NCBI GenBank assembly: GCA_017510405.1 | Contig: JAFWNG010000001.1 | Coordinates: 1 to 64,000, forward strand | Reading direction: 5' to 3' | Length of the DNA stretch: 64,000 bases | DNA from: Solobacterium sp. | GTDB taxonomy: Bacteria; Bacillota_I; Bacilli_A; Erysipelotrichales; Erysipelotrichaceae | In this document: positions 1 through 64,000 of the stretch, one piece after another | How positions within the stretch are numbered: the first letter of the stretch is position 1 | Layout of the letters: every line of letters starts with the position of its first letter | Translations under genes and position numbers: made by a program | The notes under the pieces: generated by a model | What the model was told of the DNA's origin: nothing | Database searches by the model: none | Seen by the model: the letters and a program-made list of their open reading frames with translations, nothing else

Positions 1-222
1 AACGGTAATATAAAGATCGTATTTGCTACTTCTGCTTTCGGAATGGGAGTAGATATAAGTGATATTAGGGTCGTTGTAAATTATCTTATCTCTGAAACTG
101 TTGAGCAGTATTATCAGGAAGTTGGCCGTGGCGGTCGAGACGGGCAACCAGCATATGGGTATTTGCTATACACAAATCAATCTAAACGTGGTCGAATGAT
201 GTTGCTCAATAACTCCCAATGA
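1..222 (+). CDS. RecQ-like superfamily 2 helicase, C-terminal fragment
   Basis: Open from the window edge to TGA at 220-222. The 73 visible residues contain a RecQ-type motif V (ATSAFGMGVD) and motif VI (QEVGRGGRDG), so this is the end of the second RecA-like domain of a 3'-5' DNA helicase. The frame stops about 19 residues after motif VI. The zinc-binding, winged-helix and HRDC domains of housekeeping RecQ are therefore absent. It is either a short accessory RecQ-like helicase of the kind found in defence loci or a truncated copy. The start and any partner gene lie outside the window. No U-rich terminator follows on this strand; the next gene is convergent. Confidence 0.75.
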   Translation, partial: NGNIKIVFATSAFGMGVDISDIRVVVNYLISETVEQYYQEVGRGGRDGQPAYGYLLYTNQSKRGRMMLLNNSQ

Positions 223-238
223 CTAAATTGATTTTGGC

Positions 239-270
239 AAAAAACAGCGGGCGTCACCATGACGCCTGCT
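239..270 (-). terminator. Rho-independent terminator of the AraC-family gene
   Basis: On the minus strand a 10-bp stem (arms 260-269 and 247-256, one mismatch, 3-nt loop) is followed by a run of six U (239-244). The stop codon of the AraC gene lies inside the stem. There is no U tract in the opposite direction. Confidence 0.8.
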
Positions 271-1147
271 GCATGAAGTTCTTCCTGTATCTTCCCGGGG
301 GAACACCGTAGGTCTTCGTAAACATCCTGATAAAGTACGAGAGATTCTCGAATCCCGCTTTCACAGCCACAAGGCTGACGGGATCCTTCGTCTCCTTGAG
401 CATATAGGCGGATACCTGCAGGCGGTATTCATTCAGAAAGCTGATAAATGTCCTTCCGGTTTCCGCTTTGAACAGGCGCATGAAATGTGAGTCGCTGTAA
501 TCGGTCAGTGAGGCGACATCATGTATCGTGATCGGCTGTGAACTGTGTTCCTTGACATAACTGATCACTTTTTTGAGTGCTTCCGAATGATCCTTCTCAT
601 CTTTTTTTAAGTGATCTTTTTTATGTTTGAACAAAGCGCATAGAAACAGGAACAGGCTGCTTTTAACCCTGAGGGAATACCCTGGTACACGGTCTATGCA
701 TGCCTCGTCTGCCTGGTCAAGACAGGCAGATACTTCATCCCAGAAAGCAGTTCCGGGCCTGATTGGTCTTTCGAAGAGGAATCTGTTCTCCTTCATGGGA
801 ATGATCACACTGGATCTGCACCAGTCATTCTGTTCCGTGCTGTCGAGCAGGTCCAGGGAAAAGATGATGTTTTCATATTCCATTGGTCCTCCGGTGCTGC
901 CGTCGATGCTGTGGAGCTCGCCCGGCATGACGGGTATGATACATCCGGCGGATACTTCATAGGGCTTCATGCCTACGCTGACAGTGCCGTTTCCTTTCTT
1001 GATGTAGATGATCTCCATCTGTTCATGCCAGTGCATGGGGACGGAAGGGAAATCCAGCGGGATCGTGCAGAGATATGTATTGTAGGAGAATCCAGGCTGC
1101 TCATGGAGCTTCGTTTCGTGATATTGTATGTATTCTTCTATTTCCAT
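254..1147 (-). CDS. AraC-family transcriptional regulator (cupin sensor + double HTH)
   Basis: A 297-aa AraC/XylS-type regulator. The N-terminal half is a cupin-like sensor (the HWHEQMEIIYI strand is typical of sugar-responsive members). The last ~100 residues hold the two helix-turn-helix units (ITIHDVASLTDYSDSHFMRLF, shortened here, and the C-terminal PVSLVAVKAGFENLSYF region, then the GVPPGRYR end motif). The ATG at 1147 is preferred over one 36 nt upstream, because family members begin near here and the only good promoter would start transcription at this ATG. It is divergent from glgP across a palindrome, so it probably controls glgP and itself in response to a carbohydrate signal. That role is inferred from arrangement only; the ligand is unknown. 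Confidence 0.88.
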   Translation of the reverse strand: MEIEEYIQYHETKLHEQPGFSYNTYLCTIPLDFPSVPMHWHEQMEIIYIKKGNGTVSVGMKPYEVSAGCIIPVMPGELHSIDGSTGGPMEYENIIFSLDLLDSTEQNDWCRSSVIIPMKENRFLFERPIRPGTAFWDEVSACLDQADEACIDRVPGYSLRVKSSLFLFLCALFKHKKDHLKKDEKDHSEALKKVISYVKEHSSQPITIHDVASLTDYSDSHFMRLFKAETGRTFISFLNEYRLQVSAYMLKETKDPVSLVAVKAGFENLSYFIRMFTKTYGVPPGRYRKNFMQQASW

Positions 1148-1153
1148 GATAGT

Positions 1154-1183
1154 ATTATACAATTTTATGCGGATATTATGCAA
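1154..1183 (-). promoter_or_regulatory. Promoter of the AraC gene, apparently leaderless
   Basis: Minus-strand -35 TTGCAT (1183-1178), 18-bp spacer, perfect -10 TATAAT (1159-1154). A start site about 7 nt downstream falls at 1147, the first base of the preferred ATG, and no Shine-Dalgarno precedes that ATG. The -35 overlaps the palindrome at 1179-1202. Confidence 0.6.
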
Positions 1184-1202
1184 GAAATCACTATTTCCTG
1201 CA
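1179..1202. promoter_or_regulatory. Palindromic operator candidate between araC-like gene and glgP
   Basis: Two 10-bp arms (TGCAAGAAAT at 1179-1188 and ATTTCCTGCA at 1193-1202; 9 of 10 complementary) separated by CACT. The palindrome covers the -35 of the AraC promoter and the expected -35 position of glgP. A second small inverted repeat, CAACT/AGTTG (1201-1205, 1213-1217), brackets the glgP -10. Confidence 0.5.
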
Positions 1203-1204
1203 AC

Positions 1205-1210
1205 TATAAT
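1205..1210 (+). promoter_or_regulatory. -10 element of the glgP promoter
   Basis: TATAAT at 1205-1210 lies 27 nt before the glgP ATG. The position 17 bp upstream (1182-1187, AAGAAA) is a very poor -35 and is covered by the palindrome. This is the usual picture of an activator-dependent promoter. A strong Shine-Dalgarno (AAGGAGG) follows near 1223. Confidence 0.5.
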
Positions 1211-1237
1211 GCAGTTGTGAAGTAAGGAGGTAGGAAT

Positions 1238-3511
1238 ATGCTGCCAAAAAACATAGCAGATTACACGAATAAGCGCATAGAAGAGTGCACGGATCTGGAA
1301 CTGTTCAATGCAGTGCTGAACATGAGTGCCGACCTGATCAAAGAAAACGGGTACAACGAAGGGAAGAAGAAGCTTTACTACATTTCAGCGGAATTCCTGA
1401 TTGGTAAGCTCCTGAGCAACAACCTGATCAATCTCGGCGTCTATGACGACGTCAGGGGACAGCTTGAAGATGCCGGCAGGAACATTACCGAACTTGAAGA
1501 GTTCGAGAATGAGCCTTCGCTCGGAAACGGCGGCCTCGGCAGACTGGCTGCGTGCTTCCTTGATTCACTTGCTGCGCTCGGCCTCCCTGCAGACGGGATC
1601 GGTCTAGCGTATCACTGCGGACTGTTCAGGCAGACGTTCACTGACGCGAAGCAGTACGAGATCCCCGACCACTGGCTGAAGTGGGGTACTGAAAGCTGGA
1701 TGAAGAGAACGGACACACACTACGACGTCTGCTACAAAGGCATGAAGCTGCGCAGCACGATGTATGAGATCGCCGTTACCGGATATAACGGCAAATGCGG
1801 CAGACTCAGGCTGTTTGATACCGACAGCATCGACGAAAGGCTGATCTCTGATTCCATCCATTTCGACAAGAAGAAGATCGCGAAGAATCTGACGCTGTTC
1901 CTCTATCCTGATGACAGTGATGAGGAAGGCAGGATCCTGCGCATTTATCAGGAATACTTCATGGTATCCAACGCAGCACAGCTGATGATCGACGAATGCA
2001 CCGCAAAGGGATCCGACCTGCATGATCTCGCGGATTACGCTGCAGTACAGATCAACGACACACATCCGACACTTGTCATCCCGGAACTGATCCGCATCCT
2101 GACGGAAAAAGGCATTTCTTTTGAGGAAGCGGTAACGATCGTCAGGGATATGTGCGGATACACGAACCATACGATCCTGGCGGAAGCGCTCGAAACATGG
2201 CCGAAGAACTATCTTGATGAGACAGTGCCGCAGCTGAGCGAGATCATCTGCCGGCTGGACGCGATGGTCAAGGAACAGTACAGCGAACCGTTCGTCCATA
2301 TCATTGATGAGCAGAACAGGGTCCATATGGCTAATATCGATATTCATTTCTCCCATTCTGTCAATGGTGTTGCCCGTCTCCATACGGACATCCTGAAGAA
2401 CTCGGAACTGAAGCCTTTCTATGATATCTATCCTGAAAAGTTCAACAACAAGACGAACGGCATCACATTCAGGCGCTGGCTCGTCATGTGCAACAGGGAG
2501 CTGAGGGAACTGATCTCATCCAGGATCGGCACAGACTGGATCAGGAACGCGGATGAACTGGAGAGACTGCTTTCATACAGCAGTAACACGGAATTCCTCA
2601 GCCAGGTCCTTGACGCCAAACAGTCAAGGAAGAGCAGCTTCAGCGAGTATCTGAGGAAGGAAAGAGGCATTGAAGTCAGTCCCGATTCCATCTTCGACGT
2701 ACAGGTCAAGCGTCTCCATGAATACAAGAGACAGCAGCTGAACCTGCTCTGTGCGATAGACATGTACTACCGGATCAAAGCCGGCAATAAACCGGAAAGA
2801 CCCGTGACGGTATTCTTCGGTGCGAAGGCAGCTCCCGCCTATACGACAGCCAAGGATATCATCCACGCGATCATCTGCTTCAGCAGGATCATTGAGAAGG
2901 ATCCGGAAGTCTCTCCTTACCTGAAAGTCGTCATGCTGGAGAACTACAATGTGTCACTGGCGGAAAAGCTGATCCCGGCAGCGGATATCTCCGAACAGAT
3001 CTCCCTGGCATCCAAAGAGGCATCCGGCACATCCAACATGAAGTTCATGCTGAACGGCGCAGTCACCCTCGGAACGATGGACGGCGCCAACGTCGAGATC
3101 GCCGAACTGGTCGGACCTGAGAACATCTATACGTTCGGTCAGTCCTCTGATGAGGTCATCGGCCTCTACAAAAAGGGAACCTATAACGCGTACACCTATT
3201 ACCAGGCTGACGCAAACCTGAAGCGTTCCGTTGACTTCCTGATCTCTGAAGAAATGCGCACAGAAGGTGACGAAATATCGCTGAACAGGCTTTACGATGA
3301 GCTCGTCCATAAGGACTGGTTCATGACTTTCCCTGATTTCCGTGAATACTGCACAGTCAAGAACAAGGTGCTGAAGGATTATGAGGACAGGGCTTCCTGG
3401 GCAGGGAAGATGCTGGTCAATATTTCGAAGGCAGGTTTTTTCTCAAGTGACCGTACGATCAGGCAGTACAATGATGAGATCTGGCATCTGGAAGAATCAG
3501 AACAGAAATGA
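1238..3511 (+). CDS. glgP: Glycogen/maltodextrin phosphorylase
   Basis: A 757-aa GT35 phosphorylase that releases glucose-1-phosphate from alpha-1,4-glucans in the cytoplasm using pyridoxal phosphate. Clear signatures are NEPSLGNGGLGRLAACFLDS near the N-terminus, the KRLHEYKRQ motif in the C-terminal lobe, and the cofactor segment EASGTSNMKFMLNG, whose lysine is residue 602. Length is slightly short of the ~800-aa norm but all catalytic blocks are present. The start follows AAGGAGG with good spacing. No other glycogen genes are adjacent. It overlaps the next gene by 4 nt (ATGA). Expression is probably governed by the divergent AraC-type regulator. Confidence 0.96.
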   Translation: MLPKNIADYTNKRIEECTDLELFNAVLNMSADLIKENGYNEGKKKLYYISAEFLIGKLLSNNLINLGVYDDVRGQLEDAGRNITELEEFENEPSLGNGGLGRLAACFLDSLAALGLPADGIGLAYHCGLFRQTFTDAKQYEIPDHWLKWGTESWMKRTDTHYDVCYKGMKLRSTMYEIAVTGYNGKCGRLRLFDTDSIDERLISDSIHFDKKKIAKNLTLFLYPDDSDEEGRILRIYQEYFMVSNAAQLMIDECTAKGSDLHDLADYAAVQINDTHPTLVIPELIRILTEKGISFEEAVTIVRDMCGYTNHTILAEALETWPKNYLDETVPQLSEIICRLDAMVKEQYSEPFVHIIDEQNRVHMANIDIHFSHSVNGVARLHTDILKNSELKPFYDIYPEKFNNKTNGITFRRWLVMCNRELRELISSRIGTDWIRNADELERLLSYSSNTEFLSQVLDAKQSRKSSFSEYLRKERGIEVSPDSIFDVQVKRLHEYKRQQLNLLCAIDMYYRIKAGNKPERPVTVFFGAKAAPAYTTAKDIIHAIICFSRIIEKDPEVSPYLKVVMLENYNVSLAEKLIPAADISEQISLASKEASGTSNMKFMLNGAVTLGTMDGANVEIAELVGPENIYTFGQSSDEVIGLYKKGTYNAYTYYQADANLKRSVDFLISEEMRTEGDEISLNRLYDELVHKDWFMTFPDFREYCTVKNKVLKDYEDRASWAGKMLVNISKAGFFSSDRTIRQYNDEIWHLEESEQK

Positions 3512-4059
3512 TCATTCCTGCGGAGACGATAAAACTGAAAGACATGAAGGAATACCTGCTGCGCTCCACGGAAGAATCCGATGCCGAACAGCTTGCCTCC
3601 TTTATCTATGAGCTGCATACGGAATGTCCGTATATGGTCAATACCCTGGATGAGATCGAAACGGACCCAGCACCGTACGAAGCCATACTCAGAAGCTTCA
3701 GGGAATCTGATCATGGATTCCACATCACCGTGTATGACGGTGAGAAGCTGATCGCAGCCGCCGGTGTGGAACCTGTCGGATTTGAGAGAAAGGTCATGCA
3801 CAGGTGCACGATCGGTATAGCTATCAATAAGTCGTACAGGAATAAGGGCCTGGGCACACAGATGACCGCGTTGTGTATGGATCTTGCAGGTGCTCTTGGA
3901 TATAACGTCATGGAGATGGGCGTCAATTCAAAGAATACGCTTGCGCTTTCCGTCCTGAACAGAACCGGCTGCAGGAACCTGGGCTATATTCCCAGGGCAT
4001 TCAGACAGGATGACGGGTACGATGATGAAGTATACCTGTGGAAGGATCTGACCGAATAA
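3508..4059 (+). CDS. GNAT-family N-acetyltransferase
   Basis: A 183-aa Gcn5-related acetyltransferase. The acetyl-CoA pyrophosphate loop is visible as YRNKGLG around residues 110-116, followed by the helix LCMDLAGALGY and the C-terminal NTLALSVLNRTGC strand-helix typical of RimJ/RimL-like members. The acceptor is not predictable from sequence. Its ATG overlaps the glgP stop (ATGA), implying translational coupling and a glgP-GNAT two-gene operon closed by the terminator at 4092. Confidence 0.85.
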   Translation: MIIPAETIKLKDMKEYLLRSTEESDAEQLASFIYELHTECPYMVNTLDEIETDPAPYEAILRSFRESDHGFHITVYDGEKLIAAAGVEPVGFERKVMHRCTIGIAINKSYRNKGLGTQMTALCMDLAGALGYNVMEMGVNSKNTLALSVLNRTGCRNLGYIPRAFRQDDGYDDEVYLWKDLTE

Positions 4060-4091
4060 TAAGCGAAACTCCTGCATATTGTCATACAGTG

Positions 4092-4120
4092 AAGCCCCGT
4101 GATCTGTACGGGGCTTTGTT
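4092..4120 (+). terminator. Rho-independent terminator after glgP-GNAT
   Basis: Perfect 9-bp stem AAGCCCCGT (4092-4100) / ACGGGGCTT (4108-4116), 7-nt loop, followed by TTGTTGTT. It ends the plus-strand operon; the accessory region starts somewhere after it. Confidence 0.85.
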
Positions 4121-4165
4121 GTTAACAGGCTTTCTTTGTAAATTTAGTGATTATCATAGTTGTAA

Positions 4166-4216
4166 TAACGAAAAAAGAAGAGGGACCAAAACCGTTTGTG
4201 TCGGCTCAGGACCCTC
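4166..4216 (-). terminator. Terminator of the GAF/BTAD regulator gene
   Basis: Minus-strand imperfect 15-bp stem (4202-4216 with 4180-4194, including G-U pairs) with a 7-nt loop, followed by UUCUUUUUU. It begins about 36 nt past the stop codon at 4253. Confidence 0.7.
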
Positions 4217-4252
4217 ATATCTCTATCAGTAATAACTTATTCAATTTGTGTC

Positions 4253-5614
4253 TCATGGCTTTCTGAACCCGTTCAGCTGCTCTACCAGCAAATCATAATA
4301 CTCTTCATCCAACGTGTTTTTGGCTGTCTCCAGTGCTTTCTTGGCGAGCTCCACCATATCACGCTTACGAAGAGATATGATCATCCAGTAGTAAAGCTTT
4401 TCCTCTTCCGGTGCTGCCTTGAGTGCCTGTACGACATATTCATGGATCCGGGAGTAATCTTTCTGATCATAGAGAAGTTCACAGAGCTTATAGATAGCAG
4501 CCAGATATCTCTCCAGGTATTGCATACTGACTGGACGAAGCCATTCCTCTGTTTCAGCTTCAGGGAAAACATTGCCCTTATAAAGCTTTACAGCCTGCCG
4601 GATCAGGAATGCCTTCCTAATAGGGTCTGTCGCGACTTTGGACTGCGCAATAAGGTTATCGAACATCTGTAGATCCGTTCGGATGTTCAGATCTTTGCTA
4701 AAAAAGTAGCCGTTTGGACCAGTCTCTATGAGTGAGCTTGTGAAGGTTGAGCCAAAATCCTTTCGGAAATGGTATATCTGATTCTTCACACGATTCGCAA
4801 GAGTACCGGGATAATCATCAGGATACAGATCGCGTTCGATCTTGTAAGTCGGAAGACCATGTTCCGGATCAAGAGCCATCATGGCAATGATAGATGCGAT
4901 CGCCCTTCCGGATATATCCTTGGGCTGGATCGTTCCAATAGAAGTGGCGATTGTTAATCCCCCGAACAGGGAAATGATAACATCGTTCTTTTCCCGAATA
5001 TCTTCAGAAGTGAACTGATGCTCCGTCGCCAGCATCAAACGGATATCATGTGTTTCTGCCGCAACGATATAGGAAGTCATCACAAGCGGAAGAGTCTGCT
5101 GCATATATCGCTTCGGATTGCGGACTACCAGAAAGCCGGTGGATCCTTTGTAATATGGTGCACCAATAACTGAATGCACATCCAGCCGCTGATAGTTTGC
5201 ATACTCTTCCGGATAGATGTCCCTGATTGCTTCTGCGTCTTCAATAACCACAAGTTCTTTTTTCTTCAGTGCATTCTTCCAGCGGGAGAATTTCTGAGGA
5301 ATTTCAAATTCGTTAAACAATGTCCTGGCCAGAAATCCTTCCCGAGCATCTTCCCACCAGACCGGTGTAAAGATATCGAGATCAAGGTCTGCATTCAGTG
5401 CGCCGCACCAGTCGGCATCATAGAAGACAATCAGCATATGAAAGCAGCGCTGCAATACCTTTTCTGGCGGTCCATCTTCCAGAAGGATATTCTTCACTGT
5501 CTCCAATGCAATGTCAGCATCCTTCATATACTGCATAAACTCATCAGTGTTATGAAATCGAGATGATTGCTGCTGTAGGTCTCTGAGTAATGCTAAGCCT
5601 AGATTTTCGTCCAT
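4253..5614 (-). CDS. SARP-like regulator: GAF-type sensor, winged helix and BTAD
   Basis: A 453-aa protein. Residues ~15-200 look like a GAF-type input domain (hydrophobic strands around VIGAPYYKGSTGFLVVRNP). Residues ~215-300 resemble an OmpR/SARP winged helix (ASIIAMMALDPEHGLPTYKIERD, shortened; then TLANRVKNQIYHFRKDFG). The C-terminal third is all-helical like the bacterial transcriptional activator domain (TPR-like, YKLCELLYDQKDYSRIHEYV). The ATG at 5614 has a strong GGGGGAGG upstream; an ATG 27 nt earlier overlaps that ribosome site and is not used. Likely a cytoplasmic signal-responsive activator. The target is unknown; the coordinated promoters at 28.0 and 29.9 kb are possible targets but nothing links them directly. 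Confidence 0.7.
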   Translation of the reverse strand: MDENLGLALLRDLQQQSSRFHNTDEFMQYMKDADIALETVKNILLEDGPPEKVLQRCFHMLIVFYDADWCGALNADLDLDIFTPVWWEDAREGFLARTLFNEFEIPQKFSRWKNALKKKELVVIEDAEAIRDIYPEEYANYQRLDVHSVIGAPYYKGSTGFLVVRNPKRYMQQTLPLVMTSYIVAAETHDIRLMLATEHQFTSEDIREKNDVIISLFGGLTIATSIGTIQPKDISGRAIASIIAMMALDPEHGLPTYKIERDLYPDDYPGTLANRVKNQIYHFRKDFGSTFTSSLIETGPNGYFFSKDLNIRTDLQMFDNLIAQSKVATDPIRKAFLIRQAVKLYKGNVFPEAETEEWLRPVSMQYLERYLAAIYKLCELLYDQKDYSRIHEYVVQALKAAPEEEKLYYWMIISLRKRDMVELAKKALETAKNTLDEEYYDLLVEQLNGFRKP

Positions 5615-5649
5615 GACATTCACCTCCCCCTCATTTTTCATGGATAAAA

Positions 5650-5694
5650 CTTAAAAAGCGCATGGCTACACTATTTATGTGACGGCCTTGCGCT
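5650..5694 (-). terminator. Terminator or attenuator between the Xre gene and the GAF/BTAD gene
   Basis: Minus-strand stem AGCGCAAGGC (5694-5685) / GCCATGCGCT (5666-5657), 9 of 10 paired, followed by UUUUUAAG. It lies between the Xre gene stop (5760) and the next ATG (5614), so it may end the Xre transcript or attenuate read-through. Confidence 0.6.
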
Positions 5695-5759
5695 CTTAGT
5701 TATTTTTCATATCCGGCCGCCATATAATGGGTCAGCCGTATGGGGAAATAGAAATGGAA

Positions 5760-6095
5760 TTATCTCTTAGCCTGCTGCTCAAGAGTGGAAACGAGGTTCT
5801 CAACCAATTCCCGCTGTTCTGTATTCAGATTTTTGATCCTGACAAATAGGTTATCAGATGTTTCAACCTCGATTCCTCTGAAGATGTAATCCATGGTGTA
5901 TTGAGGAAATGCATCACAGATGTTGGCAGCGAGTTCTGGTGATAAGTGCCTGGCTGATGATTCAACATTACTGATGTGCCTGTCACCAACGCCAACGATT
6001 TCTCCGAACTCTCCAGGTTTCAGATGCGCCGCCTTTCTTATTTCGCGCACACGGAGACCGATCTGTATAAAATCAAGATTCGATTTTACATGCAT
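5760..6095 (-). CDS. Xre-family HTH transcriptional regulator
   Basis: A 111-aa single-domain regulator. Residues ~12-70 form a Cro/C1 helix-turn-helix (RVREIRKAAHLKPGEFGEIVG, shortened, then DRHISNVESSARHLSPELA). The tail (EQRELVENLVSTLEQQAKR) is helical and may dimerise. An AACTGGAGGTGATC ribosome site precedes the ATG. The promoter region carries three direct repeats overlapping its -10 and -35, so negative autoregulation is likely. It sits downstream of the STAND NTPase gene and may be an element maintenance or defence-control repressor. Confidence 0.85.
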   Translation of the reverse strand: MHVKSNLDFIQIGLRVREIRKAAHLKPGEFGEIVGVGDRHISNVESSARHLSPELAANICDAFPQYTMDYIFRGIEVETSDNLFVRIKNLNTEQRELVENLVSTLEQQAKR

Positions 6096-6122
6096 GATCG
6101 ATCACCTCCAGTTCTTGTACTT

Positions 6123-6198
6123 CTATTTGTAGTATAGAAAACACGCCTATTTGAAGTAATGACCGTCATGGTGCGAAAATATACGCCTACTTGAAGTG
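6123..6198 (-). promoter_or_regulatory. Promoter with three direct operator repeats for the Xre gene
   Basis: Minus-strand -35 TTACTT (6159-6154), 17-bp spacer, -10 TATACT (6136-6131). Three copies of a 12-bp repeat lie at 6123-6134 (CTATTTGTAGTA), 6147-6158 (CTATTTGAAGTA) and 6187-6198 (CTACTTGAAGTG). The outer two share a longer ACGCCTAYTTGAAGT form. Two copies cover the -10 and -35, the layout of an autorepressed promoter. Confidence 0.6.
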
Positions 6199-6210
6199 CA
6201 GCTCTCCATA

Positions 6211-6240
6211 CGAAAAGAAAAGCCCGGAGCGCAGGCTTTC
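6211..6240 (-). terminator. Weak terminator downstream of the STAND NTPase gene
   Basis: Minus-strand 6-bp stem (6239-6234 with 6224-6219), 9-nt loop, followed by UCUUUUC. It lies about 100 nt past the stop at 6341. The rest of 6241-6340 shows no gene. Confidence 0.45.
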
Positions 6241-6340
6241 TGCCATGTCGCTTCGAGCTTTGAAACGCTTTTCTTTTGGGAGATCTGAGTCTTAAAAAAT
6301 TTTGCTCCTCATCATTTTAAACCTCCAATTTCTAATACAT

Positions 6341-9300
6341 TTAACAAATGCTGTCTTCCGGTTCTAATGGAATACATGTATCAGGATGCTCATCTTCCGC
6401 CGTACTATAAGCTTTTATAAGTGCCATTAATTCACTGCGTTCTTCAGTGTGTTTGTCGTTCAATATACTGATATTCCAGTCTTCGTGATCAGGTTCTCTC
6501 AATTGCTTCCAAACAATATCGTTATTGTCATTTTCCCATACAATATATGTGTGATCAGCCTGTCGCCTCATTTCCGGATGCATTTCAATATATTTGTAAG
6601 TTGCCCTGCGGATTATTCTAAATAGCCAAAACATTTTGTATCCACTGCTATTCAATGCATTTCTAAGCACTTCTTCATCTACAAGGAGGCTATCTTGATG
6701 TGTTTTCCATGGATTGCCAGATTCTTCGAAATGCGCAACTTCTTTACCATGCATATCTTTATAATAATAGCCATCACCGTATGTAATGCCGGTTACTTCC
6801 CGCATCTTTTTCGAAGGGATAATAAACTCCTTCTCCCCAGGATCACCAGTAAAAGAACCTACACAACGTGTTAATGCCTTAAAAGCAGTCACAAGAGTTG
6901 TACCATCCGATACTATGATGGAGTCATAACAATCTTTTTTGCTTGGAATACCACAGATTTCTATTGGAGTGCAATATAAATACGAATCAACCCCTGAATG
7001 AAATGACTCTGCATTTATCAGCTCTGATGCACAAATATCTCTGTCTTTATCAACGTTTTCAATGAATGCCAGAAGTTCCATCTCTTTAACCATGCCGCTA
7101 GATACGTATACAGCTTCTGATATCCCATCTTCTTCGTTTTCAATTCGTGTGGCTGAATATAATAAAGTGTTACTGTCATTATCCCTGATCCATTCTTGAA
7201 AATTCGGCAAAGGACCATATTGCATCCATTTTTCAATGGAATCGACACTTCCACTCTTATCACTTATCGTTGCAAGCTTGCTCGTATGTCTCCACGCACC
7301 TAAAGAATCGATATGTTCTTTTACCATTAGACTCTCAAGAGGAATTTCATAACCATCTAGCTTTCCATAATCATCAATCATCTGAAATCCAGCCTCGGAG
7401 TCGTAATATGGGATATGATCAGCATAGAAAGCAAGAATAGCATTTCTGGCACACCAAACATATTTTTCAGCAACTGACATTACAGTTGACTGTGATCCAT
7501 GGTCAGCCTGATAATACGTTCTTCTAATATAGCTATCCACTCCATCATATGTAGGTTTATTTACAAACTCCTGTTCAGTCCAACCATTATTCAAAAGAAA
7601 TTGATACGCTGTTGAAATGATTAGGCCGTCGGAACCAAGATCTATAAGTCCATACCTTTCTTTATAACGATTTATCATCTCCGTCGTTTCAGTAGGCAAA
7701 CTTTTTGTCTTCCAGTTTTTTTCCAGAAATCCTCCGTTTATGTGATCACAAAGAACATACCGTGCTAAATCATAGTTTATTTCACTATATCCCGACATGC
7801 GGTTAGCAGAGGATGCCTCGACAGCAATAGGCAATAAATCTATATCATACTGATACGGTAGCTTAACTCTTTCAAAACCAGAGAGCAGAATATCGTGTTT
7901 TTCTGCAATCTCAACAATGCTTTTAGCGTAATACCTAACGGACGCATCACAGTATTTTTTTAGGCCATCAGGAGAAAAAACATTATTCAAAATCCATTGA
8001 CCTGTGTTTTGTAAATATTCATCTGAAACCGCGGAATTCAGAGCAATTCCTAAAGCAATTGAAAACAGATCCGAAACCATTTGAGGATCATTAACATCCG
8101 AGCAAATTCTTAACAGTTCAAAAAATCGAACATCATTATTAAGACCCCACCTTGATAATGCGATTCTACATTCATTCCTTATTTCGTTTTCTACTGATGT
8201 TAAGCGCCATGCATAGACTAAAGGTAATCCATTATATGGATCCTTATCTTTGAGTTGGTAAGTATCTAAGTTTACCGCTTCGTTGCTATACCAAGACTTG
8301 TCATATGCGTCTCTTAAATAGGAAGGTATTGACCACCAAATATCACGAGTAGCTGCGTTGGGAAATCCTCGAAGATATTTGTCTAATAGCATCGGTCCTA
8401 ACGGATGATTATTCATGCGTGAAACCGGTAGGATAAGTTGATTAACCACCAAATGTAATTCCAATGGACTAAAACTCATAAGTTTTAAAACTCGATCACT
8501 AAATTTGACCGCAACCATTGGGGTGACCCTCGTCAAAGCAAAACACTCAAGATCAAATAAAACCGGATTATCCAAAGATACCTTAAAGGAGGGATATTCA
8601 AACACAAACTTTCCCTCTTTTTCCAGCAACAATACGGACAGCATTTCAAGAGTGCCAGTCGAATACTGTCCATTTACCTCTTTGCCAGCGATTAGATTAT
8701 TACAAAGATTTGCGGCTAGTAAGTAATCTGCGGCAGGTTGAGATCCCCATTTATAAATCTCTTCAGATGGCTTAAGGATATCGTCAGTTTGGCGTATTAC
8801 TTTGTATATCATACCGTGTTCTGCCAAAAAGCTTAGTATTACAACTATATTCTCAAGAGCAATATTCTCGAACAATGTCGTTATATCTTCCAATGTTAAT
8901 TCGGACCGGCATTTAAAAGCAGAAGATAATGCGGCAGCACTCTGATGAATAATGTTAGTAGGGAGTGGCAGATGATGACGCTCTGTAAATTCCTTTTCCA
9001 TTAACGCCAGTTTATTTTTATACAGTTCTGTTATGATAACCGAATTACGTTGTAATTCATCAATCTTTTTTCCTCTGTATATCTCACAGAACAACCGCAA
9101 AGAAATCGGGGATACAAGGGAATCTCTAATCCATTCATTCCCATTAATATCAATATTGTAAAAATCAATATAAGTATCAAACAAATCATCAACTGTAGCA
9201 TCGCCAGACGATGGAATATACTCTATTGAAGTATAATAAGGTTTTTTATAATACTCAGGCAAAACATATGGACGTGCCGAAAACACAAATTTAATTCGTG

Positions 9301-10708
9301 TGAATTTATCTTTATAATACTCTGTCTCGACTATTCGGCGTTCCCAAAACTCATAGTGTTGCGATTCGTCAAGTCCATCCACAAAAATGACAATGTAGTT
9401 TTTGATAGTTATTTCATCTTCAGCAGAATTGATTTTGTCTTGAATTTCGCTTATATGTGCGGTGGTATCTAACGCTTGAAAAATAGAATCTCCTGAAGAG
9501 TGACCAGATAAAGCAAGAGTTTTTGTAAGAATTTGATTCCAGTCCTCGTCTTTTGAAATATCAGCAGCCTGGATTATTATCGGAATATGATGTGTACATT
9601 TCCAAAGACTAGCCGCCTCTGTAAGTACTCCTATGGTTTTTCCTGTTCCTGCATCTCCCAAGAAAACTTTCTTATTATCAATTACATAATCAAAAAGTTC
9701 AAAGCACTTATACCAATCATCTTCTATTGCTGACACCATGTCTGTAACAGCGTGAAAATGATTGTGGTATCTAAATGCCAGTATTGAGTCTTTTAGCTTG
9801 CTTTTTGCACAATGAAAATCAAGCCTAACACCAAAGGGATTATCATATATCTCATTACAGTCTTTAATGCGCAGCAGAACATCAGAAACGATTTTCCTTA
9901 GATCATCTGTGTATGCAATATCTGACATTATATCTGACACAACTGATTCATTGCATTCAAGTTTTTGAGTCAATAACAATAAATCATTCAGAGCTGATGA
10001 AAGTGCCTGTAGTTCAGAATCAATTCTGCTGACAGTATTATATTTTTCTAGCGCTAAATCCTTCGTTCCAAGGAAAGATACAATTGTGGAATGAATATGT
10101 CCTGGATTATATGTATCTGGCACATAGCTGGATTTCTTCCATCCATGAACGTTTCTATTATAGGTATCAAGCAAGAATTCTCTTGTTATTTCCTGATCTT
10201 CAAAATAATAATTTCTAATAGAATCGGAAGCAGGATACATGAGTTCGGCAGTAATTGTAGTTTCATCCCATAAATCGATGCTGCATTCCGGGTATTGATT
10301 ATTCAACTTGCATACCAAAGCTGTCCATTTATCGTCTTCAGAAGATTTGGACACCTGCTTACCATGTACCATTCTTTTGGAAGTCATGTCCTTTGGAATG
10401 CATATAATGTATTTTTTTAATGAAGGCCTAATTTTTATCGCCGTAAGAAAAGAGTTTTCGATCTGCTTAATTTGCGTAGTGCCAATTTTGCTTCTAAACC
10501 ACTTTGCCTGGACTCCAACGATGCCTCCAGTTGATAAAACTGCATAGGCTTCAACGCCGCCATCTCCGCCTTTTCCATTTACGGCATGCACTTCTACGCC
10601 ACTTTGACCATATTCTCGATTCACCCAGTTTTTGAACAATAAGACACACATGGTTTCAAAAGCATCATCTGGTGCTTCATTATGGGTATTAAATACATTC
10701 CAATCCAT
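6341..10708 (-). CDS. Avs-like STAND NTPase with N-terminal PD-(D/E)XK nuclease
   Basis: A 1455-aa multidomain protein. Residues 1-130 form a restriction-endonuclease-like fold: GKGGDGGVEAY (D49, E53) and GVQAKW (Q67, K69) give the D...E-x-K core of Mrr/Cap4-type nucleases. Residues ~340-620 are a STAND/NACHT-type ATPase: Walker A GDAGTGKT at 351-358, Walker B IVIFVDGLDE at 439-448, then FSARP. The remaining ~800 residues are helical and unlike any domain I can name, the place where Avs proteins recognise phage proteins. Known Avs proteins oligomerise on sensing a phage terminase or portal and then degrade DNA; by analogy this is a candidate abortive-infection defence gene. AAAGGAGGACACAT precedes the ATG. 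The gene is visibly A+T rich. Confidence 0.8.
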   Translation of the reverse strand: MDWNVFNTHNEAPDDAFETMCVLLFKNWVNREYGQSGVEVHAVNGKGGDGGVEAYAVLSTGGIVGVQAKWFRSKIGTTQIKQIENSFLTAIKIRPSLKKYIICIPKDMTSKRMVHGKQVSKSSEDDKWTALVCKLNNQYPECSIDLWDETTITAELMYPASDSIRNYYFEDQEITREFLLDTYNRNVHGWKKSSYVPDTYNPGHIHSTIVSFLGTKDLALEKYNTVSRIDSELQALSSALNDLLLLTQKLECNESVVSDIMSDIAYTDDLRKIVSDVLLRIKDCNEIYDNPFGVRLDFHCAKSKLKDSILAFRYHNHFHAVTDMVSAIEDDWYKCFELFDYVIDNKKVFLGDAGTGKTIGVLTEAASLWKCTHHIPIIIQAADISKDEDWNQILTKTLALSGHSSGDSIFQALDTTAHISEIQDKINSAEDEITIKNYIVIFVDGLDESQHYEFWERRIVETEYYKDKFTRIKFVFSARPYVLPEYYKKPYYTSIEYIPSSGDATVDDLFDTYIDFYNIDINGNEWIRDSLVSPISLRLFCEIYRGKKIDELQRNSVIITELYKNKLALMEKEFTERHHLPLPTNIIHQSAAALSSAFKCRSELTLEDITTLFENIALENIVVILSFLAEHGMIYKVIRQTDDILKPSEEIYKWGSQPAADYLLAANLCNNLIAGKEVNGQYSTGTLEMLSVLLLEKEGKFVFEYPSFKVSLDNPVLFDLECFALTRVTPMVAVKFSDRVLKLMSFSPLELHLVVNQLILPVSRMNNHPLGPMLLDKYLRGFPNAATRDIWWSIPSYLRDAYDKSWYSNEAVNLDTYQLKDKDPYNGLPLVYAWRLTSVENEIRNECRIALSRWGLNNDVRFFELLRICSDVNDPQMVSDLFSIALGIALNSAVSDEYLQNTGQWILNNVFSPDGLKKYCDASVRYYAKSIVEIAEKHDILLSGFERVKLPYQYDIDLLPIAVEASSANRMSGYSEINYDLARYVLCDHINGGFLEKNWKTKSLPTETTEMINRYKERYGLIDLGSDGLIISTAYQFLLNNGWTEQEFVNKPTYDGVDSYIRRTYYQADHGSQSTVMSVAEKYVWCARNAILAFYADHIPYYDSEAGFQMIDDYGKLDGYEIPLESLMVKEHIDSLGAWRHTSKLATISDKSGSVDSIEKWMQYGPLPNFQEWIRDNDSNTLLYSATRIENEEDGISEAVYVSSGMVKEMELLAFIENVDKDRDICASELINAESFHSGVDSYLYCTPIEICGIPSKKDCYDSIIVSDGTTLVTAFKALTRCVGSFTGDPGEKEFIIPSKKMREVTGITYGDGYYYKDMHGKEVAHFEESGNPWKTHQDSLLVDEEVLRNALNSSGYKMFWLFRIIRRATYKYIEMHPEMRRQADHTYIVWENDNNDIVWKQLREPDHEDWNISILNDKHTEERSELMALIKAYSTAEDEHPDTCIPLEPEDSIC

Positions 10709-10778
10709 ATGTGTCCTCCTTTAATTAAGAACTGCTCATACTAGCAAACCTAAGCACCCTATTATCATAATTTAGTGA

Positions 10779-12620
10779 TTAGGACAAACTTGATCCGAAC
10801 TGTTCTATTGTGTTTTCAGCAGTTCTGTCTGCGATTTTCTTGCCCATTGCATTCTCAATAAGATTGAGAAGCTTCTTAGCACGATCAACAAAATATGTGT
10901 CAAAATCATTTGCCACAAGTGCATTGTAATCCACAAGATGAGACTCTATTCTTTCGCGCAGAACATCTTCGGTCAGCCCAGCGACTTTTTTCATGATTCT
11001 CGCCGTATAAATACTCGGTGCATCTCCACCGATTGCACGATTCGTTTCCGGTAAGATCGGAGTTTTATTTACGATAGAATTGTATTTCTGCCGTTTAATA
11101 TGCTGTTCCTCGCAATACTTCTGCGGGAAGATATGATGAATGTCCGGTGACTCAATCATGCTGTTAACAAGATCAATAGTTGTATCATTCATAAAGTCAC
11201 GGCAATGTTCTTTATAAAGCAACGCCATAACCCCTTTATAAGCGGCACTTAGTCTGCTTTGCATTGTAAGTAAACGCGTTGAGGAGAAGAATGCCGCATT
11301 AACTGTACGATTGAGAGATACTTTTCCAAGAACATCATTCACAACATCTTCTATATCATTTGCATATCGTGTTTCGTTTGCACCACCGTACATTTCCCCG
11401 AAAATGCCACACCAATACCAACGACTCAGAATCTTGGTAGTATTTGGTTCATTACACTTGCTTTTCCCAAGATATGCGCATATTGCCGCAAGAGGAATAA
11501 GCTGAGTCGGATAGGGCAGGTCCCTCTGCCTGAAAACATACTGATACTTCAGTAAGAACTCTCTGGCAATTTTAAAACCTTGCAGCACTATTGCCTTATT
11601 TGAATCATAATCTTCAAATGGAAGGCCTAAAACATCACGTTTCTTGCAACTTACCATACCAGAGGTGCCATTTACCTTGTTCACGTAACTTGTATATAAA
11701 GTTACAGTAGTAAGAAAAGCGGTTTCGTCGATTCCATTAAGGAGATCCGTGTTTAACGTATCTCCCTCACCACGAATTACTGATCTGCATTTGACCCAAT
11801 CTTCTCGAAGATTGAACTCCTGTGTTGCATAGGATGCTGTTACAAGTTCAAACACAGTAAGCGGTACACCACCAGTATTCACATTCTCAAACACCTTACA
11901 CACAGCTTCACGAGGTGTACTTTTATCCAATGTGATCACAGGAAGCTTATATCCAGTGATAGTATCAATAACATCACTTTTAAACTGGTTATAGATTGCC
12001 ATTGCTTCAGCTGTTTTTTGTGGGTCTCCTGCCATTGCATAATGAAGAACATAACCCGTACACCAGTCAGTTAATTCGCTAGAGTGGAAAACCAAATTGA
12101 GTGGAAAAAACTGCAGCTCATATTCTTTATCTCGATCAGACAAATCAAGAATAACGTCCCGATCAAAATTTTCTTTTAGCTTTTTGTCTGAAGGAATAGA
12201 CAGCACCGCTTCAACTCTATCTTCGTTTTCATCCAGACATTTTTTCATATCCAAATAATAATATCGCTGGATTGCAGCCTTCTTCTCAGTAACTGTTCTT
12301 ACAGGCTTATTGTCATAAACTGCTTGATACATTGAAGTAAGTCGTTGTTGACCATCGAGAATCAAATACTCAGGAATTTCTGTCGTTGATCCTACTCCCT
12401 CCAATGTCCGGTAGCGAAATTTTATATCCGGGTTACCATATTGCAGACGCATGATTGCTCCCATAGGATATCCCTGTGAGAGACTCGCTAGTATACCTCT
12501 TATGCGATCATCATCCCATGTCCAGTCCCGTTGAAACTCCGGGAGTTGTATTTTGCCAATACTGGCTTCCAAAAGAAGTTGACTCAAATTAGTATCAACG
12601 GAACTCGGTGCAATAACCAT
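10779..12620 (-). CDS. DUF262 / HNH (DUF1524) nuclease, GmrSD-like
   Basis: A 613-aa protein with an N-terminal DUF262 domain: PEFQRDWTWDDDRIRGIL near residue 27 and DGQQR at 89-93, the nucleotide-hydrolysing motif of this family. Near residue 495 the segment IHHIFPQKY followed by an Asn-rich stretch is a DUF1524 His-Me (HNH) nuclease. This is the domain order of fused GmrSD/BrxU-type enzymes that cleave modified phage DNA. It lies 23 nt after the type III Res gene and 70 nt before the STAND gene on the same strand, so it is probably transcribed with the restriction cassette. It would add a barrier against phages whose modified DNA escapes Res. Substrate preference cannot be read from sequence. 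Confidence 0.85.
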   Translation of the reverse strand: MVIAPSSVDTNLSQLLLEASIGKIQLPEFQRDWTWDDDRIRGILASLSQGYPMGAIMRLQYGNPDIKFRYRTLEGVGSTTEIPEYLILDGQQRLTSMYQAVYDNKPVRTVTEKKAAIQRYYYLDMKKCLDENEDRVEAVLSIPSDKKLKENFDRDVILDLSDRDKEYELQFFPLNLVFHSSELTDWCTGYVLHYAMAGDPQKTAEAMAIYNQFKSDVIDTITGYKLPVITLDKSTPREAVCKVFENVNTGGVPLTVFELVTASYATQEFNLREDWVKCRSVIRGEGDTLNTDLLNGIDETAFLTTVTLYTSYVNKVNGTSGMVSCKKRDVLGLPFEDYDSNKAIVLQGFKIAREFLLKYQYVFRQRDLPYPTQLIPLAAICAYLGKSKCNEPNTTKILSRWYWCGIFGEMYGGANETRYANDIEDVVNDVLGKVSLNRTVNAAFFSSTRLLTMQSRLSAAYKGVMALLYKEHCRDFMNDTTIDLVNSMIESPDIHHIFPQKYCEEQHIKRQKYNSIVNKTPILPETNRAIGGDAPSIYTARIMKKVAGLTEDVLRERIESHLVDYNALVANDFDTYFVDRAKKLLNLIENAMGKKIADRTAENTIEQFGSSLS

Positions 12621-12643
12621 GATAATATACCGTTCCTTTCTAT

Positions 12644-15600
12644 TTACAGGCTCTCCATGATGTTCAACAAACTCTGATAACTGTCAACATCATGGTAAAC
12701 CACATCCTCAGTGGACAACTCATTAAAGAGTTTTTTTGCACACTTAATCTTTGCCTGTTCAATAGGCTTCAGATTAAGGGATTCCATCGTTCCTTTGGTT
12801 TCTGCAATGAAGAAAATGTGCTTAACAGTCCCCTTATTAAATGCTATCGCCCAGTCAGGAGAGTAGTTTCCGACCGGTGTAGGAATTGAGAAGCCCTTTG
12901 GCAGCTTAGCATAAACGCAAACTTCCTCTGCCAAATCCAGATCCTGCGCAAAGACACGTTCACGGCTTTGGCCATCTTTGGCATAGCCGTCCGTAAAAAC
13001 ATAATCCTGAATGCTCTTTTTTGCGCGGTACGCACGGTTGAAGTCTGTATTTTTTTCTGCTGTAAAAATGGCGCTGTCGTATGTACCTTCAGTCCGGTTA
13101 TAAGTAATCTGCTCTACTATCATCGTAGCCTTCTGCTCATTGATCAACCGAATTGCCTTAGTGATAAATTCCTCCGGATTGTCCTGGAACATGGCAAATG
13201 TATATGGCCTGATACCCTGTAATATTCTGGCTACTGTCCGTCGTGTCAATTTTGCACCTTCCGCAATTTTGCCAACAAGGTCGTATTTTACGAGACTTCC
13301 TTCTGCGCGCTGCAAAGTATAGGTCTGACTTTTTTCAGCCACAAATGCTGCGCCGCTCTTTAGTTTTTCAGAGTCCCATTCTCGCCCCTGTTCACCAGTA
13401 GTAACTGTATACTGCAGTTTGGCAACAAACATCTTTTCATCGATATGTGTAATAGCCTTTCGAATCAGTTCCTCGCTATCAAACTCAACCGTATAGGCAT
13501 ATTTGTGGTTGATATAGTTCCACAATGTCTGAAACTCCTTCTTGTAGAAGTTGTCATTCAGTGAATTTTCCTGAATCTTGGTATCATGACCATCTTTGAT
13601 CATGTCATCAAGGGCATGTTCATCAAAAACGCTCTGGATCAGTGCATGTACTCCATCAGTAATATCTTTACAACTTTCAGGCACTAGAGCCAGACTGTCA
13701 TTTGCAAGATCAGCCCGATATTGATCAGTAATATGATCATTTTCATCGATGTAATCATTCTTAATGAGATAACGGTAAATATCACGACCTTGCTTATCTG
13801 TTACGGTTACTTCGTTACCATCAATTATTATGGTCTTCCCAATGAAGTAATCCGGTGTAGCCTTGGAAGGACGTTCATACAGGTCATCCCGGATCCCCTT
13901 CTGAAGATCAGCCACAAAGTCTTTATAACCATCAGAAGCAATAACCGTCAGCTGGTTAATCTGCTGCACTTGCGTTCCCAACGTATCTACATCCATTCGA
14001 TCACCGTTCTGATTTACACATAGACGCAGACCGCGCCCAACCTCTTGGCGCTTTTGTGTTGGAGAACTACCTCCGTGCTTCAGCGTGCAGATTTGGAAAA
14101 CGTTCGGATTATCCCAACCTTCACGAAGTGCTGAGTGAGAGAAGATAAATCGCACTGGATTACCGAAGGACAGCAATCGCTCCTTATCCTTTAAAATCAA
14201 ATCATAGGCTGAAATATCATCGCTTTCATCGCTGCCACGTTTCAAGGAACTATCCACCTTGTGGCCTTTTTTATCGATACTGAAATAACCTGCATGAGTA
14301 TCATGAACCTCAATGCCGCGTAAATACTGCTCATAAGGTGTGTTAAATAATGTAAGATATTCATTCAGAATGTCTGTATATTCCTGCTCAAATATCTCAC
14401 CATATTCGGAGTTGATTTCATTACCGTCTTCATCATATTTACGATACTTAGCTACTTCATCGATAAAAAACAATGATAGTGTTTTGATGCCTTTATCGTA
14501 AAGTTCCTTCTCCTTTTCAAAATGAGAACGTATAGTTTCACGAATCTGCACTCGCCGTAGATCCTTTTCTGATACATCCCCTGTGACCTCGCCAACGTGA
14601 ATAACCTCACCATTAGTAAAAGAAACTGTTTTCCCAATCGGATCAATTTCATTAATATGATATCCTCGGTACTGTTCCATACCCTTAGATAGCGAGTATA
14701 GATCATCGTCCACACCTACGATTCTAGTTTCACGGTTTATGGACTTGTTGTAACTTACCTCAAATTCAATACGTGCCATAGGAGGCTTGTTTGGTGAAAT
14801 AACAATGCCTTCCAAGAAAAGATACTTATCAGTTCCGCGCAGATTCTTTATATCGAAGCCCTTGACCTCAATTCGCTTTACCAGCCGCTTATTATAAGCG
14901 TCCAACGCATCTAAAACATAAACCAGTGTATGATGCTGCTTATGCGTTGCAGAATAATTCAAGCAGAAGAGTGGATTAAACCTCTTGACGCCAGCCTGAG
15001 TAGCAGCTCCACCCATCTTCTGAGGCTCATCCATGATCACAATGGGCCTGTTTGCAGCGATAACATCTATCGGCCGACGGCTTCCGAAATCATCACGCTC
15101 AGAATTGATGATCTTAGAGACACTATTTTTCTTACTCTCGTTAAAGGTTGAATTAAATGCCTGAATATTGATAATCATGACATTGATATCCGCGCTCTGA
15201 CTGAAACTATCAATCTGTGTCAGATTCTTTGAGTCATATACGAAGTAACGGGCCTTTTTTCCGTAGTACTCCATGAAATGCTCTTCCATAGTTTCGAAGC
15301 TCTTCTTAACTCCTTCGCGAATTGCAATGCTCGGCACGACTACGATAAACTTGCTCCATCCATACTGCTTATTCAGTTCAAACATTGTCTTGATATAGAC
15401 GTAGGTTTTACCCGTGCCAGTCTCCATTTCCACATCAAGAGAACACGCTCCGAGTCCACCGCTGGCTATCGTTTCAGCGAGCTTGATATTATTCCTGGTC
15501 TGTATTCGGTGGATATTGTTCAAAAGCTGCCCAAATTCCAACTGTACACGTGCATTAGCAAAACCCATGAACAGCTCTTCATCAGACCTATTCCAGTTAA

Positions 15601-15739
15601 GGATATTCCGCTCTATATTGACATCTCGGCGGTAGGTAAAGTGATCATTAAACGGTTGGCCAGCAAAAACACCTACCACACTGTCAACAGCCTCGGTTTG
15701 ATAAGGCTGTATAGTGAATTTGAATTTCATGTCTGCCAT
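12644..15739 (-). CDS. Type III restriction enzyme Res subunit (helicase-nuclease)
   Basis: A 1031-aa DEAD/DEAH-type superfamily 2 translocase. Walker A METGTGKT around residues 105-112, DEPQ box in IVIMDEPQKMGG (~235), motif VI-like region QKRQEVGRGLRLCVN. The C-terminal 120 residues end with a PD-(D/E)XK-like strand (PDWAIAF ... FFIAETKG) where the endonuclease of Res subunits sits. Res needs Mod to recognise sites, and Mod is encoded two genes upstream. The ATG follows GAGGGAGATATATAACT and lies 2 nt from the stop of the PUA-like gene, so the two are co-translated. Length is in the normal Res range. Confidence 0.9.
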   Translation of the reverse strand: MADMKFKFTIQPYQTEAVDSVVGVFAGQPFNDHFTYRRDVNIERNILNWNRSDEELFMGFANARVQLEFGQLLNNIHRIQTRNNIKLAETIASGGLGACSLDVEMETGTGKTYVYIKTMFELNKQYGWSKFIVVVPSIAIREGVKKSFETMEEHFMEYYGKKARYFVYDSKNLTQIDSFSQSADINVMIINIQAFNSTFNESKKNSVSKIINSERDDFGSRRPIDVIAANRPIVIMDEPQKMGGAATQAGVKRFNPLFCLNYSATHKQHHTLVYVLDALDAYNKRLVKRIEVKGFDIKNLRGTDKYLFLEGIVISPNKPPMARIEFEVSYNKSINRETRIVGVDDDLYSLSKGMEQYRGYHINEIDPIGKTVSFTNGEVIHVGEVTGDVSEKDLRRVQIRETIRSHFEKEKELYDKGIKTLSLFFIDEVAKYRKYDEDGNEINSEYGEIFEQEYTDILNEYLTLFNTPYEQYLRGIEVHDTHAGYFSIDKKGHKVDSSLKRGSDESDDISAYDLILKDKERLLSFGNPVRFIFSHSALREGWDNPNVFQICTLKHGGSSPTQKRQEVGRGLRLCVNQNGDRMDVDTLGTQVQQINQLTVIASDGYKDFVADLQKGIRDDLYERPSKATPDYFIGKTIIIDGNEVTVTDKQGRDIYRYLIKNDYIDENDHITDQYRADLANDSLALVPESCKDITDGVHALIQSVFDEHALDDMIKDGHDTKIQENSLNDNFYKKEFQTLWNYINHKYAYTVEFDSEELIRKAITHIDEKMFVAKLQYTVTTGEQGREWDSEKLKSGAAFVAEKSQTYTLQRAEGSLVKYDLVGKIAEGAKLTRRTVARILQGIRPYTFAMFQDNPEEFITKAIRLINEQKATMIVEQITYNRTEGTYDSAIFTAEKNTDFNRAYRAKKSIQDYVFTDGYAKDGQSRERVFAQDLDLAEEVCVYAKLPKGFSIPTPVGNYSPDWAIAFNKGTVKHIFFIAETKGTMESLNLKPIEQAKIKCAKKLFNELSTEDVVYHDVDSYQSLLNIMESL

Positions 15740-15741
15740 AG

Positions 15742-16221
15742 TTATATATCTCCCTCATGGTTTATCTGCGCCACTGTAAGTATCTCTTCTTCTTGCCTCA
15801 CCTTAAAAACAGTTCTGAATGCACCGAGAGAATACTGAGTTGATTGCGAGAACAAACTTCGAGAGATCCCTTCCTTTAATACTTCTATCCTTCGCACGTG
15901 AGGATACATTCTATCAGCCTCAAATCGATAATCGCCTACAATTCGTGCTAACAGAAATTCTTTGGCATTCAAGTTAGGGACTAATACGAAATCGCCCTTC
16001 TGCATTTCACGACAAAATGAATATAGTTGACCTGCCCAGTTTGAAATAGTGGTCCTGGCTGCAGGATTTTTTTCCTTGATGACAAGCTCCTTGAAATCCT
16101 CTCTGTTTATTAACCCACTCAGATCTAAGCGATATCCATCCCATCCCATGAAAACATCGCTGAATTTCCGAACTTCATCATAATCTTTTCCGTGTTTTCC
16201 CGACCTACAAACCCAAATCAT
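15742..16221 (-). CDS. Small PUA/EVE-like protein within the restriction cassette
   Basis: A 159-aa protein resembling the N-terminal domain found on some Mrr-type and modification-dependent restriction enzymes: an initial WVCRSG strand, an FxGWDGYRLDLSG segment, then QLYSFCREMQKGDFVLVPNL and ARIVGDYRF. This strand pattern is that of PUA/EVE-like folds that bind modified bases. It is placed between mod and res, which is unusual for a two-gene type III system. It may help discriminate modified DNA or regulate Res, but no catalytic residues are visible. Confidence in the fold is moderate. Confidence 0.55.
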   Translation of the reverse strand: MIWVCRSGKHGKDYDEVRKFSDVFMGWDGYRLDLSGLINREDFKELVIKEKNPAARTTISNWAGQLYSFCREMQKGDFVLVPNLNAKEFLLARIVGDYRFEADRMYPHVRRIEVLKEGISRSLFSQSTQYSLGAFRTVFKVRQEEEILTVAQINHEGDI

Positions 16222-16268
16222 ATTTCATCCCTTTCATTTCAACTCCGGGGGAGTAATAGTTTTTCATC

Positions 16269-18263
16269 TTACAACACTTTCCTCTGAGTCTTAGGGCTAT
16301 ATGTTTCGAAAATCTGCTCAAAGTTGGTGGCAACACTGTCACTAGCCATGCCACTATCACGGAATACTGCATAGAAAGGATGCTTCTGCGCGATAGCCTT
16401 TACAGTTTCCTCATTCACATCCTTATCAAAGCAGGCAATAAGATACCCATCTGCCACGGAGAAGACCTTTTTACCAGCAATAGTGATTTCTTCAATCTTT
16501 GAAGAAAGCATAACACCCAGATCAAGCATAACTTGGAAAAGCAGATCTTCTGGTGTTCTGTCCTTCTTGATATTTTCTGCAAAGAGTTCCATCTGTCCTT
16601 GGTTGTAGTCCGCAGGTCGATAGTAGATATCTTCCATGTTGGAAGAATCCACGCGAAAGACCCGGAAGCCAATATCCAGATCTGATGTGATTAGCGGAGC
16701 ATCATCCCGAATTTTCTTTCCAGCACGACGGATCCGTTCCTCACCAACATCACATATAGTTTTATAGCCGGCCTTAAATGTTGCACTACCTTCTGCGGCT
16801 TTTTCAGGAAGCTGAACCATGATGAACTTCCGATGTCCACCATCTTTCGCATTAAGCCACATTGTAGCGTGTGCCGTCGTAGCGGATCCCGAGAAAAAAT
16901 CCATTATGATACTGTCATTAGTGTTTCTGTAAGAGGCCAGAAGCTTGATGAGCAATCTCGTTGGTTTCGGATAATCCATCATTTTTTGCACACCGAAAAG
17001 AAGACGGAGTTCTTCATCTGCATCTTCATTAGAGCCCCAACCAGAACTTGAAAGATTGTTGATATCAACATCGTCTTTGTGGGAGACATCAGAATCATCA
17101 CCAATCCTCGGGAGTAAGTCTTTCATCGTCTTGTTCCGAACATCCGTAACAATTCTACGAAGATAAAGATCACGTGTGATGTATAGTTCACCTTTTTCTG
17201 CATACTCCGCCATAGCTGGTTGGGAATATCTCCAATTTCCTTCTAGCACCAACGTTTCTGCCAAACGCCCATTTTTTATGACTAAGTCGGAATGTAAAAC
17301 AATGCTCATAGTGGTATCACTTATCTCCGATCCCTTTGCCATAAAAAAGTTCTTTTCTTTATACTTGCTCTCTATCCCTGCAGGAATAGTCCGCAGTTCT
17401 CTCTTGTTAACAGCATTAATACAAGGATAAGTCTCGGCACTGTCGTTGATTTCACCAATTAGCCCTTCAAACATGTCGCTGTTTCTGCAGTAGACTAGAA
17501 CATATTCTTTTATATTGGTAACAGCTTTCGAAAGGAAAGAACCTTTCTTTTTCTTTTCCCAAACAAGTTGGGCAACAAAATTCTGCTTACCAAACACCTC
17601 ATCAGCGATTTTCTTGAGGTTCTCCTGCTCATTATCATCAATGGATATGAAAATCACGCCATCATCCGATAGAAGGTCCTTTGCAAAACGGAGGCGGGGA
17701 TAGAGCATATTTAGCCAATCCGTATGGAAACGACCATTACTCTCCAGGTTCTGCACAAGGCGATTACCATCGTCATCAAACTGACCGCTCTCAGAAAGAT
17801 AGTCATCTTTTCCCTGCGCAAAATCGTCTTCATAAATGAAATCAGTCCCTGTATTATAAGGAGGATCAATGTAAATGACTTTGATTTTTCCAAGATATGT
17901 TTCCTGAAGTAATTTCAGTGCATCAAGATTATCGCCCTCAATATAGATATTCTCAGTATCAATACTACCCGGTGTACCGTCCCGCCCAACAGATTTCTCA
18001 CGAACAAGACGTAACGTCTTGGTGATTGGCTGGTTAGCAAGAATGACAGACTTTCTCTTATCCGGCCATGTAAATTGATACCGTTCCTGTGGTCCTTCAA
18101 CAATAGTCGAAGAAATTTCCTGGCGCAATACATCCACGTCAATGGCACGGATAACCTCACCATTTGCATCAATCGTTTCAGTAACGGCGTTCGGGAATAA
18201 TTCGGCTAGCTTTTTATAGTTTTCTTCAGCCAAATCAGGCGTATGCATCTTAAGGTTTTCCAT
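16269..18263 (-). CDS. Type III DNA methyltransferase Mod (adenine-specific)
   Basis: A 664-aa beta-class N6-adenine methyltransferase. Motif IV DPPY is at residues 133-136 (YIDPPYNTGTDFIYEDDF) and motif I (FSGSATTAHA) comes later, near residue 460, the order DPPY then FxGxx that defines this class. The intervening ~300 residues are the target-recognition region. It methylates the recognition site on host DNA and is needed for Res to find sites. It overlaps the end of the DUF4391 gene by 14 nt. Ordered after helicase and DUF4391 and before the PUA-like and Res genes. Confidence 0.93.
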   Translation of the reverse strand: MENLKMHTPDLAEENYKKLAELFPNAVTETIDANGEVIRAIDVDVLRQEISSTIVEGPQERYQFTWPDKRKSVILANQPITKTLRLVREKSVGRDGTPGSIDTENIYIEGDNLDALKLLQETYLGKIKVIYIDPPYNTGTDFIYEDDFAQGKDDYLSESGQFDDDGNRLVQNLESNGRFHTDWLNMLYPRLRFAKDLLSDDGVIFISIDDNEQENLKKIADEVFGKQNFVAQLVWEKKKKGSFLSKAVTNIKEYVLVYCRNSDMFEGLIGEINDSAETYPCINAVNKRELRTIPAGIESKYKEKNFFMAKGSEISDTTMSIVLHSDLVIKNGRLAETLVLEGNWRYSQPAMAEYAEKGELYITRDLYLRRIVTDVRNKTMKDLLPRIGDDSDVSHKDDVDINNLSSSGWGSNEDADEELRLLFGVQKMMDYPKPTRLLIKLLASYRNTNDSIIMDFFSGSATTAHATMWLNAKDGGHRKFIMVQLPEKAAEGSATFKAGYKTICDVGEERIRRAGKKIRDDAPLITSDLDIGFRVFRVDSSNMEDIYYRPADYNQGQMELFAENIKKDRTPEDLLFQVMLDLGVMLSSKIEEITIAGKKVFSVADGYLIACFDKDVNEETVKAIAQKHPFYAVFRDSGMASDSVATNFEQIFETYSPKTQRKVL

Positions 18264-18885
18264 GCTTCAATTCCTCCAATTTCTGTTTATAGGATTGCAC
18301 TTTAGTGTACAGTTCAAAGCGCTTCTTTGGTTGCTGTTCTTTCCAGGCGGCCGCCTCTGTTTTTTCTATCTGCTTCTCCAGTTTTATAATTTTTTCCTGT
18401 AGAGCGAGTCGCTGGTCGATAGTAAGATTATCGGCAGGATTCGCTCTTTCTTCATATAGGGCAATCTGTTCTATTAAACTGTTCCATATTTCTTCCAATG
18501 AGAACCCATTTGCTTCCAGTTTCAGTTCATCCTTTGACATCCATTGCGTTCGATACAGTTTGCTATGATAAAGAGCCAATTGCCGTTGCTCTTCATATAT
18601 CAGCAGGAATACAAGTTGATGTGGGTTCTGTCTGGCAATTGCTTCAACCACCTTGCCATCGAATTCCTGCTTCTTCAGTGATATTGAAAGTAATAGGATT
18701 TCTTTAATCTCAGTGTCCGCTGCGAGATTCAAGTTTTCTTTTGTCAGACTATTCTCCACATAGATCCTATCCACATCAGAGACAAATTTATCTTTCAATG
18801 CAGTGGTCAGAGAAAGGCGTTTATAAAACGCTTCTTTGGGCAACCGTCTGTGGACAACTGTTGCCTCAGGAAAATTAATCATCAT
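18250..18885 (-). CDS. DUF4391 protein of the restriction cassette
   Basis: A 211-aa protein matching the DUF4391 type: basic N-terminus (FPEATVVHRRLPKEAFYKRL), central strands (VFLLIYEEQRQLALYHSKLYRTQW) and a C-terminal coiled coil (LEKQIEKTEAAAWKEQQPKK). DUF4391 genes recur next to SNF2/PLD helicases and type III Mod genes; their biochemical role is not established to my knowledge. The ATG at 18885 overlaps the helicase stop (ATGA), favouring it over a TTG 18 nt upstream. Tight coupling to helicase and Mod suggests a structural subunit of the complex. Confidence 0.75.
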   Translation of the reverse strand: MMINFPEATVVHRRLPKEAFYKRLSLTTALKDKFVSDVDRIYVENSLTKENLNLAADTEIKEILLLSISLKKQEFDGKVVEAIARQNPHQLVFLLIYEEQRQLALYHSKLYRTQWMSKDELKLEANGFSLEEIWNSLIEQIALYEERANPADNLTIDQRLALQEKIIKLEKQIEKTEAAAWKEQQPKKRFELYTKVQSYKQKLEELKHGKP

Positions 18886-21800
18886 ATCACCACCATAAAG
18901 CAAATCAATTCAAAGTCATCCAGCCCGGAAAACCCTCCAGAGAGGAATGTTGTCTGCCCTCCTCCAAAGAAACTGTCAATGTCGCTTTCATCTTTCGCAT
19001 CGATAATCGACATGATAGAATCCTCCAAAAGCCGGGAAACTTTTTCCATGTTTCTGCCATTATTTGTTTCTTTATTAAAACGATCACATAGCACCTTGTC
19101 TGGCGTCGCTTTTCCTCTGGCAAGGTGTCTCATCACATCCAGCGTATCCTTTGGTTGCAGATGATTAGCAATCACTTCACCATCTTGGCCCACATAAGCA
19201 AGGTAAAAAGGATGCAACCGATTCTGGTTCTCTATATTTACATGCTTGTTGACATTCTTTAAAACAAAGATCACGCCCGGCTTCTCACCTTTCACAACGG
19301 CATGAATGCCGAACGGCGTGTGGTCAATATCGCCATGCGTTTTCATATAAGCCAACAAATCCATCCGAAACTCATTCAAGCCTAAATCCATAATAGATAC
19401 GCCGCTAGTCATATCCTCCAGATCAACGACTTCTTCTTGAAGACGTTTAAGCTGGCTCCGTCTATATTCCAGATCTCCCTTTTCCTCCTGATTGATCAGA
19501 TCATCATCACCTGTAGAGGTCATTACCGATATACGCATTCTTGTTTCAACTCTGGCCTTCAGGTTGATATACTCATCTAAGTCAAGATCTGGCCAGAAGT
19601 TCACAAGCTGTATTACAGCATTCCGACTACCAATACGATCAATTCGACCGAAGCGTTGGATAATACGTACTGGGTTCCAATGAATATCATAGTTCACGCA
19701 GAAATCGCAATCCTGCAGGTTTTGTCCTTCAGAAATACAGTCGGTGGCAATCAATATATCAATGTCCGCCTTATCACTTGGATATAGTACATCTCTGTCT
19801 TTTGATTTTGGTGAAAAGCAAGAAAGCACATGGTTCATTTCTGGTTTGAACCGTGGAATTGTTGTTTTTCCATCCACAGAACCAGTGACTAGCGCTGTAT
19901 TCAGCCCCAATTCTTCCTTTGCCATCTTGCTAACGTACTCATAGATGTATTCCGCTGTATCCGCAAATGCCGTGAAGATAAGCATTTTTTTGTTTCCTGG
20001 ATTAATGGGTGCGGCCACTTTCTCCCTAATCACACGCAACAATTCATTAAGCTTAAAATCATATTCAGGAGTGATATCCTCTACCATCAGGATAAGAAGC
20101 TGAAGGTTATCTAAATCTTCATCAATATCCCGCTTCCATGAGATATAGTCCATATCCCGGAGATCGATGCGAACCTTTTTGCCAACGCTGAAGAAATCGG
20201 TGTTCTGATCATCGTCATCAAAATCCACAGCTGCGCTGGACAAATCTCTCATCTCGTCAAGATTGCCGTTCCCTTTTCCGTCCATGAACGCCTGAATGAT
20301 TTGTGACGTTTCATTCAAATAATCATAGATCCTACGTACCGTCAGTAAGAAAGAGTGAACCGAGCTTTCCATACGCTTTAATAAGTTGATACTCATCAAA
20401 CGCTGAATACCTATTTCACGCCCTTTACGGAAGTTTTCTGTTTCTTTCTCCTCTAGATACTTACTAATTTTACTAGGCAGGATATAAGCTGTCGGAGTAT
20501 ATATCGTAAGCTGAAGCTTTGAAAGTAATTCAAACACTTCTTTGTAATTTATTGCATTTTCACGAGTCGTCAGCTTCGGGCGAAGAGAGATTGGCTTGTT
20601 CCTTTCAGGAAAATTTCCAATGTCTGCAACATCATAATATGTCTGAATATGCTTACGAGAGCGAGCTATGGTTACGCTATCCAGCACTTCAAAGAAATCA
20701 AAATCCAACTGTGAGAGCAAAGTTGCAGTAGTTCGCTGTTCTTCCGGAAGTTTGCACCATGCGTTATAAACCTTTTGTGCTTGACGGAATATCGTGTCAA
20801 TGTCAGACTTTGTGTTCAGTTTCTCATCAAAATCGGATGGGTCGCCTTCATAAGCAAGCGCCAGCTGATTGCGAAGATCATAAAACCTGTTGTTCACCGG
20901 TGTTGCAGAGAGCATCAAAACCTTCGTTTTTACACCGGGTTTAATCACACGATTCATCAGCCGCATATAACGGTTTTCTTTTTCTCCTCCACGGCTGTTT
21001 GTACCATTCCCATTTCGAAAGTTATGACTTTCGTCAATAACGACAAGGTCGTAGTTTCCCCAGTTGATCCGATCAATAGGCAAACCAATTACAGTATTAC
21101 CGCTGTCGCGTGAAAGATCGGTGTGATAAAGAATATCGTAGCGTAAACGATCTGCTGCCAGAGGATTGTTGATTAGGTTTCCGCGATACGTCATCCAGTT
21201 TTCCGAAAGCTTCTTCGGGCAGAGAACAAGTACATTCTTGTTTCGACCTTCGTAGTACTTAATAACAGCCAACGCTGTGAATGTCTTACCCAGCCCAACA
21301 CTATCAGCCAGAATACAGCCGTTATACTGTTCCAGTTTGTTTATGATAGCGAGTGCTGCATCTTTCTGGAAATTGAACAGCTTTTTCCATATAACACTGT
21401 CCTTAAACCCAGTTGCTTCATTTGGGAGAACATCCTCAGAGATATCTTCTAAAAACTCATTGAAGATGTTATAAAGCGTCATAAAATACACAAGTTCTGG
21501 TGCGTTTTCCTGATAAACAGTAGAGATCATTTCAATGACTTCTTCAGTTACATCAGCAAGCTTTTCCTCATCAGACCAGATCGTGTTAAACATGCGCAAA
21601 AACTCACTGCTTGCAGGATTTTCAAGCCGGGTGACCATATTAGTAAGATTGTTTCCACGTTCACACCCCAAGTCAACCGTAGTGAACGTATTCATAGGCA
21701 TATAGGTATAAGTTTCACCTGCTCCATCTACGAGGAGAAAATTATTCATGCCATCGCGAGTAGTGTTAGACTTAAAGCAAGCTTTTTTACGCATCCACTC

Positions 21801-22115
21801 CGCGCATTCTTTCGCAACAGCTTTCTGCTTTAGCTCGTTGCGAAGTCGTACTTCAAATTCAGTACCATATAGACTCTTTTCCCGCTTAAGCCGTGGAATA
21901 TAAAACTCACGCCGTTCTTTTTGCGTTTTTTCTGCAATAAAAGTTGGCGACGTGAAAATAAACCGAAGTTCATCACAGGACTCCAGCTGATCTTTAAGCG
22001 TCTGATACGCATATATAGAGAAGCATGCCGCAGCAATAGAAACACGACTTCCCACCTGTATTGTTTTTTCCAAGTCATCTCTAACGACTTTGGTGGTGTT
22101 ATTAAATATCTCCAT
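18882..22115 (-). CDS. SNF2-type helicase with N-terminal PLD-like nuclease domain
   Basis: A 1077-aa protein. Residues 1-150 resemble a phospholipase-D-type nuclease module (FNNTTKVVRDDLEKTI ... CFSIYAYQTLKD). The motor starts near 245: Walker A ADSVGLGKT around 270-278, DESH box in LVVIDESHNFRNG, and motifs V/VI in IATDCISEGQNLQDC and QRFGRIDRIGS. Such helicases occur in DISARM-like and extended type III systems. No DUF1998 gene is present, so this is not DISARM. It is the first enzyme gene of the operon, 26 nt after the Xre gene, and overlaps DUF4391 by ATGA. Confidence 0.88.
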   Translation of the reverse strand: MEIFNNTTKVVRDDLEKTIQVGSRVSIAAACFSIYAYQTLKDQLESCDELRFIFTSPTFIAEKTQKERREFYIPRLKREKSLYGTEFEVRLRNELKQKAVAKECAEWMRKKACFKSNTTRDGMNNFLLVDGAGETYTYMPMNTFTTVDLGCERGNNLTNMVTRLENPASSEFLRMFNTIWSDEEKLADVTEEVIEMISTVYQENAPELVYFMTLYNIFNEFLEDISEDVLPNEATGFKDSVIWKKLFNFQKDAALAIINKLEQYNGCILADSVGLGKTFTALAVIKYYEGRNKNVLVLCPKKLSENWMTYRGNLINNPLAADRLRYDILYHTDLSRDSGNTVIGLPIDRINWGNYDLVVIDESHNFRNGNGTNSRGGEKENRYMRLMNRVIKPGVKTKVLMLSATPVNNRFYDLRNQLALAYEGDPSDFDEKLNTKSDIDTIFRQAQKVYNAWCKLPEEQRTTATLLSQLDFDFFEVLDSVTIARSRKHIQTYYDVADIGNFPERNKPISLRPKLTTRENAINYKEVFELLSKLQLTIYTPTAYILPSKISKYLEEKETENFRKGREIGIQRLMSINLLKRMESSVHSFLLTVRRIYDYLNETSQIIQAFMDGKGNGNLDEMRDLSSAAVDFDDDDQNTDFFSVGKKVRIDLRDMDYISWKRDIDEDLDNLQLLILMVEDITPEYDFKLNELLRVIREKVAAPINPGNKKMLIFTAFADTAEYIYEYVSKMAKEELGLNTALVTGSVDGKTTIPRFKPEMNHVLSCFSPKSKDRDVLYPSDKADIDILIATDCISEGQNLQDCDFCVNYDIHWNPVRIIQRFGRIDRIGSRNAVIQLVNFWPDLDLDEYINLKARVETRMRISVMTSTGDDDLINQEEKGDLEYRRSQLKRLQEEVVDLEDMTSGVSIMDLGLNEFRMDLLAYMKTHGDIDHTPFGIHAVVKGEKPGVIFVLKNVNKHVNIENQNRLHPFYLAYVGQDGEVIANHLQPKDTLDVMRHLARGKATPDKVLCDRFNKETNNGRNMEKVSRLLEDSIMSIIDAKDESDIDSFFGGGQTTFLSGGFSGLDDFELICFMVVI

Positions 22116-22141
22116 GAAGCGTTAACCCTCTCCAACATTTA

Positions 22142-22387
22142 TCATTGTACTGATCTGGCTGTACGTTTTTTGGTACTGTCAACCGGATCAGGATAAATCT
22201 CCATAATGTCCTCAATATTGCAATCCATGTTAAGGCAGATCTTCTCAAGCACATCCACCATGACATTGCCACCGTTCTGAAGTTTATTCAAAGTGCCCTG
22301 GCTGATACCAGTGAGTTCCTTGAAGTCTTTCTTCTTCATGTCGCGATCAATCAATAATTTGAACAACTTCTTGTAAGAAACTGCCAT
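22142..22387 (-). CDS. Small Xre regulator heading the restriction operon
   Basis: An 81-aa YozG-like Cro/C1 helix-turn-helix protein (DRDMKKKDFKELTGISQGTL, then LNKLQNGGNVMVDVLEKICLNMDCNIEDI). It lies directly ahead of the helicase gene with a 26-nt gap and shares its promoter, so it acts as an operon-internal controller like the C proteins of restriction systems, which delay Res until methylation is established. An inverted repeat CATTAT/ATAATG (22401-22406, 22415-22420) just upstream is a plausible operator. Confidence 0.85.
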   Translation of the reverse strand: MAVSYKKLFKLLIDRDMKKKDFKELTGISQGTLNKLQNGGNVMVDVLEKICLNMDCNIEDIMEIYPDPVDSTKKRTARSVQ

Positions 22388-22854
22388 AACATATACCTCT
22401 CATTATGAGTCCCAATAATGGATACAAAACCACTTGTAACACACTATACCATAAAGTCATCGAGATTGCATCTATTTTGTCGCGTTCATAGCTATTTTTT
22501 TATCTCACAAAATCTTGATTTCCCTTTATTTGGATAGAATTGATCATAGACAGATAAATGAAGTCACAATTCGTGAGGATTGTTACTATGCAAGCAGTGT
22601 CTTTGTGTCACAAAGACCTATTGCTTGTTGGGGAAGCGCCCCAATCCCCTTGAACGATGCCGTTAGCATCGAGCTTATTCAGTGAAAACTTCGTCCACCA
22701 GGAGATGGTGAGATTCTTATAAATGAATGACTCCCCTTTTGGAGAGGATAATTCTTACAGTCAGTGAATTTTAACAAAACAGGAAGATTCTAAAAGAATG
22801 AACTCTTGCCGGACCCATACACTTCAATTAAAGGAGGATAAAGGAGGACACTTT
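22388..22854. other. Divergent 467-bp intergenic region without genes
   Basis: It separates the minus-strand restriction operon from the only plus-strand gene of the element. It holds the CATTAT/ATAATG repeat near 22401-22420, an A+T-rich stretch around 22440-22560, the hairpin cluster listed separately (22592-22711), and a doubled AAAGGAGGA motif (from 22831 and 22840) of which the second is the ribosome site of the next gene. No coding frame of convincing composition is seen. Confidence 0.6.
22592..22711. other. Cluster of four inverted repeats, candidate oriT or single-strand origin
   Basis: Within 120 bp: a perfect 9-bp palindrome GTCTTTGTG-T-CACAAAGAC (22600-22618) nested in CAAGCA/TGCTTG (22592-22597, 22623-22628); TTGGGG/CCCCAA (22629-22634, 22640-22645; 5-nt loop); CGATGC/GCATCG (22656-22661, 22667-22672; 5-nt loop); and CACC/GGTG (22697-22700, 22708-22711). 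None has a U tract, so these are not terminators. Such clusters are typical of transfer origins or single-strand replication origins, but relaxase and MobC lie 5-7 kb away, so this assignment is tentative. Confidence 0.35.
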
Positions 22855-23061
22855 ATGAGACGTGAAGATCAAAGCATTTCGATTGACCAGGCTCTGATAA
22901 TGGCTCTAAAGATGCACGACCGTGGGCACTGCAATCTTTTTCGGGCAATATTGACAGGACTACAGCTCAGATATCAGCTTAACTTTCTGGATGAGCTGGG
23001 CATATCCCTGGACTCCTTCAGAGACATGATCAACGAGGCACAAAACGAAAAGGTCATCTGA
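22855..23061 (+). CDS. Small protein of unknown function, only plus-strand gene of the element
   Basis: A 68-aa acidic protein starting at the ATG behind AAAGGAGGACACTTT; an in-frame ATG 57 nt upstream has no ribosome site. It is predicted helical (SIDQALIMALKMHDRGHC, then FLDELGISLDSFRDMINEAQ), with no family I recognise. It is closed by its own terminator, faces the LSR operon head-on, and is preceded by the hairpin cluster. That placement would suit a regulator or transfer accessory protein, but no function can be read from it. Confidence 0.65.
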   Translation: MRREDQSISIDQALIMALKMHDRGHCNLFRAILTGLQLRYQLNFLDELGISLDSFRDMINEAQNEKVI

Positions 23062-23079
23062 GTATAAAAGATGTCGAAG

Positions 23080-23109
23080 ACGATGCTGCATTGAATGGCA
23101 TCGTTTTTC
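23080..23109 (+). terminator. Terminator of the small plus-strand gene
   Basis: 7-bp stem ACGATGC (23080-23086) / GCATCGT (23098-23104) with an 11-nt loop, then UUUUUC. The stem reuses the CGATGC/GCATCG arms seen at 22656-22672. Confidence 0.75.
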
Positions 23110-23129
23110 TGTGTGCCATTTCACCTGCC

Positions 23130-23162
23130 AAAAAATATGGTGGCCGCTGAGCAACGGCCACC
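23130..23162 (-). terminator. Terminator of the serine recombinase operon
   Basis: Minus-strand perfect 8-bp stem GGTGGCCG (23162-23155) / CGGCCACC (23146-23139), 8-nt loop, followed by AUAUUUUUU. It lies 43 nt after the last gene of the operon. Confidence 0.85.
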
Positions 23163-23204
23163 AAATTATTACAAGTATCATGATTAATACAACTGTGATA
23201 AACA

Positions 23205-24143
23205 TTACGCTTCTATAGGCAGATCCAGCTGGTCATTTTCTTTTTCTGCTTCTCCCTGGTCTGTTTCATTCGCAGCATTTTCCTGAGCTTCCGCAGCAAT
23301 CTTTTTGATCCTGCTTGTACTGGATTTATGTTTTCTTGCCTGCTCTGTCATGTACGAATAGAGTTTTTCCAGACTCAGATTGTTCTTGCCACCTCTGGTT
23401 CCCTTCGCGTAGAACGTCACCAGCGCCTCTGCATAACCCATCGAGCCGGAGCGGCGTTCCTTTGCATTCCTCATGATTTCTTTCAGAGAAACAGATCCCA
23501 GCTTCTCTTTGAAAGTCTCGTCGCTCAATTCATCTCCATACACATGAATCAGAATGGCGATGCTTTTAAGAATATTCGAGCTGAGAGAATGCGGTGCTCC
23601 TTCCCAGGTAGCAATGCAAAGCCGGAGTGTGTGATCCAGATTACCGTAACCAAACTTTTTCATTATGTCCTGGATTGTAGCAACTGCACAGATTCCTCCA
23701 GGTGCATCTCCCGGTGTGATGGATAAACCATATGATTCTACAAGCTCCTTGATAATAAGCTGTTCCTGATTACCTGCCTCAATATTTGCGGTGAAAATAT
23801 CATACGGCGTAAGCGGGCGGACATATTTGCTTTGGTTCGCAAAGATATCGGCTTCATGCGTATACTCCAGATCGTCATAGATCATGCACCAGACCGGTGT
23901 ATCTCTCGAACCGGAAACCATCGCAACAATTTCAATGGTATGCTGTCCGTTGAAAACATAATTCATTCCATTTCTGCGGCTTACCTTCACCGGGTTGATC
24001 TGATTCACATCAAAATTTTCTGCAGCATGGAGAACCTGCTTTTCGGATATTGATCGCTGATATTCCTGATTGGAAACAAGGTTTCTGATCGGGATCAGTT
24101 CAAAATGTACCTGTGGAATGAACTGGTTGAATCTTTCGTCCAT
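23205..24143 (-). CDS. ParB/DUF6551-like protein, last gene of recombinase operon
   Basis: A 312-aa protein with a ParB/sulfiredoxin-type N-domain: IPIRNLVSNQEYQRSISEKQV, shortened, and the motif NGQHTIE, the counterpart of the GERR/DGQHR nucleotide pocket. The rest is helical and includes a basic patch (RNAKERRSGSMGY) and an acidic C-terminal tail. Standard ParB helix-turn-helix motifs are not obvious. The ATG at 24143 overlaps the previous stop (TAATG) and has a GGAGGAG site; a longer reading frame upstream runs inside the previous gene. There is no ParA beside it, so a role in recombination or regulation is as likely as partition. Confidence 0.65.
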   Translation of the reverse strand: MDERFNQFIPQVHFELIPIRNLVSNQEYQRSISEKQVLHAAENFDVNQINPVKVSRRNGMNYVFNGQHTIEIVAMVSGSRDTPVWCMIYDDLEYTHEADIFANQSKYVRPLTPYDIFTANIEAGNQEQLIIKELVESYGLSITPGDAPGGICAVATIQDIMKKFGYGNLDHTLRLCIATWEGAPHSLSSNILKSIAILIHVYGDELSDETFKEKLGSVSLKEIMRNAKERRSGSMGYAEALVTFYAKGTRGGKNNLSLEKLYSYMTEQARKHKSSTSRIKKIAAEAQENAANETDQGEAEKENDQLDLPIEA

Positions 24144-25069
24144 TACGACTCCTCCGTAATTTGTAAAATGGCGGCAATGATCTCTTCCTCCAACTCTCCA
24201 AGTTGTTCCTGGAGCCGTGCCTTTGCCTCCGGTGAGATCTTGCTGAAGTCTGCCTTTGAGCAACTTCGTTTTATTGAAGTGATCCAGGACGGGATTGTGA
24301 GATACAATCCAGAGATTTCAGAGTCCGGATCATATACAGGAGTTTGCTTGATAGCAATGTTCGGCTGTGCCGAAACTGATGATTTCCGGCTGCCGGTTTT
24401 TGTAATCACTTTGTTTTTCAACATCATTTTTTGTAATTCATTGTTCGTAATATGCTCTACCTTTCCTTTGTTCACCATGGAATCCAGCAACGATAACACT
24501 TCATCCTGGACGGTTGTCATCAGCTGAATTGTTTTATGAGAAACCTTCAGTTTCCCTGAGAGAATATATTCAGCAAGCTGCCTGTCCCTGTCATAAATCG
24601 AATCCAGGTTCTCTGCGTAGATTCCGTACTTGTAGACCGTCCCTGAAGAGAGATGATAGATTTTGCTGACCTCTTCGGCTGTGCTGTAGACAAACGTTGA
24701 TCTTTTGGTAAAAGACGGCGGCTGTTCATGGAAGTATTTCTGCCTTTGCGCAAGGTAATGTTTTCCGATTAGATATACACCGGTTTCCTGTGTAACTGAC
24801 GCGCTCTTCAGATGTTCATAGCACAGCCAGGTGATGGCATCTTCTTTGCAGGAGAAGACTTTCTCATTGATCGGCATTTCTATTTTCAGATTCAGACAGA
24901 TCCGATACCGCTTATACCCATTGAGAATGATTCCGTCCCAGATATCGATTGGATCGAGGCATCCATGAGCTTTAATACTTTCTTCCAGATGATCCAGATA
25001 ATCCTGGGAGAACAGAGGAGACAATCTTTCAAAATCTGTATCAGTCTTTAGTGATTCTGGCATTTTCAT
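24143..25069 (-). CDS. ParB-like protein with ParB N-domain
   Basis: A 308-aa protein. The N-terminal 90 residues match a ParB nuclease/NTP-binding domain (LSPLFSQDYLDHLEESIKAHG, shortened, then LDPIDIWDGIILNGYKRYRI, with GYKRY in place of GERRY). Residues ~110-200 carry a helix-turn-helix (TAEEVSKIYHLSSGTVYKYG). It is fourth in the recombinase operon, overlaps the preceding gene by 29 nt, and is coupled to the following ParB-like gene by TAATG. It may bind element DNA near the recombination or transfer site. It is distinct from the ParB at 44930. Confidence 0.7.
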   Translation of the reverse strand: MKMPESLKTDTDFERLSPLFSQDYLDHLEESIKAHGCLDPIDIWDGIILNGYKRYRICLNLKIEMPINEKVFSCKEDAITWLCYEHLKSASVTQETGVYLIGKHYLAQRQKYFHEQPPSFTKRSTFVYSTAEEVSKIYHLSSGTVYKYGIYAENLDSIYDRDRQLAEYILSGKLKVSHKTIQLMTTVQDEVLSLLDSMVNKGKVEHITNNELQKMMLKNKVITKTGSRKSSVSAQPNIAIKQTPVYDPDSEISGLYLTIPSWITSIKRSCSKADFSKISPEAKARLQEQLGELEEEIIAAILQITEES

Positions 25070-25448
25070 AGCTTGTCTCCGTTCTCTTTATTTCTTCAAC
25101 TTCTGTCAATGGAAACTGGGCGATCCATTCTTTGACATTCATCCGACCGTAGATCCGATATGACTTTCCGTTCTTCAGCTCAGGATTGACCTGCTGTAAT
25201 GAGCGGAAGAGATATGCGCTTTGAAGAACTGCACCGTCTTTGTTGATACCTTTGACTTTATGTACACGATCACTTCCTCCAGTACTGCATCTTACTGCAA
25301 GTATCTTTGTTTCTGGATTTACCAGCAGTTCTACATATTCCGGATCTCCAAGAAGAAGCAAAGTCTGCTTATGAATACGAATTCTGTGCCATTTGTAATC
25401 TATGGTGATTATGGGAGTTGCATCAGCTTTTACATTATTGCTCATCAT
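25041..25448 (-). CDS. Standalone copy of the recombinase C-terminal domain (small)
   Basis: A 135-aa protein beginning at the ATG-ATG pair behind GAGGG. Residues ~15-100 align with the C-terminal domain of the serine recombinase and with the preceding protein; the shared core here is LVNPETKILAVR at 42-53, after VEL. It lacks the resolvase catalytic domain. It overlaps the upstream gene by 14 nt and the downstream ParB-like gene by 29 nt, so the three are tightly coupled. Probable partner or modulator of the recombinase, for example in directionality; this is inference. Confidence 0.6.
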   Translation of the reverse strand: MMSNNVKADATPIITIDYKWHRIRIHKQTLLLLGDPEYVELLVNPETKILAVRCSTGGSDRVHKVKGINKDGAVLQSAYLFRSLQQVNPELKNGKSYRIYGRMNVKEWIAQFPLTEVEEIKRTETSYENARITKD

Positions 25449-26112
25449 TAGATCCCTCACTTTCTGAAGCAGGCTGATTATCTTTTTTCTGAATTCCAAA
25501 CACGGTGTACTTATTGAAAAGGCTCACCTGAACGGTGTTTTCATGCTGCTCAGCTGGTACACCAAATTGATTCTTCCATTCCTCCGGATAGAACGGCGTT
25601 CTTGATTTCTTGATCTTGCCGTCTTCGATTTTGATATGTGTGAAGATCTCCGGCTCAGTAAGATCAAAGACAAATAGAAGATCTCCGCCAGACCGGATCA
25701 GCTTCCCGAGAAGCTTGTACCGGTAACTCATATCCCATCCCATCAGAGAAAACACTTTGGCAAAGAATACACGGCAGGTCACCTGTTTCGGAGTTCTTTT
25801 CCCGTTGGCAGAGCACCAGCGAAAAGAATCTTTTGTTTCTTCAGCGCAAGGACGGATTGCCAGCTTCTTTGCTTCCGGATTAACAAGGATCTGCATGTAA
25901 TCAAAATCCGGAACCTTCTTCAGACAAGTTCTGTTGACAGATACTTTGTTTCCGCTGAATGTGACAGACGGTTCGTTAATATGGGCAAAGAATTCACCCC
26001 TGACCACCTGATATCCCTTATAGCTGAAGGAATCATCTTCAATCACGTCTAGCAAATTCCCTTGGTCAGCATAATTACCGGTGGTTGTGTTACTTGTTAT
26101 TTCGTTTTCCAT
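25435..26112 (-). CDS. Standalone copy of the recombinase C-terminal domain (large)
   Basis: A 225-aa protein. Residues ~27-160 align along their length with residues ~392-526 of the serine recombinase: GYQVVRGEFF versus GFEIARSQFF, LVNPEAKKLAIRP versus LVHPEKKLIAIRP, and MGWDMSYRYKLLGKLI versus FGWQNRWKYQIIGTYL. No serine-recombinase catalytic motif is present. The start follows GGAGGACTGAC and sits 1 nt from the recombinase stop. It is a paralogue of an LSR domain encoded as a separate subunit, an arrangement I do not know from characterised recombinases. Confidence 0.65.
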   Translation of the reverse strand: MENEITSNTTTGNYADQGNLLDVIEDDSFSYKGYQVVRGEFFAHINEPSVTFSGNKVSVNRTCLKKVPDFDYMQILVNPEAKKLAIRPCAEETKDSFRWCSANGKRTPKQVTCRVFFAKVFSLMGWDMSYRYKLLGKLIRSGGDLLFVFDLTEPEIFTHIKIEDGKIKKSRTPFYPEEWKNQFGVPAEQHENTVQVSLFNKYTVFGIQKKDNQPASESEGSNDEQ

Positions 26113-26113
26113 G

Positions 26114-27958
26114 TCAGTCCTCCGATCTCAGTTTTTCCAGAATCTGATTGATATCAGCCTTTATTTGTGATGGATCCTGGACGGAAATTTCCGGATCCAT
26201 ATATGAAATTCCTTCTGCTCCGGCGTTCCAATCGTCAGAAGAAGTATCTACGGCATCTGAAGATTCCTGCGCATACACATCGTCTCCAAATGATTCTGAC
26301 CAGGCATCCGGATATGCGGGAATTGTTTTCCCTCTCCTTGACAGAGGTGTAATATCTTTCTTCTGGCTGGTTACAACATCCGGCGGAACCAGAACAACCG
26401 CCTCACTGGTATCAAAGACAATGATTGAATCGGTACCGTTCTGAAGATATGTTCCGATGATCTGATATTTCCATCGGTTCTGCCATCCGAATAATTCATA
26501 TAGCGCCGGAAGGAAAGCTGTACCAGTGACAATACGGCCGACTAGACCGCCTTCATGATGTTTAGCCCATTTGATTCTGTTTCTGCTTGCCGGTTGAGAT
26601 GGCCTGATTGCGATCAGTTTCTTCTCCGGATGAACCAGAATCTCTATTTCCATCTTGTCGGTGAACTTGCGGACAAGGGAAGTTGAAAAAATAATGCTCT
26701 TGGGCGTGAATGTGATGATCAGCTGGCCCTTGGTGCTGAAAAACTGAGACCTGGCAATCTCAAAACCACGCAGATCAAAATCGCCCTCCTGCTTCTCGAT
26801 CTGGATCGTATCTCCCGGAATGACTACCGGTTCTCCAAGGACCTTGGCATATGCCATGTGGTAATCCGCAGCTTTGAACGCTGCCCAGTGAATGTTGACG
26901 ACAACATAGCCATTCAAAATACCGTCTGATATCACCTGCAGTTCCGGGAGGATTCCGCGTCCGCCATATTTAGATCCTCGAATCATTTTCTGGACAGCCA
27001 TAAAGACATCATGGCTGATGATCGGCTCATGATGATCCCGCTGATAAACTTTTGCACGTTCGCCATTGTTTTTCTTGGATTTGTGATCGAGATAATTCGG
27101 AGTCCATGTTTTATGAGCCAGTACGTCTCCGCAGTGCCGTTCATTCTGAAGGATCTGCATTATGGAAGATGTACTCCAGGTGGTATTTCCTTTTTTGGTG
27201 GCGCTCCCGCATTCTGTCAGGGTATCTGCAATTTCCTTCGGTGAGTATCCGAAAAGGTACATATAGAAAATCAGACGTACAATCTCTGCCTCATCTTCGT
27301 TGATTACCAGGTTTCCGTCCTCATCTTTGTCGTAGCCAAGCAGAACCGGTGTAAGGAAAATGCCACGGTTAAAGCGCATCTGAATCGATGCGTTCATGAT
27401 CTCGCTTTTGGTGTGGGATTCTTCCTGGGCAAGAGTTGCAATAAACGAAAGACTCATTTCGCTGTTGGCATTCAATGTATGTATATTTTCAGTTTCAAAG
27501 AATACTTCCACCGGAGGCTGCATAGCCTTTAATTCCCGAACATATCCGATGCAGTCGATAATGTTTCTTGCAAAACGGGAAACGCTTTTGGTAACGATCA
27601 GATCGATCTTTCCTGCTTTGCAGTCAGCGATCATTCTTATGAAAGCGTCACGATGCATAAGGGAAGTCCCCGAAATACCTTCATCCGCATATATGTCAAC
27701 AAGTTCCCAATTAGGGTGCTGATTCACAAAATCCGTGTAATGATTTCTCTGCAGCTCATAGGAACTGGTCTGGCGCGGATCATCGGTTGATACACGGGCA
27801 TAAACTGCAACCCGCTTATGAACGACCGATGTGAAAAAGTCTTCCTGGGGAATGGCGGGGATGATCTCAAGCATGCTTTCGTCAACGCCTTTATATCGTT
27901 CCCGGATCTTCTTTTTCTGATCAGCAACGCTTTCGTTCTTTTCTTTTTCGTCGCTCAT
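26114..27958 (-). CDS. Large serine recombinase (integrase) with atypical C-terminus
   Basis: A 614-aa recombinase. The resolvase domain starts at ~48: VAVYARVST with catalytic Ser57, GISGTSLMHRDAF, and VSRFARN with its arginines. The Recombinase domain follows (~200-330: GYSPKEIADTLTECG, ILQNERHCGD). The CxxC zinc ribbon and long coiled coil usual for large serine integrases are missing. Instead residues ~392-526 form the domain shared with the next two proteins. The likely ATG (27958) has AAAGGA 13 nt upstream; a GTG further up lies in a hairpin. It would catalyse integration into, and excision from, a dinucleotide-core att site, presumably the macrodomain gene junction at 50.4 kb, although the gene is 22 kb from that end. 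Confidence 0.85.
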   Translation of the reverse strand: MSDEKEKNESVADQKKKIRERYKGVDESMLEIIPAIPQEDFFTSVVHKRVAVYARVSTDDPRQTSSYELQRNHYTDFVNQHPNWELVDIYADEGISGTSLMHRDAFIRMIADCKAGKIDLIVTKSVSRFARNIIDCIGYVRELKAMQPPVEVFFETENIHTLNANSEMSLSFIATLAQEESHTKSEIMNASIQMRFNRGIFLTPVLLGYDKDEDGNLVINEDEAEIVRLIFYMYLFGYSPKEIADTLTECGSATKKGNTTWSTSSIMQILQNERHCGDVLAHKTWTPNYLDHKSKKNNGERAKVYQRDHHEPIISHDVFMAVQKMIRGSKYGGRGILPELQVISDGILNGYVVVNIHWAAFKAADYHMAYAKVLGEPVVIPGDTIQIEKQEGDFDLRGFEIARSQFFSTKGQLIITFTPKSIIFSTSLVRKFTDKMEIEILVHPEKKLIAIRPSQPASRNRIKWAKHHEGGLVGRIVTGTAFLPALYELFGWQNRWKYQIIGTYLQNGTDSIIVFDTSEAVVLVPPDVVTSQKKDITPLSRRGKTIPAYPDAWSESFGDDVYAQESSDAVDTSSDDWNAGAEGISYMDPEISVQDPSQIKADINQILEKLRSED

Positions 27959-27989
27959 GTTCTGGCTTAATCCTTTCTGTATTATGGCT

Positions 27990-28012
27990 ATCACAGCCGT
28001 TATAACTGTGAT
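27990..28012. promoter_or_regulatory. Inverted repeat at the start of the recombinase transcript
   Basis: ATCACAG (27990-27996) and CTGTGAT (28006-28012) are perfect 7-bp arms around a 9-bp A+T-rich centre. They cover the predicted transcription start, so they could be an operator or a 5' hairpin limiting recombinase synthesis. Confidence 0.5.
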
Positions 28013-28018
28013 GGTTGA

Positions 28019-28076
28019 ATGATATGAATACGTCCGTCACATCACAAGGATGCCGATTTTGAATTTGAGGATGTCA
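28019..28076 (-). promoter_or_regulatory. Recombinase operon promoter with tandem GACATCCT repeats (copy A)
   Basis: Minus strand: TGACATCCT (28076-28068) and GGCATCCT (28054-28047), repeat period 21 bp; the second repeat runs into -35 TTGTGA (28047-28042), then a 17-bp spacer and -10 TATCAT (28024-28019). The layout matches copy B at 29903-29960 base for base in these elements. A poor -35 abutted by tandem repeats two helical turns apart suggests an activator site. Confidence 0.6.
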
Positions 28077-28083
28077 ATCGCAA

Positions 28084-28129
28084 CAAAAAAAGAGAGACCA
28101 AAGCCACCGGTTAATGGCTCTGATCCCTC
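28084..28129 (-). terminator. Terminator of the relaxase gene
   Basis: Minus-strand 14-bp stem with G-U pairs (28129-28116 with 28105-28092), 10-nt loop, followed by seven U. The 5' arm overlaps the last codons and stop of the relaxase gene. Confidence 0.8.
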
Positions 28130-29505
28130 TGGTTCTTTCTGCTACGTTTCTTCGTCTGTTCCTGATCTTCTTCCAGGATGATTTCGGCATTTTTCAATGC
28201 TATCTGTAGTTCCTTGGCCTTATTCCTTGCCATGCGGTATTCCGCATATACTTTTTTCTTTTCAGCTATGACCTGGCCATACTCTACATTCAAATCCTTC
28301 ACTTTCGGAATTTTCTTATCCGGCAACTGATCAAAAGCTGCTTTTGCCTGCTCATGCAATTGAATCTCTTCAGCATGTTCCTCAAGATAAAGATGATCAT
28401 ATCCGGTGCGCCTGTATTCTTCATAGATGCCCTTCGTCTTTGAATAATTGAATATATGATTCTTCAGCTGGCGAATCTCTTCCAGTCTTGCATCTTTTGC
28501 GTGAATGGTATCAAACAATCCATCTGCTCCTCTGGATGCTTCTAAAGCTAGTCTTCGGAGATCTTTCATATCGTGAATATTGTTTTCCTGCAGGAAGAGT
28601 AGAACCTTTGCCATCTGTTTGACGTTGAATTTCTCCGCCCATCGCTGGTATCCGGCACCTTTCCCTTCAAGGATCTTGTCCTGCATGTTGATGAGAAGAT
28701 CCATCCGCTCATCTTTGCTTCTGAACCGACGTTTGCTGCTCTTCCCGGAAATGAGCTGATCAAGTTCAGACTGAGAAAAACCTTCACCGAGAGAGTCCAG
28801 ACGAATGAAGCGTTTCTGACCATGTCCCTTTACGGCAATATGCTTGCCACGCTTGACCTGATAGCCGGACTGTTCCAAAGATGACAGAAAGGCTTCGAGC
28901 GACTGTGGTTTCTTTTGGAGAGCATCGTTAATCTGACTGCGAAGAGCATCCCTGAAGGAATGCCTTTGCGGGTAGATCGTTCGTTTTTTCCTTTTACCGA
29001 CAGGTAGCTTTTGAATAATAGATTTCCCATGTTCAAAACAGATAATGTCACTCAGCGTCTGCAGCGCCAGACCGCAGAAAAAGAAATTCTTGAACTTTCT
29101 GGTGCAGTCCAGGGCAACCGAGTTGAAGATGATGTGATTATGAATGTGTGTTCGATCTGTATGTGTGCAGACAATAAAGGCATGCTCACCCCGAGTAAAT
29201 CGCATCGCCGTTTCATAGCCAATCTTATTCGCTTCTTCCGGTGTAATCTCTCCCGGTTTGAAGGACTGGCGGATCTGATAAGCCAGGATATCCCCTTTGT
29301 AAACTCTGCCGGTAATGCGGAGATACTCCTCTTTGGAGAGTGCAAATTCCTCCGCTGCTGTTTCAGCGCTGCAGGCATAGGATGAAATGTATTCACCTTC
29401 TTCCGTCTTATCCGGATTCTCCGAGTAATTAATTCGCTCCTTAAGACTCTGAACAGGCGATTTTCCCTTTGCCTGATGCATGGATATTAGTTTCGTTGCT
29501 GCCAT
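28111..29505 (-). CDS. Relaxase / mobilisation nuclease (MobP type)
   Basis: A 464-aa relaxase that nicks oriT and pilots the transferred strand. The metal-binding triad is in HTDRTHIHNH (residues 115-124), the motif III of MOBP relaxases. The N-terminus (KLISMHQAKGKSPVQSLKERINY) is the usual start and supplies the catalytic Tyr region. The C-terminal half is a coiled coil (QLKNHIFNYSKTKGIYEEYRRTGY, shortened; a known relaxase/T4CP interaction tail). The ATG at 29505 follows GGGAGGTACG and is chosen over an ATG-like codon 12 nt upstream that overlaps the ribosome site. It is second in an operon with a small membrane protein and is driven by promoter copy B. Confidence 0.92.
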   Translation of the reverse strand: MAATKLISMHQAKGKSPVQSLKERINYSENPDKTEEGEYISSYACSAETAAEEFALSKEEYLRITGRVYKGDILAYQIRQSFKPGEITPEEANKIGYETAMRFTRGEHAFIVCTHTDRTHIHNHIIFNSVALDCTRKFKNFFFCGLALQTLSDIICFEHGKSIIQKLPVGKRKKRTIYPQRHSFRDALRSQINDALQKKPQSLEAFLSSLEQSGYQVKRGKHIAVKGHGQKRFIRLDSLGEGFSQSELDQLISGKSSKRRFRSKDERMDLLINMQDKILEGKGAGYQRWAEKFNVKQMAKVLLFLQENNIHDMKDLRRLALEASRGADGLFDTIHAKDARLEEIRQLKNHIFNYSKTKGIYEEYRRTGYDHLYLEEHAEEIQLHEQAKAAFDQLPDKKIPKVKDLNVEYGQVIAEKKKVYAEYRMARNKAKELQIALKNAEIILEEDQEQTKKRSRKNQRDQSH

Positions 29506-29518
29506 CGTACCTCCCATA

Positions 29519-29562
29519 ACAAAAAATCCGGAGACCGCCTGAATGACCAGACAATCTCCGGA
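29519..29562 (-). terminator. Hairpin with U tract between the membrane protein gene and the relaxase gene
   Basis: Minus-strand 15-bp stem (29562-29548 with 29541-29527) and UUUUUU. It sits only a few bases before the relaxase ribosome site, so it would attenuate relaxase expression unless bypassed. Confidence 0.7.
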
Positions 29563-29586
29563 TATACTGTTTCAATATCTATATGA

Positions 29587-29880
29587 TTAAGAATACAGGA
29601 AAGCAAGAAGCCCGCTTTTTGCACTTTCAGTCCATCCGATCAGGATCGCCGAGCTGAAATACGCTGCAAATACTGCGCCTCCGATCAGCAGGAGAAGGAA
29701 CACATCCTGCCAGCTCTGCATGATCACACTGTAACCAGTGCATAAGAGGATAAAGAGCAGGAACGGTCCAACAACATATGCTGAAAGATGAGCTGTAAGC
29801 CGCAGAATCAATCCGGCAAGCACCATGACGACGACCAGCGGCAGAGATAATACTTTGATAATTGATTTGATGATAATCAT
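29587..29880 (-). CDS. Small integral membrane protein of the mobilisation operon
   Basis: A 97-aa hydrophobic protein with about three membrane segments (VLSLPLVVVMVLAGLILRL, VVGPFLLFILLCTGYSV, VFLLLLIGGAVFAAYF). The ATG at 29880 lies behind AAAGGAGGTGTCGTG; an ATG 24 nt upstream precedes that site and is not preferred. Similar CD1845-like proteins sit between mobC and relaxase in Tn1549-type elements. It may anchor the relaxosome to the channel. Confidence 0.75.
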   Translation of the reverse strand: MIIIKSIIKVLSLPLVVVMVLAGLILRLTAHLSAYVVGPFLLFILLCTGYSVIMQSWQDVFLLLLIGGAVFAAYFSSAILIGWTESAKSGLLAFLYS

Positions 29881-29902
29881 CACGACACCTCCTTTTGCTT
29901 TC

Positions 29903-29960
29903 ATGATAAGCAGACCGTGTGTTGTTCACAAGGATGTCGATTCTTCATTTCAGGATGTCA
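29903..29960 (-). promoter_or_regulatory. Relaxase operon promoter with tandem GACATCCT repeats (copy B)
   Basis: Minus strand: TGACATCCT (29960-29952), GACATCCT (29938-29931; period 21 bp), -35 TTGTGA (29931-29926), 17-bp spacer, -10 TATCAT (29908-29903). The first repeat overlaps the mobC stop codon. The start would be near 29896, 16 nt before the membrane-protein ATG. Confidence 0.6.
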
Positions 29961-30311
29961 CGCCAGATCCTCTATCGTCTGCACTATTCTTGTTCCTGCC
30001 CGAAAGAGATCATCAAATCTGGTGCGCAGATCTTCGATATCCTCCCTGTATATGCTTCCGTCTGTATTTGCTCTCTTTGCGTATTGATTCAGATTATTGC
30101 TGCAGATGGAAAGAAGCCTCATGAGTTCATGCAGTTCAGAGAAATCCAGCTTGATGCAGTAACCGTCCAGCGCCATCTTTCTGATATATGCACTGCGGTT
30201 GTGCATACCGACTTCCTCCATCTTTTGATTGATCCGCTCTACTTCCTCCCGGTCCAGGCGCAGAGAAACAAACGTGTTACGCCTTGCTTCCGAAGGCTCA
30301 CTCACAGCCAC
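29958..30311 (-). CDS. mobC: MobC-like relaxosome accessory protein
   Basis: A 117-aa ribbon-helix-helix type mobilisation protein: RRNTFVSLRLDREEVERINQ, shortened, gives the beta strand and first helix, and the MobC signature LLSICSNNLNQYAKRAN (L..i..NlNQia..aN) follows. It binds oriT and helps the relaxase. The start is GTG, either 30311 or 30305. The latter overlaps the previous stop as GTGA and would be translationally coupled. It is the last gene of the long transfer operon; a new promoter follows at its stop codon. Confidence 0.88.
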   Translation of the reverse strand: MAVSEPSEARRNTFVSLRLDREEVERINQKMEEVGMHNRSAYIRKMALDGYCIKLDFSELHELMRLLSICSNNLNQYAKRANTDGSIYREDIEDLRTRFDDLFRAGTRIVQTIEDLA

Positions 30312-30505
30312 TGGTCAAGGACCTGATTGAATTCTTTATCCGTAAGCTGTGCCAGCTTCGGGACAAGTCTGCCGACCATCCCTTTCAGATCCTCGTCCTC
30401 CGTTGTCAGATTTTCTGTCAGTTTCGCCAGTTCCATAATAAGCCCGGTGCGTGTGCCGGGATTGTAGAGCATGATCAGCATTTTTTCGTCGTTTGTAAAC
30501 TCCAT
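30302..30505 (-). CDS. Small conserved ICE protein
   Basis: A 67-aa mostly helical protein (FTNDEKMLIMLYNPGTRTGL, then ELAKLTENLTTEDEDLKGMV). It starts at ATG behind GAGGTGATGTG and ends overlapping the mobC GTG. Small genes of this type precede mobC in Tn1549-like elements. It has no motif to suggest an activity. Confidence 0.65.
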   Translation of the reverse strand: MEFTNDEKMLIMLYNPGTRTGLIMELAKLTENLTTEDEDLKGMVGRLVPKLAQLTDKEFNQVLDQWL

Positions 30506-30514
30506 CACATCACC

Positions 30515-31132
30515 TCATTCCCTGATTCTTTCGAGAATCTGCTCTGCAAGATCTTTTGGTGGTGCCGGGTCTGAAGCTCTGAGTTCTTTCAGCTGATCAA
30601 GCACAGATTCCTTCTTTACCTCGCACTTGCAGGGCAGTTTCTCATCCGGCAGATTGTTAATAATACCGTCGAGCTGATTATCATTCTGTTCCACCATGTC
30701 TTCAAGGGTGCGGAGATGGTTCTTCCCGGAGAAGAATCCCGGCAGATCCTGAAAGCCAACTGAATCAACATAATGAGCGGAAACAATTCCGCTCTGCCGG
30801 AGTGCCACAATATCGCTCACAGACAAGCTGTGCCCGTGGAAATCTGCCGGCCTTGAAATGTTGAACCTTTGATAGGTATCCTCCAGCATAGTCTGCTGAT
30901 CTGCGTAGGGAATCAGCGGTGCTACATAGATTACTTCATAATGGTCCACCTCCGGCTCAAGTTGTTTGCGGCGAAGCGCATTGTAAGACATGAAGTGCTC
31001 ATCTCTGGTCTCCGGAATATCCCGAAGCTGCAATATTGCATAGGTATCCGTTGTATCGGTCAGAAAGGCTTCCACACGATCCTGCTCCGTACCCCTGCCA
31101 TTGATCTCATCCCATTTGAATACTTTTGGCAT
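30515..31132 (-). CDS. YodL / DUF4316 domain protein
   Basis: A 205-aa protein. Residues ~30-125 match the YodL-type domain (LQLRDIPETRDEHFMSYNAL, then PEVDHYEVIYVAPL and DIVALRQSGIVSAHYVDSVGF). The C-terminal part resembles DUF4316 and is charged. Such proteins occur next to the RadC/ArdC-type protein in conjugative elements. They are probably involved in transfer or antirestriction; no catalytic residues are visible. It is 15 nt downstream of the RadC-ArdC gene. Confidence 0.7.
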   Translation of the reverse strand: MPKVFKWDEINGRGTEQDRVEAFLTDTTDTYAILQLRDIPETRDEHFMSYNALRRKQLEPEVDHYEVIYVAPLIPYADQQTMLEDTYQRFNISRPADFHGHSLSVSDIVALRQSGIVSAHYVDSVGFQDLPGFFSGKNHLRTLEDMVEQNDNQLDGIINNLPDEKLPCKCEVKKESVLDQLKELRASDPAPPKDLAEQILERIRE

Positions 31133-31147
31133 CTTATGGTTCTCCTT

Positions 31148-32884
31148 TCATCGTTCAGGATCTCTGGCTGTGCGTTTCACACCTTTGACAGGATCCAGCT
31201 CAAAGTTTTTCAGTTCTTTATCCGTCAATGGCCTGTTATAAACCACATCTCCATATCTACCTGTTCCGTTGTCATCACAGAATTCCAGACCTTCTTTAGG
31301 GACAGCTCCCGGTCCAGGCGGACGATGATTGCACTGATATCGGTATTCCGTAGGATGATCTGCGGCATTTTCTGAAGACAGTTGTTGCAGGGCCCCCAGA
31401 ACGGAATTTTGAACGGCAGGTTGTTCGATTGCCGTTTCATGCACTTTAATCAGCGCTTCCAGGTGCCCATCGATGCGGTTGATCAGATCACTTGCTGTGC
31501 TTCTGATCGTTTCCATAGACTCTTTCAGTTCAGCCGTTTCCTTGCCAGAGGACCATCCTGCGATATAAGCGAAGGAATAATCAGATGTGTCAATGCCATA
31601 GTGCTGGCAGATCGTGTAGGCAACACTTTCTGCCTCAACCTCCTTGGACTGGCTCGACTTCTGAACACCTTCAGCTTTCAGCTTCTCAGCTGAATGAAGC
31701 GTAGCGTGCGTGATTTCATGGATCGCAGTTTTAATGGTCTGTGTCTCACTCATTCCTTCCTGAATTGCAATTCTCTGTTCCTGAACATGGTAGTAGCCTT
31801 TTGCGCCTTCCTTGATATCTTCAAACTCCACCGGGACCGGAGATGTCTGTTTCAGCGCTTCGAAAAACATGCTGAAATTGTTCACCTGTCCCGACAGCTC
31901 ATCCACGCCCAGCGTCGGCAATTCCTTACCGTCTGTCTGGCTGACATCAAACACCGTTGCAACACGAAAAGCAGGCCGTTCGACCTCCACAACTTCCTTT
32001 ACCGGATCTCCGTTGGAATCCAGCACTTTCATATGTGTATAAGGGTCTATCTTATCCTGTTCTGTCTTAACTTTATAAGGAGATGGTGCAATGATCTTGA
32101 TTCCTTTTTCTCCCTTTCGGACCTGCCTGCCGAAATTACGTTTCCACGCCTGATAGCCTGCAACAGAAGTTGCATCCGGACGCTGAATGGCAATCAGAAT
32201 CGTATTGTTCAGAGAGTAATGGTGGAATTTAGACATGGTGGAAAGCCAAGTCTTGTACTTGTCGCTTTCAAAGATTTCCTGAACGCCTTTTTCCAGCTGG
32301 TCTGTAATCTCTTCAAGCGGTCTTTTCTTCGCTTCAGGTTCGTCCGGCTTAAACGCTGTAAACGGGACTTCCGACTCTGCTACGCCTTTAAGATTTATGT
32401 CGCTGAGATCTTTATCCAGCGGTCTTGCAATCTGCAGAATATCCTGTTCCCGGAACGAGAAATACCGGTCATCATTTCCGATAATAATATGATCCTGGAC
32501 CGGAGTTCCCAGCATCGTACAGATTTCCTGCATCCTGGCTGTGAGTTCGATATCCTCACGGGATGGCGTCAGATTCCCGCTTGGATGGTTGTGCAGCAGC
32601 ATGACTGCAGCAGCATTGGATAGAATCGTGCTCTTCAGAATCTCCCGTGGATGTGCAATTGAAGCATTCAGCGTACCAACAGATACTACATTCACATTGA
32701 TTGGCTTCAAATCATTTCTAAGATTTACAACGCAGAATACTTCCCGGTCATAATTTCTGAGAGTGTCGGCAATAATTCTTACTGCTGCTTCCGGGCTGTT
32801 TACGGGTTCTGAAGAATAGAGCGGCGGTTCTTTGACCATCCGGATTCCGACTTGATCAAGCTTATATGAATTACGCGAACTCAT
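31148..32884 (-). CDS. RadC-like JAB domain fused to ArdC-like antirestriction domain
   Basis: A 578-aa fusion. Residues ~25-150 are a RadC/JAMM domain with LHNHPSG at 97-103 and Asp111 (HxH...D metal site). Residues ~190-290 match the ArdC N-terminal ssDNA-binding domain (FHHYSLNNTILIAIQRPDA, then GYQAWKRNFGRQVRKGEKGI). A zincin-like HEITH motif lies at 389-393, as in the ArdC metallopeptidase domain. ArdC proteins shield incoming single-stranded DNA from host restriction. The ATG at 32884 is behind GGAGGTGATCC and overlaps the small upstream gene. Confidence 0.85.
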   Translation of the reverse strand: MSSRNSYKLDQVGIRMVKEPPLYSSEPVNSPEAAVRIIADTLRNYDREVFCVVNLRNDLKPINVNVVSVGTLNASIAHPREILKSTILSNAAAVMLLHNHPSGNLTPSREDIELTARMQEICTMLGTPVQDHIIIGNDDRYFSFREQDILQIARPLDKDLSDINLKGVAESEVPFTAFKPDEPEAKKRPLEEITDQLEKGVQEIFESDKYKTWLSTMSKFHHYSLNNTILIAIQRPDATSVAGYQAWKRNFGRQVRKGEKGIKIIAPSPYKVKTEQDKIDPYTHMKVLDSNGDPVKEVVEVERPAFRVATVFDVSQTDGKELPTLGVDELSGQVNNFSMFFEALKQTSPVPVEFEDIKEGAKGYYHVQEQRIAIQEGMSETQTIKTAIHEITHATLHSAEKLKAEGVQKSSQSKEVEAESVAYTICQHYGIDTSDYSFAYIAGWSSGKETAELKESMETIRSTASDLINRIDGHLEALIKVHETAIEQPAVQNSVLGALQQLSSENAADHPTEYRYQCNHRPPGPGAVPKEGLEFCDDNGTGRYGDVVYNRPLTDKELKNFELDPVKGVKRTARDPER

Positions 32885-32996
32885 CCGGATCACCTCCGAT
32901 CGGAATCACCAGAATCACCGCATCTTCTGTCATTGAGAGATCATCCCGTATTGTCCCGGTTGTGGAAATATCCTTCAATACTTCGTTTTCTTCCAT
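32871..32996 (-). CDS. Small acidic protein (41 aa)
   Basis: The frame ATG (32996) to TAA (32871) encodes 41 residues rich in acidic and hydrophobic residues (ends VILVIPIGGDPDEFA). It has a GAGGATTGATTC ribosome site and overlaps the start of the RadC-ArdC gene by 14 nt, as neighbouring genes in this operon do. The codons overlapping that gene's ribosome site suggest a coupling leader as an alternative to a functional protein. Confidence 0.4.
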   Translation of the reverse strand: MEENEVLKDISTTGTIRDDLSMTEDAVILVIPIGGDPDEFA

Positions 32997-33063
32997 GAAT
33001 CAATCCTCGCTTTCTTCTTAAGAAATGGATTTGCGGGCAGTACTGAGACCACCCGCTGTTACG

Positions 33064-33771
33064 TTATTCTTCTTCGCTTTCTTCGCTGTTGTCCTCGTCA
33101 GCTTCTTCCTGCAGATCATATCCATCTTCGTCTTCGCTGTAATTTGCATCCGGATCAGGGAATTGTTCTGCCGGATCCGTTTTCTTCTTCATCCGGATCA
33201 GGAAGAAGACTACGACGCCGATTCCGGCCAGCATTACACAGATTGCTGCAGGGATCCAGTTTACAGGTTTCTTTTCTTCCTGTACCTGCTCAGTCTGAGG
33301 TCTCGAAGCCGCTTCTTCTGCTTCACGGGCAGCCTGTTCACGGGCTGCTCTTTCTGCCGCTTCTTTGGCATCAGCATCCAGAATTGCCTGAGCGTCCTCC
33401 TCATCCATCAGGTTCAGAAGATCCGCCTCGTCCACTTGATTCAGGAAATGGACAGTGTTTTCTCCTTCATCATCACGGTCAATGATGATATAGAAGTAGT
33501 TGCCGTTCTTGCTGACGACTGTGATGAACTGTTTGCCGGTTTTCTCTGAAGTAATATCATCTACCAGCGTCAGATTCCCATCCAGTGTCAGCGGATCCAG
33601 GTTCTCCGGCTCCTCTGGTTCCGCCGGTTCTTCCGGTTCCTCTGGCGTGACATCCTGAACAGCAGTCGATTCTGCCATCTCATTTGTCTGTGCAAATACC
33701 GGCGTTACTCCGACACCCAGAATCATTGCCACGGAACAAAGCAGTGTCAGGAGTATTCTTTTAATCTTCAT
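33064..33771 (-). CDS. DUF4366 secreted/membrane protein of the transfer module
   Basis: A 235-aa protein with a signal peptide (KIKRILLTLLCSVAMILGVG, cleavage after VFA near 27), a Pro/Glu linker, a DUF4366-like extracellular domain (NGNYFYIIIDRDDEGENTVHFL, shortened), an Ala/Glu-rich helix and a transmembrane segment near 175-195 (WIPAAICVMLAGIGVVVFFL), then an acidic cytoplasmic tail. It is a type I membrane protein commonly found in Tn1549-like conjugation loci, probably part of the cell-surface side of the channel. It overlaps the DUF4315 gene by 11 nt. Confidence 0.88.
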   Translation of the reverse strand: MKIKRILLTLLCSVAMILGVGVTPVFAQTNEMAESTAVQDVTPEEPEEPAEPEEPENLDPLTLDGNLTLVDDITSEKTGKQFITVVSKNGNYFYIIIDRDDEGENTVHFLNQVDEADLLNLMDEEDAQAILDADAKEAAERAAREQAAREAEEAASRPQTEQVQEEKKPVNWIPAAICVMLAGIGVVVFFLIRMKKKTDPAEQFPDPDANYSEDEDGYDLQEEADEDNSEESEEE

Positions 33772-34015
33772 TCTGTTCCACCTCCATTACATCATCAGGG
33801 AAGGCCCCATGAGGAATCGGATCCTCGTTCATCTTTGAAAGAAGTCTCTGAAGCTGATCCGGTGTAAGATTAGCCGCGCGGACGATCTCATTGATCTCCG
33901 TTTTTTCCTGTTCGGCATACTGATCCTCCAGCTCCTGAATTCTCTTTCCATATGCTTCGTAGCGAGCCTTGGTTCTCGCCAGTTCCTCGCCGATCTTATC
34001 CAACTTTCTGCTCAT
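33761..34015 (-). CDS. DUF4315 protein
   Basis: An 84-aa protein. The N-terminal ~50 residues are a coiled coil (KIGEELARTKARYEAYGKRI), then a helix LTPDQLQRLLSKM. It matches the DUF4315 family that lies between the DUF4366 and NlpC/P60 genes in these elements. Its function is unknown; the gene order alone supports a structural or assembly role in transfer. Confidence 0.85.
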   Translation of the reverse strand: MSRKLDKIGEELARTKARYEAYGKRIQELEDQYAEQEKTEINEIVRAANLTPDQLQRLLSKMNEDPIPHGAFPDDVMEVEQNED

Positions 34016-34032
34016 TATTGAAATCCTCCTTC

Positions 34033-35757
34033 TTAATCACTGGGCAGCCTGCCATAGCAGTAGAAATGCGCCTGGAAATAGGCTGAATTAACAGATGCGT
34101 ACTGAATCGGATTGCCGCAGTGGATCATCATGCCGTCACCGACATAAATGCCCACATGGCTGGCACCGGTCGTATTGTAGGTTCCCTGGAAAAAGATGAT
34201 GTCTCCGGGTTTTGCTTCACTTGCCGGTATAATTCTCAGCATCTGTCTTAAACCTTCCGCCGTGGTTCGTCCGACATTCCAGCCATTGCCGCAGTGATTG
34301 ATCACCCAGCAGACAAAGCCGGAACAGTCAAAACTGGTAGATGGCGATGACCCGCCCCAGACATAGGGATAACCCAGATACTTAGTCGCCTCATGCATCA
34401 TGTTGGCAAACTTTACATCGGAAAGTGCTTCCGTATTTAAGGTGTATTCCAGTCCTGGTGAACTGTTCGCATAGATGTCTCCTTCAAACAGATAGGATCG
34501 GTTTCCAAGCGTCTGATTCAGCAACAGATACCGTTCCATCTGATCGTCTGAGAGATGCGAGTTCATCACTACCAGTTCCATTGAATTGTTGGTCAGTTTG
34601 ACGTGGAGAATCCGATATTCGTACTCAACCTCCACCTCGTATTCATATTCTTCTTCGGTTTCTTCACCGGTTTCCGGATCCGTAACAGTTGTTGTGCCGG
34701 TCCTGGTTTCCGTCCGCGTTCTTATCTGGATTTCTTCCCTTGTGGTCAGCTCATACTGTGCATCAAAGATCTCATGCAGCGTTGCCTGTACTTCTTCTCT
34801 TGTATAGTCTTCAAAAAGAACGGTCAGGTAGGAAGTAAGGACATATGGATTGTGATTGATCTCCGCCAGGTCATATTGGTATTCGTCATATCCTGGATAA
34901 GTTGACTCAATACGGCTGATTCTGCTTTGTAAAGCTGCTTCCAGCGCTTTGTAGTCATCGTTCGCTCCGATGATGTCTTCATCTGTCGCCGTATAGCTTG
35001 TCCCCAGAATCGTCGCACCGGGATTACCACTCATTACGGAACAGGATGAGAATGTGGTGGTAACAAAGATCAGAATCAAGGCAAGGCATCCGCAGGTAAT
35101 AACAGCACCCGGATGTTCAGCGATTGTTTGCGCTACAGATCCGAGTGCGTCTTTGACCTTTTCTGATATTTTCTTTGTACCCTGTACGGCGGAAGATGCT
35201 GCAGATCCGGTTTCCTTACCGGTTCTGGCAGCATTGTATTCTGCCTTGATTGCCTGTTTTTGCTTCCACCTGGAGAACCAGCTGGTGTTTGTCTGCTCCT
35301 GCTGAGCCTTGAAAGAACGCTGGCTCTTGGGAGCTGTCGGAACCTCGTCAACTGCACCGATGGAGCTCTCCGCAGTGTCTGCAGCCTTTTTTGCGGTCTG
35401 TGCCTCTTTCTTTGAAGAATGAAGCTTGTGGCCATATTTCACCCGATTCACAGTATCCCGTACAACATAAGCACTGTCTTCGGCAAGCTCAGTACTGCGG
35501 TTCACTGCCTCTATTCCGATATTATCGTCCTTGTCCTGTTTACTTATTGCTTCATGCATCTGCCGGGAGATGGCTGCAGAAGAAATGTGAGAAGACTTTT
35601 CAGGAATTTCCACTTTCTTTTTACCGTAGCGCAGCTTATCTCCCTTGGGATCCATTCCTTTAAATCTGCTTTTCTTTCTGGTATAGCCGGCTTCATTCGG
35701 GAGAATATCCGGCGTGTCCGGAGTCATATCCTCCGGCAAAATTGTTTTATCCGGCAA
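34033..35757 (-). CDS. CD1108-like NlpC/P60 cell-wall hydrolase of the conjugation apparatus
   Basis: A 574-aa protein. It has a long charged cytoplasmic N-terminus, a transmembrane helix near 238-258 (GAVITCGCLALILIFVTTTF), an extracellular linker with a repetitive Thr/Glu stretch, and a C-terminal NlpC/P60 peptidase: YVWGGSSPSTSFDCSGFVCW (catalytic Cys), ASHVGIYVGDG (His) and MMIHCGNP. It opens peptidoglycan for DNA transfer, like VirB1 in other systems. The start is TTG at 35757 behind AGGAGGATGTGA, overlapping the VirB4 stop region by 11 nt. Confidence 0.9.
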   Translation of the reverse strand: MPDKTILPEDMTPDTPDILPNEAGYTRKKSRFKGMDPKGDKLRYGKKKVEIPEKSSHISSAAISRQMHEAISKQDKDDNIGIEAVNRSTELAEDSAYVVRDTVNRVKYGHKLHSSKKEAQTAKKAADTAESSIGAVDEVPTAPKSQRSFKAQQEQTNTSWFSRWKQKQAIKAEYNAARTGKETGSAASSAVQGTKKISEKVKDALGSVAQTIAEHPGAVITCGCLALILIFVTTTFSSCSVMSGNPGATILGTSYTATDEDIIGANDDYKALEAALQSRISRIESTYPGYDEYQYDLAEINHNPYVLTSYLTVLFEDYTREEVQATLHEIFDAQYELTTREEIQIRTRTETRTGTTTVTDPETGEETEEEYEYEVEVEYEYRILHVKLTNNSMELVVMNSHLSDDQMERYLLLNQTLGNRSYLFEGDIYANSSPGLEYTLNTEALSDVKFANMMHEATKYLGYPYVWGGSSPSTSFDCSGFVCWVINHCGNGWNVGRTTAEGLRQMLRIIPASEAKPGDIIFFQGTYNTTGASHVGIYVGDGMMIHCGNPIQYASVNSAYFQAHFYCYGRLPSD

Positions 35758-38188
35758 TCACATCCTCCTCTCTAGATACCTCATTTGGCTTCGTTGTCAT
35801 GATCTGATAGAGTTCCAGATCCTGCGGGAAGTGGTCCACAAACGGCAGAATGACATTGCCATAAAACAGAAGACCTTCACCCTCACCGGAATGAGTAACA
35901 TACGAAAGCTGGTGCGGAGAAATATTCAGCTGTTTCGCCAGGATCTGTCTGTCACCCTGTGCCTGGTTGAGCATATAGATAAAGTCTGAGTTCTCAAAGA
36001 TATTCTCAACTTCACGGCTCGAAAGCAGGTCTTTAACGTTCTGTGTGATACCGGTTGGAATCCCGCCCCATTTTCGGAATCTCTTCCAGATCTCCACTGA
36101 ATAAGCCGCTGTCTGTTCTTCCTTCAGAAGCAAATGGAACTCATCCATGTAATAACGGGTAGCTCGTCCGGTCTCTCGGTTTGCTGTAACACGTCCCCAG
36201 ACCTGATCCTGAACGATCAGCATCCCCAGCTTCTTCAGCTGTTTGCCGAGCTCTTTGATGTCATAGCAGACCAGACGATTGCTGATATCAACGTTGGTCC
36301 GATGATTGAACAGGTTCAGAGAGCCTTTAACATAGATCTCAAGCGCTGTTGCCACATGCTTGGCTTCCTTTTCCTCCTGAGTCAACAGGAGGTTGTATAG
36401 GTCTTCAAGAACCGGCATGTTTTCCGGCGTCGGATTATCAAAATAGTTCTGATATACCTGATGGACACAACGGTCTATGACTGTTTTCTCTACAGGCTGC
36501 AGGCCTTCTTTGCCTCCCACGATCAGTTCGCAGAGAGACAGGATGAAATCCGCTTTCAATGCAAGCGGGTTGTCTTCTTCCGAGTAGTTGCTGTTGATGT
36601 CCATCGGATTGATATGATGCGTGCTCGTAGGACTGATCTTGATAACCTGCCCTTTGAGCCTGTTTACCAGCGGAGAATACTCAGCTTCCGGATCGCAGAT
36701 GATAATGTCATCATCCGTTACCAGAAATGCATTGGTGATCTCACGCTTGGCGCTGAATGATTTACCTGAGCCTGGAGTGCCGAGGATCAGTCCATTCGGA
36801 TTCTTCAAAAGCTTCCTGTCCACCATGATCAGGTTGTTGGAAAGAGCATTCAGGCCGTAATACAGAGAGCCTTTACCGTCCTGGAACAATTCCTGGGTAG
36901 TGAACGGAACGAAGATTGCCGTTGAACTGGTTGTCATCCCGCGCTCGATCTCGATCTGGTTCATTGCAAGCGGCAGTGAGCTCATCAGCGCCTGTTCCTG
37001 CTGGAAGTCCAGGCGGCGCAGATTACAGTTATGCTTTTGCGCGATTGAAGAAGCCTGGAAGATATTGTTGTCCAGCTCCTGTTTGCTCATCCCTGTATTC
37101 ATGATCAGGAACGTGAGCAGGAACATGCGCTCATTCTGGCTCTGCAGCTCCTGCAGCAGCGCCTTTGCATCTTTGCCATAGGTTGCAAGATCAGAAGGAA
37201 TAATGTCCATATCATAGCCGGATCTTACGGCTTTCTTCTGTTCCTCAATCTTGGAACGGTCCAGTTCGGTAATAGTGTGTTTTACCGTTTTGATTGCTTC
37301 ATTCTGATCCACCGAATGGATATGCATCGTTACAATCTGACTGGACTCCATATCGAGAATATCCTTCAGCAGCTGATCAGAGAGATCTGATGCCGTGATG
37401 GACAGATACGACATGGCTCCATAGAGCGGTCCCATACGGAAAGTCCTGCCGCCGGGGAATGAAAATGATGAAGGAGCGATGAAGTCCTTAACCGAAAGGC
37501 CTGACTCATTCAGCCACTTCCACTCGAATACAAAACGGTCCTTATCGCCCATATGAAACATATCGTGCATAACTTTCAGGCGTTCCTTGCCGTTAAGCAC
37601 TCTGGTAACAACCCCCAGGCGGCGGAAATTGTTCAGCAGGTCTGTCTGAATATGGATCAGTCTGGGCTTAGCTTGCTTCATGGACTCTGCCTGAATGCCA
37701 AAAGTAAGAAACTTGGTCTTTGTAAGGCCGTTATTGCCTTGGGCGAGCTGCGTCCGAAGCATCCTGGAGTATTCCTCCCTGACATCATCGAATCCATCCT
37801 TTCTGAACGGGATCTGGATGTTTTTCTCAAAGCTTGCAGGATCCGTTGCCAGATTCATAAATGAAAGTTCAAAGTGTACCGAACTGTCGAAGAAGTTCAG
37901 GAAGGAGCACCATTCTTCAAAGATCGCTGTCTTGTCTTCCTGCTGTGCCAGCTGATAGTTGATATCCTGAAACTGTATTGTCTTTGTGTAGTAATTCTGC
38001 CCATATCTGCAGATACCGTCCTGAAACATTCTGTCGATCGGTATTGTCTGCTGCGCTGTGCGGGGAATCCCATCATCTTTTCTTGCGCGGGCAACGATTT
38101 TCTCGACTTGTTTCTTCTCACTTTTTGTGAGACTTGCGGGCAGTTTTAACTCCACGCTTTCTTTTTTTCTCTTCTGCTTGAAGAACAA
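35747..38188 (-). CDS. VirB4-like conjugation ATPase
   Basis: An 813-aa ATPase of the type IV secretion channel. Walker A GTPGSGKS at residues 470-477, Walker B in DDIIICDPEAEY and RYYMDEFHLLL, and FRKWGGIPTGITQNVKDLL are hallmarks of VirB4/TraE proteins. It energises assembly and substrate transfer at the inner face of the membrane. The start is TTG at 38188, decided by AGGAGGTGGACGCGA just upstream; it overlaps the PrgI gene by 71 nt and there is no ATG for over 50 codons. Confidence 0.95.
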   Translation of the reverse strand: MFFKQKRKKESVELKLPASLTKSEKKQVEKIVARARKDDGIPRTAQQTIPIDRMFQDGICRYGQNYYTKTIQFQDINYQLAQQEDKTAIFEEWCSFLNFFDSSVHFELSFMNLATDPASFEKNIQIPFRKDGFDDVREEYSRMLRTQLAQGNNGLTKTKFLTFGIQAESMKQAKPRLIHIQTDLLNNFRRLGVVTRVLNGKERLKVMHDMFHMGDKDRFVFEWKWLNESGLSVKDFIAPSSFSFPGGRTFRMGPLYGAMSYLSITASDLSDQLLKDILDMESSQIVTMHIHSVDQNEAIKTVKHTITELDRSKIEEQKKAVRSGYDMDIIPSDLATYGKDAKALLQELQSQNERMFLLTFLIMNTGMSKQELDNNIFQASSIAQKHNCNLRRLDFQQEQALMSSLPLAMNQIEIERGMTTSSTAIFVPFTTQELFQDGKGSLYYGLNALSNNLIMVDRKLLKNPNGLILGTPGSGKSFSAKREITNAFLVTDDDIIICDPEAEYSPLVNRLKGQVIKISPTSTHHINPMDINSNYSEEDNPLALKADFILSLCELIVGGKEGLQPVEKTVIDRCVHQVYQNYFDNPTPENMPVLEDLYNLLLTQEEKEAKHVATALEIYVKGSLNLFNHRTNVDISNRLVCYDIKELGKQLKKLGMLIVQDQVWGRVTANRETGRATRYYMDEFHLLLKEEQTAAYSVEIWKRFRKWGGIPTGITQNVKDLLSSREVENIFENSDFIYMLNQAQGDRQILAKQLNISPHQLSYVTHSGEGEGLLFYGNVILPFVDHFPQDLELYQIMTTKPNEVSREEDVIAG

Positions 38189-38543
38189 TCGCGTCCACCT
38201 CCTTTTCTGCCTCTGCCATCCTGAGCAGGGCTGTATAGTAGTTATTCGTCACATACGGTCTGTCTTTAGGCCTGATGAACTTGGCTTCAATGAAGTGCCT
38301 GAAGATCACCTCCAGTGGCATTCCGTCCCGTTCATACATAGCCAGGAAGAAAAACGGCAGCATAATGATGATCATGCACATGGCCGCAAAGCTCATGTTC
38401 CCGGTCTTCCTCAAAAGGAAGTAAGCCGGGATCCCGATCGCTGCTGCGATAGAGAAACAGATCAGCTGCCGCTTCGTCAGATTAAAAAAGATTTTGGATT
38501 TGACCTTGGTCAGATCCCTTGGTACTGAGATATATGCTGACAA
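38118..38543 (-). CDS. PrgI-family membrane protein
   Basis: A 141-aa protein of the PrgI family (VirB3-like position): AYISVPRDLTKVKSKIFFNL followed by two membrane segments (LICFSIAAAIGIPAYFLL and MSFAAMCMIIIMLPFFFLAMY). The C-terminus is basic. The start is TTG behind AAGGAGGTGGCAAC; the conserved family N-terminus confirms it. It sits between the VirB6-like and VirB4 genes as in other Gram-positive systems. Confidence 0.92.
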   Translation of the reverse strand: MSAYISVPRDLTKVKSKIFFNLTKRQLICFSIAAAIGIPAYFLLRKTGNMSFAAMCMIIIMLPFFFLAMYERDGMPLEVIFRHFIEAKFIRPKDRPYVTNNYYTALLRMAEAEKEVDAIVLQAEEKKRKRGVKTARKSHKK

Positions 38544-38555
38544 GTTGCCACCTCC

Positions 38556-39422
38556 TTAATGTGCATTGAAAACAGACTTTGCCAGGCTTCCGGTCTTGAA
38601 CAACGTGAAGCAAAGCAAAACAGTGTATCCCAGAACTCCCCATATCGATGCAACCACATCACTGGAGAAGGAGATTCCCTGAATCAGCACAGCGTATATG
38701 CCGACACAGATCATAATGAGAAACCCCTGAAATCCCAGTGCGAACAGGGATCGCAGATAGTTCTGTCCAATCTGGCTCTGTTCTCTGTTTCCGAAAGTTG
38801 AAAACGGGATCGGTGCAAGACTTGTCATGAGATAAATTTCGATCATACGTCCGTAAATGATAATGAAAATAATCAGAGACATAATCCTCATGCCAAAGTT
38901 CAGAAGGAATGTCTGTAGATAGACACCGAGTAACGGCCCGACTTCCATGGCTTCCAGCGTGCTTTGCATGCCGGCGATGGCAGAATCGTCGATCGCTGTA
39001 TTTCCTCCGATAATGCCTCCGGCTGAGGCAATCACATGCTGTGCCACATCAAAGACCGCCATAGTAATGTTGAAGCAGTTTGTGATCAGCATGACTGCTA
39101 CAAAGGTCTTGAAGATCCACTTGAAGAAGATCCATGTCTCAAAATTTGCCAGATTATTATGGTCGATGATCAGCTGAATCAGCTCGTAGCAGGCGATGAA
39201 AGTCAGAATTAGGCCGGCTATCGGAACGATCACCGACTCGGACACCCCTCTGATCATGGAGAAGACTCCCGGCGAAAAACTCGCCGGGGTCGTCCCTACC
39301 TGCGTCGCGACATTTCCGACCTGTTGATTCACAGCATCGAAAATGCCTGTCAGACTGTTCATGATTCCGCCCACGAGCATTTCTTTCAGCCAATCAGCGA
39401 TTTGCTGAAAGATCGTGTCCAC
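38556..39422 (-). CDS. VirB6/TrbL-like polytopic membrane channel protein
   Basis: A 288-aa protein with about six transmembrane segments (for example VIVPIAGLILTFIACYELI, FKTFVAVMLITNCFNITMA, MSLIIFIIIYGRMIEIYLMT, LIMICVGIYAVLIQGI). It matches the TrbL/CD0411-like proteins that form the membrane core of Tn1549-type channels. It begins with GTG at 39422 behind GGGAGG and lies between Maff2 and PrgI. Confidence 0.88.
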   Translation of the reverse strand: MDTIFQQIADWLKEMLVGGIMNSLTGIFDAVNQQVGNVATQVGTTPASFSPGVFSMIRGVSESVIVPIAGLILTFIACYELIQLIIDHNNLANFETWIFFKWIFKTFVAVMLITNCFNITMAVFDVAQHVIASAGGIIGGNTAIDDSAIAGMQSTLEAMEVGPLLGVYLQTFLLNFGMRIMSLIIFIIIYGRMIEIYLMTSLAPIPFSTFGNREQSQIGQNYLRSLFALGFQGFLIMICVGIYAVLIQGISFSSDVVASIWGVLGYTVLLCFTLFKTGSLAKSVFNAH

Positions 39423-39441
39423 TTAGAAGATCACCTCCCGA

Positions 39442-39654
39442 TCAGAACAGTCCTGCGAGAAGCGGTACAAGAGTGGTCCCGATCAGTGCGACACCTCCTC
39501 CTGCCATCAGCTGCTTCATTCCCTGGGACTTTGCACCAGGGTTGTCGTTACCATAGCCCTCCATGAGGTTGATTGCGCCCCAGATACCGAGGCCTGCGCC
39601 AAGAGCGATTACGAGAGTCTGCAGTACACCAACTGCGCTGTTGAAAAATGCCAT
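39442..39654 (-). CDS. Maff2-family small membrane protein
   Basis: A 70-aa protein with two hydrophobic helices (VLQTLVIALGAGLGIWGAI and GGGVALIGTTLVPLLAGLF) around a glycine-rich loop, a typical Maff2/VirB2-like pilin-sized component encoded before the VirB6-like gene. An AAAGGAGG ribosome site precedes the ATG. It may be the pilin-like or channel subunit. Confidence 0.9.
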   Translation of the reverse strand: MAFFNSAVGVLQTLVIALGAGLGIWGAINLMEGYGNDNPGAKSQGMKQLMAGGGVALIGTTLVPLLAGLF

Positions 39655-39734
39655 ATTCGATTTCCTCCTTTGCCGTCTATGCGGCTGATAATGTGTATTC
39701 CAAAATTCCTGTTTTCCGGTTTCTCATGGACCGC

Positions 39735-39890
39735 TTAGTTGATTTCAATGTGTTTTGTCCGGTGACCGGAGTTTCTGGAATTGAGGACAAGATAAACGGC
39801 AGCTGTAACTGCCATGAAACAAAAAAAGCAGCCGAACCCTTTTGAGATCCGTCTGCGTCTGTGATAGGAATATTCAGTTTTACCGTTCAT
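39735..39890 (-). CDS. Small basic single-span membrane protein (51 aa)
   Basis: ATG at 39890 overlaps the stop of the preceding gene as TAATG, the coupling used repeatedly in this element. The product has a basic N-terminus (YHRRRRISKG), one hydrophobic segment (GCFFCFMAVTAAVYLVL) and a polar tail, the layout of a small inner-membrane protein. It lies 80 nt before the Maff2 gene within the T4SS operon. I recognise no family. Confidence 0.55.
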   Translation of the reverse strand: MNGKTEYSYHRRRRISKGFGCFFCFMAVTAAVYLVLNSRNSGHRTKHIEIN

Positions 39891-40249
39891 TATCGTGCAT
39901 TCTCTCTGGGCTTTTTCTTATAGAACTCAACCATTTCCTTCAGCTGAGAATTGCTCACCTTATACCGTTCATCCTCCCAGAGATTCTTCCCGTCAGGATC
40001 CTTTCCCTTCAGGTGTGATTTGGTGACTGTGGTTTCTCCATCGGCAGGAAGATCCACACAGATCGCCTTTCCGTTCTGACTGTCATAGACAGCATCGACT
40101 GGTACCACGAAGCTTGCCCAGGGAGAATGATCTTCCGGATCCTCATTCGGGATCTTCACCCGAACCAGTTCATTTCCGTTCTTTGCTGTGAATTCCTCAC
40201 CCAGCAGGCCTCTTGCAAATTTGATCGTAATAATGCTTTCGCTCATCAT
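39890..40249 (-). CDS. Conserved ICE protein of unknown function (119 aa)
   Basis: A soluble, mainly beta protein (ESIITIKFARGLLGEEFTAK, then WASFVVPVDAVYDSQNGKAICVDL, shortened) ending in a basic tail. Proteins like this follow the VirD4 gene in Tn1549-type elements. The start is one of the paired ATG at 40249/40246, behind AAGGATGG; an ATG at 40255 is too close to the ribosome site. It is coupled to the small membrane protein by TAATG. Confidence 0.65.
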   Translation of the reverse strand: MMSESIITIKFARGLLGEEFTAKNGNELVRVKIPNEDPEDHSPWASFVVPVDAVYDSQNGKAICVDLPADGETTVTKSHLKGKDPDGKNLWEDERYKVSNSQLKEMVEFYKKKPRENAR

Positions 40250-40359
40250 TTCCATCCTTTCCGCGTTTCGTAAACGTCATTTTCGCGAGTTTTTTTCCTA
40301 ATCATTCCATTCATTCGAAATAAGTGACTCTCGTTAGGCACCACCTCCTTCGCAGTAAC

Positions 40360-40391
40360 AAAAAATAATCCGGAACCATTCGGTCCAGGAT
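40360..40391 (-). terminator. Terminator after the VirD4 gene
   Basis: Minus-strand 10-bp stem with two mismatches (40391-40382 with 40377-40368), 4-nt loop, followed by UAUUUUUUG. It begins at the VirD4 stop codon. Downstream T4SS genes therefore need read-through or a promoter in 40256-40360. Confidence 0.65.
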
Positions 40392-42205
40392 CAAGCATCC
40401 ATGTTAATGACTGTGTATTTCTCATCCGGCTTTAGCACCATCTTCCGGTTCAGAAACTTCTCAATATCAAACATCTTTCTTTTGTCATAGTCTCCGGTGA
40501 GTTTGTAATTCGGATGCTGGGTCAGATCATATTTATCTGACAGGAAAGGACGCACACCGCGAAGCTGCAGAATGCATTTGCTTCCCTCAAGCACCGCAAG
40601 TTCATCAACAGAAAGAAGATCATGTCCCAGCTTCTGATAATTTAGGGAATGTGACTCCTCCCGGCCACGGCTTTCGCCTGTGTTGTACGTATCGATGGTT
40701 TCTTTGCCAAGTGACTGGTTCAGTTCCTTCAGAGTTGTAGGTTCTGTTCCTCCAAGAAAGATCTTGGAATCACAGTTGCCGATGATCGTATCAGCATTGT
40801 CCTTGTAGATCGCCTTCAGCTGGCTTTGCGCCTGAAGGAAAAGACAGGCAGATATCTCACGGCTTCGTATCGTCGCTATCAGCTTTTCCAGATTAGGAAT
40901 CTGGCCGATATTTGCTGCCTCATCGATCAGGCATCGGACATGGACTTTCAGCCTGCCGCCGTACACATCATCTGCTTTCTCACATAACAGATTGAATAGC
41001 TGTGTGTAAATCATAGAGATCAGGAAATTGAAAGTTGCATCTGTATCAGACATGATCAGAAACAATGCCGTCTTCTTATCCCCCAGCGTATCCAGGGCCA
41101 GTTCATCATACATTGTGATATCCCGGACTTCCTGTATATCAAAGGGAGCGAGCCGAGCACCGCAGCTGATCAATATGGATTTCAGTGTCTTAGCTGCTGC
41201 AAGCTTGAATTTGTTATACTGACGGACCGCGAAATGATTTGGATTCTTCTTTTTCAGGTTGGCGAACAGAATGTCTACCGGATTCATATAGTCCTCATCA
41301 TCTTCACGGGTATCCATAGAGTTCAGCATCTCCAGCAATGTCGCAAAGTTCTGCTCGGCCGGAGGTGCTTCGTAATGGATATAACCGATCAAAGCACAGT
41401 AGAGCAGCGTTTCCGACTTCGTCCAGAATTCATCTTCCTCTTTACCGTCTCCCTTTGTATTGGCAATCAGTGCCGTAACCAGCTTAAGAATGTCCTTCTC
41501 AGAATGAATATAGGCGAAAGGATTATAGTGCATCGACTTTTTGAAATTGATTGTATTGAACACCTTGATTTCATACGGTTCAAAAATTGTCCTGCCGGTT
41601 TTGTCTTTGACCGGATTCCCTTTATCATCCAGAAGCGGTGCACCTCTCTCCAGGGCGGCTCCGCACTCATTCAGAACACTGGCTTTCGGGTCAGTTATGA
41701 CGTAGGAACTGTGCATCTGAAGCAGGTTTGGTTTCAGCCAGAATCTTGTTTTACCGGAACCGGATCCGCCGACAATCAGGACATTTTTGTTCCTCGCGTT
41801 ACCTGGATTTTTCGGTCTGTTTGACATCATCAGCCGTTCGGTTTTCGTCAGGATAACATTATTCTGAAACACAGGATCTTCAAACGGTTCAATGTCTTTT
41901 CCAGTTCCCCAGCGAGCGGATCCATATTCGGTGTTATGCCGGTATTTCTTTGCATTCTTGCCTTTCATATAAACAGCGAGGCGGAAGATCACTGCACATC
42001 CGACACCAATCAGAAGATCTAACGGATGGAGGCTTGGCAGCGGATTCGCAAATGCTGTCTGAATCGTTGTCATCAGACTCAGTATCTTCTCTGATGCATT
42101 TGTTCCTTCAGCCAGCCGCCAGGCTTCTCCGAGATTGGTCGCAATCAGTCCCATGATCACATACGGAATGTGCATGATCAGCTGCTTCTTTGCACGATTA
42201 CTCAA
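40391..42205 (-). CDS. VirD4-type coupling protein (T4CP)
   Basis: A 604-aa membrane ATPase that brings the relaxase-DNA complex to the channel. Two N-terminal membrane segments are followed by HNTEYGSARWGTG and Walker A GGSGSGKT at residues 146-153, Walker B in RCLIDEAANIGQIPNL, and FLQAQSQLKAIY, all typical of VirD4/TraG. The start is TTG at 42205, overlapping the PcfB stop (TTGA) behind CAGGAGCACGATCG. Confidence 0.95.
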   Translation of the reverse strand: MSNRAKKQLIMHIPYVIMGLIATNLGEAWRLAEGTNASEKILSLMTTIQTAFANPLPSLHPLDLLIGVGCAVIFRLAVYMKGKNAKKYRHNTEYGSARWGTGKDIEPFEDPVFQNNVILTKTERLMMSNRPKNPGNARNKNVLIVGGSGSGKTRFWLKPNLLQMHSSYVITDPKASVLNECGAALERGAPLLDDKGNPVKDKTGRTIFEPYEIKVFNTINFKKSMHYNPFAYIHSEKDILKLVTALIANTKGDGKEEDEFWTKSETLLYCALIGYIHYEAPPAEQNFATLLEMLNSMDTREDDEDYMNPVDILFANLKKKNPNHFAVRQYNKFKLAAAKTLKSILISCGARLAPFDIQEVRDITMYDELALDTLGDKKTALFLIMSDTDATFNFLISMIYTQLFNLLCEKADDVYGGRLKVHVRCLIDEAANIGQIPNLEKLIATIRSREISACLFLQAQSQLKAIYKDNADTIIGNCDSKIFLGGTEPTTLKELNQSLGKETIDTYNTGESRGREESHSLNYQKLGHDLLSVDELAVLEGSKCILQLRGVRPFLSDKYDLTQHPNYKLTGDYDKRKMFDIEKFLNRKMVLKPDEKYTVINMDA

Positions 42206-42690
42206 CGATCGTGCTCCTGCTCATGTCTACGCGCCTTGGAGGGAATGGCCTTGACCATGTTTTTGATCTTGGCCAGCTGTTTAATCAGGCTGGGACGTTC
42301 CTTTTGATTCAGCTGCTTCTGTGTCAATTCCCCCAGGATCTGTTTTAATGCATCCGTATCTCTAGCCTTGAAGAACACCACATATCTAGGTGGCGTTATT
42401 GTCTTGTCCTTTGTCACAGCAAAGTCCACGCCGTATTTCCTCGCAGCCTGACTGAAATCCCGGATGCGGATATCATCCAGCGGAATACTGGTGACTCCCT
42501 GATTCTGTCCGATCAGGTCCTTTACAGTCTGTTCACCGTGCGGATGATCATCTTTTGTCTGTTGATTTCTGCTTTTTTTCAGGTCTCTGTGACGGAGGTA
42601 CATTCGAAGTGCATCCATCAGTACCCGGCCGCTGAGTCTTGTCGTTGTGACTGCAAGATTGACGGTACGGTTTTCGATTTCCTCCTGCAA
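42202..42690 (-). CDS. PcfB / DUF3801 family protein
   Basis: A 162-aa cytoplasmic protein of the PcfB family: N-terminal NRTVNLAVTTTRLSGRVLMD, shortened, and the central IPLDDIRIRDFSQAARKYGV region. PcfB works with the VirD4-type protein PcfC in Enterococcus conjugation as a relaxase adaptor. The start is TTG at 42690 behind AAGGAGGTGATGCTGC; an in-frame stop lies just upstream, so no earlier start exists. It overlaps VirD4 by 4 nt. Confidence 0.85.
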   Translation of the reverse strand: MQEEIENRTVNLAVTTTRLSGRVLMDALRMYLRHRDLKKSRNQQTKDDHPHGEQTVKDLIGQNQGVTSIPLDDIRIRDFSQAARKYGVDFAVTKDKTITPPRYVVFFKARDTDALKQILGELTQKQLNQKERPSLIKQLAKIKNMVKAIPSKARRHEQEHDR

Positions 42691-42704
42691 GCAGCATCAC
42701 CTCC

Positions 42705-44282
42705 TTACCGGGCTTCAATATCAGGTGCAGGTTTTTCCCTGGGCTTCATGCCTTCAGCTTTTTCACGGACAACATCATCTGGAACAGGAATAGCCATGAT
42801 ACTCCGGCCCATTCTGATAAAAGTCTCGGGAGAATGGAATTTATCTTCAAACATAACCATCTGGTCATCTGTGAGGGACTGGAAGTTGTCTTCTGTGAGT
42901 CCGGTTACAAGAAAAGGACCGGCAATAATATCGCTTACCCGTCCTTCATCGTCGTATAAGGCACGATTCAAATCCATGCCGTTCAGTTTTCCCTCTTCAT
43001 TGCAGATAATGCCCACCGGATCCTCAAAGGGATACGTTACTTCAATAGGTCCGCCGACTGCTTTCTGCAGATCTTCCAGTTCTGTTCCGATCTGAACACG
43101 CTGTGGATACTTTCCCGGTTCTACAAGCAGAACATCCATCTTGAATTCTTCAGGATGGAGAATTCTTTCCACCTTGTCCGATACGTCCGGATCATCAAAT
43201 ACCACACCGTTCAGCCATTCCTCAGCTGCCTCCCAGCTTTCCATCTGCATGACTCCGCCTTCATGTACGAAACGGAGATTGTCAGGTGTGCTTTCGATCG
43301 GATCGAGATAATATCCGGCAGCTTCCATGGCTTCAACAATCTGATTATGCGAGGCATGCTCTGAGTTAATACGTTCTTCAAAACTGTGTGCTGTTTCAAA
43401 GACTCGTGCCTCTGCATCAAAGTGATAAACATTGTCTGTCAGCTGGTCTGCCGGCATCACCTGAGTGGCATTGATGTTTGTCACCATGTCTACTAGAGTA
43501 TTCACATCAACATCCGGCGATTCTTTCAGAATCAGAACCTCATGAATTGACGAAGGCAGGATATAGAAGCTGCCGCCCATCTTTTCAGCTGCCTGATCCA
43601 TAAAATCTGGGTAGGTAATGACTCCCGCTCCGTTCATTGATCTTTCATTCGTTGCCACAAAGAGTTTTGGTACACCTTCCGGAATCGTAGATTCTTCTTC
43701 CGGAATTCCAAAGAGAACACTCTCCATACTGCGGATCGAAGCAGGATGCGTCATCGGTGCGTAGTTCATCGCATCTTCATGGAGCTGGTCCGGAGTGATT
43801 CCGTAATTCTGAAGCATCTGGTTGGTTACAAGAATCGTTGCATTGCTGTTGCCCGTATCTCCAAGATCAAAGCGATATATCATCGACATATCCGCCATTT
43901 CCTTATGCGGTACTCTTGAAAGCATCTCTTTATTCTTCTCTGTGGAAACAAGCTGTACCATCAGGCTGCGTTTCATTTCCTCATAATTGGAAAGCTTGCC
44001 GACATCCACATTCATCAAAAGAGAACGGTTGAGCGCTTCAGATACAGCATCCCTGACATCCATCATCACATCGTGATAGGAAATGCCATCTTCAAGCTCT
44101 GCAAAGAAATTGTGCATGTCCATGGTGATTCCAACATTAGATCCATCTCTCTTAATCTGCAGTCCCTGATAGGATTCACCCTGCATCTTCTGAACATCGG
44201 CATTTTCAATGGTAATACCGGCGTTGGAATAGTAGTTCTGTAAGTCATTTTTCAGGCTGTTCAAAAATTCTTCGTAATCCAT
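42705..44282 (-). CDS. DUF5688-like protein
   Basis: A 525-aa soluble protein whose N-terminal ~300 residues match DUF5688 (NDLQNYYSNAGITIENADVQ, later ATILVTNQMLQNYGITPDQL and SFYILPSSIHEVLIL). The C-terminal part has a small-domain repeat and a Pro-rich end. These large proteins are standard in Tn1549-like elements upstream of pcfB, with no known activity. AAGGAGGTAACAG precedes the ATG. Confidence 0.75.
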   Translation of the reverse strand: MDYEEFLNSLKNDLQNYYSNAGITIENADVQKMQGESYQGLQIKRDGSNVGITMDMHNFFAELEDGISYHDVMMDVRDAVSEALNRSLLMNVDVGKLSNYEEMKRSLMVQLVSTEKNKEMLSRVPHKEMADMSMIYRFDLGDTGNSNATILVTNQMLQNYGITPDQLHEDAMNYAPMTHPASIRSMESVLFGIPEEESTIPEGVPKLFVATNERSMNGAGVITYPDFMDQAAEKMGGSFYILPSSIHEVLILKESPDVDVNTLVDMVTNINATQVMPADQLTDNVYHFDAEARVFETAHSFEERINSEHASHNQIVEAMEAAGYYLDPIESTPDNLRFVHEGGVMQMESWEAAEEWLNGVVFDDPDVSDKVERILHPEEFKMDVLLVEPGKYPQRVQIGTELEDLQKAVGGPIEVTYPFEDPVGIICNEEGKLNGMDLNRALYDDEGRVSDIIAGPFLVTGLTEDNFQSLTDDQMVMFEDKFHSPETFIRMGRSIMAIPVPDDVVREKAEGMKPREKPAPDIEAR

Positions 44283-44293
44283 CTGTTACCTCC

Positions 44294-44923
44294 TTATTTG
44301 AGACGATATACGTCTTTTTTCGCTGATCCGCAGAGAATTGTTCTTTTGACACTGTCCAGAAATCTGAAAACTTTCTGAAAGTCTTTTTCCTGGAATTCTC
44401 GAAGCTCATCATTTGGATCCAGCAGAACAACCAGGCCCTGTCCGAACAGATATTGATGTCCGCCAATCTCAATCAGTTTTCCGGAACTGCAGGAAACAGC
44501 CATATCCGTATTCGGAATCTCAAAGATGACTTCATCGTCCACCGTGAAAGTTTCATATTCATCAAATCTGCCAATCGGTACCTTCTCAGGTTGCTTTGCA
44601 GGGTCAATCGATACGGCGAAGATTTCATCAGGAGATGTCTTTTTCCGCGACGGAGACAAAAGCTGATCCAGATAATCCTCAATGTCCTGATCAGTTTCTT
44701 CGCTGCAGCAATCGCATGAGTTCTGTTCCTTTGCCATGTCGATCAGTTCCTCCAGAGAATCAGCAATTCGGTGAAGTGACTCTGCGATGCTGATCTCAAT
44801 CGGTGTGGTGGTTTTTCCTTTCTGTTTCATCATCTTCTCAAGCTCCTCTCTGTATTTGGGTAAAAAATAAGCAGCGTTCCTGTTATAAGAAAGCTGCACA
44901 TTCACTCCATATTCATTTGTCAT
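44294..44923 (-). CDS. Hypothetical element protein (209 aa)
   Basis: It has an N-terminal helical part (YREELEKMMKQKGKTTTPIE, then ISIAESLHRIADSLEELIDM), a Cys cluster (SCDCC) near residue 75, and a C-terminal beta domain with FTVDDEVIFEIPNTDMAVSC and YLFGQGLVVLLDPNDELREF. I recognise no family. It lies 7 nt after the ParB stop and 12 nt before the DUF5688 gene, so it is in the operon. Confidence 0.6.
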   Translation of the reverse strand: MTNEYGVNVQLSYNRNAAYFLPKYREELEKMMKQKGKTTTPIEISIAESLHRIADSLEELIDMAKEQNSCDCCSEETDQDIEDYLDQLLSPSRKKTSPDEIFAVSIDPAKQPEKVPIGRFDEYETFTVDDEVIFEIPNTDMAVSCSSGKLIEIGGHQYLFGQGLVVLLDPNDELREFQEKDFQKVFRFLDSVKRTILCGSAKKDVYRLK

Positions 44924-44929
44924 ACCTTT

Positions 44930-45847
44930 TTAACGCTCCATATCCCTTTGCTGTTTTCTTTGCCACTGTTCCAGCAGCTGAATAATCTTTTCCTGCATCT
45001 GCCTGGTTGTATAAGATTTCGGGAAATACTTCCGGATCTGATTCTGATCAAATACCACTCGGTCCAGCGGGGCTTTCTTGTCCTCCGATAACATATCCTC
45101 CATGGCTTCCATTGTCAGTTGGCCTTGCTGACTCAGTTTCTTCATGCGCTGTGCCTGGGAAAGCGAAGGAGCAACCTGCGCTGTTTCCATTGCCTCCAGG
45201 AACATGTCCTGTTCCTCCGGCTTTAGGTATGAAAGCTCAACCGCCGGATTGAAGGAGATTTTCTTGTCATCCACCATATCCTGAAGTTCTGGAGTAAGGT
45301 TGGTCAGGCGAATATAACGCCGTACTGTGTCTTTGCTGACCCCGTCATCATCTCCGACTTTTTCAACCGACAACTTCTGCGCAACTTGCGTAGAAGTTAA
45401 ATCAGATCTAGCTCCCTGATGTTTAATGGCTTCCAACTTCATCTTGTATGCCTTGGCTCGTTCGCTTGGCAGGATTTCCTCACGCTGTAAATTTGAATCC
45501 ACCATCAGGATCGTGGCGGCATCATCGTCCATGTTTCTGACAATGACAGGCATTGTTTCTTTACCGGCAAGTTCTGAAGCATGATGCCTCCGATGCCCGG
45601 AGATCAGTTCATAACCTCCTTCAGGTCTGGGCCTTGCAATAGCGGGTGTCAGGACTCCATACTCTTTGATACTCTCAACTGTTTTCTGCATTGCTTCATC
45701 ATCCAGGACTTTGAATGGATGATTCTTAAATGGATGCAGCTCTGAAAGCGGAATCTCCTGAACATGTTCGGTCGTATCTCTCTCTTCCTGGGTGGAGAAA
45801 AGGTCATCGACACTCTTCAAGCTGACGTTTGCGCCTTTTCTCTGCAT
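44930..45847 (-). CDS. ParB-type partition protein of the element
   Basis: A 305-aa ParB. It has an N-terminal ParB box (IPLSELHPFKNHPFKVLDDE, shortened), the GHRRHHASELAG arginine motif near 85, ILMVDSNLQREEILPSERAKA and a central helix-turn-helix (KDTVRRYIRLTNLTPELQDM). With the ParA upstream it should stabilise the element during extrachromosomal replication. Its ribosome site AAGGAGGTGATGATGA lies within parA, and the two frames overlap by 44 nt. Confidence 0.9.
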   Translation of the reverse strand: MQRKGANVSLKSVDDLFSTQEERDTTEHVQEIPLSELHPFKNHPFKVLDDEAMQKTVESIKEYGVLTPAIARPRPEGGYELISGHRRHHASELAGKETMPVIVRNMDDDAATILMVDSNLQREEILPSERAKAYKMKLEAIKHQGARSDLTSTQVAQKLSVEKVGDDDGVSKDTVRRYIRLTNLTPELQDMVDDKKISFNPAVELSYLKPEEQDMFLEAMETAQVAPSLSQAQRMKKLSQQGQLTMEAMEDMLSEDKKAPLDRVVFDQNQIRKYFPKSYTTRQMQEKIIQLLEQWQRKQQRDMER

Positions 45848-46631
45848 TCATCATCACCTCCTTCGTTAGCTTTCCGTATGCCTCAGCGACTTTTCCTTTG
45901 GGGTCGTAGGAAAATATGCTTTTGCCCTCTGCCGATATCTCCGCCGCCCTGATCGATCGGGGAATTTCTGTCTGGAAGACTTTAATATGGCCTCCATAAG
46001 TGTCGCGGATCAGCGAACTGATTTCTTTTGTGTAGTTTGTTCTGCTGTCCACCATCGTTAGTAGAATTCCATCGATCTTCAGCTTTGGATTGAGCTGCCG
46101 CTTGACCTTGTTGATGGTACCGAGCAGCTGCTCAAGACCTTTGGCTGACAGATAATTCGGTTGAACTGGAATTAGAGCACTGTTAGAAGCCGTAAGTGCA
46201 TTGACCGTCATCATCCCCAGTGATGGCATACAATCCAGCAGGATGTAGTCATAATTTGCCTTAACCTGATCCAGCAGCTGCTTCAGGATCCTTTCCCGGT
46301 TCATGGTGTTGACCAGGGAAACCTCAAGTCCAGCTAAAGAGATATTTGCCGGTATCAGATCCACACCTTCCTCATGACGAAGAATTCCAGCGACCGGATC
46401 GCTCAGAGTCTCATCCATAGTGAGATTCATCATCTCTGTCAGGGTAAATGGCAGGTCATCCGGGTTCGGGTGGCCTAAAGCAATGGTTAAAGATGCCTGA
46501 GGATCTGTATCGACAAGCAGTACTCGTTTTCCTTCTCTTGCCAGGCCGATCCCTAAGTTTTCCGCTGTAGTTGTTTTAGCTGTCCCTCCTTTCTGATTGA
46601 CGATTGATATGATTTCTGTGCTGCTTTTCAT
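45804..46631 (-). CDS. ParA-type partition ATPase of the element
   Basis: A 275-aa P-loop ATPase with deviant Walker A (NQKGGTAKTTTAENLG, residues ~12-27), VLLVDTDPQASLTIALG (Walker A') and YDYILLDCMPSLGMMTVNAL (Walker B). The Ala within the P loop (GGTAKT versus GGVGKT) distinguishes it from the chromosomal ParA at 58.3 kb. It is coupled to the DnaC-like gene by 4 nt. Confidence 0.92.
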   Translation of the reverse strand: MKSSTEIISIVNQKGGTAKTTTAENLGIGLAREGKRVLLVDTDPQASLTIALGHPNPDDLPFTLTEMMNLTMDETLSDPVAGILRHEEGVDLIPANISLAGLEVSLVNTMNRERILKQLLDQVKANYDYILLDCMPSLGMMTVNALTASNSALIPVQPNYLSAKGLEQLLGTINKVKRQLNPKLKIDGILLTMVDSRTNYTKEISSLIRDTYGGHIKVFQTEIPRSIRAAEISAEGKSIFSYDPKGKVAEAYGKLTKEVMMNAEKRRKRQLEECR

Positions 46632-47488
46632 CGGCTCACCTCGCTTTCAAACAGCATCTGCTGCGCCAGGTCAATCTTCGCGTCTCCAGCTTTCTGCCGC
46701 CGGTCGGATCCTCTGATCTGAATCGGAGCACACATCTCCAGAAGTCTGCTGTAGATCCGGGCATCTGCCACATCTTTCGGGTCACTGAGCTCATCAATCG
46801 TGAGATTGGTTGTAACGATCAGTGGAAGATTGGCTTTATATCGCTCATCGATAATGGCAAAGATCTGTTCTCTGACATATTCGGTGCTTCTCTCTACACC
46901 AAGGTCATCAATTATCAGCAACGGGAACTTTGAGAAATCCGAGATGTATTTGTATCGGTCCTCAGAATACATAGCTCCCATCTGATTCAGTACTTTGGAG
47001 AAGTTTGTCATCAGAACCGGCACCTTCTGTTCAATCAATGCGTTTGCGATACATGCTGCGATATATGTCTTTCCGGTACCGACACCGCCCCAGAGAAGCA
47101 AGCCAAGATTCTGTTCTTTGGCTTTTTCCCACTGACTCACATACCTTTGTGCCATCCGGATATCACCGTTCTGTTCAGCATTTGCGAAAGTCCAGGAGTA
47201 GAAATGCTGTTCCTGGATTCCGTTCGCTTTCAGCGATGCAATATACATGCGTTCGCGGCGTTGACGTTCTTCTTCCTCCTCGCGCTTACGTCTTTCTTCA
47301 TCACAGCGACATATGCAGCGGACAAGATGGACCGTTCCGCCGATATCGAGTCGATGCTGCACCGGCTGATCACAAACCTTGCAGTGGAGCAGACCGTCAT
47401 CAGCTCTGTATGTGCCTTCAGGTATTTCTTCCGGCTCCATTTTGTTCCGTTCGGCCATCGCACCAAGAATGGATCTCATGTCAGTCAT
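46628..47488 (-). CDS. DnaC/IstB-like helicase loader ATPase
   Basis: A 286-aa protein. It has an N-terminal zinc-finger-like Cys set (LHCKVCDQPVQHRL, then RCICRC), a coiled coil rich in Glu/Arg, and an AAA+ module: Walker A GGVGTGKT at 134-141, Walker B LLIIDDLGVERSTEY and sensor I TTNLTIDEL. It is likely to load DnaB-type helicase at the element's replication origin, with the initiator encoded just upstream (4-nt overlap). Confidence 0.92.
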   Translation of the reverse strand: MTDMRSILGAMAERNKMEPEEIPEGTYRADDGLLHCKVCDQPVQHRLDIGGTVHLVRCICRCDEERRKREEEEERQRRERMYIASLKANGIQEQHFYSWTFANAEQNGDIRMAQRYVSQWEKAKEQNLGLLLWGGVGTGKTYIAACIANALIEQKVPVLMTNFSKVLNQMGAMYSEDRYKYISDFSKFPLLIIDDLGVERSTEYVREQIFAIIDERYKANLPLIVTTNLTIDELSDPKDVADARIYSRLLEMCAPIQIRGSDRRQKAGDAKIDLAQQMLFESEVSR

Positions 47489-48246
47489 AAACTTCTCCTT
47501 TTCGTCGTTTCGTATCTATCGGCACTGTAGGTGGGAGAGGAAGTTTGCTGGTAAGTTTTGCGCACAGCATCTCTTCTTGACCATCTCCGGATGGTAACCA
47601 GGTGGTTCTTGTAGGACCTGCCTGTAGAAGCCATGTATTCTGACAGGTTATCAATCCGATCTTCGTAATCTGCCGGAAACTCTGCCTTTAGCTTTTCGAA
47701 GTCCTCATCACTCAGAAGCACATTCTTATACTGCCCATACTTGTGACGGGGGCTTTCTCCTCGCTCTTTCTTTGATTGATCTGTATTTAATAGATCTGTT
47801 ATTGATTCTTCTGTAATAACTTCTTCTTTCTTTATTCCTGTCGGATCATTCTGCACAGGTTTCACCTGTACTGGATTTTCCTGCATAGGTGGTTCCTGCG
47901 CAGGCGGTGCCTGTACAGAAGAGGCACATGTGAGATCTTCATCATTCTTCGGCTGAGGCGTTTCAAAGATCAGATACTCTGCGTCTCCAAGCTGCCCATT
48001 CTCTTTTCGGGTGCGCCTTCGTACCAAATAACCAGCTGATTCAAGTTCCTTCAGAACACTTCTGATGCAGTCCGGACCTTCCTGACAGATCCCGGCAAGA
48101 CCTTTGACCGAATAGTGCCATTCATCCGGAAGGCTCAGAAAGATCGACAGCATTCCTTTCGCCTTGAGAGACAGGCTTTTATCCCGCAGATGAATGTTGC
48201 ACATCGTGGTAAAATTTTCGTTTTTCTTCACTCGGAAGACTGCCAT
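47485..48246 (-). CDS. Replication initiator with winged-helix N-domain
   Basis: A 253-aa protein. Residues 1-110 form the helix-turn-helix seen in phage/ICE replication proteins (FTTMCNIHLRDKSLSLKAKG, LSIFLSLPDEWHYSVKGLAG, IRSVLKELESAGYLVRR). It has a Gln/Pro-rich linker (residues ~120-160, PPAQEPPMQENPVQVKP) and a DUF6017-like C-domain. The ATG at 48246 is behind AAAGGAGGAACGACTC. With the DnaC-like loader it makes a replication module. Confidence 0.85.
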   Translation of the reverse strand: MAVFRVKKNENFTTMCNIHLRDKSLSLKAKGMLSIFLSLPDEWHYSVKGLAGICQEGPDCIRSVLKELESAGYLVRRRTRKENGQLGDAEYLIFETPQPKNDEDLTCASSVQAPPAQEPPMQENPVQVKPVQNDPTGIKKEEVITEESITDLLNTDQSKKERGESPRHKYGQYKNVLLSDEDFEKLKAEFPADYEDRIDNLSEYMASTGRSYKNHLVTIRRWSRRDAVRKTYQQTSSPTYSADRYETTKRRSL

Positions 48247-48283
48247 GAGTCGTTCCTCCTTTCTTTTCCGTATGTTCAGAAAC

Positions 48284-48321
48284 AAAAAAAACGGCCCCGA
48301 ACCTTTTACAGTTCGAGACCG
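48284..48321 (-). terminator. Terminator of the element macrodomain gene
   Basis: Minus-strand stem (48321-48311 with 48302-48292, two mismatches), loop UGUAAAAG, followed by seven to eight U. It separates the macrodomain gene from the replication initiator gene. Confidence 0.75.
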
Positions 48322-48342
48322 CCAATTACAAAGTGTTAGTTG

Positions 48343-49137
48343 TTATTCCGCTTCCGGCTCACCCAGATAGTATTTATAGAACATCAGATCAATGTCCTTG
48401 AAGACATTGAAGATGACTTTAATCTGACTGCCAGTTTCCTCCAGATATTTCCGAACAGTTTCTACAGCAATCTCTGCTGCTCGCTGATTCGGGAACATAA
48501 ACACGCCTGTAGAAATACAGCATAAGGCAAGAGTTTTGATATCGTTCTGATCCGCCAGTTCCAGGATTGATCTATAGCAGGATGCCAGCATCCTTTCATT
48601 TTCTTTGGTCAGCCTGCCCTGAACGATAGGGCCTACCGTATGGATGATATACTTGCTCGGAAGGTTGAATCCTGGCGTGATCTTAGCTTGTCCTGTGGGT
48701 TCGGGATAGCCCTGCCTGGTGATAATGTCGTTGGTAAAGAGCCTTAACTCGATCCCTGCCTTGGAGCCAAGGATGTTATCCAAACAGGAATGTAACCATT
48801 GATAACACCCTGTGAACCCGGAGTTCGCAGGTAATGTGACAGCATCAACGGCTAATCTGGACATATCTCCCTGCCAGATATAAAGCCGATTATCTGCCTT
48901 GACCGGTGTCAGATCCTCAATTTTAACAACTCCCTCTGCAAGGTTTTCTTCCGTCAGGTATTCGTCCTGTATTTTCAGGAACTCGTCATCTATGGGATCC
49001 GGCATGCGGATATTCATAAGACCTCGCAGAAGATCCTTCTGCCCCTGTTCATCTTTGGGAATCTGTACGCCATCAGCGTCTTTCCTCTCAGACAGGAGCT
49101 TCTGTATCAGCCAGAGTCTCTGTTCTCCATGGGTCAT
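48343..49137 (-). CDS. Element-borne macrodomain protein (ADP-ribosyl hydrolase-like)
   Basis: A 264-aa protein with a complete macrodomain: YIWQGDMSRLAVDAVTLPAN, shortened, KYIIHTVGPIVQGRL, and the loop ALCCISTGVFMFPNQRAAEIA. The usual NAANS motif reads LPANS. The N-terminal helical part (EQRLWLIQKLLSERK, then GLMNIRMPDPID) matches the truncated chromosomal gene at 50377-50745 over its whole visible length. It may remove ADP-ribose from proteins. The ATG at 49137 is behind GAGGAGTTGATATAT; it overlaps the five-HTH gene by about 50 nt. Confidence 0.88.
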   Translation of the reverse strand: MTHGEQRLWLIQKLLSERKDADGVQIPKDEQGQKDLLRGLMNIRMPDPIDDEFLKIQDEYLTEENLAEGVVKIEDLTPVKADNRLYIWQGDMSRLAVDAVTLPANSGFTGCYQWLHSCLDNILGSKAGIELRLFTNDIITRQGYPEPTGQAKITPGFNLPSKYIIHTVGPIVQGRLTKENERMLASCYRSILELADQNDIKTLALCCISTGVFMFPNQRAAEIAVETVRKYLEETGSQIKVIFNVFKDIDLMFYKYYLGEPEAE

Positions 49138-50376
49138 ATATATCAACTCCTCTCATCTTTGCTATCTCAACAATTTTACTGAAGGATTCCCGGCTTGGCT
49201 TCCGGCATACTTGATCGGATTCCCATTGCCATACAGTATTTCTGCTCACGCCAAGGTACCTGGCAAAGGCCTCGACGGATAAACCACATTGTTTACGGAT
49301 CCTTCTTACCCATGCTGCAGAATCCTGTTTCTGAATCAGCTCCGTAAACGGATCCCTGTATATTTCCGGGTGACCGTTTATCGCATTCAGGTCGATGCCT
49401 ATATTTTGAGCGGCCCTTTTAATCTCAGAGAACCAATTTCTCATTGGGATATTGTGGCCTGATTCCCATTCGCTTACGGTGTTGCCTGACGTTCCGATCA
49501 TCTCGCCAAACTGTTCCATGAAAACACCATACTGAAGACGGATATATCTGATTTTATCACCGCAGTCTGTCTCAATGAACTCGGCATATTCATCCTTATA
49601 GAAATCAGGATCTTCGTTGAGCTTATCCATATCAATGCCGGCAGATACTGCTAAATCCCGGAGCTTGTAGAAATTCTTCCTTGTCGGCTTTGCCTTACCG
49701 GCTTCCCACTCTGAGATAATTGATGCCGCATTATCAAGGCCCATCATTTTCCCGAACTCTTCCATAAAGCATCCAAACGCTGCCCGGATGTTCCGGATTT
49801 TCTTCGCTATATCTGACTGAATGAATCTCTTGTAATCATCCACGCAGTACTCACTATCCTGAATCAGCCTGGCAAAGTCTAATCCTTTTTGTTCCGCAAG
49901 CATTTTAAGATGCAGGAACCGGCCATATTCAGGGTGAATATTCTGGTGCTCGCTTTCCCAGATCGAAAGATTGTCTCTTCTTGTCTCGACCAGATTCGCA
50001 AATTCTGCCTGAGACATGCGATACTCGTACCGGATCCTCTTGATTCTTTCTCCATATCCCGGTCTGCAGAATCTTGTATATTCTGTGAGGAGATCATCCG
50101 GATCAATATCCAGAACCCCGGCAAGTTTTACTGCATCCTCATAGTAAATTGGGTTGAATCCCTTTTCAAGATTGGTGATATACCAGATATTCTTGCAGCC
50201 CAGGATCCTGCTGATCTCTTCCTGACTGATCTGTTTAATCTGCCGGTAATACCGAAGCTTTTCGCCAGGACTGGCATGTACCGACGGTTTCGGCAGGAAA
50301 ATTGCTAACTCCAGTAATGTTCGTGTGTCTCTACGTATGATATTTACGCAAAGTGTGTGATTCAGTTCAGTATCGG
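49088..50376 (-). CDS. Regulator with five tandem Xre-type HTH units; 5' end at the integration junction
   Basis: About 420 codons of element sequence encode five consecutive Cro/C1-like units of ~80 residues. Their starts are PGEKLRYYRQIKQIS, YGERIKRIRYEYRMS, IAKKIRNIRAAFGCF, CGDKIRYIRLQYGVF and SAAWVRRIRKQCGLS, each followed by a recognition helix and a WES/WEA-type turn (IWESEH, SEWEAGK, SEWESGH, WQWESD) and an acidic linker (for example DPDFYKDEYAEFIETD). No ATG, GTG or TTG occurs in frame in the first unit. The frame continues without stop across the junction into the broken macrodomain gene, up to 50479. The native start is either lost or supplied across the joined ends of the circular form. 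Confidence 0.65.
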
Positions 50377-50745
50377 ATTGTCGATACACGTATGCATCGG
50401 TACAAAGCAGCCAAGCATCTGCGAATTTGCCGCATTGACGATCGCGTCTGCCGCAAGCCGCGTGATATCCCCCTGCCATACAGAGATGCCGGCATTTCCC
50501 GCCGTGCGCAGTACCGGGATATCCTCCATTGTTACGATGCCGTTCTGAATACTGTGTTCCTTCAGATACGCATCCTGTACTTTCAGTACATGCGAGGACA
50601 TGGGACGGGGTATGCGTATGTTCATGAGGGAACGCAGTACCTGCCGCTGCTCCGCCGGTTTCTCAGGGACCTGCATGTCTTTATAGTCAGCAGAGTCTTT
50701 GATAAATTCTTCTGTCAGATATCTGAGTCGTTCTTTCTGTTCCAT
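50362..50745 (-). pseudogene. Chromosomal macrodomain gene, truncated by the element
   Basis: Starts at ATG 50745 behind AAGGAGGCAGCT, and encodes the N-terminal helical region (LRYLTEEFIKDSADYKDM, then LRSLMNIRIPRPM) and the start of a macrodomain (ISVWQGDITRLAADAIVNAAN, shortened; SQMLGCFVPMHTCIDN). It stops four codons after the junction, losing two thirds of the macrodomain including the catalytic loop. The rest of the gene is not found in the window. It lies just downstream of the atp operon terminator on the same strand, and its promoter now reads into the element. Confidence 0.85.
50370..50382. other. Right integration junction (att site) within a macrodomain gene
   Basis: Reading minus strand, the macrodomain frame is conserved through HTCIDN (last codon 50379-50377) and then becomes PILN and stop at 50362, unlike any macrodomain. 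The break is therefore close to 50376. No long direct repeat is seen, as expected for a serine recombinase with a dinucleotide core. Confidence 0.65.
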
Positions 50746-50797
50746 AGCTGCCTCCTTCTTTCTGAAGCATAACACAGACGTCAAGTACCAAATGAAA

Positions 50798-50819
50798 AGC
50801 CGTACATTGCTGTACGGCT
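50798..50819 (-). terminator. Terminator of the ATP synthase operon
   Basis: Minus-strand perfect 8-bp stem (50819-50812 with 50805-50798), 6-nt loop, followed by UUUUCAUUU. It lies about 10 nt after atpC. Confidence 0.88.
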
Positions 50820-50828
50820 GAACAGGAA

Positions 50829-52633
<1,805 letters not shown>

Positions 52634-52638
52634 TCATT

Positions 52639-55562
<2,924 letters not shown>

Positions 55563-55573
<11 letters not shown>

Positions 55574-56078
55574 GATCGGAAGCTTCCTTTACAAATGCGG
55601 AGATCGCTTCACGGTCATAATCCGCTGCGTTGTTTTCTCCGATCAGTTTGCCGGCTGCAGCAAGTGCGACTTCGACCATTTCTTTCTTCATGTCGTCGTA
55701 CATAGCGAGCCGCTCTGCCTCGATCTGCTCATGCGCCTTCCGCTTCGTGATCGCCGCTTCTTTGTCTGCCTGGGCAAGAATGGAATCTTTTTCCTGCTTT
55801 GCCTGGCGTACTGCAGCAGTGACGATGTCTTCGGATTTCTTAGACGCTTCGGACAGCTGTTCCTGAGCTTTCTGACGATCTTTTAAAGCATCCTGTTTAG
55901 CCTGTTCGGAAGCTGCGAGATCCGACTGCATCTTTTCGGACCGCACATCCAGGAAGTTCTTTACGGAACTCCACAGGAATTTCTTCATGAGTAAAAACAG
56001 GATCAGCGTACTGCAGAGCTGCACTAGCATTGTCACCGGATTTGGTATCAATTGGCCTAGTACATCAATATCAATCAT
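55563..56078 (-). CDS. atpF: ATP synthase b subunit
   Basis: A 171-aa subunit with a single N-terminal membrane helix (NPVTMLVQLCSTLILFLLMK) followed by a long Ala/Lys/Glu-rich coiled coil (AEASEQAKQDALKDRQ-type repeats) forming the peripheral stalk. It is 12 nt after atpE. Confidence 0.95.
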
Positions 56079-56090
56079 TGTCTGCCTCGA

Positions 56091-56324
56091 TTAATTGAAT
56101 ACGAACATCAGAAGGATAGATACGAGCAGTCCGTAGATAGCAACAGTTTCAGATAACGCGATACCGAGGATCATCGTCGAACGGATCTTGGATTCCGCTT
56201 CCGGATTTCTTCCGATCGCATCACAGGCATGCGCCGCACAGGTACCTTCACCAAGACCTGTCATCATACCGGCACAGACGGCGAGACCAGCACCAATTGC
56301 AATTAAACCACGTGTAATATCCAT
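56091..56324 (-). CDS. atpE: ATP synthase c subunit with Na+-type ion site
   Basis: A 77-aa hairpin of two membrane helices. By alignment to the Na+-binding c subunit of Ilyobacter, the ion site is Glu26 (position of Gln32), Glu59 (Glu65), Thr60 (Ser66) and Tyr64 (Tyr70), in GLGEG and ALSETVAIYG. That pattern indicates Na+ rather than H+ coupling, though it is a sequence prediction only. The loop RNPEAESKIR is the normal F1-contact loop. Confidence 0.95.
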   Translation of the reverse strand: MDITRGLIAIGAGLAVCAGMMTGLGEGTCAAHACDAIGRNPEAESKIRSTMILGIALSETVAIYGLLVSILLMFVFN

Positions 56325-56342
56325 AATTCAGCTCCTCCTTAT

Positions 56343-57056
56343 TTAAGCCTTTTTTACTTCTTCGGGAATGTCATTCCCGAGCAATACGATTGTAAGTGTT
56401 ACAAATACCAGCGTCTGGATGAATCCTGCAAACAGGTCGAAATATGCATGCAGAAGCGGTGCGATGAGCGGTGCGACAAAGTTGAATACCGTACCGGATA
56501 CGCCGCCGGTGATCAGTCCCACCAGTGTGTTGGAGATCCACTGGCAGAATGAGTAGATCAGCTGCATCATGATGCCGCCGCACAGGATGTTTCCGAATAG
56601 ACGAAGAGACATCGATACCATGGTGGAGAACTTGCCGAAGATGTTCATCGGCAGCATCACCGGGATCGGCTCGAGGAATCCGTGCAGGTATCCTCCGATT
56701 CCCTGATACTTCAGTTCAACAGCCTGGATCATCAGCCATGTGAGGAATGCCAGCAGAAGCGTGACGCTCAGATTGGCTGTCGGAGATGACAGTCCGAACA
56801 GTGAGATGATATTGGAGATGAAGATATATGCCCAAAGTACAAGAACATACGGGGTGAGTCTGTCAGCCATTTTATCGCCGACATTTTCACGGCAGGTCCT
56901 GTGTACAGTTTCCACTGCCCACAGGATCGGCGTAAGAATGCCGGTCGGTTTTGCCAGCGGATCCGCTTTATCAAATTTCTTTGACAGAGCAATGATCGCG
57001 GCGGCCATCAGAATCGTCTCCAATATGATCGTATATACATCCGACTGGATCGTCAT
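56343..57056 (-). CDS. atpB: ATP synthase a subunit
   Basis: A 237-aa polytopic subunit. The essential arginine is in MSLRLFGNILCGG, and the C-terminal helix FAGFIQTLVFVTLTIVLLG contains the conserved Gln. It forms the ion half-channels next to the c ring. It overlaps atpI by 4 nt (ATGA). Confidence 0.96.
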   Translation of the reverse strand: MTIQSDVYTIILETILMAAAIIALSKKFDKADPLAKPTGILTPILWAVETVHRTCRENVGDKMADRLTPYVLVLWAYIFISNIISLFGLSSPTANLSVTLLLAFLTWLMIQAVELKYQGIGGYLHGFLEPIPVMLPMNIFGKFSTMVSMSLRLFGNILCGGIMMQLIYSFCQWISNTLVGLITGGVSGTVFNFVAPLIAPLLHAYFDLFAGFIQTLVFVTLTIVLLGNDIPEEVKKA

Positions 57057-57424
57057 TCTTTCCCTCCTTTCCGAATGTTAGGAAATGCTTCTTTAACTAT
57101 AACAGAAATTTTGATAAGCATTAAGCCTGCAGCGCATGCAAATATATTGAAAAACTGCGGCAGGAAGGCACCTGCAAGCAGAACGCCTGCCATGATCAGG
57201 TAATTGATCAGAAAATGAAAAATTCCCGTATACTTCGTTGAAGTGCCGGTATCCAGCACATCGGACCAGAAACTGTCATTGCGGAAATACAGCAGGATGG
57301 ATGCGAGCGCCCCCAGTCCGAAGCCCAGTGCATACCGGATATCCAGAAAGCCGGTCAGAAGACCGAGGCATGTTATGACTGCGATCGTTCTTCCGTAGCC
57401 TTCCGGAAGGTGAAACTTTCTCAT
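57053..57424 (-). CDS. atpI: AtpI-like membrane protein
   Basis: A 123-aa protein with four hydrophobic segments (AVITCLGLLTGFLDIRYALG, LGALASILLYFRNDSFW, FLINYLIMAGVLLAGAF, IFACAAGLMLIKISVIV). It is the usual first gene of atp operons, involved in c-ring assembly. Its ATG overlaps the parB stop (ATGA), joining the partition and ATP synthase genes. Confidence 0.85.
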   Translation of the reverse strand: MRKFHLPEGYGRTIAVITCLGLLTGFLDIRYALGFGLGALASILLYFRNDSFWSDVLDTGTSTKYTGIFHFLINYLIMAGVLLAGAFLPQFFNIFACAAGLMLIKISVIVKEAFPNIRKGGKE

Positions 57425-58314
57425 TCCGCAAGACTTTCTTCCAGACAGCCGAGCAGTTCCAGAATGCGGTTCATGTCTTCAACATCTGCGAAAGCGATCG
57501 TGAATGCGTTTTTGCGGAAGGTGACCTGGGTGCCGAGTTTTTCGGACATGCGTTCTTCCAGTGCGCGGATCGCCGGGTCTCTGTCATCGGTATGCGTACG
57601 GACAGGCTTCGGTTTATTGCGCTCACGGATATACTTTTCGACTTCGCGGACAGAGAGTTTTTCTTTCTGGATCCGGCGGGCTGTTTCGGTCATATCGTCT
57701 TCGCTGTCCAGGGCGAGAAGCGGACGGACATGGCTCATTGTCAGTTTCTTATCGATGACCATGTTCTGCACTTCGGCGGGAAGCTTGAGAAGACGCATGA
57801 TATTGGCGCAGTACTCGCGGGACTTGCCGACGCGCTCCGCCAGTTTTTCCTGCGTATAGCCAAGTTTCTTGACCAGGGAATCGTAGGCGGTCGCTTCTTC
57901 GATCGGATTGAGGTCTTCTCTCTGTACGTTTTCGAGGATGGCGATCTCCATCATCTCTTCTTCTGTAAAATCTACAGAGATAGCCGGTACGGTATCGAGA
58001 CCTGCGATCTTTGCGGCGCGCAGACGTCTTTCACCGGTGATCAGATCGTAGCCGGAGACGCTTTTGCGTACGAGCAGCGGTGTAAAGATGCCGTGGGTGC
58101 GGATGGAATCCGCCAGTTCATTCAGGGCATCCTTGTCAAATTCCTTACGGGGCTGGTACGGATTGGGACGGATCTCACTGATCGGGACACGGATCTCTTT
58201 TCTTCCCGGTACCTCGGCGGCACGGTTCTGGATATCATCCAGGAACTGATTCACGTCGGTTCCGAAGATGGAGTCCAGTCCTCTTCCCAGACCTTTTTTG
58301 GCGTCCTTTGCCAT
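57421..58314 (-). CDS. parB: Chromosome partition protein ParB (Spo0J)
   Basis: A 297-aa ParB: GLGRGLDSIFG at the start, IRPNPYQPRKEFDKDALNEL, GERRLRAAKIAG (CTP pocket), ENVQREDLNPIEEATAYDSL and the helix-turn-helix LAERVGKSREYCANIMRLLK. It loads at parS and slides as a CTP clamp. TAATG overlap with parA. No parS (TGTTTCACGTGAAACA) was seen in the window. Confidence 0.96.
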   Translation of the reverse strand: MAKDAKKGLGRGLDSIFGTDVNQFLDDIQNRAAEVPGRKEIRVPISEIRPNPYQPRKEFDKDALNELADSIRTHGIFTPLLVRKSVSGYDLITGERRLRAAKIAGLDTVPAISVDFTEEEMMEIAILENVQREDLNPIEEATAYDSLVKKLGYTQEKLAERVGKSREYCANIMRLLKLPAEVQNMVIDKKLTMSHVRPLLALDSEDDMTETARRIQKEKLSVREVEKYIRERNKPKPVRTHTDDRDPAIRALEERMSEKLGTQVTFRKNAFTIAFADVEDMNRILELLGCLEESLAE

Positions 58315-59090
58315 TATTTTCTCCTCTCGTTCTGAACAAGAACTTCTTTTACGAGCTGTGCATATGCCTTGGCTCCTTCGGAGCGGGTATCGTACTCAAA
58401 GATGGATACTTCGCGGGACGGCGCTTCTGAAAGACGCACGTTGCGCGGGATATATCCTTTATATACGTTTTCCTTGAAGTATTTGCGGACTTCCTGCTGG
58501 ACTTCCACGGAAAGCTTTGTGCGGGCGTCAAACATTGTCAGCAGCACGCCTTCGATGGAAAGACGCGGATTCCACAGTCTCTGTACAAGGCGGATCGTAC
58601 TGAGCAGCTGTGTGAGTCCCTCCAGTGCGAAATATTCGCACTGTACCGGGATCATGACCGTATCTGCGGCGGTCAGCGCGTTGGTGTTTAGAAGACCGAG
58701 TGCCGGCGGGCAGTCGATGATGATGTAGTCATAATTGTTTTTGACCGCGTCCAGTTTGCGCTTTAGCAGTTTTTCACGGCCGACTTCGTAGCCTGCCATG
58801 TCAACGTCGGCACCGGAGAGATCGATCGTAGCCGGAAGAACATCCAGCGGCGGCATCTGCAGATGTACAGCGACATCTTCCACCGTGTCGTCCCCCATCA
58901 GTACGTCATATACACTTTTCTCAAAACCGACTTTGTTGGCGCCGATGCCGTGTGTGGCGTTGCCCTGCGGATCGAAGTCCACCAGCAGTACCTTGCGGTC
59001 ATAATAGGCAAGGCCGGCGGCCAGGTTGATGCTGGTCGTTGTTTTTCCGACACCGCCCTTCTGATTGGCTATTGCGATAATTTTTCCCAT
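58314..59090 (-). CDS. parA: Chromosome partition ATPase ParA (Soj)
   Basis: A 258-aa P-loop ATPase with Walker A KGGVGKTT (11-18), VDFDPQGNATHGIG and DYIIIDCPPALGLLNTNALT. It acts with ParB in origin segregation and control of initiation. It is 11 nt after noc. Confidence 0.97.
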   Translation of the reverse strand: MGKIIAIANQKGGVGKTTTSINLAAGLAYYDRKVLLVDFDPQGNATHGIGANKVGFEKSVYDVLMGDDTVEDVAVHLQMPPLDVLPATIDLSGADVDMAGYEVGREKLLKRKLDAVKNNYDYIIIDCPPALGLLNTNALTAADTVMIPVQCEYFALEGLTQLLSTIRLVQRLWNPRLSIEGVLLTMFDARTKLSVEVQQEVRKYFKENVYKGYIPRNVRLSEAPSREVSIFEYDTRSEGAKAYAQLVKEVLVQNERRK

Positions 59091-59101
59091 ATGCTGCCCT
59101 C

Positions 59102-59914
59102 TTATTTCGGAAAGCGGATGACCATGCGTACAGCATCATCCGTCTCTGTTGTTTCTACACTGACTTTAATTCCCATTTTCCCGATCATCTTCACGCCTTC
59201 GTTGATCGTGTTGATGCCGATCTGAATGTTTCTGGCAAATCCTTTTGTTTTCTGCCGGCGCTTGCGTTTCTTCGGCGCTTCCATCGCTTCCACATAGTCT
59301 TCTGTCTGGCGGACATTCCATCCTTCGTCGATGACTTTGTGATACGCGTCTTTCTGTTGTTCCTGCGGAACGGACAGAAGTGCGCGGGCGTGACGCTCGG
59401 TGATGCGGCCGTCAACGACGCCTTCCTGGATCTCTTCGGGAAGATTCAGAAGACGGATCTTGTTGGCGACTGCCGACTGGGATTTACCGATCTTTTTCGC
59501 GACCTGTTCCTGCGTCATGGATGCCTGGCGCATGATCTGCACGTAGCTCTTGGCTTCCTCGATTGCGGAAAGATCCTGGCGCTGCACGTTTTCCACCAGT
59601 GCCATCTGCGCCGCTTCTTCATCGCTCGGCGACATGATGTAGCACGGGATCTCCCGGAAGCCGGCACGGATACACGCACGGTAGCGGCGTTCACCGGCGA
59701 TGATCTCGTAATGATCATCCATCTGTCTTACGGTGATCGGCTGGATCAGTCCGTTTTCACGGATCGACTGTGCCAGTTCCGCCAGCGCGTCCTCATCAAA
59801 ATGAAGGCGGGGCTGGCAGCGGGACGGCTGTATGTTATCAACCGGGATCTCTTTGATCCGGCTGCTTTCCTGTTTGCTGAATATATCTAAAAAACTTTTT
59901 CCAGACTGACGCAT
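59102..59914 (-). CDS. noc: Nucleoid occlusion protein Noc (ParB paralogue)
   Basis: A 270-aa ParB-fold protein directly after rsmG, the position of noc in B. subtilis. Motifs: IPVDNIQPSRCQPRLHFDED, GERRYRACIRAGFREIPCYI, ENVQRQDLSAIEEAKSYVQI and HTH QEQVAKKIGKSQSAVANKIR. The N-terminus has a short amphipathic helix (KSFLDIFSK) like the membrane-targeting helix of Noc. The ATG at 59914 has AAAAGGAG at the right distance; a GTG 6 nt upstream is too close. Confidence 0.9.
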   Translation of the reverse strand: MRQSGKSFLDIFSKQESSRIKEIPVDNIQPSRCQPRLHFDEDALAELAQSIRENGLIQPITVRQMDDHYEIIAGERRYRACIRAGFREIPCYIMSPSDEEAAQMALVENVQRQDLSAIEEAKSYVQIMRQASMTQEQVAKKIGKSQSAVANKIRLLNLPEEIQEGVVDGRITERHARALLSVPQEQQKDAYHKVIDEGWNVRQTEDYVEAMEAPKKRKRRQKTKGFARNIQIGINTINEGVKMIGKMGIKVSVETTETDDAVRMVIRFPK

Positions 59915-59926
59915 ATTCACTCCTTT

Positions 59927-60622
59927 TCAGAGAGGTTTCTTTTTGATCTGTGCATAGCTGCGGGGATACTGCGGCGGCGTCTTGGCAGTTTTGCGGTAAT
60001 ACAAATTGATGCGCACATCACCGCCGTGAAGCTGACAGTTCTGCAGTGATTCCTGTTCCGCGCCCAGTATTTTCATGGCGTGACCGGCAGAAGAAGCCTC
60101 TTCTTCTCCTTTTGCGCCTTTCATTGCGGCAAACAGGCCGCCTTTCCGTACAAGCGGAATGCACAGTTCCGCCAGTACCGGAAGCGAGGCAACAGCACGT
60201 GCCGTTACGACATCGTACCGTTCCCGGTTTTCTTTTACATGGTCTTCTGCCCGTTCATTGCATACCCGGATGCCGGTAAGACCCAGGCTGCGTATGACTT
60301 CCTGCAGGAACAGGCAGCGTTTGCCGGTCGGTTCCACGATCGTTACATCGAGAGACGGATCGGCGATCTTCCAGACGACGGAAGGAAAGCCGGCTCCGCT
60401 TCCTACATCGCATACTGTGCCGGTGATCTTTCCCGTGGAAAGCGGCAGAAGACAGTCGTAGAAATGCTTTTCCACAACTTCGGCAGGCTCTTTGATCGCC
60501 GTCAGATTCATTTTTTGATTCCATTCCAGAAGCAGTTCCAGATACTGAGCCAGCGCTTTTGCGGCTGTTTCTCTGTCATTCCGGATCCACTGTACTTCTG
60601 TCATCAGTTCTTCAATTGTCAT
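59927..60622 (-). CDS. rsmG: 16S rRNA m7G527 methyltransferase RsmG (GidB)
   Basis: A 231-aa SAM-dependent methyltransferase: SAM motif CDVGSGAGFPSVVWKI, VEPTGKRCLFLQEVIRSLGL and the NLTAIKEPAEVVEKHFYDCL signature. It modifies G527 of 16S rRNA. The ATG at 60622 follows TTGGAG; a TTG in frame 12 nt upstream is part of that ribosome site. Confidence 0.96.
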   Translation of the reverse strand: MTIEELMTEVQWIRNDRETAAKALAQYLELLLEWNQKMNLTAIKEPAEVVEKHFYDCLLPLSTGKITGTVCDVGSGAGFPSVVWKIADPSLDVTIVEPTGKRCLFLQEVIRSLGLTGIRVCNERAEDHVKENRERYDVVTARAVASLPVLAELCIPLVRKGGLFAAMKGAKGEEEASSAGHAMKILGAEQESLQNCQLHGGDVRINLYYRKTAKTPPQYPRSYAQIKKKPL

Positions 60623-60693
60623 ACGGCACTCCAAGGCTCTGCTATTGTATCATGACCTGCGGCAGTTCGCAGGATGGATTGTTGAAAAATGAT

Positions 60694-60702
60694 TTATCCA
60701 CA
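60694..60702 (+). promoter_or_regulatory. Consensus DnaA box
   Basis: TTATCCACA, a perfect DnaA box, in the 98-bp gap between rsmG and the ThyX-like gene. It is isolated; no second box lies nearby, so this is not an origin by itself. Confidence 0.5.
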
Positions 60703-60720
60703 ATCCGGTTATACGTACCC

Positions 60721-61356
60721 TTATTTAGTGTTTCCGCCAATGATGAATTCACTGTACGGAAGTGTTGTGATCCACTCACAGAAAGCCTGCCACTCCGGCA
60801 GTCGGTTCTCATGTCTCTGGAAGTAGATCGTTTTCAGCTGGCTGTAATTTGTTGTCATGCGGGCAGTCAGACGGAAACCTGCCGGATTGGAATACAGGAT
60901 CTCCAGGTATTTCTCTTTGGAGAGATCCTTCAGGGTCGTGACATCTTTTCCTTCTTCTTTCCGGGTATTGATGTCTTCCTGCAGTTCGTTGTAGTCTTTT
61001 ACCTTTTCCTTCATGATCTCTACAATGCGCGGATCAGTATATTCGATATAAGCCTGATCCAGGTCATATGTAGTCATGCGGTGCATCGGCGACTGGGTAT
61101 TGATGAAGTCCAGGAAGTGGTAGCGTTCCGCTTCCACCCATGCCTTATTGGTAAATGTCAGATCAAACTGAACGATGATGCCGTTCAGGAAACTGTCGCG
61201 TCCGCTTCCGGTCATTGCGCCGGACGGTCTGTATTCAAAATCTTTTGTGTCTTCGTTCATTCCGGAGGAATCGACCGTTACAGGATACCAGGATCCTTTC
61301 ATGGATTCTTCCAGACCGTAGATATTGACGTTGGAGATCACTTCTTCGTATCTCAT
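60721..61356 (-). CDS. ThyX-like / phage-type hypothetical protein
   Basis: A 211-aa protein. The segments GMIVQFDLTF-like (GIIVQFDLTFTNKAWVEAER), YHFLDFINTQSPMHRMTTYD and TARMTTNYSQLKTIYFQRHE resemble proteins in phages and clostridia distantly related to flavin-dependent thymidylate synthase ThyX. The canonical RHRxxSxxxxSxR ThyX motif is not visible, so catalytic activity is doubtful. It overlaps the mnmG stop by 4 nt (ATGA) and is inserted between mnmG and rsmG, which are usually adjacent. Confidence 0.45.
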   Translation of the reverse strand: MRYEEVISNVNIYGLEESMKGSWYPVTVDSSGMNEDTKDFEYRPSGAMTGSGRDSFLNGIIVQFDLTFTNKAWVEAERYHFLDFINTQSPMHRMTTYDLDQAYIEYTDPRIVEIMKEKVKDYNELQEDINTRKEEGKDVTTLKDLSKEKYLEILYSNPAGFRLTARMTTNYSQLKTIYFQRHENRLPEWQAFCEWITTLPYSEFIIGGNTK

Positions 61357-63224
61357 GCTTTTCCTTCTTTCTGTTTCAGATGAATTGCCAGAACGGCAAT
61401 GTCAGCCGGGTTTACACCTGAAATCCGGGATGCCTGTCCCATGGTTTCGGGACGGTATTCTTTTAGTTTCTGTCTTCCTTCGATGGAAAGGTTGTCCACA
61501 TCGTCATAGTTGATGTCCTGCGGGATGCGTACGCGGTCCATAGCGTTCAGCTTTGCGGCTTCCCGGCGCGCTTTGCGGATATATCCTTCATAGCGGATCT
61601 CGATCTCACACTGTTCGGCGATATCGGCCGGCATATCCATATCACAGCCGGAAAGAACTCTGCTGAGTGAGATGCCCGGACGCTTGATCAGATCATATAC
61701 CGCTGTCCGGTGATCCAGGGCGTCATAGCCGAGTGATTCCAGATAAGCGGAGACTTCCGGGTTTTCCTTCTGCGACACGGAAAGCGTACCCAGCTGTTCT
61801 TTGAGATCACGGATAGCTTCCATATTGCGGCAGTACGCGTCATAGCGTTCCTGTCCGATAAGTCCGATCTCATAACCTTTTTCCAGCAGTCTCTGGTCGG
61901 CGTTGTCATGCCGCAGCAGCAGACGGAATTCCGCACGTGATGTCAGAAGACGATAGGGTTCTTTCGTTCCCTTGGTCGTCAGATCGTCGATCAGAACACC
62001 GATATAGGCTTCATCGCGTGACAGAACGATCGGCGCTTTACCATCCAGCTTGCGCACTGCATTGATGCCGGCAATGATTCCCTGACCGGCAGCTTCTTCA
62101 TAGCCGGAGGTACCGTTTACCTGACCGGCAGTAAACAGATTCTCAATGATGCGGTTTTCCAGCGAAGGACGCATCTGTACCGGATCGATCGCATCATATT
62201 CGATCGCATAAGCATATTTTTTGATGATGCAGTTTTCGAATCCCGGCAGTGTATGCGTCATGCGTTCCTGGACATCCCGCGGCAGGGATGTGGAGAAACC
62301 CTGTACATAGGTGGTATCCATATGCCGGGATTCCGGTTCCAGGAACAGCTGATGGCGCGGTTTGTCTTTAAACCGCACGAGCTTATCCTCGATCGACGGA
62401 CAGTAGCGGGGCCCGACGCCTTTTACCACGCCGGAGTACATACTGGATTTATTCAGATTGCTCAGAATGATCTCATGTGTTTCCGGGGTCGTGTAAGTCA
62501 TATAGCACGGTACCTGTTCCGCAAACGGAAGAATTGACTTCGTTGTGTCGGAGAATGCCAGGAATGCGTCTGTGCCCGGTTCATAGTTGGTTTTTGAAAA
62601 ATCGATGGTCTTTGTAAGGACGCGCGGCGGTGTGCCGGTCTTTAGGCGGAATGTACGGATACCGGCGTCACGCAGAGATGCGCTCAGGTTTTCCGTTGTT
62701 TCTTCCCGGTCCGGTCCGCCCGGTACAACTTCACTGGAGATCATATTGACGCCTGCCATGTATGTGCCGGTCGTCAGAATGATGATCTCTGCCGTGATAT
62801 GGGAACCGTCTTTGAGCAGAATGCCTTCTGCCTTTCCGTCTTTCGTGCACAGCTGAACTGCCATGCCTTCTTTGACCGTCAGATTCGGCTGGCTCAGACA
62901 GACTCTCTGCATCATCCGGCTGTATTCGATCTTGTCGGACTGCACGCGGAGAGCGCGTACACCGGGACCTTTTGCGCTGTTCAGCATTTTGAACTGCAGC
63001 GCCGTGGCATCTGCCGTGATCGGCATCTGTCCGCCCAGGGCGTCGATCTCCCGGACAACGATGCCCTTTGCAGGACCGCCTACGGACGGATTGCACGGCA
63101 TCTTTCCGATATTTTCAATACTCAGTGTCAGCAGCATCGTTTTCTTTCCCAGTCTCGCCGCTGCAAGCGCAGCTTCGATTCCGGCATGTCCGCCGCCGAT
63201 CACAATGATATCAAAGTCTTTCAT
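61353..63224 (-). CDS. mnmG: tRNA uridine-34 carboxymethylaminomethyl modification enzyme MnmG (GidA)
   Basis: A 623-aa FAD protein: Rossmann GGGHAG at 10-15, PCNPSVGGPAKGIVVREIDA, GTPPRVLTKTIDFSK, GQVNGTSGYEEAAGQGIIAG and the C-terminal region YEGYIRKARREAAKLN. With MnmE it modifies the wobble uridine of several tRNAs. It overlaps the upstream gene by 14 nt. Confidence 0.98.
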   Translation of the reverse strand: MKDFDIIVIGGGHAGIEAALAAARLGKKTMLLTLSIENIGKMPCNPSVGGPAKGIVVREIDALGGQMPITADATALQFKMLNSAKGPGVRALRVQSDKIEYSRMMQRVCLSQPNLTVKEGMAVQLCTKDGKAEGILLKDGSHITAEIIILTTGTYMAGVNMISSEVVPGGPDREETTENLSASLRDAGIRTFRLKTGTPPRVLTKTIDFSKTNYEPGTDAFLAFSDTTKSILPFAEQVPCYMTYTTPETHEIILSNLNKSSMYSGVVKGVGPRYCPSIEDKLVRFKDKPRHQLFLEPESRHMDTTYVQGFSTSLPRDVQERMTHTLPGFENCIIKKYAYAIEYDAIDPVQMRPSLENRIIENLFTAGQVNGTSGYEEAAGQGIIAGINAVRKLDGKAPIVLSRDEAYIGVLIDDLTTKGTKEPYRLLTSRAEFRLLLRHDNADQRLLEKGYEIGLIGQERYDAYCRNMEAIRDLKEQLGTLSVSQKENPEVSAYLESLGYDALDHRTAVYDLIKRPGISLSRVLSGCDMDMPADIAEQCEIEIRYEGYIRKARREAAKLNAMDRVRIPQDINYDDVDNLSIEGRQKLKEYRPETMGQASRISGVNPADIAVLAIHLKQKEGKA

Positions 63225-64000
63225 TCAGTCTGTTCACCATCTCTCTGACGTCATCCGGAACAGATTCGCCCAGTACACGGAAACGGATCTGTTTTCCGGA
63301 TTCTTCTTTTTTCAGCAGTTCGCTGTACATGACCATACGGCCCAGCAGCATCTGCGTCTGTGTTGTTCTGTCTTTCTGTCCGTATACGAACGGCAGAGCG
63401 ATCTCGATCGACTCGGGATCGGCGCGGAAACAGCTTGTTTTACAGCCGCGGATACGTTCCCAGCCTTCTTCTTCCGCCTGTGCCGCTGCCAGACGGCCGG
63501 CTTCTGTCAACTGTCTGCGCGAATACGGTCCGGCTTCTATTTCCCGGGAAACCATAGCCACGGTGTGGCGTACGGCATCTTCCCGGAAGATCTCTTCCGG
63601 CTTTTCCGCAGAGTCCCAGCTCCAGACGTCAATGCCGTGTTCTTCGGCCTTGCGCAGGATGCGTACCGTGATCTGCGGATCTTCTTTGTCAATGTAGCAG
63701 TAGCTTTCCAGATTCGATGGAATCTCAAGCTGCACTTCTTTCGGCCAGATCGGCGTCATGAAGAATACTACGTCTTTCAGGTACAGGCAGTTCAGCCGTT
63801 TCGGTATCTCCTGTCCCTTGGCTGCCCGGCTGATGGTCTCATAGAGTTTTTCATAGGAGTCATAGCCGGTCATATCTTTATAGGTATCCCACATTGCCTT
63901 CACCGACAGCCGCCGGATGGAGTCAAAGTGGGCATACCCGATGAGTCCCTTTTTCCGGGACATGGGTCCGCGCGCATAGAAAAACAGCAGATCTCCGTTA
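63211..64000 (-). CDS. Hypothetical protein with EVE/PUA-like domain, 5' end outside the window
   Basis: The frame is open from the window edge to the stop at 63211 (263 codons). The first ATG in view is at 63963, but 12 in-frame codons before it (NGDLLFFYARGP) give the start of a recognisable GDLLFFY...GLIGYA strand pair, so the gene begins further right. GLIGYAHFDSIRRLSVKAMW resembles the nucleic-acid-binding modules fused to GNAT-like proteins. Downstream is a helical part (SRRQLTEAGRLAAAQAEEEG). It overlaps mnmG by 14 nt. The function is unknown. Confidence 0.6.
   Translation of the reverse strand, partial: NGDLLFFYARGPMSRKKGLIGYAHFDSIRRLSVKAMWDTYKDMTGYDSYEKLYETISRAAKGQEIPKRLNCLYLKDVVFFMTPIWPKEVQLEIPSNLESYCYIDKEDPQITVRILRKAEEHGIDVWSWDSAEKPEEIFREDAVRHTVAMVSREIEAGPYSRRQLTEAGRLAAAQAEEEGWERIRGCKTSCFRADPESIEIALPFVYGQKDRTTQTQMLLGRMVMYSELLKKEESGKQIRFRVLGESVPDDVREMVNRLNERL
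63539..63552. promoter_or_regulatory. Near-consensus Noc-binding site
   Basis: ATTTCCCGGGAAAC matches the B. subtilis Noc-binding consensus ATTTCCCGGGAAAT at 13 of 14 positions. It lies within the coding sequence of the hypothetical gene upstream of mnmG, about 3.6 kb from noc itself. Confidence 0.5.

Follow-up and report, generated by a model that had tools for sequence, protein, structure and literature searches.

A five-gene module in which the C-terminal domain of a zinc-ribbon-less serine recombinase recurs in two neighbouring proteins

In gut bacteria, the C-terminal domain of a large serine recombinase (LSR) that lacks a zinc ribbon was found to recur in the products of the next two genes, ORF2 and ORF3, and the three genes form a near-obligate linkage group with two genes for ParB-like proteins. 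The operon (LSR-ORF2-ORF3-ParB-like-DUF6551) lies in the middle of an ICE in the window, the whole 64,000-nucleotide stretch of Solobacterium sp. DNA that was analysed. In our judgement there is about an even chance that the five genes constitute an accessory, heteromeric serine-recombination module, with LSR, ORF2 and ORF3 as the recombinase part, whose target site would not be the ends of the carrier ICE. The features are listed in Table 1.

Table 1. Five-gene module and neighbouring features of the carrier ICE, in window coordinates
Feature	Position	Strand	Remarks
LSR, 614 aa	26114..27958	-	Resolvase and Recombinase domains, cysteine-free zinc-ribbon remnant, C-terminal barrel domain
Barrel domain within LSR, residues ~404-540 counted from GTG 27994	26375..26785	-	
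ORF2, 225 aa	25435..26112	-	barrel domain and C-terminal extension; LSR tail is closest
ORF3, ~135 aa	25041..25448	-	barrel domain only; start overlaps ORF2 end
ParB-like protein 1, 308 aa	24143..25069	-	marginal ParB_N match, E=0.11; overlaps ORF3
DUF6551 protein (ParB-CTPase-fold family)	23205..24143	-	DUF6551, E=2.7e-33
Small HTH (Cro/C1-type) regulator	22142..22387	-	after the cassette
Defence cargo: HKD-SNF2, DUF4391, type III restriction-modification, GmrSD-like, Avs2-like	6312..22135	-	adjoins the cassette
ICE relaxase (MobA/VirD2-like)	28111..29517	-	immediately upstream of the cassette
Host macrodomain (ADP-ribose hydrolase) gene, N-terminal half	50377..50745	-	broken after ...MHTCIDN; one ICE end

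Results

A large serine recombinase without zinc ribbon or coiled coil

In known large serine integrases, DNA binding and the control of directionality reside in a single polypeptide, whose zinc-ribbon/coiled-coil C-terminus binds the DNA arms and gates synapsis. When the LSR was searched against Pfam, a Resolvase domain (PF00239, E=2.7e-26) and a Recombinase domain (PF07508, E=5.2e-23, above the cut-off) were detected, as in canonical LSRs (phiC31, SPbeta, Bxb1 and Listeria type), whereas the PF13408 zinc ribbon gave no match. Alignment revealed that the CxxC ribbon was cut down to its first strand with the cysteines gone, and the AlphaFold model contained no coiled-coil arm; unlike the canonical enzymes, this protein carries a predicted barrel domain in their place. 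The sequence-only reading had described the two N-terminal domains and the missing zinc ribbon and coiled coil and had given the gene positions, and was correct in these respects; the genes all lie on the minus strand. R67, S69, R140 and R143 were invariant among 71 sequences, and the alignment thereby shows the catalytic Arg/Ser residues to be intact. ATG 27958 is the best placement of the start, since at least 90% of 71 homologues have this methionine. Residues 52-344 of the model matched known LSRs with Z 12-17. The best NCBIfam similarity was to SCCmec CcrB/CcrC and covered ~290 N-terminal residues (E=4.7e-39), but the score of 134.5 bits compares with a CcrB equivalog cut-off of 900, and both the C-terminus and the gene neighbourhood differ.

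The barrel domain recurs in ORF2 and ORF3

No Pfam or NCBIfam model spans the C-terminal domain, which is ~120 aa long, and ORF2 had no match in Pfam or PHROG. The LSR tail and ORF2 aligned by blastp with E~1e-22, and hhalign linked ORF2 with LSR (99.9%, E=8e-34), ORF3 with ORF2 (97.6%, E=3e-12) and ORF3 with LSR (95.6%, E=1e-8). The order of secondary-structure elements agreed between the predicted models of ORF3 (pLDDT 90) and LSR residues 426-536, a comparison based on profiles and element order. The similarity of the three domains exceeds chance by far, and the profile alignments show them, at the level of sequence, to be homologous. A domain tree resolved three clades with 95-99% support, in which the fused barrels of LSRs and the free barrels of ORF2 were sister clades (98/95). 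Thus, the recurrence proposed by the sequence-only reading was confirmed by blastp, hhalign, predicted topology and the tree alike. The divergence of LSR was correlated with that of ORF2 (r=0.74), which in part reflects the common ancestry of one operon.

The fold is predicted to be a double beta-alpha-beta-beta barrel, with two such halves in the ORF3 model. The nearest solved fold was MraZ, a double AbrB-like barrel, with a weak match (Z 5.2, 87 residues, rmsd 3.3, 12% identity) that may reflect a common arrangement only; better matches than MraZ were uncharacterised phage proteins. A Foldseek search of ORF3 against the PDB returned nothing at E <= 0.001, which is no proof of a new fold.

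Linkage of the five genes

With the LSR tail as the sole seed, a search yielded 54 viral loci, with the ParB-like gene in 54, DUF6551 in 53 and ORF3 in 53; ORF2 scored in 51, and two more copies were missed through a strict overlap limit. All five genes were therefore present in practically all of these loci, and a fused-barrel LSR practically never occurred without ORF2 and ORF3. The gene order was identical in ~77 of 80 genome loci recovered with ORF2 as the seed. Taken together, these counts show that the five-gene linkage is near-obligate. Many phages and mobile elements carry the module, including Ca. Heliusvirales phages and ICEs, and it also lies in defence-rich loci; the simplest, split form was found in phi1207.3 (Orf2 and Orf3) and other phages. 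In the literature on zinc-ribbon-less or multi-subunit serine integrases with accessory subunits, we found nothing describing the five-gene module.

The DUF6551 gene starts with an ATG at 24143 that overlaps the ParB-like 1 stop codon, and the gene overlaps within the module suggest translational coupling. Of the two ParB-like proteins expected from the sequence-only reading, the second was clearly recognised and the first only marginally (Table 1). DUF6551 ParB-fold proteins bind CTP or ATP (PMC12704722). ParA, the operon partner by which ParABS systems are recognised, was absent from the five-gene module.

The carrier ICE has its own integrase

The carrier is an ICE of ~54 kb, with a relaxase, VirB4, a coupling protein and an integrase at a disrupted att gene, the macrodomain gene. 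The other half of this gene was found on contig C18, beside a canonical integrase. At the far ICE end, on an overlapping contig, this zinc-ribbon and coiled-coil integrase abuts the junction; it is of the single-integrase type and lies ~25-30 kb from the cassette. The LSR gene is not adjacent to the att site; in a relative that holds the entire ICE on a single contig, the cassette is likewise in the middle, and five other related ICEs are devoid of it. The LSR was therefore rejected as the integrase of the ICE, and the five-gene cassette is probably not what inserts the element into the chromosome. It had been proposed that a split C-terminal region switches this enzyme between integration and excision; the missing control region and the free copies stand, but not the role of the LSR as the integrase being switched. 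The HTH regulator after the cassette is the last gene common with the RGIG2523 ICE before exchanged cargo, and that ICE carries BREX in place of the defence genes in Table 1.

Module boundaries and candidate sites

In related loci, the shared stretch typically starts ~0.5-0.6 kb ahead of the LSR, directly beyond an XRE gene, and runs to 0-100 bp past DUF6551; the flanks are unrelated. No recombination site emerged from direct repeats on the two sides of the module, which were at chance level (mean longest match 9.0 bp versus 8.8 in mismatched pairs), and repeats at the cargo junctions did not exceed 8 bp. A conserved upstream motif was considered as the crossover site and rejected, as it comprised only AT-rich words; hairpins followed by T-runs were seen by eye. 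The module unit also occurs amid ordinary chromosomal genes (L171), abutting ftsH-uvrC-hprK (L178), and together with BREX genes between dxr and rseP, in a locus that contains no further recombinase (L183). The insertion between dxr and rseP is flanked by 31-bp repeats, which are inverted and therefore not a serine-integrase footprint. For L171, no empty site was found among 40 relatives; the recurring matches came from a short repeat scattered in the genome that carries L171.

Discussion

In the arrangement that we propose, the LSR would be the catalytic subunit, its zinc-ribbon/coiled-coil C-terminus replaced by an MraZ/AbrB-like beta-barrel. ORF2 and ORF3 would be free barrel copies from an ancient duplication and most likely serve as extra DNA-binding subunits in a heteromeric recombination complex. 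The ParB-like proteins probably bind DNA in a nucleotide-dependent manner and, as switches, load this complex or control it. We infer the assembly of the complex, the DNA contacts of the barrels and the ParB-like role. The failure to find a recombination site speaks against this reading, as do the ORF2-ORF3 pair that occurs without an LSR (see below) and the weakness of the MraZ match.

The locus boundaries, the chromosomal settings and the exchange of cassette-adjacent cargo between two otherwise collinear ICEs also fit a module that drives its own small integrative unit (an XRE gene and the five genes, often with defence genes), nested in ICEs, phages and chromosomes in the manner of SCC elements. 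This is a possibility that we hold tentatively: the flanking repeats, cargo junctions and missing empty site speak against it, the upstream XRE gene is missing in the window, and homologous recombination exchanging modules yields the same picture. We regard it as unlikely that the module serves as the third partner in a serine-integrase triplet and aids the canonical zinc-ribbon integrase(s) of its element, for example in excision. Phi1207.3 and Ca. Heliusvirales phages do pair a zinc-less recombinase and barrel gene with two zinc-ribbon recombinases (PMC4260502), streptococcal ICEs use recombinase triplets with 10 of 42 serine integrases lacking PF13408 (PMC4701971), and the ICE in the window has a canonical integrase too. 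However, that integrase is of the single type and distant, one cassette genome (G304, locus L190; possibly incomplete) had no detectable PF13408 recombinase, and none was present on the cassette contig in G298, G299, G301, G303, G305 and G306, which may also be incomplete. As one cassette genome shows no zinc-ribbon LSR, helping such integrases is not a general role of the module.

The constant presence of ParB-like genes in the operon and nucleotide binding by the DUF6551 family would suit a role in maintenance, with a resolvase and ParB-like proteins responsible for resolving multimers or for partitioning phages and ICEs in their circular form. We think this very improbable, as the ICE has ParA/ParB genes separate from the ParA-less module, the LSR carries the Recombinase domain of large integrases rather than a small-resolvase build, and some copies of the module lie in chromosomal surroundings where no further mobile genes were seen. 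Finally, ORF2 and ORF3 might be stand-alone DNA-binding regulators or defence-related proteins merely sharing the recombinase operon. An ORF2-ORF3 pair was found without an LSR beside XRE/ImmA, Schlafen helicase and KAP genes (L254), and the barrels may therefore have a function of their own; a single barrel gene adjoins a type I restriction system (L255), and a weak match lies in a housekeeping locus (L256). The first two loci also show that the domain is not confined to recombinases. We doubt this explanation, since fused-barrel LSRs practically never occur without ORF2 and ORF3 and their barrels are sister to those of ORF2.

Among known systems, phi1207.3 (Tn1207.3, Streptococcus pyogenes) has a zinc-less serine recombinase, Orf2, whose catalytic part is 42% identical to that of the LSR, followed by a barrel protein, Orf3, homologous to ORF2 and ORF3. 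Unlike the LSR, the 370-aa Orf2 stops after the Recombinase domain, and there is only one barrel gene (138-aa Orf3, annotated hypothetical) and no ParB-like gene. The streptococcal ICE triplets are similar in that some recombinases lack PF13408, in having several recombinases per element and in their very small direct repeats, but a triplet places three consecutive recombinases at the end of its element (PMC4701971), whereas the module has one recombinase and two catalytically empty barrel proteins, mid-element.

A more specific proposal, which we consider rather unlikely, is that a heteromeric serine recombinase with a triplicated MraZ-like barrel in place of the integrase C-terminal domain, together with ParB-type nucleotide switches, exchanges or mobilises the defence cargo of ICEs, of phages and of defence islands in the chromosomes of Clostridia and relatives. 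If true, such a barrel recombinase would represent a new class of cargo-recombination system, and the repeated placement of the module by exchanged defence genes makes a link to defence-cargo turnover testable. The proposed module would account for genes that lack annotation in Ca. Heliusvirales, which are abundant gut phages, and in phi1207.3, a macrolide-resistance prophage. As a widespread module in which three subunits each carry another kind of DNA-binding domain, always beside ParB-fold proteins, it would show another control of serine recombination.

A predicted barrel domain shared by three adjacent genes

The five genes of the module are contiguous in the window, with spacings or overlaps of only a few bases. 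Pfam detected no zinc ribbon in the large serine recombinase (LSR), and ORF2 and ORF3 matched no Pfam family and gave no significant NCBIfam or PHROGs match. The LSR tail matched ORF2 (E~1e-22), and profile-profile comparison connected all pairs (ORF2-LSR, E=8e-34; ORF3-ORF2, E=3e-12; ORF3-LSR, E=1e-8), bearing out the sequence-only reading of an LSR without a zinc ribbon whose tail domain is repeated in the next two genes. Catalytic residues were invariant across 71 LSRs.

Module genes in the window and layout of the related ICE in Solobacterium RGIG2523
Feature	Position	Strand	Remark
LSR	27958-26114	minus	Pfam Resolvase and Recombinase domains
ORF2	26112-25435	minus	matches LSR tail
ORF3	25448-25041	minus	matches ORF2 and LSR tail
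ParB-like gene	25069-24143	minus	
DUF6551 gene	24143-23205	minus	
RGIG2523, macrodomain N-half	16.3 kb		
RGIG2523, cassette	~41-46 kb		
RGIG2523, canonical integrase	~72.6-74.5 kb		abuts C-half
RGIG2523, macrodomain C-half	74.4 kb		

The AlphaFold model of ORF3 (mean pLDDT 90, pTM 0.81) has two beta-alpha-beta-beta halves, and residues 426-536 of the LSR model (pLDDT 77.6) repeat this element order, so that structure prediction agreed as well. Plain Foldseek gave no significant match of ORF3 in the PDB; MraZ was the top solved-structure match (Z 5.2, 87 residues), a resemblance suggesting that the barrel may bind DNA. In a comparison with predicted viral structures, ORF3 matched phage proteins of uncharacterised function at probability 1.00 (12-20% identity for the best; best TM-score 0.65, Lactococcus phage KSY1 gp105), indicating that the fold extends beyond the module.

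Where canonical relatives have their zinc-ribbon cysteines, the aligned stretch is free of cysteines in the window LSR, in Orf2 of the Streptococcus pyogenes element phi1207.3 and in one Ca. Heliusvirales recombinase. In the latter two the chain stops at this stretch, and a barrel of ~140 aa is encoded separately after it; this protein matched ORF2 (E=5e-15), ORF3 (1e-10) and the LSR tail (7e-12). The architectures form a series, from a recombinase with one barrel gene to a fused barrel with two barrel genes. In the domain tree, the barrels of LSR, ORF2 and ORF3 each formed a clade of their own (95-99% support), the LSR and ORF2 clades being sisters, and the duplications are therefore older than the spread of the module.

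Conservation and carriers of the module

With ORF2 as seed, searches recovered 80 loci from viruses and 80 from genomes, and nearly all of them keep the five-gene order. To offset the bias of this seed, a further search used only the LSR tail as query. Among its 54 loci with enough sequence, the ParB-like gene was present in all 54, DUF6551 and ORF3 in 53 each; ORF2 was counted in 51 and is visible in at least two further loci, where a strict overlap limit excluded it. The LSR tail is thus nearly always accompanied by ORF2 and ORF3, but the barrel does not always neighbour a serine recombinase: an ORF2-ORF3 pair lacking an LSR adjoins genes for XRE/ImmA, a Schlafen helicase and a KAP NTPase (L254:6275-7268), and a lone barrel gene adjoins type I restriction genes (L255). 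A small protein in a housekeeping locus with SPFH- and NfeD-like genes (L256:5639-6037) matched the barrel weakly, a hint that the domain may also be a chromosomal family.

Carriers included Ca. Heliusvirales phages, ICEs (the window, L122) and chromosomal loci. In some phages an additional protein of ~200-250 aa, weakly similar to the LSR catalytic profile, is encoded 5' of the cassette (L079:3-599, L081:3273-4022 and similar).

The carrier ICE and its integrase

The right end of the ICE splits a macrodomain gene past ...MLGCFVPMHTCIDN (~50377). Contig C18 holds the other half, directly adjoining a recombinase of 639 aa that has a CxxC ribbon and whose long tail is rich in heptads. The first 141 bases of the window contig are identical to the last 141 of C18, as expected for assembly overlap, and the two therefore join; the ICE length of ~54 kb is the sum over the joined contigs. 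RGIG2523 has the entire ICE on a single contig, and its layout places the cassette mid-element. The canonical zinc-ribbon recombinase likely integrates the ICE. With that integrase at the junction, the suggestion that a split integrase switches ICE integration and excision was not supported. In related ICEs with 37-53% identical relaxases, other genes lie past the relaxase and the cassette was absent from the stretch read.

The ICE also carries an intact macrodomain gene (48343-49146, minus), which lies ~1.2 kb inward of the end that interrupts the host gene (50377-50745, minus). The RGIG2523 ICE has an internal macrodomain gene (94% identical) and, near its other end, a SirTM-like gene (L226:5319-6326); such genes possibly compensate for the host gene disruption. 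Next to the ICE end, the protein encoded at 49088-50479 (minus) contains several HTH (XRE) repeats in tandem.

Possible roles of the module

We consider the chances about even that the module works as follows. The LSR would supply catalysis; its barrel and those of ORF2 and ORF3 would take over from ribbon and coiled coil, probably by touching DNA half-sites and organising the synapse. Nucleotide switching is a possible function of the ParB-like and DUF6551 proteins, proposed because DUF6551 fusions from phages bind CTP or ATP (PMC12704722). That ORF2 and ORF3 are independent regulators appears unlikely, and a maintenance role for the module more improbable still; these estimates, like those below, overlap in part. 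A helper role for canonical zinc-ribbon integrases is likewise unlikely. The zinc-less recombinase of phi1207.3 and of Heliusvirales phages stands alongside a zinc-ribbon pair, recalling streptococcal integrase triplets (PMC4701971), and the role may apply in some phages. However, among ten cassette genomes, whose assemblies may be incomplete, a PF13408 recombinase was undetected in one and absent from the cassette contig in six more, so the role is not general. A Heliusvirales-type prophage of Ruminococcus torques ATCC 27756 (L126:3473-8092) seems to be inserted in a comEC-like gene, the gene targeted by phi1207.3.

A self-mobile unit is a somewhat doubtful reading. Related cassettes tend to share an upstream XRE gene and diverge 0-100 bp past DUF6551, some occupy ordinary chromosomal settings (L171; L178, before ftsH; L183, between dxr and rseP), and between the collinear window and RGIG2523 ICEs the cargo adjoining the cassette is swapped exactly between gene ends; however, no flanking repeats beyond chance and no empty site were found. 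A ~31-bp perfect inverted repeat (L183:410-441, ~13515-13546) brackets the dxr-rseP insertion, and the short repeat TTATTATGCACAGGTCCGCAT... is dispersed over genome G298 in about ten copies, one of them lying directly past the cassette (L171:12828-12864).

Defence genes often neighbour the cassette, a descriptive association drawn from cassette loci. The window has type III restriction-modification, Avs2-like and HKD-SNF2 genes; RGIG2523 and L183 carry BREX, L178 a reverse-transcriptase system, L190 a type III-like restriction enzyme with methylase and L164 a Schlafen helicase. The cargo swapped between the window and RGIG2523 ICEs is a complete defence block, type III RM/Avs2-like in the window (6312-22135) and BREX in RGIG2523 (L225/L226).

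Collectively, the module architecture is real and strongly conserved, is apparently undescribed within the open-access literature searched, and belongs among serine recombination systems as a variant.
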